A stretch of DNA of 40,168 nt from Methanolobus sp. UBA32 (lineage in GTDB: Archaea; Halobacteriota; Methanosarcinia; Methanosarcinales; Methanosarcinaceae), in assembly GCA_002507205.1 (NCBI GenBank), contig DAZF01000053.1:1-40168 (forward strand). Reading direction: 5' to 3'. The notes below the pieces were generated by a model. That model had not been told where the DNA came from. It did not search any database and worked only from the letters and a program-made list of their open reading frames with translations. Positions 1-40,168 of this stretch are shown here, piece by piece (within the stretch, counting starts at the first letter, position 1; every line of letters begins with the position of its first letter). Both the position numbers and the translations under genes were made by a program.

Positions 1-767
1 GAACTGAATTTGCAGGCGGAGAGCCTTATATCATGCCATTGCTCCAGGAAAATGATTTCCTGCCTGATCTTGATGCGATTCCAAAGGACAAGCTTGAAAA
101 AGCAAAGATAATGTTCCTGAATTATCCGAACAACCCAACAGCAGCTACTGCTGACAAAAAGTTCTTTGAAGAGGTTGTACAGTTTGCCCGCGATAATGAT
201 ATCATTGTCATACATGACAACGCTTATTCAGAAATGACCTATGATAACTACAAGGCACCAAGTTTCTTAAGTGTCGACGGCGCAATGGATGTTGGAATTG
301 AGATATACTCACTTTCAAAGACCTATAACATGACAGGATGGAGAATTGCTTTTGCAGTTGGTAACAAGGAAATAATATCCGGTATCGGCAAGGTCAAATC
401 CAATGTGGACTCAGGGGCTTTCGACGCAATCCAGATGGCAGGCATCACAGCACTTTCCAGCTCACAGCAATGTGTTGCAGACATGAATAATATCTACCGG
501 GAAAGAAGGGATGCACTCCTGAAAGGACTCCATGAACTTGGACTTGATGTCAAGCCACCTAAAGCAACATTCTACGTATGGACACCGGTTCCTGATGGCT
601 ACGATTCTGTCGGATTTGCCAAACTGCTGCTTGAGACTGCAGGAATTGTTGCAACCCCAGGTGTTGGCTTTGGAACCTACGGCGAAGGTTACATCAGATT
701 TGCACTTACACGCCCTGTTGAAAGGATCAACGAGGCAGTAGAAAGGATGAGCAAGCTGAATATCTGA
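1..767 (+). CDS. dapL: LL-diaminopimelate aminotransferase, 3' part (5' end outside window)
   Basis: This PLP-dependent class I/II aminotransferase converts tetrahydrodipicolinate and glutamate to LL-diaminopimelate in the short DAP route to lysine used by many methanogens. The reading frame is open from base 3 and starts with residues [14 protein letters not shown], so the gene begins upstream and the first ATG inside the window is internal. Visible motifs are NYPNNPTAA (substrate/cofactor loop) and [12 protein letters not shown], which contains the Schiff-base lysine. The remaining ~255 residues match the C-terminal two thirds of a ~385-residue enzyme. It ends with TGA at 765-767. The cofactor fold is certain; the DapL assignment over a related aminotransferase rests on the FAGGEPY and MTGWR context. 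Confidence 0.88.
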
Positions 768-1023
768 TATTGCTTACCTTTTCTTCTATTTTTTACTATT
801 TTTAGTATTTTCTTTTTTAAATTCAAACCATTGGATGATATTGACATTATCGAAGATAACGTCTATTTGAGTTGGACAGGCCGGTTAAAGTATATAGACA
901 CATATAAAAGAACTACATAATATATATTAGTATAGTATTTATTATGTAGAAAATAAATATATGGCACAACTTCCTAAAGTAGCTACATTCCACCAATATA
1001 TATGAGCACACTTCTATGCAGAT
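768..1023. promoter_or_regulatory. Intergenic region with 10-bp inverted repeat and TATA box
   Basis: A T-rich stretch just after dapL (778-815) may end its transcript. A perfect inverted repeat, CTACATAATA at 913-922 and TATTATGTAG at 940-949 with a 17-nt AT-rich spacer, lies upstream of the next gene. A TATA-like box (995-1004) is centred about 25 nt before the ATG at 1024, so that gene may be leaderless. The inverted repeat could be an operator or a hairpin; the sequence alone does not decide. Confidence 0.4.
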
Positions 1024-1419
1024 ATGCTCTCCAAGAATATCAATACAGAATGGTTTCGTACAGAAGAGATATCAGAATTCCTGCATGATGCGAGATATAT
1101 AATTCTGCTTTACATAATAGGGGATTTCATGACAACTTTCCATGCACTAAGCAATGGATACGGATTTGAGGAAAATGGTTTGCTTTCGGGCATAATGGCA
1201 GACAATGGGATCTGGTCATTGCTACTCATTAAAACATTAATCTTACTTATGATCTACTGGAATTACAGATCAATAAGAACATCGATGCATTCCTATGCGA
1301 AGAAATTGTGGGACTTTTCCAGAACAGGGATAAGTCTTTTCGGGCTGATACTTGTAATCAATAACCTGATAGTAATATTTGTAAGATTAAGCCTGTTCGA
1401 GTACCTGGGCCTCTCCTGA
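1024..1419 (+). CDS. Small multipass membrane protein, DUF5658-like
   Basis: This 131-residue protein has about three hydrophobic segments. It carries a pattern reminiscent of the DUF5658 family: an acidic residue in the first membrane helix (IGDFMTTFHAL), a following EENG segment and a lysine in the next helix. No function is established from sequence. Its last 33 bp overlap, tail to tail, the 3' end of the minus-strand AbrB-PhoU gene. A second four-helix protein with a similar layout (15396-15830) overlaps the end of the other PhoU gene, which hints at a recurring partnership. A TATA box ~25 nt before the ATG suggests a leaderless mRNA. The gene is likely real; the family call is tentative. 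Confidence 0.6.
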   Translation: MLSKNINTEWFRTEEISEFLHDARYIILLYIIGDFMTTFHALSNGYGFEENGLLSGIMADNGIWSLLLIKTLILLMIYWNYRSIRTSMHSYAKKLWDFSRTGISLFGLILVINNLIVIFVRLSLFEYLGLS

Positions 1420-2418
1420 AAGAGACTCTTTTACATCGGTTGCTTTCATGTTTATTACCATTTCAGCAATATCTGCACTGTATTCAGCGATACGGTGGAA
1501 GCTTTCAATTATTTTTCTTCTTCTTTCACCGGAAAGAGAGTAAGGTTCACCGGAAACTTCAGACTTCTGGCGGATCTTATTTCCAATTGCAGAGATCATT
1601 CGGGATGTCCTTATTACATTATTTGCAAGGTCGGTATTGATTTCCAGTACGCATATGAAGGAATCCTGAAATAGCTTCTGGGAAAGCAATCCCATCTCAA
1701 CGATATCACCGTTCTCTTCGCTGTTACCATCCATCTGAATCACAGTATGCGCAATTCCCTGAACATGGTCACCTATGCGTTCCATCAATTTAATTATCAA
1801 ACGGTATCCAAGACAATCTTTGGAGTTCTTTATACCTATTTTCCGGGCAAGGTTTGAATCGTCAAGAGCTGCTTTTATCTGCCTGACGCTTAATAGATAG
1901 AATTTGTCAACATCATTATCCCTCTGGGCGATATCTCTGGCAAGTTCAACATCAGCTTCCCTCAAAGCAACAATCGAATCTTCCATCATGGACAAAATAA
2001 TACGGAACATGCTTTGCAGGGATTTTTCCAGGGTTATATCCTGGAAATTCAGAAGATTTTGAAGTACTACTTCTGTCCTGGATTCTTCAACTATCTCAAT
2101 TCCGATGAGACGTTTTCTTGCGGCATCTTTGAGATATTTACGCTCAGCTGCCGTAAAACCTCCAGGAGAAACAACACGGATGATATCATATCCAACAAGA
2201 TAATTCGCAACAAGGAACCTGAAATTCTCTTCCTGATCATCGGAAGTGGTCATCTCAACCATTGAACGAAGAGTCAGTTTCTTGTTACCTGAATCAGGAG
2301 TTATAGAAAGCGAACGGTCAGGTTTTATGTTTAAGAGGACAGTATCTCCTGCACCAAGCCCACCTTCCCTTACCCACTCAATTGGAAGGGAAACTATGTA
2401 TGTCGAACCGCCTGTCAA
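1387..2418 (-). CDS. AbrB-PhoU phosphate regulator, unusual start
   Basis: The N-terminal ~45 residues form an AbrB/SpoVT-like swapped-hairpin domain (TGGSTYIVSLPIEWV). The remainder is a PhoU-like all-helical region with two three-helix units rich in E/D pairs (for example MERIGDHVQGIAH). PhoU proteins bind metals and modulate Pst transport and phosphate signalling; the AbrB fusion suggests DNA binding as well. The only standard start is TTG at 2418, but it falls inside the conserved stretch RKIQLTGGSTY. The frame remains open upstream without ATG, GTG or TTG until a TGA. Alignment with the paralogue at 15784-16746 (MDTRKVQITGKSTY) points to a start about eight codons earlier, near an ATA codon at 2442-2440. 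It lies 49 bp downstream of the pilin-like gene on the same strand. Confidence 0.85.
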   Translation of the reverse strand: MTGGSTYIVSLPIEWVREGGLGAGDTVLLNIKPDRSLSITPDSGNKKLTLRSMVEMTTSDDQEENFRFLVANYLVGYDIIRVVSPGGFTAAERKYLKDAARKRLIGIEIVEESRTEVVLQNLLNFQDITLEKSLQSMFRIILSMMEDSIVALREADVELARDIAQRDNDVDKFYLLSVRQIKAALDDSNLARKIGIKNSKDCLGYRLIIKLMERIGDHVQGIAHTVIQMDGNSEENGDIVEMGLLSQKLFQDSFICVLEINTDLANNVIRTSRMISAIGNKIRQKSEVSGEPYSLSGERRRKIIESFHRIAEYSADIAEMVINMKATDVKESLSGEAQVLEQA

Positions 2419-2467
2419 CTGGATCTTTCTTTTATGAGATATGTATATCCATCCTTTATTTTGTGAT

Positions 2468-3604
2468 CTAAAGAATTGTCAGATTACCTGAAACCTGACT
2501 GAGCCGAGAGGTCATGCCGTCATCGTCGGTTAGCTCGAGGTCGATTGTAACGTTCTGATCAAGGTATGGGTCAATGTTCATAGGCCTGACAACCATTCCC
2601 GGAAGATTGTAGTTATATAATATTACTGTCCCATTACCCGAATCTTTCCACACAGCCCAGTTATAGCTGGTAATGAAACCATCGGCATCTGTTGAATCAG
2701 ACGCATCGAGTATAAGGTAACTATGTGGGGTCTGGGTCCCGTTGCCGTCCTGCAGATATTCCACCTTAAACTGCACTTCAGCCACTGGCATAGGAGGAGT
2801 GAAAAGTTCCTTGAATACGTTGATATAGGAGGTTATTATTTCGACTTTCAGAGCTTCGTTCTCATATGGAGCCATCCCTGCATAGGAAGTGAAGTCGATC
2901 GTATATGAGATATTGTAATCAGTAGTATTGGTAAGGTTACCACCAAAGTCTGAACCAAAGAAAGTTATCTGTCGTTCATCGTCGTCGATTGAGAAATTAC
3001 CGGTCTCGATGCATTCGGTTCCATTGGACAGGTAATTCACATGGTACTCATAAGGAACTTCACCATAGGCAGGCCATGGATGTTTTTCCAGTGAATATGT
3101 AAAATCAATGCTGTTATTGGTCCATGCAGAAGTACCTATGGTTTCTGTACCCTCTACCATAATATCCGAAAAATTAAGGTGAATGGTTTTGCTTTTTGTT
3201 GCAGGAATCTTTAGCCTGCGATTTGCACTATAAACTGCAGGGTAGTCCCTGTAAGTATCAAACACATCTGAACTTTCATATGCCTTAAAGTGAAGGAAAT
3301 ATCCGCCATTCACACTTATTGAAGAAATGTAGGAATCTTCTATATTGAGATTGAGTATTTTGAGGTCAATGGATTCCAATCTGGAACCATCACCTATTGG
3401 CATGATAGAAACTATTTTTAGATTTTCGTTCTCAACAGATGTTTTATGGCTTTCAAGATCCATAGCCTGTTTCTGGGCAGTAGATATCATGAAAGCAACA
3501 CTTGAAGCTGCGATTATCGTAATAAGTATCAGAAGTAACGTGCCAAATATAACAGTAACTCCACGGGTGTCCCGTAAAAATGCTTTCATATCGTTGCCAA
3601 CCAT
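2468..3604 (-). CDS. Large pilin/archaellin-like protein with C-terminal PKD-like domain
   Basis: This 378-residue protein starts with an archaeal type IV pilin leader. A short basic stretch (MKAFLRDTRG) ends in a class III cleavage motif, RG before VTVIF at residue ~15, and is followed by a ~22-residue hydrophobic helix. Such leaders are cut by PibD/FlaK-type peptidase and the helix packs in pilus cores. The middle is beta-rich with many N-glycosylation sequons. The last ~100 residues (DASDSTDADGFITSYNW and beyond) resemble a PKD/Ig-like fold, so a tip or adhesive pilin is plausible. A TATA box at 3630-3637 is ~28 nt before the ATG. A second in-frame ATG lies at 3589. It probably supplies a subunit for the assembly machinery at 5480-9816, and the AbrB-PhoU gene follows it. 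Confidence 0.75.
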   Translation of the reverse strand: MVGNDMKAFLRDTRGVTVIFGTLLLILITIIAASSVAFMISTAQKQAMDLESHKTSVENENLKIVSIMPIGDGSRLESIDLKILNLNIEDSYISSISVNGGYFLHFKAYESSDVFDTYRDYPAVYSANRRLKIPATKSKTIHLNFSDIMVEGTETIGTSAWTNNSIDFTYSLEKHPWPAYGEVPYEYHVNYLSNGTECIETGNFSIDDDERQITFFGSDFGGNLTNTTDYNISYTIDFTSYAGMAPYENEALKVEIITSYINVFKELFTPPMPVAEVQFKVEYLQDGNGTQTPHSYLILDASDSTDADGFITSYNWAVWKDSGNGTVILYNYNLPGMVVRPMNIDPYLDQNVTIDLELTDDDGMTSRLSQVSGNLTIL

Positions 3605-3709
3605 CTAGGATGAGAAGGCCCATTACAGATTATATACTTTGTTTCTATAATATATATAGCTCCCAATAAACTATTTATTTAGAGGAAATATTCCAAAACC
3701 ATTTAAGCA
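3605..3709. promoter_or_regulatory. Divergent promoter between pilin-like and ArlH-like genes
   Basis: This region holds two AT boxes. A TATATAC-type box at 3631-3637 is placed for the minus-strand pilin gene. CTATAATATATATAG at 3645-3659 is placed for the plus-strand ATPase gene. The second differs by one base, read on the other strand, from CTATATATAATATAG at 5265-5279 upstream of the 55-residue gene, so it could also be a shared operator. With motifs this AT-rich, coincidence is possible. Confidence 0.45.
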
Positions 3710-4405
3710 ATGATTACTTTTAGGGTTTTGATGGTGCTTACTAGCTTCGGTTTGAAAAACGTACCTGCCAATGTGGTACTGTTAATAGAGGAAGATATAG
3801 GAGATGTAAAGAGTGTATTCTTCCGCAAGATAAGCTCCGATGCATTAACGCTCGGAAAAAAAGTACATTATATATCAACAAGAAGTTCCGGAAAGGATAT
3901 TACGACAGAGCTGAATGATTCCGGCGTTCGGAACCTGTCAGAGAACTTTACCATCATAGGTAATTTTTCAGATCCGGTTGCCCTGCTTGATATGTGTTAC
4001 AGAAGACATAAACTGTGCAACAGGCTTTACGGAGAAAATGCAGGTCCGTTACACAATATAATCGATGCAGATGTTTGCATCATTGATATGTTCTCCTCAC
4101 TTTTCATCCACGAGGAAATAGAGGTCGTTTCCGAGGCAATCGAATCACTTATCAATATCAGCAGGGAAGCAAATATCACATTCCTGCTTTCAGCAGATAT
4201 GGGAATACTTCCCGAGAGAGCTGAGAAGATTATCCGCTCCATGGTTGACGGCGTTATCCAGTTCAGGACAGAGTACATGGGCGGTAAGATAAACAGGTAC
4301 ATTAACATACCTAAAATGAAAGGCAGCCTTCCCCTGAATAAAATGATAGCCTACAATGTCACCAGCCAGGGAATCACCATGGATACAAGGGAGAGGGTTG
4401 GTTAA
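3710..4405 (+). CDS. ArlH/RAD55-like RecA-fold ATPase with degenerate Walker A
   Basis: This 231-residue protein has the layout of ArlH (FlaH) and KaiC-like single-domain ATPases. The segment LLIEEDIGDVKS (residues 24-35) aligns with the ArlH loop LLIEGDxGxGKS, but the first and last glycines are E28 and V33; K34 and S35 are kept. A hydrophobic strand ending in Asp (DVCIIDMFSSLF) is the Walker B, and LLSADMG is a plausible sensor strand. ArlH regulates the archaellum motor through ArlI/ArlJ. Here the gene diverges from a pilin-like gene and lies near a TadA/B/C set, so it may regulate that machine. Loss of the glycines suggests weak or absent ATP turnover. An alternative start is ATG 3731, which has AGGG just upstream. 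Confidence 0.68.
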   Translation: MITFRVLMVLTSFGLKNVPANVVLLIEEDIGDVKSVFFRKISSDALTLGKKVHYISTRSSGKDITTELNDSGVRNLSENFTIIGNFSDPVALLDMCYRRHKLCNRLYGENAGPLHNIIDADVCIIDMFSSLFIHEEIEVVSEAIESLINISREANITFLLSADMGILPERAEKIIRSMVDGVIQFRTEYMGGKINRYINIPKMKGSLPLNKMIAYNVTSQGITMDTRERVG

Positions 4406-4430
4406 TATTCCATGGAGAATTCTACCGGGT

Positions 4431-4910
4431 CTATGATTGCATACCTTGCTTTTCTTCCGCATCATTGTATTTTATGAATGAGAGAGGTTTTAAACCATCC
4501 GTTGGATGGTAATTGATAGAGATGAACCTCATTATACTCAATACTAACAACAACGCAGAAAAGACCAGCAAAACATCAGTCTTAAAATTATTACTGTATA
4601 CCAGCACAGTGATCTCACGCATGATCGTCAGAATAGTAGCATCAGTCACGTAGGTAAGCCTTATTCTCTCATGAACACGATAATCAGCGAAGGTCTTGAA
4701 GAGGTCAATGAGAACAAAGATCGTCAGAATACCGTATACTACCTGACTCAGATCACCTGTTTTCAACAATACATACCATATAGTCCGGAAAATATTGAAC
4801 GTTTCTATGATTATTGCCAGCAAGAGTATGTAAAGTACTGTAACCGTCACTGCGTAAATTACTTTTTTGTATATTTTATCATGTAATTGCATTTCGATTC
4901 TCCATAGCAA
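4431..4910 (-). CDS. PsiE-like phosphate-starvation membrane protein
   Basis: This 159-residue protein has four predicted membrane helices. The acidic and basic residues within and between helices are typical of the PsiE family (phosphate-starvation-inducible E): IIIETFNIFR in helix 1, LIDLFKTFADYRVHERIRLTYVTDA between helices 2 and 3, and MREITVLVY after. PsiE has no defined biochemical role, but in bacteria it is induced under phosphate limitation. Its position between the ArlH-like gene and the pst-pilus operon fits a phosphate regulon. An internal ATG at 4892 (MQLHDKIY) is an alternative start. The minus-strand stop lies 25 bp from the end of the convergent ArlH-like gene. Confidence 0.65.
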   Translation of the reverse strand: MLWRIEMQLHDKIYKKVIYAVTVTVLYILLLAIIIETFNIFRTIWYVLLKTGDLSQVVYGILTIFVLIDLFKTFADYRVHERIRLTYVTDATILTIMREITVLVYSNNFKTDVLLVFSALLLVLSIMRFISINYHPTDGLKPLSFIKYNDAEEKQGMQS

Positions 4911-5009
4911 CCAGAATACAGTGTAAAAATGATTCTACTTTTTCAAACAGCAATTACAATCAACATCCAGGTGAAGTTGGAAAATCAGTTAACCTGAATA
5001 TTGAGGATC

Positions 5010-5177
5010 TCATTCCATTATTCCTTCGATCTTAGCACCATCATAATTGCAGCGGGTGTTGATCACTCCCTGAAGGATGGGCTTATACTCTGCATCATCA
5101 TCATCATCGTTTTGAACTTTGACGGAAGCGCCATACTCAGAACCATTTGTTTTTATCCATGTTTTTACTGATTTCAT
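5010..5177 (-). CDS. 55-residue acidic protein of unknown function
   Basis: This short frame encodes 55 residues: MKSVKTWIKTNGSEYGAS, then a run of five aspartates (NDDDDDAE), and it ends in KIEGIME. A textbook ribosome-binding site (GGAGG, minus strand, bases 5185-5189) sits seven nt before the ATG, and a TATA-like box (about 5219-5230) lies further upstream, so the gene is likely real despite its size. One cysteine (TRCNYDG) is present; there is no signal peptide and no membrane segment. I do not recognise a family. It lies between the PsiE-like gene and the end of the pst-pilus operon but is separated from the operon by ~300 bp with its own promoter. Confidence 0.6.
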   Translation of the reverse strand: MKSVKTWIKTNGSEYGASVKVQNDDDDDAEYKPILQGVINTRCNYDGAKIEGIME

Positions 5178-5479
5178 GTTATTTCCTCCACATGTGAGTG
5201 ATATTTATTACTCGTGGAATATTATATAGGATTTACACCAATATTTTAGTAGAACTATGATTGCCTATATATAATATAGAAAAATAAAATTCATTGAAGA
5301 CATGATCGGATAGAACTCCCCAATACCCAGCTAGTAAAACAAGTTAACGATGCGTTTAAGCAGCCTTCTAATCATCGGGAATAACTGAATTTTTGCCAGC
5401 TGATATTAATCGTTTTTCTACAGAGCCATAGTTTCACAGGGCTTTTTATTTTTTGAATACAAAGCTGGAAGAGGTAGGA
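5178..5479 (-). promoter_or_regulatory. Promoter of the 55-residue gene and pst-pilus operon 3' end
   Basis: The GGAGG site is at 5185-5189 and a TATA-like box at about 5219-5230 for the 55-residue gene. CTATATATAATATAG at 5265-5279 nearly matches a sequence in the pilin/ArlH-like divergent promoter. I see no strong stem plus T-tract terminator after the last operon gene and no further gene. Confidence 0.4.
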
Positions 5480-6841
5480 TTATTCACCCTCTCCATAAAC
5501 TATTATCGTTGCTGTACCTTTTGATTCACCTGCCGTTGCGGTGACAATGTATGTCCCGGCATCTGAGCCCGGAATCGGCGTCACTGCTACCGTACCATCT
5601 TCTTCGGTCATGGAACTTGTTATCACCCCGGTTGGCGATATTGTCATCTTGACAAACGTACCTGCAACAGGATTCCCATCCATGTCAGTCACATTGAATA
5701 CGATAGGTTGCTGCAATGGAATCCCGCCAAACGTCAGTTCCTGTCCATTACCGGAAACTACATTGAGCATGTAAGAATCCCCTACACCTGCAGGTAACAG
5801 GAGAGTTACACAGGCTATATAACTCAGGATTATCAGTATTGCCGAATGCTTGAACCCATGCTTTATCTCGCCCTCTGTGATCTGTCCGACTATCAGACCA
5901 CCGAACAGGGCGTTCAGTATGATCATATGGAAAAAACCACGTTCGAAATTGATATCCGAAAGACCTGCTCCACCGAGCATCTCCATGCCCACACCCTGAA
6001 TTAAAGGAAGCAGGGATGTGGAAAGGATGTACGTTAGCATTACAATGATACCCTGGGCAAGGTAGAAAATTACAATGTACTGCTTGAGGTTTGCCTCTTT
6101 TTCCTTCTGGATGTTTATTACTGCCCTCATATCTTCCGAAGTACGGAACAACAGGTCAGCAACATTACCTCCGGTATAGGCAGCCTGTACCACCACATCG
6201 ATATATCTGGCAACAAGACGGCTTTTCATTGATCTTGACATCTTATGCATGGATTCATCAAACGATTTACCCAGAACCATTGAAGAAGCTGCATCCTGTG
6301 CATTGCTGCTTATCACACCAAGGTTTGTCTTTGAGAGATTTATAAATCCCTTCACAGGATCAATACCACCCCTCATCAGTTCAGACAGCTTGTAAAGGAA
6401 CTCACTGAAAGCCAGTTCCCTCTTTTGCAGAAGTCTTTTTTGAAGGAAAGAATCAATGGAATATGGGATCAGTGCCACCAGTATGGCAAAGATCATTATG
6501 TGATCCAGATCGTCCTTGGCCTTGTCTTCTTCGGGCTCCGGTTCGACCTCCTCCTCTTCAACTGCTACGACTTCACCTCTTTCTGCTGCCTCCGAAGCTT
6601 CCATCTCAGCCACAAGAGCTTCGTATGCAGCCTGTTTTGCAGCGGTTTCATCATTAACAGGAGCACTGCCCTGTGCATCATCCGTTACAAAAGAATGCCC
6701 GGTAAGGACCGCCATTAATACAATCATCAAAGCAGCAAATATTGGAATACCAAGGCTAAGATACTCACGCTTGATATCATAGCGTATTGTCAACATCTGT
6801 ACGTAGCGTTGCATCGTCAGACGATATTTTTCAATATTCAT
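5480..6841 (-). CDS. TadC/ArlJ-like pilus platform protein with C-terminal Ig-like domain
   Basis: This T2SF-type inner-membrane platform protein (~453 residues) is the last gene of the pst-pilus operon. In order it has a membrane helix near residues 30-50, an unusual acidic linker (VEEEEVEPEPEED), a second helix, the cytoplasmic T2SF bundle (SELMRGGIDPVKGF through TSEDMRAVINIQKEKE), and about three more helices. It ends with a ~100-residue beta-rich tail (NVTDMDGNPVAGTFVKM through TYIVTATAGE) that looks like a bacterial Ig-like (Big-1) fold and would face outside. The start at 6841 is chosen because AAGGAG (6848-6853) precedes it and it overlaps the upstream stop as ATGA; an in-frame ATG at 6868 lacks this. 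It partners with the TadB-like protein and the ATPase. Confidence 0.82.
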   Translation of the reverse strand: MNIEKYRLTMQRYVQMLTIRYDIKREYLSLGIPIFAALMIVLMAVLTGHSFVTDDAQGSAPVNDETAAKQAAYEALVAEMEASEAAERGEVVAVEEEEVEPEPEEDKAKDDLDHIMIFAILVALIPYSIDSFLQKRLLQKRELAFSEFLYKLSELMRGGIDPVKGFINLSKTNLGVISSNAQDAASSMVLGKSFDESMHKMSRSMKSRLVARYIDVVVQAAYTGGNVADLLFRTSEDMRAVINIQKEKEANLKQYIVIFYLAQGIIVMLTYILSTSLLPLIQGVGMEMLGGAGLSDINFERGFFHMIILNALFGGLIVGQITEGEIKHGFKHSAILIILSYIACVTLLLPAGVGDSYMLNVVSGNGQELTFGGIPLQQPIVFNVTDMDGNPVAGTFVKMTISPTGVITSSMTEEDGTVAVTPIPGSDAGTYIVTATAGESKGTATIIVYGEGE

Positions 6842-7755
6842 AGAGTACTCCTTGAATATTTCATCCACAATAGAAGGAGGAAAATAATGTTAATGAACGG
6901 CAGCATGAAGTAGACGAAGAACTGGAACATCTGTTTAGCTGTGAATGGTCCCAGGTCAATACCAAGTGCGCTTGTAACCACAATCATCAGTACTACAAGT
7001 ACAACACTCATGACAACTCCACTGAGATAGCCTTCCCCATACACACCCAGAGATTCTACAAACTCCTGCTGCATCTGCCGTCTCATGTCCATGAGTTCCC
7101 TGGATTTCATCTCAAGATAGGTACGCAGACCACCACCGGATTGCATGGAATTTGCAAGGTCTATACATATGGTCCTGAGCGATTCTGAGGACGTATTGCG
7201 TATAAGGTGGTTCATGGCGCTGATACCGTCCTCACCCAGAACATCCACACGGTACATTACCTTACCAAATTCGGTTGAAACATCACCATAATCCTCTATG
7301 GCAACTTTTCTGATAACATCCATTGGGGAGGAACCCGAGCTTGCAAGGATGGTCATATACCCCAATACAAAGGGCAGTTCATGCTCAATATTCATGTCCT
7401 TGCTGGAAATCTTGTTGTAGAGAATGAAAGGGAAGCCGCTGACTGTCAGGACGAAAGTGAGAAACGTCAGGACAGAGATATATACAAGAGGTGACGAGGA
7501 ATTCCTGAAAAAAATAATGGAGAATATGAAGACTATGATAGAAGCCAGTGCTGCTGTTACCAGTGCAAGGGACACAAACATCCCCGGAGTCAGTACCATG
7601 TCTGCCTGATAAAGTGACTTTGAAATATCATCCTGCGGTTTTTTGTCTATATATTTACCTAATACATAGCAAAACATCTTGTATTTTTCTATATACTTGT
7701 TAGTACCCCCATCATTGAAAGCCTGATGGACATCGATATCCCGGGTCTTGACCAT
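6838..7755 (-). CDS. TadB-like pilus platform protein (T2SF domain)
   Basis: This 305-residue membrane protein has a T2SF domain. The N-terminal cytoplasmic part is followed by two helices (about residues 60-115), the helical domain (MNIEHELPFVLGYMTILASSG, then SMQSGGGLRTYLEMKSREL), and two C-terminal helices. In type IV pilus and Tad systems paired T2SF proteins anchor the assembly ATPase at the membrane. The ATG at 7755 follows the ATPase TAA (7758-7756) with no gap, and its TGA overlaps the TadC-like ATG, so the three proteins are translated in series. No odd features were seen. Confidence 0.82.
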   Translation of the reverse strand: MVKTRDIDVHQAFNDGGTNKYIEKYKMFCYVLGKYIDKKPQDDISKSLYQADMVLTPGMFVSLALVTAALASIIVFIFSIIFFRNSSSPLVYISVLTFLTFVLTVSGFPFILYNKISSKDMNIEHELPFVLGYMTILASSGSSPMDVIRKVAIEDYGDVSTEFGKVMYRVDVLGEDGISAMNHLIRNTSSESLRTICIDLANSMQSGGGLRTYLEMKSRELMDMRRQMQQEFVESLGVYGEGYLSGVVMSVVLVVLMIVVTSALGIDLGPFTAKQMFQFFVYFMLPFINIIFLLLLWMKYSRSTL

Positions 7756-9816
7756 TTAATGATTCAGCTCCATCAGCTCGTCTTTCTGTCTTGAGTATTT
7801 CCTGATGGCTTTGGCAACTGCTTCGTATTCGTGAATACCGTCACGTGCAAGGTTTTCAAGATATGTTGCTCTCAAATCCATCTCCCTTACAAGTTCAGCC
7901 TGTTCGATACCGAATTCTTCATTTATATCGTCAAAGAGGGCACTACTGCCACTGAACTCATATTCATCGGTTACCGGATTCCATTTGAAAACCGGATTTG
8001 TTATCAGATCGCCACGTTCAGGGTCAAGTTCTGCAATTTCCACGATCCTCAGTGCACGCCTGAGATAATGTTCACCGACCTTTATCATGGAATTAAAAAT
8101 GACCATATCAACACTGGCAAACAGATTACGGGGCACGTTCATGGGTTCTGATTCTACCCTTGATAACAGTTCGTGTATTGAACCCGCGTGTATGGTACCC
8201 ATACATGGGTGACCCACAGAGATAGCCTGGAAAAGAGTACCGGCTTCAGCACCACGACCCTCACCAACCACTATGTATTCCGGTCTCTGTCTCAAAGCAG
8301 CTTTAAGCAGGTCGAAGAGTTCGATGTCTCCTGCGGATTTTCCGTGTTCACCGCTGCCGCCACCAAAACCAGCCCTTGTGATGGACTGGGTCCAGTTAGG
8401 GTGCATGAGGTTCATTTCGGCGGTATCCTCAATGGATACTATCTTGTATTCAGGCGGAATGAATGCTCCCAGTGCATTGAGGGTTGTGGTTTTACCGGAT
8501 GCGGTTCCACCTGCTGCCAGTACGGAACGTTTGTATTCTACCATGAGCCAGAAATAGGCAAGCACTCTTGAATCGTAGGTCTTGTAATTCATCAGGTCAA
8601 TGCAGGATACCGGATTGGACCTGAAACGCCTGATGGTGAATGTCGAACCTCTTTTTGTGACCTCTTTTCCAAGTGTGAGGTTGGCACGGCTCCCATCCAC
8701 AAGGGTTGCATCCCTGATGGGTTCCAGCACGGAAATATGCCTGCCTGCTGCCTGTGCCATCCTCATGACAAAATTGTTGAGTTCTATTTCCTCATAAATC
8801 ACATCAGTAGCCACGGAACCATAGACCCTGTGATTGACATACAATGGGGTGAAAGGACCATTACATGTGATATCCTCAAGATAAGGGTCGTTCATCAGGA
8901 GATCCATCCTGTCAAAGCCCATGTATTTTTTATGCAGATAATAGAAGAATTTGTCTTTCTGCCCATCACTGAGTTTCAGGCGATATATATCCACGATCAG
9001 GTCGAACCTGTCCCTTAAGGCCTCTACACGATCTTCTTCTTCTACCAGCAAAATCTCGGAGTGTGCCATCTTGTCAAAGGCATTCTGTATAATATACAAA
9101 GCTTCCTTTTCAGTATCACTCAAAGGAGGCTCAAGACAGCGATAAACAAGTGATTCTTCTTCAAATCCAATATGAACATACTGGCACCCGGGAGTAACTT
9201 CATAGGTAATATCCACTTCCTTTTGAGGAAACCCGGGAGCAGGAACAGACAATTCACCAATAACGAACTCTATTTCTTCGATATTTTCAGGTTTGGGGGT
9301 TATTATCTGTTCTATCTTCTTTAGAAGTAAAGAAACTGAGGACTCTTCGGCAGACTCCTGTTCCTGCTCATTTACGGATGTTGCTTCATCGTGATCTGTG
9401 GATAAAGAAGGCGTTTTCTTATTTTTTTGGAGATTTAAACCGAACTTCCGTTTCTTTTTAGCGGGTTTATCGTTCTGTTTTTCATCATCCAATAGAACAA
9501 TCGTCTCTTCTGATATAGTTTCGGTTTGTTCAGGGCTTTTTTTATCTCTGGAGGACTTCCTGCTTTTCTTTCTCAGACCCAAACCGAATTTTCTCTTTTT
9601 AGCAGGCACTTCTTCCTTTTCTTCTTGTGGAAGAGGAAGTTCCTCTTTATCAATATCCCCGTTGCCGGAGAACTGAGCAACATCTGCTTGTTGTTCAATT
9701 TCTTCTCTGGAATAGACTGAAGTATCTTTGATATCTGTTTCTTCCTTAATAATTAGAGCCAGTTCAGAAGATGGTTTTTTTCTACTGAGCCTTGATTTTA
9801 GCTGGAGTTTAGCCAA
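7756..9816 (-). CDS. Type II/IV secretion (pilus assembly) ATPase, TadA/ArlI family
   Basis: This 686-residue motor powers pilin assembly. Motifs are Walker A GGTASGKTT (436-444), Asp box SIEDTAE (461-467), Walker B ending in YIVVGE (E519) and His box TIHAG (541-545). The first ~200 residues are a charged, low-complexity extension with two copies of KKRKFGL (73-79 and 121-127), each followed by basic residues. The start is TTG at 9816: GGAGG (9824-9828) sits seven nt upstream and the codon overlaps the last codons of pstA by 8 bp. Being translationally coupled to a phosphate permease gene is unusual for this family. The canonical pst ATPase PstB is not encoded nearby, and this protein lacks ABC signature motifs, so it does not replace PstB. 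Confidence 0.92.
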   Translation of the reverse strand: MAKLQLKSRLSRKKPSSELALIIKEETDIKDTSVYSREEIEQQADVAQFSGNGDIDKEELPLPQEEKEEVPAKKRKFGLGLRKKSRKSSRDKKSPEQTETISEETIVLLDDEKQNDKPAKKKRKFGLNLQKNKKTPSLSTDHDEATSVNEQEQESAEESSVSLLLKKIEQIITPKPENIEEIEFVIGELSVPAPGFPQKEVDITYEVTPGCQYVHIGFEEESLVYRCLEPPLSDTEKEALYIIQNAFDKMAHSEILLVEEEDRVEALRDRFDLIVDIYRLKLSDGQKDKFFYYLHKKYMGFDRMDLLMNDPYLEDITCNGPFTPLYVNHRVYGSVATDVIYEEIELNNFVMRMAQAAGRHISVLEPIRDATLVDGSRANLTLGKEVTKRGSTFTIRRFRSNPVSCIDLMNYKTYDSRVLAYFWLMVEYKRSVLAAGGTASGKTTTLNALGAFIPPEYKIVSIEDTAEMNLMHPNWTQSITRAGFGGGSGEHGKSAGDIELFDLLKAALRQRPEYIVVGEGRGAEAGTLFQAISVGHPCMGTIHAGSIHELLSRVESEPMNVPRNLFASVDMVIFNSMIKVGEHYLRRALRIVEIAELDPERGDLITNPVFKWNPVTDEYEFSGSSALFDDINEEFGIEQAELVREMDLRATYLENLARDGIHEYEAVAKAIRKYSRQKDELMELNH

Positions 9817-10702
9817 TTCTGTGCCTCCATACTAGAAGTCTAGTGACTGCGTTGATAATCATAACGATTACTATAAGCACAAAGGCAGCAGCAAACCCTT
9901 CCGAAGGTGAGACCATACTTGGGAATTCAAATGAATGATATACCGTTATCGGAAGAGCGGCTACCAGATCTTGGAAAGGAGAAAAGCGCAACCCAAAGAG
10001 CAGACTGTCTTTTGGAGCCACGCCGAATTCCGGCATGAACTGCGTATATCCCGCCGTCAGGACGACAACCGCCGATTCCTCGGCAGCCCTTCCTATGCTA
10101 AGGACTATACCCGTAGCGATACCCGCGAGGGCATAAGGCAAAGTGATCTTGCTTATAGTTTCCCATTTTGTAGCTCCCATTGCATAGCTTGCTTCTTCCA
10201 GCTCCCCGGGAACTGAATTGATAGCCTCTTCGGATGCACGTTCGATCACAGGCAGTATCAGGATTGTAAGAGCGATAGCACCTGATATGAGTGAGAAACC
10301 ACCTGTAATGAAACGCATATAGTACACAAGGAACATCAGTCCGAAAATACCCAGAACTATTGAAGGAGTGCCTGAAAGTACGTCTATCACGAAACTGAAG
10401 GTCTTTTTAAATCGCTCATTCGTTGCATATCGTTTCATGTATATTGCGGTCCCTATGGCTATTGGAGCCGCCAGAATCGTTGATGTGAGTGATAGTAATA
10501 TGGTACCCACAACTGCATTGCCGATCCCGCCTCCAAAACCTTTTACCTCATTCTCAGGAGTGAAGATGAATTCAGAAGTAAGGCTCGGAAGTGCTTCAAA
10601 CGCGATCTTGCCCAGAATACCGAAAAGAGTAAGTGTTGCAATTGCTGCCGAAAAATAGCACAGGAATATGTAAAAGGATGCTTTTATCTTTCTATGGTTC
10701 AT
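9809..10702 (-). CDS. pstA: Phosphate ABC transporter permease PstA
   Basis: This 297-residue, six-helix permease has the EAA loop (EEASYAMGATKWETISKITLP) that docks the ABC ATPase. With PstC it forms the phosphate channel fed by PstS. The ATG overlaps the pstC stop as ATGA (10699-10702), and its 3' end overlaps the secretion ATPase start by 8 bp. The conserved EAA loop implies that a PstB-type ATPase exists elsewhere in the genome, as none is in this window. The length and the GTPSIVLGIFGL motif fit the family. Confidence 0.94.
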   Translation of the reverse strand: MNHRKIKASFYIFLCYFSAAIATLTLFGILGKIAFEALPSLTSEFIFTPENEVKGFGGGIGNAVVGTILLSLTSTILAAPIAIGTAIYMKRYATNERFKKTFSFVIDVLSGTPSIVLGIFGLMFLVYYMRFITGGFSLISGAIALTILILPVIERASEEAINSVPGELEEASYAMGATKWETISKITLPYALAGIATGIVLSIGRAAEESAVVVLTAGYTQFMPEFGVAPKDSLLFGLRFSPFQDLVAALPITVYHSFEFPSMVSPSEGFAAAFVLIVIVMIINAVTRLLVWRHRIG

Positions 10703-11700
10703 TTCCTGTCCCCCACTAGATGTCTTGAAACCGCAACAAAGATGATCTCTATTGCAAAGAGGACCGCTGCTATTCCAAACAATGCAGCACGTGGCTCAGG
10801 TTCATTAAAGTGATGACCAATATCATTGAGAATCTTTGAGGTCATTGCATATCCAGGACCCATTATCGAAGAAGGGATAGTATTGGAATTACCCAGCAAC
10901 ATGACAATTGCCATAGTCTCTCCCATTGCACGCATCATGCCGAGTACTACCGCAGCCATGATGCCTCCTGATGATGCAGGTAGCACAACTTTTCTTATTG
11001 TCTCCCACCTGTTGGCACCCAGGGAGAAGGAAGCATGTCTACTCTCCACGGGAACGGAACGGATCGCATCCTCGGAAATTGTTGTGATTGTTGGGAAGAT
11101 CATGATCGCAAGAACCGTGGAAGCCAGAAGTACTCCGACCCCGGAACCTGGGTTCAGGTCTACAAATATGGGGATGAAACCCAGGAGTGAATCTATAAAT
11201 GGCTCAATGCTATTCTGGAATATATTTTCCAGTACGAACAGGCCAAATATACCGTAAACTACCGATGGAATACCTACCAGCAGTTCGATAAAAGGCCTGA
11301 TAGTGGAAGCAACTCGGGGAGATGCGATCTCTGAGAGGAAAATTGCCGTGAAAATGCTTAAAGGGACTGCCATGAATAATGTTACGACAGTCATGATGAT
11401 GGTGCCGGCTATATAGGTTCTGATACCGTATATGTTATTGGAGTAGTTCCATACATCACCGGTAATGAAATACAGTCCCTGGCTTTTGAAGACCGGTAAT
11501 GCCGTATAGAAGATGAATCCTACAAAGAAGACCACGATGAGTGTGATGATGATGCTGCAGGCTAAAAAAAGCAGTTTTGCTGCAGTATTGTACAGTTCTC
11601 TCTGACCTGATCCATAAGAACTGAATCCGAAAATATCATTTATCAGAACCCAGGCAGATTCCTTGTTCGTTACCTGTTCATATAATTCTCTGCTGCCCAT
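10699..11700 (-). CDS. pstC: Phosphate ABC transporter permease PstC
   Basis: This 333-residue permease has an N-terminal cytoplasmic stretch, then helices including FVGFIFYTALPVF, the motif GIPSVVYGIFGL and an EAA loop (ESRHASFSLGANRWETIRK). It pairs with PstA. It begins 60 bp after pstS; that gap holds a perfect hairpin followed by a T-rich tract on the coding strand, so pstC may be transcribed at a lower level than pstS. No clear ribosome-binding site precedes the ATG at 11700. AGGA just before the pstA start shows coupling to the next gene. Confidence 0.94.
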   Translation of the reverse strand: MGSRELYEQVTNKESAWVLINDIFGFSSYGSGQRELYNTAAKLLFLACSIIITLIVVFFVGFIFYTALPVFKSQGLYFITGDVWNYSNNIYGIRTYIAGTIIMTVVTLFMAVPLSIFTAIFLSEIASPRVASTIRPFIELLVGIPSVVYGIFGLFVLENIFQNSIEPFIDSLLGFIPIFVDLNPGSGVGVLLASTVLAIMIFPTITTISEDAIRSVPVESRHASFSLGANRWETIRKVVLPASSGGIMAAVVLGMMRAMGETMAIVMLLGNSNTIPSSIMGPGYAMTSKILNDIGHHFNEPEPRAALFGIAAVLFAIEIIFVAVSRHLVGDRK

Positions 11701-11720
11701 GATAATCGTTTTAAAATAAA

Positions 11721-11749
11721 AAGAGGAGATTTGTGCTTGTGCACAAATC
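11721..11749 (-). terminator. Hairpin with T-rich tail between pstS and pstC (attenuator/processing site)
   Basis: On the minus strand GATTTGTGC, loop ACAA and GCACAAATC (11749 down to 11728) form a perfect 9-bp stem, followed by TCCTCTTTTTATTTT. It sits 12 nt after the pstS stop and 27 nt before pstC. Partial termination or 3'-end protection here would give more PstS than permease, the usual need for binding-protein transporters. Confidence 0.65.
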
Positions 11750-11760
11750 TTTATTTAAAC

Positions 11761-12738
11761 TTACTTGTACTCGATTACGGAGAAGTATCCTACTTCGTGG
11801 AAGATTTCCATTGCTGCTGGAGACATTGCGTAGTTGATGAATGACTGCTCAACAGTGGATGGGTTTCCGTTTGTAAGGTAGTTGAGTGGCCTTGTGAGGG
11901 AGCTCTGGTAGGTGTCCTTCCCGGAGAGTGCATCAAGTACGTTGGACTCGGTTACATCGTTGTATCCGTCTACACCGATGATGTTAACTATGTCTGAGCT
12001 TGCTGCAAATCCAAAGTCTACGAAACCGATTGAGTCAGCGTTACCTTCTACTGCAGCGAGTACACCAGCGTTTCCTACTGCGCCTTCTGCTTCGGATGCG
12101 TCAACGTCCTTTGCACTCTTGTAGTCGCCACCAAGGTAATTTGCGAATGTCTCTTCTGTTCCGCTTGCTTCAGATCTCTGGTAGAGTGTGATTGTTGTAC
12201 TACCATTTTGGGTGATGTTACCTGCTGTGATGTCGATGTCTACAGTACCATCTTTACAGGCGTCGTACATTGCCTTGAGTTGAGTCTGTGTGGTGTTACC
12301 AGCAATGTTGCTTCCACCGATAGCTACTACTGCACTGCCACCAATCTCGAATACCTTAAGGTCTGGGTGGTCGTTTACTGTGTCAACAGGCTTGGATGCT
12401 GCACCGATGTCGATGATGTCAAGTTCTGCTGAGGTGATACCTGCACCGGAGCCGCCGCCCTGTACGGTTACTTTAATTCCGCTGTGGTCTTTCATGAATG
12501 CTTCTGCGAGTAATTCAGAAACAGGCTGGACGGTTGTTGAACCAGCGACAAGAAGTTCGGTTGATGCTGCAGATGTTGCATCGCCTGCACTTGCACTGTC
12601 TGACACGTCTGATGAGAATGATCCCATGATTGTTCCTACTGCTGCTGCACCAGCGATTGCAACTACTACTAATACGAGAGTTGCAACGATAGGTGAAACA
12701 CCAGCTTCATCGTTGAATAGTCTTTTTAATAAGTTCAT
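11761..12738 (-). CDS. pstS: Phosphate-binding protein PstS with pilin-type class III signal peptide
   Basis: This 325-residue PstS has an unusual export signal. Residues 1-13 (MNLLKRLFNDEAG) end at a class III cleavage site before VSPIVATLVLVV, followed by a ~22-residue helix and a Ser/Ala/Asp linker to about residue 58. This matches the archaeal type IV pilin N-terminal domain rather than a lipobox or Sec signal. The binding domain then shows LLVAGSTTVQPVSELLAEAF, GGGSGAGI and RSEASGTEETF, the phosphate-contact loops of PstS. Cleavage by a PibD-type peptidase would leave a helix able to enter a pilus-like fibre or act as an anchor. Downstream operon genes encode both the permeases and a pilus ATPase/platform, supporting the idea of assembled binding proteins. 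Confidence 0.92.
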   Translation of the reverse strand: MNLLKRLFNDEAGVSPIVATLVLVVVAIAGAAAVGTIMGSFSSDVSDSASAGDATSAASTELLVAGSTTVQPVSELLAEAFMKDHSGIKVTVQGGGSGAGITSAELDIIDIGAASKPVDTVNDHPDLKVFEIGGSAVVAIGGSNIAGNTTQTQLKAMYDACKDGTVDIDITAGNITQNGSTTITLYQRSEASGTEETFANYLGGDYKSAKDVDASEAEGAVGNAGVLAAVEGNADSIGFVDFGFAASSDIVNIIGVDGYNDVTESNVLDALSGKDTYQSSLTRPLNYLTNGNPSTVEQSFINYAMSPAAMEIFHEVGYFSVIEYK

Positions 12739-13045
12739 ATTTATCGTACACCAATTTTGTTTATGTTCCTATTTGAAGCGGGTTTTAATCGCTCTGGCAC
12801 CTAATTGGATGTTGAATATATAATACTTCTACAAGTCATGTATATAGTTGAATTTTCAATATAGATTTGTGATATCTCTATATATTAGTGCATATACAAC
12901 AATGGATTTTGCTTAACTACTGAATAATAAACAAATACAACAAAAAATGAAAGTCAAGAATAAAAAAACGCTCAAGAATAACGATAAATATTATTGCAAC
13001 AAAAAATAAAAGGAAATACAAATATGCAGTTGTAAACTACAGCAA
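12739..13045 (-). promoter_or_regulatory. pstS promoter region with palindromes
   Basis: A TATA-like box on the minus strand (12814-12826) predicts a start site near 12790 and a ~50-nt leader. GGTG about 12 nt before the ATG is a weak ribosome site. Upstream of the TATA box lie an imperfect palindrome around TTGAA-TT-TTCAA (12848-12859) and TATAGA (12860-12865) paired with TCTATA (12877-12882). These are well placed for an activator. The rest, up to the surface-protein stop, is A-rich with no gene. Confidence 0.45.
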
Positions 13046-15085
13046 TTATTTTGTTATCAGGGTAGATACAAGAGCAAAGACAGCCAGTGCGATAACGATG
13101 ACAATTGCATACAGATAGTTTTCAACAGCATCTATGGCAGCATTTTCAGCCATGCCGAAGATAGAGGTGAAACCACTTAAAACGCCACTAAAGGTATTGC
13201 CAACGAACTGTTGCATCTTGTTAAAAAGACCTTCTATAGAACCTATTATGTTCGAGAGAAATGTAGGTGCTAAAGACTCCTGCTGAACTTCCAGGGATAT
13301 ATCTAATGCTTCCGGTATTTCATCTTCTACGGAATACAGATCTTCATCCACATCTTCTTCTTCTGGTTCCGGTTGTAAAGCAACTGCCGTTGTAACTTCC
13401 AGATCTTCAGGATTGGAAATCCATCCACCGTTCAAAGGTTCCCAGTATTGTTTGACCTCAGAGCCACCAACATAGAATGAAGACTGTGCTTCCCCATCAT
13501 AATTTCCAATACCCCTGAACTCACATACTGCAGGAGGAAGGTCTGGTGCACTGGAAGAACTGAAATCATAGCCAAAAGTAAGTGTTGAGCCTGGCGGGAG
13601 AAGTACCCCTTCTACAGAGACAATTTGTATACCATTGACCCTTGAAACGCTAAGATCCCATTCACTTAGCGGCAAATCGCTCCCTTCCAGGCTCTTTTCC
13701 AAACTACCACCCACATAGCTTAGTTCATAGGGAATAATATCTGTCAGGTTTACCCAGGATGCACGGTCTCCATCATTGTACGCTTTAAGAGTGACCGAGT
13801 AATCTGTGCCTGAACCGGACAGAGATTTGGACAGGATTACATGAGGACCATGGACTGTTATACTGCCTGATTCGGAATTCCAGGTGAATTCCTTTCCAAA
13901 AAAGTTTGCAGTGGCAACTACGCTGTCAAAAGGGTATTCACCCTGTCTTATTGGAATCAGCTTTTGCCCGAGATAATACTGTCCGTCAGGAGCCATACCC
14001 CTGTAACTACCTGACTCATATGTTTCATAAATAACAAATTCATCCGGCACCTGTGTAAAGTCTATAGTCAGATCATCAACCGTATACAGTCCGGTATTAT
14101 AAACATGGGTCCTGAGGAATGAATACTCCCATGCATCCCGAATCTCATAATCCTTAGAGGTCCGGCTATAGGTACTGCTTTCAAATTCCCGGACATACCA
14201 GGAAGTCATATTGATCTCTTCGTCCACTATCTCAAAAACAACCTTCATATCAGGGTCAGTACACCCAAACGAGTAAGAACTATCGGCATCAAAGTAACCA
14301 TCCTTTATGTCGTAGCCTCCAGCAGTTGCATTGACATAATAGATAAGCTCATAAGGAGAGGTCTTCCCATCCCATTCAGGTGCAACTATAGTAAAATTGA
14401 TGCTGGCAGTATCACCGACTTCAAGGCAGCCAAGGTTCTTTTTTATAATTCCATCCCTGTACTCAAAATCCCCTTTAGCTTTAAGTCTGAACTCACCAAT
14501 ATCAACATTAAGGATTGCATTCTCAATCCAGGCTTCGCCAGTATTTTTCACTTCCACATCAATGTGTTTCTCTTCACCCGGAGCGTATTGTTCTGATGAG
14601 ACATCAACACCATCGACCGTCTCAGAACTTGCTTCAATAGTTATTTCAAGTTCCGGCCGTCCTCTTGAGAAAATCTCCACATGAGCAGAAGGTGTTTTCT
14701 GACCATCTTCGGTAATATCGGTGAGTTCCACTTTAACCTCATTATCCCACTCCAACCACTTCCGGTCATAATCACCATTCAGAAAAAGGAATTCTTTCCT
14801 GACAACTCCGCCTTTCTCAATTGAGATCAAAGCTGCACCCAGGTCTTCATCAAAATCGTCTGCCCTGAAAGTATAAGTAATGTCATTAACCACCTGGGTT
14901 GCTGTACGTCCCCACTGTATACTAAGTGAGCCTTCACTGACCCACTGCACACAGGTATCAAGGTCATCGCATGGACAATTAGTATTTGCAGATGCAAGAG
15001 GTAGGAATGAAGAGAATAGCAATATTATTGCTGTGATGTAGAACAGACTAAGTATAGGTCCAGACGTTTTTTTCACCAGGTCCAC
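13046..15085 (-). CDS. Large cell-surface protein, CARDB/DUF11-like domains, C-terminal anchor
   Basis: This 679-residue exported protein has a Sec signal (KKTSGPILSLFYITAIILLF through SASA-like LASAN). It is followed by a cysteine-bearing segment (CPCDDLDTC), a beta-rich region (TYTFRADDFDEDLGAALISI), a CARDB/NEW3-like domain (YAPGEEKHIDVEVKNTGEAW), a later DUF11-like domain (LPPGSTLTFGYDFSSS), an acidic linker and a C-terminal membrane helix (LYAIVIVIALAVFALVSTLI). This resembles COG1361-type archaeal envelope proteins. It lies 307 bp upstream of pstS on the same strand. The start is GTG at 15085 or GTG at 15076; GGTGGAG just upstream better suits the second. The function is not known; an envelope scaffold or docking role for the phosphate system is a guess. 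Confidence 0.7.
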   Translation of the reverse strand: MDLVKKTSGPILSLFYITAIILLFSSFLPLASANTNCPCDDLDTCVQWVSEGSLSIQWGRTATQVVNDITYTFRADDFDEDLGAALISIEKGGVVRKEFLFLNGDYDRKWLEWDNEVKVELTDITEDGQKTPSAHVEIFSRGRPELEITIEASSETVDGVDVSSEQYAPGEEKHIDVEVKNTGEAWIENAILNVDIGEFRLKAKGDFEYRDGIIKKNLGCLEVGDTASINFTIVAPEWDGKTSPYELIYYVNATAGGYDIKDGYFDADSSYSFGCTDPDMKVVFEIVDEEINMTSWYVREFESSTYSRTSKDYEIRDAWEYSFLRTHVYNTGLYTVDDLTIDFTQVPDEFVIYETYESGSYRGMAPDGQYYLGQKLIPIRQGEYPFDSVVATANFFGKEFTWNSESGSITVHGPHVILSKSLSGSGTDYSVTLKAYNDGDRASWVNLTDIIPYELSYVGGSLEKSLEGSDLPLSEWDLSVSRVNGIQIVSVEGVLLPPGSTLTFGYDFSSSSAPDLPPAVCEFRGIGNYDGEAQSSFYVGGSEVKQYWEPLNGGWISNPEDLEVTTAVALQPEPEEEDVDEDLYSVEDEIPEALDISLEVQQESLAPTFLSNIIGSIEGLFNKMQQFVGNTFSGVLSGFTSIFGMAENAAIDAVENYLYAIVIVIALAVFALVSTLITK

Positions 15086-15094
15086 TCTCCACCA

Positions 15095-15274
15095 TTATGA
15101 CTTACCAGATACTTTTTTAGACAGAATATAGACCAGCAGGGCATACCCGGACAAAGTAACGAAAACAAAGGGTACAGCCATGTTAAAGAAAGACGATGGA
15201 GTGTACCAGCATGTCGAATAGAAGGTATATAGGGAAAGTACCACTGCTGCCAGCAAACTGACTATTCTCTTCAT
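15095..15274 (-). CDS. 59-residue two-helix membrane protein
   Basis: From ATG 15274 the product begins MKRIVSLLAAVVLSLYTF, contains a polar turn with a cysteine (STCWYTPSSFFN), and ends with a second helix and a basic tail (SKKVSGKS). The ATG is preferred over an in-frame GTG at 15289 because a TATA-like box (15294-15306) is centred 26 nt before it, implying a leaderless mRNA. The TAA lies nine bp before the large surface-protein gene, so the two are probably co-transcribed. I recognise no family. Confidence 0.55.
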   Translation of the reverse strand: MKRIVSLLAAVVLSLYTFYSTCWYTPSSFFNMAVPFVFVTLSGYALLVYILSKKVSGKS

Positions 15275-15395
15275 GCCGTGTAAAATCACAGTTTATCATA
15301 TATCCCTTGCACAAAGGAAATACATACTGCACCTTCAACTATTGGGAACTAAATAGAGTATATAATAATACGATCCTGCAACCTTACTTACAACC

Positions 15396-15830
15396 TTATT
15401 TCCTCTTCAGCACCTCATAACCGAACACGGATATTGCGATTATGATAGAGGTAAGGGAAAGCATGAAGATCATATTTGAATATGTTTCCTTCAGAATGAA
15501 CCATGACAGACCGCCCATCACATGAGTGATACTCATAAGCAATATCACAAAGACACCAATGGGATAGATATCTTCATTTTCCAGGAATTTGAGAATGGTG
15601 TATCCCATAAGATAGTAGAAAATGACCGTAAAGGCAAGGTATGGAAGAACAATACCGTTCTTTACTGCGAATACCAGAGTGGGACTGAATTCATGTTCAA
15701 GTATATTCCCTATGCTGCCGGCAAAATAAAAGGTAAGGGAATAATCAATTATGACTGCTGCACAGAGGAAAAGAGGGATCAATCTATAATTGTGATAGAT
15801 CGATCGCAGACTCTGCAATATTTGAAGCAT
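15396..15830 (-). CDS. Four-helix membrane protein paired with AbrB-PhoU gene
   Basis: This 144-residue protein has about four membrane helices. An aspartate-threonine pattern (IIDYSLTFYFAG), a following glutamate (LEHEF) and a lysine before helix 3 (VKNGIV) resemble the layout of the 1024-1419 protein and, loosely, DUF5658. Its first 47 bp overlap the 3' end of the co-directional AbrB-PhoU gene, which suggests translational coupling. It ends with a basic KRK. The function is unknown; the pairing suggests a membrane target or sensor for PhoU. No alternative ATG would remove the overlap without deleting the first helix. Confidence 0.6.
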   Translation of the reverse strand: MLQILQSLRSIYHNYRLIPLFLCAAVIIDYSLTFYFAGSIGNILEHEFSPTLVFAVKNGIVLPYLAFTVIFYYLMGYTILKFLENEDIYPIGVFVILLMSITHVMGGLSWFILKETYSNMIFMLSLTSIIIAISVFGYEVLKRK

Positions 15831-16746
15831 AATCTTTTATCCTGCTGAAACTGTCAATTATCAATTCAACGGAATGTTCGCTCGGTAACTGGCTGGCATA
15901 GATGAGTTTTTCGTTGAACGTTTTCTCCCTGCCAAGAACTTCATTTGCAAGCTCACTGTTGGATTCCCTGAGTGCCTCGGTGCTATCCATAAATAGGGTC
16001 TGGCAATCCTTGCACAGTTCAACCAGTATAGAAAGAACATCATCTGGCAGTGCAATATAAGAAAAATGTAATGATATTTTAGATATGTGGTCTCCGATAC
16101 GTTCTATCTCATTGGCTGCAAGACGATAGTAAAAAGATCCCACAAGACTCAGATTATCATTCTTTGAAGCTTTTTTCAGGTTAAGGCGTTGAACATATTG
16201 TTTTGATACAAGAAGGAACATGCGATCCAGGTCATCATCACGGGTTATTATATGATTACACAGATCCCGGTCATTTTCTGTAAATGCCATTGCAAGTTCG
16301 TCCAGCATAAGATAGACAAGAGAGGACATTCTTTTGAGACCTTTTTCTATGGTGAAATCTTCAGTATCAAGGAAATTCTTAATTACTATTTTCTTATCAC
16401 TGCTTTCGACGACCTCAAGTCCCACAAGACGATGACATAGTTCTTTGATCTGCCGGCGTACATCAGTCGGAATATTATCTCCAGTCAGTTCTATTATCTG
16501 ATAGTCTTCAACGATATACAGGCCTACGATATCCCTTATTATATGATCCAGCTGCTTATTGAGCTTTATCTTCTTAATCTTTTTAGAAGGCTTTACAGCA
16601 GGAGGTTGGAGAAGTAAGGAACCATCTTCCTGGTAAAAAATAGATATATGAGAACCAGCTTCCAACTTTGAACGAAGCGCCCATTTTTTAGGCAGGGTCA
16701 TAACATAAGTGGATTTGCCCGTTATCTGCACTTTTCTGGTATCCAT
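15784..16746 (-). CDS. AbrB-PhoU phosphate regulator (second copy)
   Basis: This 320-residue protein starts MDTRKVQITGKSTYVMTLPKKWA, an AbrB/SpoVT-like domain of ~45 residues, then a PhoU-like helical region with the metal-ligand style segment ANEIERIGDHISKISLHF and a second repeat ending SRIKDYASNIAESAIDL. Its layout equals the copy at 1387-2418, so the phosphate/pilus region is flanked by paralogues. A TATA-like box near 16795-16803 predicts a ~27-nt leader. The 3' end overlaps the four-helix membrane protein gene. It may regulate pst expression or PstABC activity; the AbrB part suggests nucleic-acid binding, which is inference. Confidence 0.88.
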   Translation of the reverse strand: MDTRKVQITGKSTYVMTLPKKWALRSKLEAGSHISIFYQEDGSLLLQPPAVKPSKKIKKIKLNKQLDHIIRDIVGLYIVEDYQIIELTGDNIPTDVRRQIKELCHRLVGLEVVESSDKKIVIKNFLDTEDFTIEKGLKRMSSLVYLMLDELAMAFTENDRDLCNHIITRDDDLDRMFLLVSKQYVQRLNLKKASKNDNLSLVGSFYYRLAANEIERIGDHISKISLHFSYIALPDDVLSILVELCKDCQTLFMDSTEALRESNSELANEVLGREKTFNEKLIYASQLPSEHSVELIIDSFSRIKDYASNIAESAIDLSQL

Positions 16747-16888
16747 CTGTTTTCACGATCCAAAAGGAATTTAGGACTATTGAACCGGAATTTGACTATA
16801 AAGTTTGTCTTAATAGAACCGTAGAAGCTATGTAGACTATATAGGTCACGTAGAGATATTAAAAAGAAAACAAGGATTAAGTAAATAC

Positions 16889-17986
16889 TCATCCCAGCAA
16901 AGAATCAGGACCTATCCTTCCGCTCCTAATCATATGATCGGCAAGCACCACTGCCATCATGGACTCTGCAACAGGCACCATTCTTGGAGGAATTGTGGGA
17001 TCGTGCCTTCCATGTACTTCAAGGTCGATCTCTTTCATTGCAGCCATGTCAACACTTTTCTGGGTCTTTGAGATAGAAGGGGTTGGTTTTACTGCTATTC
17101 TGCATATTATTGGCAGCCCTGTGGATATACCACCTATCATGCCACCTGCATTATTCGTTTTTGGAACTACCTGACCATTTTCAATTATAAATGGGTCGTT
17201 CATCTGGCTTCCCTTCATCCGGGAGCATTCAAAACCTGCACCAAACTCCACACCTTTTACAGCACCTATGCTCATCATCGCACAGGCAATATCTGCATCC
17301 AGCTTGCCGAATACCGGCTCTCCAAGACCTGCAGGCATACCTGTGGCTATTATTTCCACGATACCGCCAATGCTGTCACCTTCAAGACGGGCAGTGTTCA
17401 CCTGCTCAAGCATCTTTTCAGCGGCCTCGGGGTCTGCACAGCGTACAACGTTTTTCTCAACGTTCAAGCGTATCTCATCAAAGGAAAGCTGCTTTGCTTT
17501 TACGCCGCCAAGCTCAATGACATGGGCAAATACCTCAATACCTGCCAGAGAGAGGAGTTTTTTGGCAACAGCACCACCGGCAACCCTGCCAATGGTTTCC
17601 CTGCCTGATGACCTGCCTCCACCTCTGTGGTCACGGATACCGTATTTCTCAGAATAGAACAGGTCTGCGTGGCCAGGACGCGGAATATCCTTAATGTAAT
17701 CATAAGCACTGGACTTTGCATTCTTGTTCCATACAAGCATGGATACGGGCATTCCTGTTGTAACACCCTCAATTACACCGGACAATAGTTCCACGGAATC
17801 TGCTTCTGAGCGTGGTGTGGATACTTCACTCTGTCCCGGACGGCGGCGGTCAAGGTCTTTCTGAATATCAGTTTCCGATAGTTCAAGTCCTGCCGGTACC
17901 CCGTCAACAACAACTCCCAGGGCTTTTCCATGGGATTCGCCCCAGGTGGTGATCCTGAAAGAATGTCCGAATGTATTTCCTGGCAT
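16889..17986 (-). CDS. aroC: Chorismate synthase
   Basis: This enzyme catalyses the last shikimate step, 5-enolpyruvylshikimate-3-phosphate to chorismate, using reduced FMN. The 365-residue length is typical. Signature segments are [20 protein letters not shown] at the start, [35 protein letters not shown] and GGISTG. A TATA-like box at about 18009-18018, inside the tail of the upstream transporter gene, is centred ~27 nt before the ATG, so aroC likely has its own leaderless transcript. Nothing unusual in the protein. Confidence 0.97.
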
Positions 17987-18011
17987 AATCGTATAGAGTT
18001 CCTGATAATAT

Positions 18012-18893
18012 TTATATCGACCGTGTGTGAGCTGGTTCTATATGCACGAGGACATCCTCTATCCCATCAAAACTCTCCTTGATACGGTACTGCACAATAT
18101 GGGAAATTGTATGGGATTTATAGGTACTCATATTAGGGTCCACCTCAACATGAAGATCCACGTAAACACTTCCCGGAGGGCCACGTGTTCTTATGTTGTG
18201 ACAATCGATCACACCTTCTACATTACAGACTACCTCAGATATCTCTTCAGGATCTATCTGAGATTCATCTATCAGTATGGATATGCTATGGAATATTATC
18301 TCTGCACCTGCATGCAATATGACAAATGCGATCAATATAGAAACTGCAGGATCAATGATAGGATAACCGAGCCTGATAGCTATCAGACCCAGTATTACAG
18401 AAAGTGAAACATATATGTCACTTCTGGTGTGGGCAGAATCTGCAAGAAGCACTTCACTGTTCAGTTGTCTACCTTTTTTGCTTTCATAGGTAGTCACTGA
18501 ATAGTTGACCAGCATTGTACCAAGCATCACTGCAAAACTTATTGCAGTAACTTCCGGATGATTGCCATTTCCAAAGCGGTCAAATGCCGAATGGACAATT
18601 TCGAAGGCAACAATGGCCAGTATCACAGCTATCATTATGGAAGCCAGTGTCTCGAACTTACGATGACCGTAAGGATGTTCCTTGTCAGGTGGTTTGGCTG
18701 CTATCTGAATGCCGATGAGACCTACAATATTGGAAACTCCATCAAAAAGAGAATGGAAACCGTCTGACTGCATACTGAGTACGTTTGTGTAAAAACCGTA
18801 GGCAATCTTGGCAAAAGACACTGCCAGATTCAGGAAAAGTACATAGACCATTACTTTTCGTATTTGCCTGAACCGGGATTCCATGTCGTACAT
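18012..18893 (-). CDS. Cation diffusion facilitator (CDF) metal transporter
   Basis: This ~293-residue protein has six membrane helices and a C-terminal cytoplasmic ferredoxin-like domain. Helix 2 carries SDGFHSLFD and helix 5 [13 protein letters not shown], the paired His/Asp sites that bind divalent metal for proton-coupled export. [11 protein letters not shown] is the conserved loop between helices 2 and 3. The metal (Zn, Mn, Fe or Co) cannot be fixed from this. Start ATG 18893 is preferred: a TATA-like box centred near 18919 is 26 nt upstream; TTG 18896 and ATG 18884 are alternatives. aroC follows 25 bp downstream but probably has its own promoter. Confidence 0.92.
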
Positions 18894-19016
18894 CAATAGA
18901 ACTATTGAACATCAACAATATAAACTATATGATTTTTATATCTATAAAAAGAAGGGAAACCAACAATCGTTAACACCAAATGCTTTAATATATAAATAAA
19001 AGCATAGTACGTTCAG

Positions 19017-19742
19017 GTGATACTTTTGGTTCCAATCATAAAGAAAAATTATTTCTTAATTTCACTATTATTGATAATTTCCCTGAGTTCAGGATGCCTT
19101 GAAACTCCACAGGCAACTCCTGCAGCTATCGATGAGAATGCACTGCTGGCTTATGGATGGTCACAGGTATCCATCGAGGAGAACTCATTCGAGCAAATAG
19201 TTACTGATTCAACAAGCATAGTTCTCAATTCCACGACTGTAAAATACCATAATGACAGACTGAGTGAGGATATAAGTAAACAGGTAAGTGATTTCCAGGA
19301 GTCTAACAACCTTCCTGTTTCCATAATACTGCCTGAAAACCTGAGTGCGCAAATAATCACATACCGCCTTTCTTTGCCCTCCGGAGCTAAACTCCCCACC
19401 GGACTTGTATCCAAAATAATGGAAAAGAAGATAGCTGAAATAGAGGATGATGGAGAGGTTGAGAACCTTCAGGAAACAACTTCAAGAAACCTGACGCTTG
19501 CAGACGGGACCGAAACCATGGTAAAGATATTCTCAGCATCAGGCAACTCTACTGATTCGGGAATGAGAATGCTGGGTTTTGTCACTGCTTTTGAGAATGA
19601 AGATACCAGCACCATAATTATGGGACTCGTGCCGGATGGTGAATACCGTGTTGAAGTCTGGCCTATAAACGACACACTATTCTCAATAGACGGAGAAAGT
19701 GAACTTGATGAAATGCTGGAACTTGTAAGTACTATAGAGTGA
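19017..19742 (+). CDS. Secreted lipoprotein, unknown function
   Basis: This 241-residue protein has a lipoprotein signal: a hydrophobic helix then LSSGC (Cys ~27). The mature part is mixed alpha/beta with serine- and glutamate-rich stretches and no recognised motif. The start is GTG 19017; a TATA-like box (18985-18997) is centred 26 nt before it, so a leaderless GTG-starting mRNA is likely. TTG 19026 is an alternative. CooC follows 44 bp downstream with its own TATA box, so no functional link should be assumed. Confidence 0.72.
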   Translation: MILLVPIIKKNYFLISLLLIISLSSGCLETPQATPAAIDENALLAYGWSQVSIEENSFEQIVTDSTSIVLNSTTVKYHNDRLSEDISKQVSDFQESNNLPVSIILPENLSAQIITYRLSLPSGAKLPTGLVSKIMEKKIAEIEDDGEVENLQETTSRNLTLADGTETMVKIFSASGNSTDSGMRMLGFVTAFENEDTSTIIMGLVPDGEYRVEVWPINDTLFSIDGESELDEMLELVSTIE

Positions 19743-19786
19743 GTACAACCGGAAAATATAATTCACATAAATTCTCAGTTCTGAGC

Positions 19787-20557
19787 ATGGTAAAAATTGC
19801 AGTCACAGGAAAAGGCGGAGTAGGCAAGACAACATTTTCCGGAACTCTTGCAAGAATGCTGGCAAGGGATGGGCATGATGTGCTTGCCATTGATGCCGAT
19901 GCTGACATGAATCTTGCTTCCTCCCTCGGGATAGAAAAAGCCCCGGAACCACTCACTGATTATCAGGATCTCATTGAAGAGAGAGCAGGGGAAAAGGGAG
20001 GAATGTTCAAATTCAACCCGAAGGTCGATGACATTGTGGATAAGTTCGGTGTTGTTGGTCCTGATAATGTCAAAATGCTCGTCATGGGTACTATCGAGAG
20101 AGGCGGAAGTGGCTGCATGTGCCCTGCTTCAGCGTTCCTTAAAGCTTTTTTGCGCCATGTGGTGCTAAAAGATTCCAGTGCAGTAATACTGGATATGGAA
20201 GCAGGAATTGAACACCTTGGAAGAGGCACGACCCGTGGAATAGACCTTATGATAGTTGTTGTTGAACCGGGAATGCGTTCTATTGAAACAGCCCAGAGGA
20301 TAAAGCAACTTTCCGAAGGTATCGATGTAAAACATCTTGCTGCAATCATTAACAAAGGCACTTCCGCAAATATAAAACCAAAACTGGAAGAACTTGGAAT
20401 CCCTGTACTCGGAGAAATACCATACGACCCGGGTCTCATGGAAGCTGACTTCAATGGACTTGCACCAATTGATGTCGGAGGCAAGTGGATTGACTCTGTA
20501 ACCGAAATCAAGGATAAGATGCTTGAAATGATAGCAGGTTTTGAGAAAGAAGAATAG
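19787..20557 (+). CDS. cooC: CooC-type nickel-insertion ATPase (CODH maturation)
   Basis: This 256-residue MinD/ParA-like ATPase has a deviant P-loop GKGGVGKTT (8-16), switch region IDADADMN (36-42) and the CooC hallmark GSGCMCP with Cys110 and Cys112, which bind metal at the dimer interface. In CooC proteins this delivers nickel to the C-cluster of carbon monoxide dehydrogenase, part of the CODH/ACS complex of acetate and carbon metabolism in methanogens. ATG 19787 is chosen over GTG 19739 because the MVKIAVTGKGG start fits the family and an AATATAAT box lies ~29 nt upstream. CODH subunits are not in the window. A small cupin gene follows after 15 bp. Confidence 0.9.
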   Translation: MVKIAVTGKGGVGKTTFSGTLARMLARDGHDVLAIDADADMNLASSLGIEKAPEPLTDYQDLIEERAGEKGGMFKFNPKVDDIVDKFGVVGPDNVKMLVMGTIERGGSGCMCPASAFLKAFLRHVVLKDSSAVILDMEAGIEHLGRGTTRGIDLMIVVVEPGMRSIETAQRIKQLSEGIDVKHLAAIINKGTSANIKPKLEELGIPVLGEIPYDPGLMEADFNGLAPIDVGGKWIDSVTEIKDKMLEMIAGFEKEE

Positions 20558-20572
20558 ACCCGTGGTTCCATA

Positions 20573-20935
20573 ATGATCAGAACTTCCTGTAAGACGGTAG
20601 AAGCCTACATCACAAAAGATGGTTCATCCATCAGGGAACTTATGCACCCTCTTGTGCATGGTAACTCGGCCCAGAGTCTTGCTGAGGCCACAGTACCTGC
20701 AGGAAGTACAACACTTTTGCATCGGCACAACGTTACAGAAGAGATATATCATATTTTATCGGGCTTTGGTCTGATGACACTTGGGGAAGAATCTATTTTA
20801 GTCGAAGAAGGAGATTCTGTATACATCCATCCAGGAACCCCCCATAATATCAAAAATACCGGAGAAGCAGAACTTAGGTTACTGTGCTGCTGCTCCCCTT
20901 CCTATTCACATGACGATACTGAGATACTTGAATAA
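20573..20935 (+). CDS. Small cupin-domain protein
   Basis: This 120-residue single-domain cupin (Cupin_2) has motif 1, HRHNVTEEIYHILSG (His ligands, Glu, Tyr), and motif 2, GDSVYIHPGTPHNIKN, so a metal-binding barrel is expected. A CCC run (LLCCCSP) near the end is unusual for such proteins and could bind metal or be redox-active. It is 15 bp after cooC and probably in the same transcript, which suggests but does not show a role in metal handling. Its TAA ends one base before the converging TctA-like gene. Confidence 0.85.
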   Translation: MIRTSCKTVEAYITKDGSSIRELMHPLVHGNSAQSLAEATVPAGSTTLLHRHNVTEEIYHILSGFGLMTLGEESILVEEGDSVYIHPGTPHNIKNTGEAELRLLCCCSPSYSHDDTEILE

Positions 20936-20936
20936 G

Positions 20937-22280
20937 CTAAATGAAATGCAGTATCACAGGTAAAAGTATCACACCCATCGCATGGCTTTTCTTTACCCCG
21001 AGAAACGTAGCAAGCATTCCTATGGGAATGGCTATCACAAATATAAGCAAGCCAAATAATCCTGTGGAAAATAGGACCATGGTTGCAAGAAAGAAAATTA
21101 TTCCGTAGCAAAGTTTTGGGTACTCGATATCTTCCAGAACATGGTGGATATTATCACCAAGATAGATTGTTGAAAAATATGAAAGTAGTGAGGTCAGCAG
21201 TATAGCACACAAAAAAAGTAGTACTAATGAAGTCTCCAATGTGATACCACCCAGTAGGTCATTTATAGCTACCATGGCACCGCTCCTGGTCTTTCCGATG
21301 AATGTAAGTGCCATCAAACCAAAAATTGCGTTGCTTGTATTGACACCTGATATGGAAACGATGAACTCTTTTGACGAACTTAAAAACGCTTTATCAGTTT
21401 CATATTCATGACCGGGATCCTTTTCTTCCTGTTTAACAAAAAGACGGGCGAAGACAGTTGCTATCGATGAAGATATACCAGGCAACCATGCTACAATAGA
21501 ACCAAAGATACTACCAGTTAATACTCCCCTGAGAATCTTTCTTTTTTCAAGGTCCGGCTTTGAATCATGTTGGGCAGGAATAACAGGATCAGAGAACAGG
21601 CTTATGATAAGCTGGGATGCACCAAAAAGTCCGCTTAGCAGTGGAAGCAGTATAGAGCCCTGTCCCCATTTTATTATTGGAACTGAAAGGTATTCCATCC
21701 GGAATGCAAAAACTCCTAAAAGACCGCTTATGCCAAAGAGTAAAAGAGCATAGAATCGTTTTTTCCAGCTTTTTTGTCTTCCTTCAGCATGAAGATATTC
21801 TCCTTTTTCGGTCATGACCATTACAAATACTACAAAAATGAGTATGTAAGCCATGTTTTCCTGTATGAGGCTATAACTTTTCACAAATAAAAATGAAAGC
21901 GGGATTACAGTGAACAGGGAAAACACAACGGAACCTGCACTTCCCAGTGCTGAAAGACGAACAGCCTGTGAACCCTGACCTTCAAGCAGTAGAGTATGAC
22001 CCGGAAGCACTGCCAGGGCAGTATCTTCTCCTGGTGCTCCAAGGAAAATTGATGGAATAATATCATGGAAGGTATGGGATATTGCATTTGAAAGTATCAT
22101 AGCCGCAATGCAAACAACCGGCAATCCATTTTCAAAGAGCAGAGGAGAGAACGCAAGTAATATCAATGCAAAGTTGTTGGTGTGAATTCCTGGCACGAGA
22201 CCGGAAATTACACCCAGAAGATAGCCTGCAACCACTGATATTAAAAATGCCCAAATGGGAACATCTATTAGCATACTCAT
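20937..22280 (-). CDS. TctA-like (COG1784/DUF112-type) membrane permease
   Basis: This 447-residue protein has 11-12 helices. The first helices carry GVISGLVPGIHTNN and the second half has GSIFGSIVAWLPGISSS, the duplicated glycine/proline motifs of the TctA family of tripartite tricarboxylate transporters. LGAPGEDTALAVLPGH is another family block. Archaeal members lack the TctB/TctC partners and their substrate is not known; none are seen here. The gene converges on the cupin gene with only one base between the stops. Start ATG 22280; ATG 22274 (second Met) is equally possible. Confidence 0.85.
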   Translation of the reverse strand: MSMLIDVPIWAFLISVVAGYLLGVISGLVPGIHTNNFALILLAFSPLLFENGLPVVCIAAMILSNAISHTFHDIIPSIFLGAPGEDTALAVLPGHTLLLEGQGSQAVRLSALGSAGSVVFSLFTVIPLSFLFVKSYSLIQENMAYILIFVVFVMVMTEKGEYLHAEGRQKSWKKRFYALLLFGISGLLGVFAFRMEYLSVPIIKWGQGSILLPLLSGLFGASQLIISLFSDPVIPAQHDSKPDLEKRKILRGVLTGSIFGSIVAWLPGISSSIATVFARLFVKQEEKDPGHEYETDKAFLSSSKEFIVSISGVNTSNAIFGLMALTFIGKTRSGAMVAINDLLGGITLETSLVLLFLCAILLTSLLSYFSTIYLGDNIHHVLEDIEYPKLCYGIIFFLATMVLFSTGLFGLLIFVIAIPIGMLATFLGVKKSHAMGVILLPVILHFI

Positions 22281-22426
22281 TATTATTTTCCTGTACTTTT
22301 CAGTCAGGAATATTGGACTAATACTTAATTATTGCTTTTTGTGTTTAAAATAAATATCACGTGATAATTATTGGAAATATTTTGCCAGGACAATTTTATA
22401 TAATAAGATTCCATGACCTTACAATA

Positions 22427-23347
22427 ATGAAAGCAAAAACGATCAAATGCAACAAATGCAATAATGATGCAATCATTTTTCAGAAATACTCAGGCATGCA
22501 CCTCTGCAGGAAACATTTCATAGAGGATGTTGAGCGTAAGATAAAACTTACTATCAGGAAACATTACAGCATCAAAAAGAATGATGTCATTGCAATAGGA
22601 CTTAGTGGTGGCAAAGACAGCAGTACTACCCTATACATATTACACCAGATATTCGGTAAAAGACCGGACATCGAACTTGTAGGTATTTCCATTGATGAAG
22701 GTATCGATGGATATCGGCCAAGCACGATAGATTCTGCAAAAGAGCTTACGGAAAAACTTGGTATCAGACATATAGTCCGCTCATTTAAGGAAGAATATGA
22801 TACCACAATGGATGAGATCGCACCGCAACAGAGAGAGAAAGGAGCATGCAGCTATTGCGGAGTGCTTAGGAAATCCCTATTAAATAAGATAGCTCTGGAA
22901 ATTGGCGCTTCAAAACTGGCTATCGGTCACAATCTTGACGATGAGGCACAGACAATTCTTCTCAACCACCTGAAAGGTGATGTGGCTCGTATGGTAAGGC
23001 TTGCTCCTCCAAAAGAGCTGGAAGGACTGGTGCTGAGAATGAAACCACTCAGGCATATTCCTGAGAAAGAGGTTGCCCTTTATGCTTACCTGCATGATCT
23101 TCCGTTGGGTTTTGGAGGATGTCCGTATGCCCATGAGGCAATGAGAAGAGAGATCAGGGTCATGCTCAATGAATTTGAGGTCAACCACCCGGGCACAAAA
23201 TATGCCCTGTTGAGTGGGTTTGATAAGATATCAGGCATCCTTGGCCGTGAATTCCCACAGGAAGGACTTTCCACATGCAGTCTCTGCGGGCAGGCATGTA
23301 CTGAAGATATATGCCAGGCCTGTAAGCTCCTTAAACGTGATCAATAA
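22427..23347 (+). CDS. TtcA/Ncs6-like tRNA thiolation enzyme
   Basis: This PP-loop ATPase (306 residues) adenylates a tRNA base before sulfur insertion; archaeal members (TIGR00269 group) act on wobble U34 or C32. It has an N-terminal zinc ribbon C8-x2-C11 and C27-x2-H30, PP-loop SGGKDS (60-65), CSYCGVLR (C141, C144), the GHNLDDEAQTILLN block and a C-terminal ribbon (C284, C287, C296, C299). The C141/C144/C232 cysteines fit a 4Fe-4S site. ATG 22427 is chosen over GTG 22361: TTTTATATAAT (22394-22404) is centred 27 nt upstream, so a leaderless mRNA is likely. Its last 7 bp overlap the converging membrane-protein gene. Confidence 0.9.
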   Translation: MKAKTIKCNKCNNDAIIFQKYSGMHLCRKHFIEDVERKIKLTIRKHYSIKKNDVIAIGLSGGKDSSTTLYILHQIFGKRPDIELVGISIDEGIDGYRPSTIDSAKELTEKLGIRHIVRSFKEEYDTTMDEIAPQQREKGACSYCGVLRKSLLNKIALEIGASKLAIGHNLDDEAQTILLNHLKGDVARMVRLAPPKELEGLVLRMKPLRHIPEKEVALYAYLHDLPLGFGGCPYAHEAMRREIRVMLNEFEVNHPGTKYALLSGFDKISGILGREFPQEGLSTCSLCGQACTEDICQACKLLKRDQ

Positions 23348-24249
23348 TCCAGAAGATACTCCTCAAATGAATACAGTTTCCTGTCTGTCCTGTTCAGATA
23401 GAAACGCGTAAGCCAAACAGTGATCAATGGCTGTATGACGATGGTGCTGAGGATAAATTCTAAAAATGACCATAGCTGGGCTATTACATCTACATAGGAT
23501 GTTACTTCCCCTATCAAACTAAGGAACACAGATAGCCCTATCACCAGGAGCCACATCAGAAAAACGGGGAACATATTACGTCGGAAGACTGAAATTCCTT
23601 TTTCAATTGCGCTGATGGGATCAAGACCATCAATTACAAGAGCATAATCCACAAGTAAAAACAAAACGCTCAGGACCAGTATGTATAATACCCACACAAG
23701 CATGCCGATCATGAGCAATGATGCGCCTGCGGCAGCACTTTCAGGGTTTGCAAGGAAAAGAGTCACATCACCTATTGCGATAATGCCCGGCACAAGGAAC
23801 ACTAAACCGGCAATAGCGAGCAGGAAAACAAGTATGTTCGTAAGGAAAAGATTGAGGAAATTCTTTCCACCTGCATGGAACATATCACCCAGACTCGTAT
23901 GTCCCGTTTCTGATGCTGTTTTTGCCATTCCAATAGCTCCGGCGGCAAGGAATGACTGGACGAGCATATAGAGCAAGAACAAAACAATTCCGGCAAGGAT
24001 CAACATCAACATGTTTTCAGAGAATGCAGAAGTAAACATGCTCAGCACTTCTTCAGGAGATAGAATTGAAGGGTCAATATTCTGTTTTGAGATCACCGGC
24101 GCAATAAATACCACTGTGAAGAATAACAATCCCAGGAAAAAGAATACAATTGCTGTCAACACCTCAAGTATAAATGGCACACAAATGTTCAAATTCCTTG
24201 TCCAGGTAGCAAAACCTTTGCGTACAACCGTTCCAATGTCCTCAACCAT
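23341..24249 (-). CDS. Six-helix membrane protein, DUF7847-like
   Basis: This 302-residue protein has six hydrophobic segments and short loops. The opening GTVVRKGFATWTRNLNICVP and the segment PISAIEKGISVFRRNMFPVF are the duplicated amphipathic-plus-helix units seen in archaeal DUF7847 and related membrane families of unknown function. GGAG nine nt before ATG 24249 supports the start. It converges on the tRNA thiolase gene with a 7-bp overlap. The function is not known. Confidence 0.65.
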   Translation of the reverse strand: MVEDIGTVVRKGFATWTRNLNICVPFILEVLTAIVFFFLGLLFFTVVFIAPVISKQNIDPSILSPEEVLSMFTSAFSENMLMLILAGIVLFLLYMLVQSFLAAGAIGMAKTASETGHTSLGDMFHAGGKNFLNLFLTNILVFLLAIAGLVFLVPGIIAIGDVTLFLANPESAAAGASLLMIGMLVWVLYILVLSVLFLLVDYALVIDGLDPISAIEKGISVFRRNMFPVFLMWLLVIGLSVFLSLIGEVTSYVDVIAQLWSFLEFILSTIVIQPLITVWLTRFYLNRTDRKLYSFEEYLLDY

Positions 24250-24718
24250 AAAAATGACTCCGAGATATTGACATTCTACGTATCACTCATATTTATTTGC
24301 ATCCCACAGGAAAAAAGAATAAAATATTTATGTATCTTTGAAAAACTAGTCAGAAGAGAGCAAATCCAAATCATAAATTATAAATACCATAATGCCTTTT
24401 TTAGCTTGTTCTTGCACGGGTGGCTCTTTTCATACATTAAACCCACTCCCACACTTAAACCCCACTCCCCAAATACATTAAACCCAACCACCCGTGCAAA
24501 ACGTGTTTTCTGATTTTCTGTATTCTAAATATTTTGGTTATGATAGTTGAATTACCATTGAGCATAGCAACCTTATGTGTGTTACTTAAAAACTTTTTGT
24601 TACAAACTTAATCAATATATATATGTTAGCATAATGGGACATACTAATCGCAAACTGTGGAAATGTCCAGATAAATATATATAGGTAGTACAAGCTATCT
24701 TTTTTTGAGGTGTAAAAT
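24250..24718. other. Gene-free region with a C-tract/inverted-repeat element
   Basis: Aside from the 88-bp repeat element at 24412-24499 this AT-rich region holds only promoter elements. TATA-like ATAAATATATATAGG (24671-24685) and ribosome-binding site GAGGTG (24707-24712) serve the small gene that follows. No coding frame was accepted. Confidence 0.5.
24412..24499. repeat. 88-bp element with perfect 12-bp terminal inverted repeats and C-tracts
   Basis: TTGCACGGGTGG (24412-24423) and CCACCCGTGCAA (24488-24499) are perfect inverted repeats. Inside, ATACATTAAACCCA occurs twice (24432-24445 and 24473-24486). Six C-tracts of 3-4 bases lie at 24442, 24448, 24460, 24467, 24483 and 24491, giving a G-quadruplex-capable minus strand (loops of about 3, 9 and 3 nt). 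No target-site duplication was obvious. It may be a miniature mobile element, a structured RNA or a protein-binding site. Confidence 0.6.
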
Positions 24719-24898
24719 ATGTCATTGTTATATAACTTATGGGGATTGCTCACCCTGGTATCTTTTATCTGGGTGATCTATGATATAATGACCAGTAACA
24801 AGGGCCTTGAGCCAATAAAGAAAGTACTCTGGATAGTTGTTGCATTCATTTTTGGTATCCTGGGAGCCGCCGCTTACTACTTCCTTGGACGAAAATAA
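24719..24898 (+). CDS. 59-residue PLDc_N-like membrane protein
   Basis: This short two-helix protein (MSLLYNLWGLLTLVSFIWVI, then YDIMTSNKG, KKVLWIVVAFIFGILGAAAYYFLGRK) fits the PLDc_N family of tiny membrane proteins: an aspartate after helix 1, a basic linker and a GR-K end. GAGGTG six nt before the ATG and a TATA box ~40 nt upstream support expression. A hairpin with T-rich tail overlaps its stop. The molecular role of such proteins is not settled. Confidence 0.72.
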   Translation: MSLLYNLWGLLTLVSFIWVIYDIMTSNKGLEPIKKVLWIVVAFIFGILGAAAYYFLGRK

Positions 24899-24930
24899 GA
24901 GTCTGCAAGCAGATTCTTTATTTCTATTTT
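24893..24930 (+). terminator. Hairpin terminator after the PLDc_N-like gene
   Basis: GAGTCTGC, loop AA and GCAGATTC form a stem (one G-U pair) that extends into flanking AATAA/TTATT pairing, followed by TTTATTTCTATTTTT. The stem begins at the stop codon. Confidence 0.6.
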
Positions 24931-25069
24931 TAAGGTTATTTTATCCTGCAACTTGTTCTGGATAAAGGCAAGATATCATTGCTCTGAAATCCATTTTAGA
25001 CTGTACCTTTAGTGGACAAAATAAAAGAATACGTTTTCTTTCATCTGTAAAGTGACAACTACAGGATTA

Positions 25070-25111
25070 ACCGAATCAAAAAAAGAGAAAGGATTCCGGC
25101 TTTCGCCGGAA
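25070..25111 (-). terminator. Hairpin terminator after hppA
   Basis: On the minus strand TTCCGGC, loop GAAA and GCCGGAA (25111-25094) form a perfect 7-bp stem 20 nt after the hppA stop. It is followed by TCCTTTCTCTTTTTTTT. Confidence 0.7.
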
Positions 25112-25130
25112 ATAGAATTTGTTCTTTGTT

Positions 25131-27149
25131 TTAGAAGATTCCTGCGCCGATGAACAGTGTTGAGAACAGGATTGCAACCATGTTCACTACCTTGATCAAA
25201 GCATTGAGTGCAGGTCCGGATGTGTCCTTGAATGGGTCACCAACAGTATCACCGACAATAGCTGCTTTGTGAGCCTCTGAACCTTTTCCACCATATGCTC
25301 CATCTTCAATGAGCTTCTTTGCATTATCCCATGCACCGCCACCATTGTCCATTGTAAGTGCGAGCAAAAGACCACATACAATGATACCGATAAGCAGGCC
25401 ACCAAGAGCTGCAGGACCAAGTACAAGTCCAACGACGAGTGGTGTAGCAATAGCAAGGAAACCAGGTATAGCCATCTCACGGATAGCTGCTGCTGTAACG
25501 ATATCGACACATTTACCATATTCTGGCTTTCCAGTTCCTTCCATGATACCAGGTATCTCACGGAACTGGCGACGAACCTCGTTCACGATCTCAAAAGCTG
25601 CTTTACCCACAGCTCTCATTGTAACTGCACTGAATACGAATGGAAGCAGTCCACCAATGAAGAGACCTACAAGGACCAGAGGCTGGTCAAGACTGAGATC
25701 TGCACCACTGAGGTCGACCTTGTGTCTGTAATCTGCGAAAAGAGCCAGAGCACCAAGAGCCGCCGAACCTATTGCATATCCCTTGGTAACTGCCTTTGTG
25801 GTGTTACCTACTGCATCAAGCGCATCGGTGATCTTACGGACATTGGAAGGCATACCTGCCATTTCAGCAATGCCGCCTGCATTGTCAGTGATAGGACCAT
25901 ATGAGTCAAGTGCTACGATCATACCGGTTGTTGAAAGCATTGCAGCTGCTGCAATTGCGATTCCATATATACCAACTGAAGGATCTGCTGCTCCGCCTAC
26001 AATGTAGAATGAAGCAAGGATACCAGCGACGATGATGATCAATGGAAGTGCAGTGCTTTCAAAACCAATTGCAAGACCGGAAATTACGTTTGTACCTGCA
26101 CCTGTTTCAGATGAAGCTGCAATTGTCTTTACCGGACGGAAAGATGTTGAAGTGTAATATTCGGTGAAAACCACCATGAGCACCATGATGACAATACCAA
26201 CAAGGGCTGCATAGTAGAATGTAAGATCCCCCATAAGGGAAGTTGTAACGAAGTAGAAAGCAATGAGACTCAGAATTGCAGAGACTGCCACTCCTTTGTA
26301 TAATGCTTTCATGATCTTGCCATCGCTGCCGACCTTAACAAAGAAGACGGCTATAATGGATGCGAAAATTGCCACTGCACCAAGGATGAGTGGATAAAGA
26401 ATTGCGTTTGCGTAAGTATCAAGAATAAGTGATCCCAGAAGCATTGATGCAAGAACTGTTACTACATATGTTTCAAAGAGGTCAGCACCCATACCGGCAC
26501 AGTCACCTACATTATCACCTACGTTGTCAGCAATTACACCTGCATTACGTGGGTCATCCTCTGGAATTCCAGCTTCGATCTTACCGACAAGATCGGCACC
26601 AACGTCGGCTGCTTTTGTGAATATTCCGCCGCCGACCCTTGCAAAGAGACTGATAAGACTGGCACCGAAACCAAATCCAATTACAAGATCTACATCACCG
26701 TAAAGGATGTAGAAAGTGCTTGTACCAAGAAGCGCAAGACCTACTACAGCAAGACCTGTGACCGCACCGCCGCGGAATGCAACAGACATTGCCTTCTGCA
26801 AACCTTTTGATGCAGCTTGTGCAGTTCTTACGTTTGCTCTTACGGATACGTTCATACCGATATATCCTGCTGCTGCGGAACTGATAGCACCAACAAGGAA
26901 ACCGATTGCGATCTTACCTCCATCCTCACCAAGGAGAACGTAAATCAGTACAGCAAGAATAATAGCTACTACTGCGATTGTTTTATATTGACGATTCAAA
27001 TAAGCCATCGCACCTTCCTGGACAGCACCTGCTATTTCCTGCATCTTTTCTGAACCAGCGTCCTCTTTAAGAACACTGCGCGCAAAGAAGCCGGCAAATA
27101 ACAAACTAACAAGACCAGCAAGAGGGGCAAGATAAATTAAAGCTTCCAT
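25131..27149 (-). CDS. hppA: Membrane-bound proton pyrophosphatase, K+-independent type
   Basis: This 672-residue pump couples hydrolysis of cytoplasmic pyrophosphate to ion export across the membrane. Active-site blocks are DVGADLVGK (182-190), DDPRN (198-202) and DNVGDNVGD (208-216). Residues 448-453 read GNTTKA: Lys452 replaces the alanine of K+-dependent enzymes, which by family knowledge marks the K+-independent, H+-pumping class. About 16 helices are expected. AGAGGAG (27157-27163) seven nt before ATG 27149 fixes the start, and a TATA-like box near 27213 lies upstream. It would conserve energy from biosynthetic pyrophosphate in a cell with thin energy margins. Confidence 0.96.
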
Positions 27150-27355
27150 ATTAAAACTCCTCTCAATATAGTTTATTTTAATGCTAGATTTTAGTCAACT
27201 TTACTTCTATAAATATTCGTAAAGTAGTAAATCATTGACAGAATGAGTTACTACATAATTGTAACCACGTCGGGTATAATACAGATATATACTATATAAA
27301 AGTAGGCTGCAATAGGACACACATAATATGAATGTATCGATAGAAAAGGTACTGA

Positions 27356-27811
27356 TTATACCCCGCCACCTATCTGCATGAGCTCAAAGTCAATCGCATC
27401 AGGTACATCTACCCTGAAGACAAAAACATTATATCTGGACCTTCGTGCATTGGATATAGCAGCTTTCTCATCAGATGTCAGATATCCATCTGTACTTGCT
27501 ATACATAACGATTTCTTCGTATCCTTTATAAGGAAATCAAAATGCTGACCGTAAGCATTCAAAAACTCTACAAGCTCACTCAGTTCATCCCAGTTCTCAC
27601 ACATGTGAATGCTTTTGGTTGCGGAGTTGCTCACATACCAGTCCCTGCTCATATAAGGATAAGCAGCATACTGGTCCCTTAGGTCATCATATGCCTTGTG
27701 TATCTTTGAGACCTCAGTATTAAGATCGATCCATTTCCATCCCTGTTCTGCAAAATAGCGGGATGCAACTATTGATACTATCCTATCCTTATCATTTTGT
27801 TCAAGCTTCAT
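27356..27811 (-). CDS. Hypothetical protein, 151 residues
   Basis: This soluble protein has no signal and no membrane segment. The first half is helical and aromatic-rich (YFAEQGWKWIDLNTEVSK; YPYMSRDWYVSN). The second half reads like alternating strands and helices (FDFLIKDTKKSLCIASTDG, then SRYNVFVFRVDV), loosely resembling a nuclease-like alpha/beta core, though the catalytic pattern is too weak to call. It ends MQIGGGV. It stands alone between hppA and a structured gap. The family is not recognised. Confidence 0.6.
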   Translation of the reverse strand: MKLEQNDKDRIVSIVASRYFAEQGWKWIDLNTEVSKIHKAYDDLRDQYAAYPYMSRDWYVSNSATKSIHMCENWDELSELVEFLNAYGQHFDFLIKDTKKSLCIASTDGYLTSDEKAAISNARRSRYNVFVFRVDVPDAIDFELMQIGGGV

Positions 27812-28122
27812 TTTAACACCTGCTGCCTATAATGAGGCTTATGGCATTTAATAATATATCAGTGATTGTCTGCAAACGTAGATAGAATGTTCTAATTGAA
27901 AAGATCTGCTTTCAGTCATATCTCATCAAAAGAAAGGAGGCGCATTAATATCCGGAAGATGGTATGCACAACTTGAATATCTCCCGGATTTACCTATACT
28001 TGCATAGCGTTCGCCTCAATCTACCTATGAAGAAGGACAAGGCAATCTTTTTAAAATTATTAGCTTAAAGATTTAGACCACAAACGATTCAAAATTATTA
28101 TAAGCATCGTGGATGCCATAAT
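27812..28122. other. Gene-free region with nested inverted repeats (possible structured RNA)
   Basis: Two nested perfect 6-bp stems occur. The outer is GAGGCG (27937-27942) with CGCCTC (28012-28017); the inner is ATCCGG (27950-27955) with CCGGAT (27984-27989). ATGCA (27964-27968) and TGCAT (28001-28005) could pair across them. This ~81-nt block is more GC-rich than its flanks. No coding frame was accepted. Confidence 0.35.
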
Positions 28123-28560
28123 TCACTGATTGAAATACGGTATCGTTTGTGTAGAAGAAATATTTACATCAATAATTGGTTCTAAATTCATTATCTCTTC
28201 CTTCGACACATTTCCAGTTAGTTCAATGGTTCCCTGGATTGTGAGAGAAGAACCGGATACTACAAGTTTATTTATTTCCTGGCGAAGAGAATCCTGTGAT
28301 GAGACTATATAAGGGCTTTGTGCAAGAACTGGTTCAACTGTCGTGATATAAATGTCATCCGAACCACTGTTATAGAGAGTAAAACTGTATGAATAGATAT
28401 TAATGGAACCATTCACATCAGAAGAACCAATAGATGAAGATCCATCAACCAGAAACAAACCTTCTACCTGCACAGGTCCGCAGGACCATATATTACTACT
28501 GAGACCTGGTAAAATGATAGCAACAATAATCAGTAACCCATAAGAAAGACCTTTTTCCAT
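28123..28560 (-). CDS. Hypothetical exported protein, 145 residues
   Basis: An N-terminal signal or anchor (YGLLIIVAIILPGLSSNIW) is followed by a single beta-rich domain with many serines, asparagines and N-glycosylation sequons (NGS, NVS, NIS). The pattern of paired strands (YSFTLYNSGSDDIYITTVEP) resembles archaeal extracellular beta-sandwich proteins with a FxLYNxGS motif. One cysteine (SCGP) lies just after the anchor but without a lipobox. No neighbour suggests a role. Confidence 0.6.
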   Translation of the reverse strand: MEKGLSYGLLIIVAIILPGLSSNIWSCGPVQVEGLFLVDGSSSIGSSDVNGSINIYSYSFTLYNSGSDDIYITTVEPVLAQSPYIVSSQDSLRQEINKLVVSGSSLTIQGTIELTGNVSKEEIMNLEPIIDVNISSTQTIPYFNQ

Positions 28561-28979
28561 TAATATTCCCCATTATAGAACAATATACCCATTTCATTTC
28601 TAATTGTTGCTTTGAGAATATGAGCAGGATAAGCACTTAATTACAGTTAGGGAGCACAGTAATCACAATGTATAAAAAACTGGTTGGTTGGTTGGTACAG
28701 TGATGAAATATTTGTTGTAACACCATGCTCCCTATTTGTCAACTATTACATTAGAAATCCATACTATATAAAATAATCTAGTAAATGTTAAAAAATATAT
28801 GCCACCATATAATAACAAAAGTGTCATGCAGGGATTAGGATAAATATAATAAAAGAATAAAACATTATACACAATAATGAAATTATAAATATATTTATGT
28901 ATTTGATATAGTGTCGCACTAAGCCAAATATAAAGTGTGACTGTAAGAATGAGACAGGTCTATTACAACTAACACATGG
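28561..28979. other. Gene-free region with 9-bp inverted repeat and GGTT tandem
   Basis: TAGGGAGCA (28648-28656) and TGCTCCCTA (28726-28734) are a perfect inverted repeat enclosing a GGTT tandem (28682-28694) and ATCAC/GTGAT (28662-28666 and 28699-28703), which could form an inner stem. The flanks are very AT-rich. This may be a small RNA or a regulatory site; no coding frame was accepted. Confidence 0.35.
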
Positions 28980-29219
28980 ATGATAAAAATGAAGTGCTCA
29001 ACATGCAACTATAAAAAACATATTCCCCTATATACCAAATGTGCCGGAGTACCAGGAAGAACAAAAGTTGGAACTGCATATTATTGCGGACACCCTGAAA
29101 TGGAAAATCCTGTGCCAGTTATTTCCCTGGATAAAAGTGTACTTGAAGACTGCCCCGTTACTAAAAACATTATGAGTTCATCCGAAAACATGCAGGATGC
29201 AGAAGTTAGCGGATTATAA
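28980..29219 (+). CDS. Small cysteine-rich (zinc-ribbon-like) protein
   Basis: This 79-residue soluble protein has CSTCNYKKH near the start, then CAGVPGRTKVG, YYCGHPEMENP and a late cysteine (EDCPVTKN). The C-x2-C and spaced C/CGHP pattern suggests a zinc- or iron-binding site. It starts at ATG 28980 or ATG 28989 (MKCSTC); neither has a strong ribosome site. It stands alone in AT-rich DNA. The family is not recognised. Confidence 0.6.
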   Translation: MIKMKCSTCNYKKHIPLYTKCAGVPGRTKVGTAYYCGHPEMENPVPVISLDKSVLEDCPVTKNIMSSSENMQDAEVSGL

Positions 29220-29391
29220 ATTTGATATTATAAGAATTAATTACAATTTTTACCAGCGTTATGTTTAGTTGGTAATTCATTTGCTGACACATAACAGATT
29301 AGATTTTGCCATCGGTTGTTTAAACACAACTGGAAATATAAAAATGGAATAAAAAGGAACATGCACATTGCACATGCCCCGTACTGAAAGA
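29220..29391. other. Short intergenic region with weak hairpins
   Basis: TTACCA/TGGTAA and GTTATGT/ACATAAC short inverted repeats lie between two converging genes and could serve as 3' ends. On the minus strand a T-rich run follows the Isf stop. No gene seen. Confidence 0.3.
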
Positions 29392-29946
29392 TTACTCAAA
29401 AATCTGAGTGCCAGCTATCTTAGCCTGTTCCATGAGCTCAGAGTTTTCCTTTACCTCACCCGGAGCATGATGACCTACGTCCACGAAAGTACCTTTGACA
29501 TCCATTCCGAACATCTGGAGGACCTGAGTGAATTCTTCAAAGACTCCTTTGAAGGCACCTGGTTCAGGGTTACCATGCGCACTTACTATGATAGCTTTCT
29601 TACCGGTTTCGATACGTGGTGTGAAATCAGGGTTGACAAGTGCGTACCAGCGATCAATGAACTGGCGCATCTGACCTGTGAACTGGAAGAAGTAGATAGG
29701 TGAACCGAATACAAAACCATCTGCATTCCTGAGTGCATCGTATGCTGTTTCCATATCATCTTTCAATTTACATCCATCAACTGCCCTACAGTAAGTGCAT
29801 CCCTGGCAGCCTTTTATATCCATCTCATTGATATAGAACTTCTCAACGTCGGCTCCTGCTTCTGCTGCTCCGTCAAGGACCTGCTGTACAAGTACATCAG
29901 TATTTCCATTCATTCTTGGACTTCCTACAAAACCTACTACTTTCAT
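29392..29946 (-). CDS. isf: Iron-sulfur flavoprotein (Isf, NADPH-dependent FMN reductase family)
   Basis: This 184-residue flavodoxin-like protein binds FMN (GSPRMNGNTD near the start; GSPIYFFQFTGQMRQFIDR). It carries the compact cluster motif C47-x2-C50-x2-C53-x5-C59, which in methanogen Isf binds a 4Fe-4S cluster. Isf transfers electrons from ferredoxin to oxygen-type acceptors and is linked to oxidative-stress defence in Methanosarcina. It is transcribed away from an HxlR-family regulator gene, 133 bp apart, with shared TATA-like sequences, the common arrangement of a redox sensor and its target. Confidence 0.9.
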   Translation of the reverse strand: MKVVGFVGSPRMNGNTDVLVQQVLDGAAEAGADVEKFYINEMDIKGCQGCTYCRAVDGCKLKDDMETAYDALRNADGFVFGSPIYFFQFTGQMRQFIDRWYALVNPDFTPRIETGKKAIIVSAHGNPEPGAFKGVFEEFTQVLQMFGMDVKGTFVDVGHHAPGEVKENSELMEQAKIAGTQIFE

Positions 29947-30079
29947 TTAGATCATTTCCTTTAATTAATGAGTGATTACTTTTTTGATAAGTGTTCAAAT
30001 GTTAATGTGCTGGAGCTATATTTATATCCCATACACTCATTTTTGATAGGAACTAACATAAAGTATAGTAAGGGAAAAT
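29947..30079. promoter_or_regulatory. Divergent isf/hxlR promoter with direct repeats
   Basis: A central GCTATATTTATATCCC (30015-30030) can act as TATA box in both directions, predicting starts near 29996 (isf) and 30046 (regulator). TTTTTGATA occurs twice as a direct repeat (29981-29989 and 30040-30048), once on each side of it. These are candidate half-sites for the regulator. The regulator gene has AAGGGA before its ATG. Confidence 0.5.
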
Positions 30080-30436
30080 ATGGAAACTGATGAAAAACCT
30101 GTCAGTGAGAATGAACAAAAATACTGCTGCCCTGTGGAAGCCACCCTCGGTGTGATTGGAGGAAAATGGAAGCCACTCATTCTGTGGCAGTTGAAAGAAG
30201 ATATACTACGTTTTAATTCTCTTCAGCAGACACTACCGGGAATTTCCCCAAAAATGCTTACAAAGCAACTGAGGGAACTGGAGAATGATGGCCTTGTCGG
30301 TCGAGAGATGTATCCCGAGATTCCCCCCAGAGTCGAATACTCACTTACCGATTTTGGAAGAACGATTATTCCCGTGCTTGAAGCATTGGCTCAATGGGGT
30401 ATTGAGTATATAGACCAGAAATGCAGCTCTAAATAA
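30080..30436 (+). CDS. HxlR-family winged-helix transcriptional regulator
   Basis: This 118-residue single-domain regulator has CCPVEATLGVIGGKWKPLILWQL as its entry, LPGISPKMLTKQLRELENDGLV as recognition helix and wing entry, and the VEYSLTDFGRTIIPVL closing helix. A Cys pair (C16, C17) sits where YodB/HypR-type members hold the redox-sensing cysteine, so control by disulfide or quinone/electrophile stress is plausible. Its target is probably the divergent isf gene and itself. Confidence 0.92.
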   Translation: METDEKPVSENEQKYCCPVEATLGVIGGKWKPLILWQLKEDILRFNSLQQTLPGISPKMLTKQLRELENDGLVGREMYPEIPPRVEYSLTDFGRTIIPVLEALAQWGIEYIDQKCSSK

Positions 30437-30648
30437 GATAAACGATTCTTAATATATACACCATAAATTATTAAAACTATTAAATATAATAGGTAAATGG
30501 TATAGTGAGCATTTGTTCTGAGGTGTGACTGCTTTCTCTGAATCCTCCTAACTGTTTAACTCGTCAATGACTACACACCTCAGAATCAAATTAAAAGCAG
30601 GGAGCAATAAATTACATAAATTTATATTGTGACAGAGCTTAGTTTTTC
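30437..30648 (+). promoter_or_regulatory. Intergenic region with promoter of the lipoprotein gene
   Basis: AAATTTATAT (30618-30627) is centred ~26 nt before ATG 30649, indicating a leaderless mRNA. A direct repeat GAGGTGTG.../CACCTC (30521-30527, 30575-30580: GAGGTGT and ACACCTC) forms an inverted repeat that could be a hairpin after the regulator gene. Confidence 0.4.
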
Positions 30649-31428
30649 ATGGAGCAATTTTATATGAAACTAAAGCTACTTCCCCTGTACTTTATCCTTA
30701 TACTCATAACCTGTCTCGTAGCAGGTTGCGTTGATGAACAGACTAAAAATGAAGATGATACTAACACGGTCCCTGCCACTGTAGATGAAGCGGAGTTTGC
30801 GCAGATAATGGCAGAGGCAAATTCAGCATACATCAAAGCACTTGTATCAACAAGCCAGAAGAACACTTCAGCTTCCGAAGCCTCAATTAATTTACTGGTA
30901 GAAAGGCTCACATATGTTTCAGAAACATATGGACAAGCACCACCTGAAATGTATGCCAATGACAAGAACTGGACAGGTGAAATTAAAAGGGCAGTCCTGA
31001 TCGCAGCATACTCACAGGAAATGCTTGCTTCCGGCGACATTGAAGCTGCACATAATGCACTGGAACCCATGAGAGACCTTTTCTTCAGCCTGCACGAAAG
31101 GAACGGAGTCATACATATGGGAGATCTCCTTACAGTATTCCATGCATCAATGGAAGAAGCGATTACTTTTGCAAATGCGAATGATACCGGGATGGTTGCT
31201 TCATACATCCCTACACTTGAAGAGGAATGGCAGGACGTGAAGGATTCCGACAGACCGGCAAGTGCAGATGAAGAGTATGATCAGACTCTTGCCCAGGTTG
31301 ACAGTGCTATTGGAGTACTGAACAGTTCATTAACAACCGGTGATTCAGCAGAAATTAAAACTAATGCTGAAAATCTCAGGCTGGCATTTGCCAGGGTGTT
31401 TGCAAAATACGGCGTTGTAATTTCCTGA
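30649..31428 (+). CDS. Helical lipoprotein, unknown function
   Basis: This 259-residue protein has a lipobox LVAGC after a hydrophobic segment, then an acidic/threonine linker and a nearly all-helical domain (EFAQIMAEANSAYIKALVST through AFARVFAKYGVVIS). It includes HERNGVIHMGDLLTVFHASM, where several His/Met/Asp residues could bind metal or heme, though no CxxCH is present. The fold could be a four-helix bundle of cytochrome b562/c'-like type; this is a guess. A TATA box 26 nt before the ATG and a strong terminator after the stop delimit it as a single-gene unit. Confidence 0.72.
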   Translation: MEQFYMKLKLLPLYFILILITCLVAGCVDEQTKNEDDTNTVPATVDEAEFAQIMAEANSAYIKALVSTSQKNTSASEASINLLVERLTYVSETYGQAPPEMYANDKNWTGEIKRAVLIAAYSQEMLASGDIEAAHNALEPMRDLFFSLHERNGVIHMGDLLTVFHASMEEAITFANANDTGMVASYIPTLEEEWQDVKDSDRPASADEEYDQTLAQVDSAIGVLNSSLTTGDSAEIKTNAENLRLAFARVFAKYGVVIS

Positions 31429-31438
31429 ACTAAAAGCC

Positions 31439-31470
31439 AAAAGTGCAGATATAGTTCTGCACTTTTGTTT
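31439..31470 (+). terminator. Strong hairpin terminator
   Basis: AAAAGTGCAGA (31439-31449) and TCTGCACTTTT (31456-31466) form a perfect 11-bp stem with a 6-nt loop, followed by GTTT. It lies 10 nt after the lipoprotein stop. Confidence 0.8.
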
Positions 31471-31931
31471 AATTCAAAAATATTTATGTTACCTTAAATG
31501 TTCACGTAAACGGATAATCAATTCAAAATCATTGAACCTGTTGGCATCATGTGATCAGAAGGAGCGACACCATTCTCTTTCCTGTAAGCTTTTCTTTTGC
31601 ATTTATCCAGATTAGGACCCTTACAATACAGGGCAATAAAACCCTTACAAGCAGCTTGTTTATCAGATTGGTACTTATTAAAGAACCCACACTTTGAAAG
31701 TAATTAGCATTCGACCATAATTAATAAATCAATAATAATTTGATGATTAGTACATTAATATTTATTATATGTTGTTGTGGAATAACGGTGTTAATAGACA
31801 CTGATTTTTCAAGAATATCATGCATTGAATAAAAAGGATTAATTGTCTGATTTGATCCAAATAATAATTAAAACAGGAGATAAAATATTTACTTTTCTCT
31901 TCTTTAATTGTATCTAAATTTTCATACCAGC
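31471..31931. other. Gene-free region with short direct repeat
   Basis: ACCCTTACAA occurs twice (31617-31626 and 31641-31650). A promoter-like TATTTATTATATG (31760-31772) has no gene behind it on either strand that I would accept. I see nothing else. Confidence 0.3.
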
Positions 31932-32561
31932 TCATATATGTAAATACAGTAACTCCACACCCTGTTTAATGAAAAAGAAAGCAAATGCAAGATAAATAAG
32001 TCCCAGAGCACGAATAGTATTGAGGTAATGGTTACTTTTCAGGAAAGATCTGGACCTCCCTACAACTATTGCAATCATAATCTTCGACCCTACAAGAAGA
32101 GAATAAAATCCGGCAACGAATAGAACAGTTGACCAGATATCAACATCAAGAGCCTGAAATAAAATAGGACCGCCAATGGTGATCCAGAATAGGTACGGGT
32201 GAGGACTCAGAAAATTCGCTAAAATACCTCTCTTAAATGAATTTTCACGTTCTTTTGTAATATCAATATCGATGTAACTGGTCTTGAGTGATGAAGCGCC
32301 AAGGTACATCAGGTAAAATGCACCGGAAAAGCTTATCAAAGCAATTACCAGATCATGGCTTTCAAAGCGTAACAGGAAAAGTAAAATACATGAGACTATC
32401 AGAATATCCGTTAACAATGGGGATATTGCAACTTTTACCCCTGCCCTTGATCCATGCTGAAGAGTTTCAGATATTGTCATTGCCATCAATGGTCCCGGAG
32501 ATATGCCTGCGGTAAATCCAAGAATTATTCCAAGAAACAGAAACTCAGTGGGAAAAAGCAT
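31932..32561 (-). CDS. LysE-family exporter
   Basis: This 209-residue protein has five to six helices. The opening LGIILGFTAGISPGPLMAMTISETLQHG is the LysE/RhtB signature, with the SPGP motif, and ISPLLTDILIVS and GAFYLMYLGASSLK are conserved second-half blocks. Family members export amino acids such as lysine, arginine or threonine, or other small molecules; the substrate cannot be read here. Start ATG 32561. An AT-rich TATA-like stretch at 32596-32615 lies upstream. Confidence 0.9.
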   Translation of the reverse strand: MLFPTEFLFLGIILGFTAGISPGPLMAMTISETLQHGSRAGVKVAISPLLTDILIVSCILLFLLRFESHDLVIALISFSGAFYLMYLGASSLKTSYIDIDITKERENSFKRGILANFLSPHPYLFWITIGGPILFQALDVDIWSTVLFVAGFYSLLVGSKIMIAIVVGRSRSFLKSNHYLNTIRALGLIYLAFAFFFIKQGVELLYLHI

Positions 32562-32914
32562 ATTTTAGTGCCATGTTGCTAAACAGGCTTAAAGGTTTTG
32601 TTTAATTATTTAATGTAAAAAACAGGAGCAGATATAAAAATATATAAATGAGCAGCATATACAATATATATAATGAAATTTATTAAAATGACCACAAATA
32701 ATAAATCAAAATAAATTGTCTTATTAACTATGAAATTTCACAGTAATAGTATTAAAACTTGGGTCTAGAAATGTCAATTCCAATTACATATAAAGCTCAC
32801 ATTGGTGATGCTAAGGTCATTATCAACAAAGAACTCCGGATCCAGGTTAACAGATTACATGAAGATGAGTTTTATAAATGATATAAATAAACATTAGTAA
32901 GGAAACCTAATGAA
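32562..32914. promoter_or_regulatory. AT-rich promoter region between LysE and histidine kinase genes
   Basis: This holds a TATA-like box for the exporter (32596-32615, minus strand) and GATATAAATAAAC (32880-32892), centred ~29 nt before the kinase ATG. A 36-codon frame at 32771-32881 runs into this box and is weakly supported. Confidence 0.4.
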
Positions 32915-35527
32915 ATGAATATGCATAAAAAAGGCAACCATCTGGCTCTGAACGTTACAGCATTATACATATTAGTGGCCAGTCTCTGGATACTATGCTC
33001 AGATATTGTCCTGGGATGGTTTGTTTTAGATGTAGACCAATATATGCAACTCCAGACCTATAAAGGATGGTTATTTGTTTTAATTACAGGTTCATTGCTA
33101 TTTACATACCTCACCCCCCGCATCAGGGAACTCAACAAATCCCGAAATAGTCTTAAGGATGCTGAAGAATCACTCAATAGAAGACTTGATTATGAGATGA
33201 CAACAGTCAAGTGCATGCGTCTTTTACTTGAACCTACCAGCATGGATAAAATCATGCCACAGATTCTTGATCAAATCCACCAAACTGTGGGAAATAGCAG
33301 AACGTATGTTTTCAAAAACGAGAAGAATCCTGAATTCGGTCTTTGTATGTCACAGGTATATGAGGTTGTATCCGACGGAGTTGAACCACAAATAGATAAC
33401 CCGGATCTGCAGAATCTGTCGTATAGCGAAGGGGCACCTACAATGCTCCCTATTTTAGAGGCAAGACAGCACTTTGCACACGTAGTTGAGGAACTTGACG
33501 AACCGGAAAGAACGATTCTTGCTGGTCAGGGTATTCTTTCAATACTTATCATTCCAATTTTTTCAGGAAAAGAACTCTGGGGTTTCATCGGATTTGATGA
33601 TTGCGTGGAGACACGTAAGTGGCACGAAGACGACATTGATCTTCTAGAAGTAATTGCTGATGGTATAGGAGAATCTATTTTTCACCGGAAAGCAGAAAAT
33701 GATCTAAAAGAAAGTGAAGAGAGGTTCAAAGCACTCCACAACGCTTCTTTTGGTGGCATTGCCATTCATGATAAAGGAGTGATCATTGACTGCAACCAAG
33801 GACTTTCCGAAATTACCGGATACTCTATCGAAGAATTAACTGGAATGGATGGACTGTTGCTTATTGCCGAAGATTCCAGAGATGAGGTTATGGATAATAT
33901 CCTTGCAGGTTATGACGAACCCTATGAAGTAATGGGACAGCGCAATGATGGTACAGAGTACCCTCTCAGACTGCAAGCAAAGAATATACCGTATAAAGGA
34001 AAGCAGGTAAGGGTTGTTGAATTCAGGGACATAACCGAACAGAAACAATCAGAACAAACACTTAGGGAAAATGAAGAAAAACAGAGCGCAATGATTGCTA
34101 ACATATCCGATGTAATCGCCATAATCGATAAGGATGGAATCAATAGATACAAAAGTCCCAATGTTGAAAAATGGTTCGGATGGAAACCACAAGACATAGT
34201 TGGGGTTCCTACATGGGAAAATATCCATCCTGATGACCTGGACTATACGCAGGAGATCTTTGCCACTGTTTTTGAAGGCCCAGGTGCCACAGTAAATGCA
34301 GAATCCCGATACCGTTGCAAAGATGGTAGTTACAAATGGATAGAATTCACAGCCATTAACCTCTTGCACGAGCCTGCTATCAATGGAGTGATGTTGAATT
34401 ACCATGACATCACTGAACGAAAACTAGCTGAAAATGCCCTGCAGGATAGTGAAAGCAAATTCCGGAATTACATTGAAAATGCACCCTATGCCATCTTTGT
34501 AGCTGATGAAGACTGGAAATACCTGGAAGTTAACAAGACTGCCTCGACACTCACCGGGTATTCGGAAGAGGAATTACTGACAATGACGAGCTTTGACCTT
34601 GTAGCTCCGGAATCCCAGCGCAAAGCATATCAGGGTAATTATGAGGTGAAAAATACTGGCTTTACTACAGTTGAACTGCTTTCCGTTCATAAAGACAAAA
34701 CTTCCTACTGGATGAGGATGGACGCTGCCAAACTTTCAGAAAATCGCTATATTGTGTTTGCAAGTGATATTTCTGAAAGGAAAAAAGCAGAATACTCTTT
34801 AATTGAAGGTAAGATGCTGGCAGAAGAAAATAACCGTATCAAATCAGAGTTCCTTGCTAACATGAGCCATGAATTGCGCACCCCCCTTACAGCCATAATA
34901 GGCTTTTCAGACATATTAAGTGCTGAAATGTTCGGTGAGCTGAATGAAAAACAAACCTCACATGTTAACCACATAAATAAAAGTGGCAGGCATCTTCTTG
35001 AAGTTATAAGTGATGTTCTTGACCTGTCAAAGGTAGAAGCTGGCAAGATGGAACTTGATTGCGAGAATTTCTTAATTCCCGATCTATTGGATGAAATCCA
35101 GGCATTTATGTATCCAATGGCAGGCAAGAAGAATATTGACCTTAAAATGATAAACGAGACTAAGGATGTTGAGATATTTGCAGACAGATTGAAGTTCAAA
35201 CAGATAATGTTCAACCTGCTCAGTAATGCTATTAAATTTACCCCTGATAATGGCAGAATATCAGTCCTTGCTACCAATACAGAAAATGAGATTCAGGTAT
35301 CGGTGTCAGATACTGGTATTGGAATTCCCCTGCATCTTCAGCAAGACATATTCAATCCTTTTATACAGGTAGATTCATCAAACAAAAGAAGATACGGTGG
35401 CACGGGTCTGGGACTGGCTCTTGTAAAACAATTTGTTGAATTACATAATGGAAATATATGGCTTGAAAGTGAAGAAGGAAAAGGAAGTACTTTTTCATTT
35501 ACCATTAGGAATCAAACTGCTGAGTAG
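32915..35527 (+). CDS. Membrane sensor histidine kinase, GAF plus three PAS domains
   Basis: This 870-residue protein has two membrane helices (about 11-38 and 50-68), a GAF domain (about 95-258), PAS1 (about 266-375, HNASFGGIAIHDKG), PAS2 (about 385-503, SPNVEKWFGWKPQD), PAS3 (about 512-622), HisKA with phosphorylatable His652 (SHELRTP), and HATPase with N-box N771, DTGIGIP (799-805) and GGTGLGL (828-834). PAS domains are joined by DITERK-type linkers. There is no receiver domain and no response regulator gene next to it, so it is an orphan kinase, common in Methanosarcinales. The ligand is unknown. AAGGAAAC near the ATG is a possible ribosome site. Confidence 0.95.
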   Translation: MNMHKKGNHLALNVTALYILVASLWILCSDIVLGWFVLDVDQYMQLQTYKGWLFVLITGSLLFTYLTPRIRELNKSRNSLKDAEESLNRRLDYEMTTVKCMRLLLEPTSMDKIMPQILDQIHQTVGNSRTYVFKNEKNPEFGLCMSQVYEVVSDGVEPQIDNPDLQNLSYSEGAPTMLPILEARQHFAHVVEELDEPERTILAGQGILSILIIPIFSGKELWGFIGFDDCVETRKWHEDDIDLLEVIADGIGESIFHRKAENDLKESEERFKALHNASFGGIAIHDKGVIIDCNQGLSEITGYSIEELTGMDGLLLIAEDSRDEVMDNILAGYDEPYEVMGQRNDGTEYPLRLQAKNIPYKGKQVRVVEFRDITEQKQSEQTLRENEEKQSAMIANISDVIAIIDKDGINRYKSPNVEKWFGWKPQDIVGVPTWENIHPDDLDYTQEIFATVFEGPGATVNAESRYRCKDGSYKWIEFTAINLLHEPAINGVMLNYHDITERKLAENALQDSESKFRNYIENAPYAIFVADEDWKYLEVNKTASTLTGYSEEELLTMTSFDLVAPESQRKAYQGNYEVKNTGFTTVELLSVHKDKTSYWMRMDAAKLSENRYIVFASDISERKKAEYSLIEGKMLAEENNRIKSEFLANMSHELRTPLTAIIGFSDILSAEMFGELNEKQTSHVNHINKSGRHLLEVISDVLDLSKVEAGKMELDCENFLIPDLLDEIQAFMYPMAGKKNIDLKMINETKDVEIFADRLKFKQIMFNLLSNAIKFTPDNGRISVLATNTENEIQVSVSDTGIGIPLHLQQDIFNPFIQVDSSNKRRYGGTGLGLALVKQFVELHNGNIWLESEEGKGSTFSFTIRNQTAE

Positions 35528-35576
35528 GTAATGAGTAGTTAGATAAGTTGCTTTGAATAGTATCCAAAAATTAAAC

Positions 35577-36422
35577 TTATCTCCTGATAAGTTCAAGATT
35601 CTGCTTAAAAAGAGTTGAATAAATCTTAAGCTGTCTGAGTTCTTCTGATTTATTTTCAAGTTTATGAGTCAATTCAAGTATATTTTCTTCAAGGCTTTTG
35701 ATATATGTCAATTGCTGCTCGATCCTTGAATCCTTTGTCATCATGTTAAGATGTTGTCTCTGGATCGTTACGTGCTTGCCAATATCTTCTTCAGTCTTTC
35801 GCATTAGTTCTGAAAGTTCATTTTGCCGAACTTCAACTTCCCCCTCCCTTGTGGAGAGGGTTTCGTTAAGATGCTTAACATATTCCCTTCTGCGTTCTAT
35901 TTTTTCATTTTCAATATCTATATCCATTTCGTGGGATGCTATCTCATCCTTTTGCGCAGCAATATCCCTGGCCTTTCTATCCAGTCTTGTTTTAGTTATT
36001 TCAAGTCTTCTTTGCCTTTTATTGATTGATAATTCTTCTTCGTACATTGAGCGCAAAATTCTGTAGTTCTCGGATTTTCTTTTCTGAATGGACTCCTGGT
36101 CAAGTTCATACTTTTTCAGACAGGATTCAAGTTCCGATGCTTTTTGGGAGAAGAACTCTTTTTTTTGGGTATATTCCTTCTTTGCCAGCTTCAGTTCATC
36201 ATTTTTAGCTACGAGCTTCTCATATTCCTGTGCAATTAGCTTCTTGGCTTCACGAATCTTTTTGGAATCTTCGATAAGTAAGGATTCATCAACTTTGATC
36301 TGCTCTTTCTTTAAAGCGATTTCAGCACGCTTTCTTTCCACTTCATCAAGTTGGCTAAAATATGTGGACTTGATCTCTTCCAGGTTCTGGAGTTGATTCT
36401 GATAAAAAAGTTCCTCACTCAT
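35577..36422 (-). CDS. Long coiled-coil protein
   Basis: This 281-residue protein is almost entirely charged helices (E, K, Q, R rich) with heptad-like spacing from residue ~8 to 265: EEIKSTYFSQLDEVERKRAE through LELTHKLENKSEELRQLK. It has no signal, membrane segment or enzymatic motif. Such proteins may be structural or bind a partner. It converges with the kinase gene (50-bp gap). The family is not recognised, and homology searches will be dominated by generic coiled coils. Confidence 0.7.
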   Translation of the reverse strand: MSEELFYQNQLQNLEEIKSTYFSQLDEVERKRAEIALKKEQIKVDESLLIEDSKKIREAKKLIAQEYEKLVAKNDELKLAKKEYTQKKEFFSQKASELESCLKKYELDQESIQKRKSENYRILRSMYEEELSINKRQRRLEITKTRLDRKARDIAAQKDEIASHEMDIDIENEKIERRREYVKHLNETLSTREGEVEVRQNELSELMRKTEEDIGKHVTIQRQHLNMMTKDSRIEQQLTYIKSLEENILELTHKLENKSEELRQLKIYSTLFKQNLELIRR

Positions 36423-36714
36423 ATTTGTGTTTCATCCGTTATCATTTTGCTGAAGTTTTGAAAGGCATTGCACTTTTAACACCATTGCATCTTTCAGTAG
36501 AAGACAAAATGGTTTCACTATACATACTGACCTGAATAAGAATATTTATGTAGACATATAAAAGAAGCATGTTCATATTTTTCAAATATATACACAAATA
36601 TGCGTTCATTGCACGTAATTGTGTACATAAAGAAAAAAAATCAAAAAAAGAATACCTGAAGTATAGCTAATTGATTATTGACTTATCATTGAACGAACTG
36701 TGCCAATAAAATGA
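36423..36714. other. AT-rich intergenic region
   Basis: I see only AT-rich promoter-like sequence near 36540-36605 and A-runs at 36632-36650. No gene, and no repeat worth naming. Confidence 0.3.
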
Positions 36715-37329
36715 TCAGCTTAATGTTATGTAAGCTATAGGTTTCTCAGAAGGAATGTGTATCAATATCATATTGGTCGTACTGAGTGAAGTCTCCTCGG
36801 CCTCAGGATCAGTTACATCTATCGGATTCCCGTTTATGGCGAAAATACCGGAATTGATATCGATTTCCATTTTATCACCAACGGTCATGATCTCACTATT
36901 TTCAGTAATTGGAGAATAGACCTGCGTCTGTCCATCTGAAGAGAGGATCAATCTTACGTTAGCAAGATCCATATCATCACCACTCTGATGTTCAAGCAAA
37001 TACTTCCCGTCATCAATTTTTGATGCCCGAAGTGACAATTGAGGAAATGAGTCTTGTATTTTGGAATCCGAAGACTGATCATTTATTTCTTCAGCTACTT
37101 CATCTTCAATGGCAACAGATTCCATCTGATCCGTTTCTGGCAAGGTATTCTCTGTCATCCCGTCATCTTCATTGATTAAACCAGTGTCATCAGATTCTAT
37201 CTGATCCGCTTCTGGCAAGATATCTTCTATCGTCTCATTGTCTAAACCAGTATCAGAAGCGCATCCTGAAGCCAAAACTACTAAACCGATCAAAAAGATT
37301 ACTATAGCTAACGAAATATTACTTTTCAA
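36715..37329 (-). CDS. Lipoprotein with acidic repeats and pilin-like C-terminal domain
   Basis: This 204-residue protein has a lipobox (LVVLASGC, Cys ~23) then two similar acidic units (ETIEDILPEADQIES and MTENTLPETDQMES). The C-terminal ~95 residues (LLEHQSGDDMDLANVRLILS through PSEKPIAYITLS) follow the pattern of archaeal pilin beta domains, in which a GGDxxDLSDVxLVLSSDG-type strand pair is followed by a closing IPSxKPI strand. The lipid anchor replaces the pilin helix. The start is TTG 37329, supported by GGTGGG about 7 nt upstream. It could be a surface-bound relative of pilins; the function is unknown. Confidence 0.72.
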   Translation of the reverse strand: MKSNISLAIVIFLIGLVVLASGCASDTGLDNETIEDILPEADQIESDDTGLINEDDGMTENTLPETDQMESVAIEDEVAEEINDQSSDSKIQDSFPQLSLRASKIDDGKYLLEHQSGDDMDLANVRLILSSDGQTQVYSPITENSEIMTVGDKMEIDINSGIFAINGNPIDVTDPEAEETSLSTTNMILIHIPSEKPIAYITLS

Positions 37330-37538
37330 TTATATCCCACCACTCAATAGGTAATCTTTTTTGTATAATATTTAACTCTTATTGTGAGTATTTACCTTGC
37401 AACCATAACTTGATCCTGATAGAGGATTTTCAGATGTATAAAGCCATGTCAGACAAACCAGAAAACACCAATAGAGTATGGGAAGAGATAAACGGACAAA
37501 ATAAGTCGATTGATATAGCCCATACCTGAGATATTATG
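37330..37538. other. Intergenic region
   Basis: It contains the GGTGGG ribosome site of the lipoprotein at its lower end and an AT-rich stretch (37358-37385). No gene accepted. Confidence 0.3.
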
Positions 37539-37733
37539 TCATTCCAAAATCTTCTTAATCAAAAGCACAACAGCACCTATTACAACTACGATAAAAACGA
37601 GATACATCAGACTAATCAGCAGCCGTATTGCAATAGCAAACAGAGCAAGCACGCCGTTTAGAATAGCAATCAATATTAAGATTACTAAAGCTATGATGAG
37701 AATATCTTTAAGATCCACAACAATCCTATCCAT
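37539..37733 (-). CDS. Small hydrophobic two-helix protein
   Basis: From ATG 37733 (MDRIVVDLKD) this 64-residue protein has two very hydrophobic Ile/Leu/Val helices separated by IAIRLL and ends LLIKKILE. TTG 37751 would add six residues. Neither start has a strong ribosome site. The hydrophobic pattern with a basic C-terminus is coherent for a real membrane miniprotein, but evidence beyond composition is thin. Confidence 0.5.
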   Translation of the reverse strand: MDRIVVDLKDILIIALVILILIAILNGVLALFAIAIRLLISLMYLVFIVVVIGAVVLLIKKILE

Positions 37734-37843
37734 ACATAATATAAAAATCAATCATTCTAAAGCAAGCACAGTGGGAGATGCATGCAAGATTAGAAAACCG
37801 CACCCTGTTATGAGATTAAGAAGGAGCAATGTGCCAGCTATCC

Positions 37844-39961
37844 CTATTTCCTACCTCTCATCACCAACTTCTTTAAATCAGAAATCCTGTCAGCAACAAT
37901 CTTGGGAACATTTGCTTCCAATTCATAAGAAACAAGCATAGGAATTATCGGAATGGCAACCTTTAGTTTCTGATTGACACCCGCAGGAGAATACAATTCA
38001 TAGAGCACTTCATCAATCTTCTTTTTCATTCCTGGAATCTCATATTTGATTTCTTCCAGGTTTTGTCGGATTGTATCAAGATATTCCTGCGGATTCTGTA
38101 ATTCATCAACTGATTCCATCAATATATCAACTGCTTTTTGTGTTTGATTAATACTTGATGCATTAGCTTTTGCTACATCATATATTGCATCCAGTTTTTC
38201 ATTTGTCTCAATGCTTGATGATCCAAATTCAACCACACCTAAAATGTCTCGAATAATGCTCAATTTCTTATTCAAATCAACTTCAGAATCAAGTTTAGCC
38301 ACATCAAGTAATAAGTAATGATATTCAGGGTTTTTGCGAATTTTGTTCTTTACAATAAATGCTATACTTTCAACAGTGTTCAGATTTGTTTCAGCATCTG
38401 CTGCCTCATTCAGTCTTTGCGATTCCTTATATAACTCACATGCAGCTTCTGAATCAACTGTGCCCTTTGCCCCCCTACAAGCAGCCTCAGCTTTTTCTTT
38501 GATATCCTCTATTATTTCTTTTATAGTAGTCCTAAAAGACGGTCTAGCCTTCTTATATATACCATAAATAAAAGGTGTTTTATCTTTAGTCTCATCCATC
38601 AATTGATCTACATGGTCACAAATAGAAGAACAACGTTTGAGTAATTCCTGATATTCAATATCAATTTGATTAGCTTGCTCAATAGTTTCAAGAACTTCTG
38701 CAAGTTGCTCAACGATATCTAGAAGCTTTTTCTTATGAATCGAATTACCAACTTCATTTTTTGCAGCTGCAATATAAGTTTTAATTTTATTTCCTGAAGA
38801 CGGCGCATTAAAAAGTACTGCATCAAAAGAGCGATAAAAAAGATGACAAAATCTTACAGAACAAGACTTATTGCTTCCTTTTGAAGCTTTTTCAAAATAT
38901 TGAATTGCCTCTCCCAATTGAACTTTTGAATCAATTTCTGTATCTGATTCAGAAGCCTTGTAAATACAAATTTTACCTAAACAATAGTTTGCATTCATTT
39001 TAACATATAAATTTTTGTCATTTCTCAACCCAGACAAATCATCTATTGCAACAGATTTATATTCAGCAGGAATTGCAGAAACAGCACAAAGGAGAGTATT
39101 TGAAATTCGATCCCTAACATCAGAATTATTATTTATTAATTTAATCAAATCATCCCAAGCAGAGCTTTTGTACTCATCTGGGATAAAAGAAAAAACAGAG
39201 CTCAGTGAATCAGCCGCAATCTGCCTAATAACTAGCTGCTTATCGCTTGTAAGTTTAATGATATCAGACCATACAGTTGATTTATAGTTTTCAGGAATAG
39301 ATGAAAATGCATAGCTAAGAGAATAAATTGCATCCATTCGAACAGATGAACTTTTATCAAGGGCTAAGTAACGCAAATTATTCAATGCAGTAAGTTTGTA
39401 CTTTTCAGGAATAAGGCAAAATGCCGAACCGATTGAAGAAACGGCATTAAATCTAACTATCGAATCATCATCAACTGCGAGTCTAATTAATTTATTCCAA
39501 GCAGAGAATTTGTATTCTGGAGGAATAGATGAAAATAATGAGGAAATGACTTCGGCTGTGTTTTGTCTAACAAGTTCTTTCTTGTCTCTTGTTAATCTAG
39601 ATAAGACAGTCAATACATCAAATTTGTGTTCTGCAGGAACAACTGGAAATACAGAAACGAGAACATAGGAAACATACATTCGGACATATGGATCCTCATG
39701 AATAGCCAATTTATGTATATCAAACCAAGCAAAAGATTTGTTTTTTGAAGACAAGGACGAAAAAGAACAAACTAAAACATGAATAACGGATTTCCTTACT
39801 AGAAAGTCCTCATCACCTATTAATTTAACTAAGTCAGACCAAGCACTTAATTTATCAGGCAAAGATTCAAAATTGTCAGAAAAATGATTTATTGATTTTA
39901 ATCTATTCCTTACATCATCACTTATACTAAGTTTATGAATCTCATCTTGATCAATTAGCAT
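37844..39961 (-). CDS. HEAT-repeat protein with helical C-terminal half
   Basis: This 705-residue protein has about eight 38-residue HEAT-type repeats in the first half (about residues 38-341), each with the pattern AW-x2-L-x-KL-x2-D-x5-VR-x2-A-x3-L-x3-F-x2-IP-x-EYK. The conserved IPxEYK end is distinctive. The second half is charged, helical and coiled-coil-like (KASKGSNKS through VADRISDLKKLVMRG). HEAT arrays bind proteins or nucleic acids; the C-terminal part has no motif I recognise. GGGAGGAG lies directly before ATG 39961, closer than ideal, and a TATA-like box near 39985-39999 is ~30 nt upstream. Repeats of this sort are common in Methanosarcinales; the role is unknown. Confidence 0.85.
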   Translation of the reverse strand: MLIDQDEIHKLSISDDVRNRLKSINHFSDNFESLPDKLSAWSDLVKLIGDEDFLVRKSVIHVLVCSFSSLSSKNKSFAWFDIHKLAIHEDPYVRMYVSYVLVSVFPVVPAEHKFDVLTVLSRLTRDKKELVRQNTAEVISSLFSSIPPEYKFSAWNKLIRLAVDDDSIVRFNAVSSIGSAFCLIPEKYKLTALNNLRYLALDKSSSVRMDAIYSLSYAFSSIPENYKSTVWSDIIKLTSDKQLVIRQIAADSLSSVFSFIPDEYKSSAWDDLIKLINNNSDVRDRISNTLLCAVSAIPAEYKSVAIDDLSGLRNDKNLYVKMNANYCLGKICIYKASESDTEIDSKVQLGEAIQYFEKASKGSNKSCSVRFCHLFYRSFDAVLFNAPSSGNKIKTYIAAAKNEVGNSIHKKKLLDIVEQLAEVLETIEQANQIDIEYQELLKRCSSICDHVDQLMDETKDKTPFIYGIYKKARPSFRTTIKEIIEDIKEKAEAACRGAKGTVDSEAACELYKESQRLNEAADAETNLNTVESIAFIVKNKIRKNPEYHYLLLDVAKLDSEVDLNKKLSIIRDILGVVEFGSSSIETNEKLDAIYDVAKANASSINQTQKAVDILMESVDELQNPQEYLDTIRQNLEEIKYEIPGMKKKIDEVLYELYSPAGVNQKLKVAIPIIPMLVSYELEANVPKIVADRISDLKKLVMRGRK

Positions 39962-40102
39962 CTCCTCCCAAAATATGCCATTGCACTATAAATAAAATCC
40001 TTTTCACATTGGAGTAAAAACTATTTCATTGCTAAAAATCGAAATAATTTACTGATAATTCAGAGACTACCCCTTAACTAGAAAAATTTCAAAAAAATAT
40101 AT

Positions 40103-40145
40103 CGACGCTGAGGGGGAGCCCTGCAACGGGGGTCCAAAGCCTCAC
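40103..40145. other. GC-rich island of unknown nature at window end
   Basis: In otherwise AT-rich DNA, a 43-nt GC-rich block contains TGAGG (40109-40113) and CCTCA (40140-40144) as a possible outer stem, with CCC (40119-40121) facing GGG (40128-40130) inside. It could be part of a structured RNA or a dispersed repeat continuing out of the window. It does not match a tRNA pattern. Confidence 0.25.
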
Positions 40146-40168
40146 CTTTTCACAATACTACAGTAATG

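Follow-up and report, generated by a model that had tools for sequence, protein, structure and literature searches.

A phosphate transporter gene cluster linked to a pilus-type assembly machine in Methanolobus and other archaea

Organization of the locus

The window, a stretch of 40,168 nucleotides from Methanolobus sp. UBA32 (contig DAZF01000053.1), carries on its minus strand, in the order and at the place reported by a first-pass annotation, pstS (11761..12738), pstC (10699..11700) and pstA (9809..10702), followed by the genes for a VirB11/ArlI-like assembly ATPase (7756..9816) and two platform proteins, TadC1 (6838..7755) and TadC2 (5480..6841). Reading of the sequence bears out that every junction from pstC onward is an overlap or an abutment: pstC and pstA share an ATGA (10699-10702), pstA and the ATPase gene overlap by 8 nt (9809-9816) with a GGAGG preceding the TTG start, the ATPase and TadC1 genes abut (7756/7755), and the TadC1 and TadC2 genes again share an ATGA, provided that TadC2 starts at 6841 (its longest open reading frame begins at a GTG at 6868).

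PstC and PstA, both of a pilus-linked type that profile A4 distinguishes from conventional PstA in the case of the latter, scored above their family cut-offs (TIGR02138, 294 bits against 196; TIGR00974, 266 bits against 193). The ATPase was matched by T2SSE (105.6 bits) and the platform proteins by T2SSF (TadC1, 45.3 bits; TadC2, 53.4 bits), and TadC2 ends in an Ig-like stretch (Big_1, 28.5 bits, below the cut-off of 34.9). PstS was assigned through PBP_like_2 (66.5 bits, over the cut-off), and its pilin-type N-terminal helix through the N-termini of its relatives; it reaches 109 bits with the NCBIfam model TIGR02136 (cut-off 206.6), and its structure model presents a PstS fold, with which the main phosphate contact residues agree. 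The 60-nt gap between pstS and pstC holds a hairpin with a T-tract (11713..11750, minus strand), located by folding the 70 nt past the pstS stop. Such a structure follows pstS in 22 of 23 loci and occurs at 9 of 222 other gene ends, a count that covers 23 of 25 loci, those with a cut or missing pstS being left out; the shuffles behind both the fold and the count preserve base content only.

The six-gene core stands as first described; the unit around it is larger than the 5480-12738 originally proposed, spanning about 1387-16746 and adding two PhoU proteins, a pilin-like, a KaiC-like and a PsiE-family protein and a multi-domain surface protein. PhoU1 (1387..2418, minus strand; TIGR02135, 67 bits, below the cut-off) is retained in many loci, is 29% identical to PhoU2 and has an N-terminus that can be aligned with that protein, which joins an AbrB/MazE-type domain to PhoU (15784..16746, minus strand; PhoU, 75 bits; MazE_antitoxin, 35 bits). 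A 378-aa pilin-like protein (2468..3604, minus strand), probably a minor pilin, has an N-terminus that is conserved in the alignment and scores 16.5 bits with the archaeal pilin N-terminal domain TIGR02537 (cut-off 20). The KaiC/ArlH-like protein (3710..4405, plus strand), recognized by alignment and by the Pfam KaiC family (38.7 bits), shows no clear Walker A motif in the alignment, and its gene lies on the opposite strand in relatives as well. Whether the PsiE (phosphate-starvation-inducible E) family gene (4431..4910, minus strand; Pfam PsiE, 35.2 bits, cut-off 23.9) belongs to the unit is uncertain, a counterpart being present in only one relative locus, L208.

Upstream of pstS, in this and many other loci, lies the gene for the surface protein p679 (13046..15085, minus strand), whose structure model has several predicted beta domains and a hydrophobic helix at either terminus. 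Its assignment to a known family was rejected: Pfam and NCBIfam returned no match, and a fold search turned up nothing closer than loose, multi-domain beta matches (TM-scores of about 0.2). The small membrane protein m144 (15396..15830, minus strand) is likewise retained in many loci and has no match in Pfam; a relationship between m131 and m144 was not supported.

Linkage of pst genes and pilus machine in other archaea

The first-pass annotation had read this locus as a dedicated pilus-like machine on which PstS is processed and mounted, a reading borne out in part. The neighbourhood recurs in several archaeal lineages and is therefore not unique to one genome. The pilus-linked PstA type was found in 26 of 149 genomes of one order, a patchy distribution that counts against mounting; among the 22 loci of that order whose contig runs on, the ATPase gene lies downstream of pilus-type pstA in 21, and in a second order it comes directly next in 4/5, in favor of mounting, the compared loci being related to one another so that these counts do not represent independent events. 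The arrangement was also found in Methanomicrobiales and ANME-1, and overlapping junctions are frequent in loci of other lineages too. The linkage survives rearrangement: Methanomicrobiales have their TadC genes upstream, yet pstSCA and the ATPase gene have stayed together. One genome (G045), with pstSCA and the machine on separate contigs, argues against mounting.

The phylogeny of the ATPases, inferred from 81 open reading frames above a length and a score floor, with 13 omitted (6 duplicates, 4 cut and 3 full-length Pst-linked, from L107, L109 and L113) and the window ATPase added, groups the Pst-linked ATPases in a single clade (SH-aLRT 100) that is specific to the pst setting among the genomes tested, as expected of a machine that mounts PstS. 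Taken together, these data firmly establish a genetic link between pst genes and a pilus machine across lineages. The claim of a dedicated pilus-type machine for PstS is well supported, by several lineages and one ATPase clade, as far as the linkage to a pilin-type PstS is concerned.

The pilin segment of PstS, the permeases and alternative explanations

The class III pilin signal initially ascribed to PstS holds as a pilin-type N-terminus and fails as a strict motif in the window protein: with a cut after the glycine (DEAG/VSP) the -2 residue is alanine, and only a DEA/GVSP cut would place a charged residue there, which weighs against mounting. The class III motif is present in 118 of the 120 PstS relatives listed, with a charged -2 residue in 40, a charged -2 residue only with the earlier cut in 63, and neither cut providing one in 15. 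Residues 14-45 have a mean identity of 87%, compared to 49% for the binding domain, over 24 loci that omit L094, whose N-terminus is cut (80% and 48% with L094 included). This conservation favors mounting, and Haloferax PilA pilins likewise have a conserved H-domain in common, which is reported to be needed for pili (PMC4371748); the ATPase, on the other side of the account, also contains windows that are just as conserved. The sole strong matches of the segment in 9 genomes are PstS genes, again as mounting would predict. The possibility that the helix is common to all pilins of a genome was rejected for these 9 genomes, since no other match in them exceeded 25.2 bits.

Further evidence points both ways. 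Conventional PstS proteins have a lipobox-like motif instead in 7/8 genomes, the permease-bearing PstS type retains its phosphate contacts, and Peptidase_A24 is present in 8/10 related genomes, in one of them (G141) within the cluster, all of which is consistent with mounting. Against it, Peptidase_A24 was not found in two cluster-bearing genomes (G198 and G009) of the 10 examined, and helix 16-39 is modeled at low confidence and joined to the head by a disordered linker, unlike a compact pilin.

That linker would suit an unlikely alternative, in which the pilin helix is a membrane anchor only and the machine assembles different pilins, the 378-aa protein for instance, into an ordinary adhesion pilus, the genes lying together because both products are wanted at low phosphate. 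The presence of a pilin-like protein in the cluster agrees with this explanation, and the PhoU and PsiE genes are in keeping with regulation by phosphate. A mere anchor, however, would have no need of a near-invariant sequence, and the clade of linked ATPases is confined, among the genomes tested, to this setting. Furthermore, a Methanoperedens-type variant, in which no matched permeases were found, retains the machine, the pilin-type PstS and PhoU, and its PstS lacks binding residues; that pilin-type PstS should still accompany the machine in loci without detected permeases, and after loss of those residues, argues for mounting and against an anchor.

The reported absence of pstB holds for the window, where no open reading frame of at least 60 aa combines a Walker A with an ABC signature motif and hence none encodes an ABC ATPase. 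It does not extend to the genomes: PstB is encoded elsewhere in the 14 tested (13 over the family cut-off and one contig-edge fragment). Its gene belongs to a conventional operon of its own or, in a few loci, sits near the cluster; in five other loci (L012, L017, L022, L023 and L030) it lies inside the stretch fetched around the cluster. PstC and PstA retain their loops for coupling to an ABC ATPase, as expected if a mounted PstS feeds them. Because of these loops and of PstB elsewhere or nearby, a hybrid importer driven by the pilus ATPase in place of PstB is not favored. The loops, together with the PstB genes close to the cluster in the five loci named, make it quite improbable that PstS, PstC and PstA transport little and instead report phosphate to the PhoU proteins, which would switch the pilus on or off, an explanation to which the window without pstB and the two PhoU proteins flanking the unit would lend themselves.

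The pstSCA genes are exchanged as a block inside a fixed machine, independently of the flanks, as seen in tree tests whose groups were picked after the identity table had been seen. Cassette and machine can therefore part, which counts against mounting, and such exchange would also be expected of a mobile pstSCA cassette that came to lie in a pilus operon by coincidence; chance can nevertheless hardly explain a linkage that spans many species and lineages, persists through rearrangement and comes with overlapping junctions.

Proposed mechanism and relationship to known systems

We consider it probable (roughly 60%) that a phosphate-dedicated type IV-filament system mounts PstS, which feeds PstC and PstA with PstB acting in trans. 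As we infer it, PstS would start out as a prepilin-like precursor, which a prepilin peptidase would presumably cleave. Its pilin helix would then hold it, and a machine of its own, ATPase-TadC1-TadC2, would mount it together with the 378-aa protein and p679. The product may be a bindosome-like surface complex or a short filament displaying many phosphate-binding heads, from which phosphate would be passed to the co-encoded PstC and PstA; PstB would usually be supplied by the conventional pst operon, and the PhoU-type proteins would tie the system to phosphate. These data suggest that several groups of methane-making and methane-eating archaea mount a pilin-built phosphate-binding protein on a surface structure devoted to it. 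If so, bindosome-like nutrient capture by pilus machinery is not confined to sugars or to Sulfolobus; it extends, with a patchy distribution, to methanogens and anaerobic methane oxidizers, where it is tied to a defined transporter. More tentatively, and with considerable doubt, PstS heads might line a true harvesting filament, extended and perhaps retracted by the machine, with pstSCA as an exchangeable surface cassette. Its heads would diversify, under virus attack for example, and the near-invariant helix would keep each version compatible with the machine. The block exchange amounts to a natural test of which part of the pilin must match the machine.

A literature search yielded, among the matches listed, no earlier description of a pst-pilus machine cluster; new here are the hyperconserved pilin segment, the pstSCA block exchange, the hairpin after pstS and the Methanoperedens-type variant. 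The proposed analogy to the Sulfolobus bindosome (Bas) is apt as a working likeness: there, binding proteins of ABC transport have pilin-type signal peptides, as PstS may have here, and require a pilus-type ATPase and a platform protein for their surface function (PMC4187195). It does not amount to membership, as here the substrate would be phosphate rather than sugars, and a single cluster holds the machine together with the permeases, the binding protein and the PhoU genes. The window ATPase scored 183 bits against a BasE cut-off of 1000, which, that model being specific, says little about functional likeness; there are two T2SSF genes where Bas has the single platform protein BasF, the best BasF score being 33.5 bits (cut-off 1300), and no set corresponding to the three pilins BasABC was seen, the cluster having one recognized pilin-like gene besides pstS.

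In comparison with PstSCAB, the permeases and the modeled PstS fold with its main contact residues are alike, whereas the window operon lacks PstB, its PstS has a predicted pilin-type anchor, and its PstA has AEES where an IGET-type motif stands. The ATPase resembles ArlI and a KaiC/ArlH-like protein is present, as in the archaellum; derivation from an archaellum was rejected, the ATPase reaching 402 bits (ArlI cut-off 550) and lying apart in the tree from ATPases inferred to be those of archaella. Euryarchaeal type IV pili of clade 2, also reported with an Ig-like minor pilin and an S-layer-like protein, share the combination of an ATPase with two tadC-like genes (PMC4858521), whereas the main text of that paper mentions no phosphate or ABC transporter genes and the unit described here includes pst genes. 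Consistent with a type IV filament, the window encodes both an assembly ATPase and platform proteins, with T2SSE and two T2SSF matches over their cut-offs.

The pst genes and the pilus-type machine as a recurrent cluster

The core of the cluster, on the minus strand of the window, consists, in this order, of the gene for a surface protein (p679), pstS, pstC, pstA, an assembly ATPase and the platform genes TadC1 and TadC2, with overlapping or abutting junctions from pstC to TadC2. These gene names are backed by family searches, though PstS falls short of its NCBIfam cut-off. Gene order, family searches and junctions agree with the first-pass annotation, which had described the pst genes, assembly ATPase and two platform genes as a tight same-strand run; its statement that the window lacks pstB also holds, as no ABC ATPase-like ORF was found among the window ORFs. 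The core is flanked by a pilin-like 378-aa protein, a KaiC-like protein, a PsiE-family protein, a small membrane protein (m144) and two PhoU proteins with 29% identity to each other. The C-terminal end of TadC2 (5480-6841) is an Ig-like stretch (Big_1), a possible docking point for PstS, which scores below cut-off here and in loci L112 and L003, rises above it only in L013 among the five loci compared, and is absent from L199, a variant locus without matched permeases.

Scanning genome contigs with a PstS alignment yielded 38 loci, several on contigs that end too early. When these were mapped, the window-like set of genes was seen in Methanolobus, in further Methanosarcinales, in one ANME-1 genome and in several Methanomicrobiales. 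In the Methanomicrobiales, the genes upstream of pstS include TadC1, TadC2, the KaiC-like gene and m144, and pstSCA and the ATPase remain together. Among the 38 loci, differing arrangements were seen at L027, L028, L029, L031 and L033-L036. At L030, pstA and the machine genes are missing, apparently through a deletion spanning the cluster: a single ORF (11034-12323) has a PstC-like start followed by sequence resembling the 378-aa pilin-like protein.

In the order of genome G001, a PstA profile scored 434-530 bits in 25 genomes and 259 bits (a cut match) in one, and the other listed matches reached at most 196 bits, separating two kinds of PstA. The kind found in the window, hereafter pilus-type, is present in 26 of 149 genomes of this order, in 5 of 100 of a second order, and in 26 of 392 drawn evenly from the phylum, a set that overlaps with the order-level ones. 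Four of the 26 loci in the order of G001 (L096, L102, L103, L114) are not evaluable downstream because the contig stops at or just past PstA; the ATPase lies downstream in 21 of the remaining 22, being split over two frames in L095 and separated from pstA in L098 by ORFs (8486-9315) that we take to be transposase-like. The sole exception, G045, carries the machine on a different contig from its pilus-type PstA. In the second order the ATPase is directly next in 4/5 loci; in G173, two ORFs of more than 400 aa follow PstA, and the stretch read takes in no more than the beginning of a likely ATPase. The window-type arrangement also occurs in G257 and G308. Adjoining pst and pilus-machine genes, which the first-pass annotation had known from one genome, therefore recur across Methanosarcinales, ANME-1 and Methanomicrobiales.

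In genome G141, a prepilin peptidase gene (Peptidase_A24; L222, G141:C1:3855497-3856399) lies within the cluster, flanked by a pilin-like gene and a 1478-aa ORF on one side and by PhoU1 on the other. PstA bears a long C-terminal extension, which in L032 (12096-14828; also L221, same contig) and L122 (11693-14539, no Pfam family recognised in the extension) spans about 600 aa and is predicted to contain additional membrane stretches, and in L022 and L023 spans about 200 aa.

Evolution of pstSCA, the pilin segment and the ATPase

Across 11 Methanolobus-like loci, PstS, PstC and PstA covary in pairwise identity (Spearman 0.81-0.90), as do ATPase and TadC2 (0.82), whereas pstSCA identities set against machine, PhoU or surface genes give -0.40 to -0.02. 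Over the stretch from the ATPase core through TadC2, L109 and L110 have a DNA identity of 0.89-0.96; in pstSCA it is 0.51-0.68, and in p679 it lies in between (0.62-0.79). The PstA of L098 has 93% identity to that of the window, its ATPase 71%. Tree tests rejected the exchanged groupings both with pst data (p 3.8e-5) and with machine data (p 1.9e-38 and 8.0e-7). Sequence comparison thus indicates that pstSCA is swapped as one block.

Within PstS, residues 14-45 average 87% identity (minimum 66%) over 24 loci, compared to 49% for the binding domain; in the 11 Methanolobus-like loci the values are 99% and 53%. The best 32-residue windows of the control proteins have mean values of 0.73 (PstC), 0.81 (PstA) and 0.92 (ATPase); the segment thus stands out within PstS and from other membrane segments, yet does not surpass a catalytic core. 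Used as a query against nine genomes, this segment matched 11 sites at 54.7-86.3 bits, with one or more in every genome; those mapped are all PstS genes, and no other match exceeds 25.2 bits. In the structural model of PstS, residues 16-39 form a helix of low confidence, followed by a disordered linker and the PstS fold. A second pilin-type PstS lies beside a PhoU gene at L097:2933, L102:6684, L108:15356 and L133:529. In the first three it is close to p679 and oppositely oriented, and in G120 (L133) it lies elsewhere; in L097 and L102 its binding site is altered, with SGP replacing SGT.

In a tree of 69 ATPases, built with a quick method without bootstrap, a single branch of SH-aLRT 100 separates the 23 Pst-linked ATPases from the rest. 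In the 149 genomes of the order of G001, an ATPase profile scored at least 957 bits in 24 of the 26 with pilus-type PstA, 650 bits in G014 (a cut copy) and more weakly in G065; outside these 26, a cut ATPase scoring 869 bits sits at a contig edge of G156. In the draft ANME-1 genome G009, no T2SSE match other than the Pst-linked ATPase reaches E 1e-10. At L028, L031 and L033 (Methanocalculus and Methanocorpusculaceae), PstS has no clear pilin motif, and a pilus-type ATPase and TadC genes lie about 7 kb away; the tree includes the ATPases of L028 and L031 and places both outside the Pst-linked clade.

Proposed working and the source of PstB

In loci from the order of G001, a stem of at least eight pairs followed by a T run was found at 22/23 pstS ends, compared to 9/222 other gene ends. 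The hairpin is weak in L025, folds differently in L013, and was not detected by folding in L120 and L121 (Methanomicrobiales). Its likely effect would be PstS in excess over PstCA, in keeping with a role as binding protein or filament subunit.

A PstB match was present in all 14 genomes tested (13 above cut-off, one contig-edge fragment), adjoining a conventional pstA or pstC in 11 of them (short stretches; second copy of G012 counted). The conventional PstS carries a lipobox-like GIGC motif in seven of eight such regions examined, and was not found in the eighth. PstB can also be close to the cluster: a conventional operon, or the end of one, lies directly upstream in L012 and L017, such an operon is about 5 kb away in L030, and in L022 and L023 PstB lies past the pilin-like gene. 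These findings speak for genuine ABC transport rather than for a sensor role alone.

On our reading, the cluster probably encodes a bindosome-like or filament system dedicated to phosphate, to which PstB would be provided in trans; each step from cleavage to hand-over is putative. A passage of PMC6864096 reports that pstSCAB-phoU transcripts of M. mazei are up under phosphate starvation. The closest known system is the bindosome, as outlined in part of a review (PMC4187195) that had already proposed bindosomes to be possibly widespread. The main text of an archaeal pili census (PMC4858521) contains neither "phosphate" nor "ABC transporter", and none of the listed open-access matches described a pilus machine linked to pst genes.

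A variant without matched permeases

The ATPase profile also gave matches of 675-704 bits in seven genomes without pilus-type PstA, one of them Candidatus Methanoperedens. Read over 8.5-15 kb, all seven loci contain the ATPase, TadC1, TadC2 and at least one PhoU (cut in L202), with no match to pstC or pstA within these stretches. Six encode a PstS-like protein with a pilin-like N-terminus, its motif containing SP in three and ST or SM instead in three; in the seventh, L202, the contig stops short of the PstS place. Binding positions were chosen by conservation and match to phosphate-bound 4gd5, and by reference to E. coli PstS. At these positions, all six proteins replace the conserved arginine with methionine and GST with SSD, and retain D, S and most of SGT. 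L201 and L204 additionally encode, close by, a more divergent pilin-type PstS-like protein in which these residues are largely kept, so these genomes need not have lost phosphate binding.
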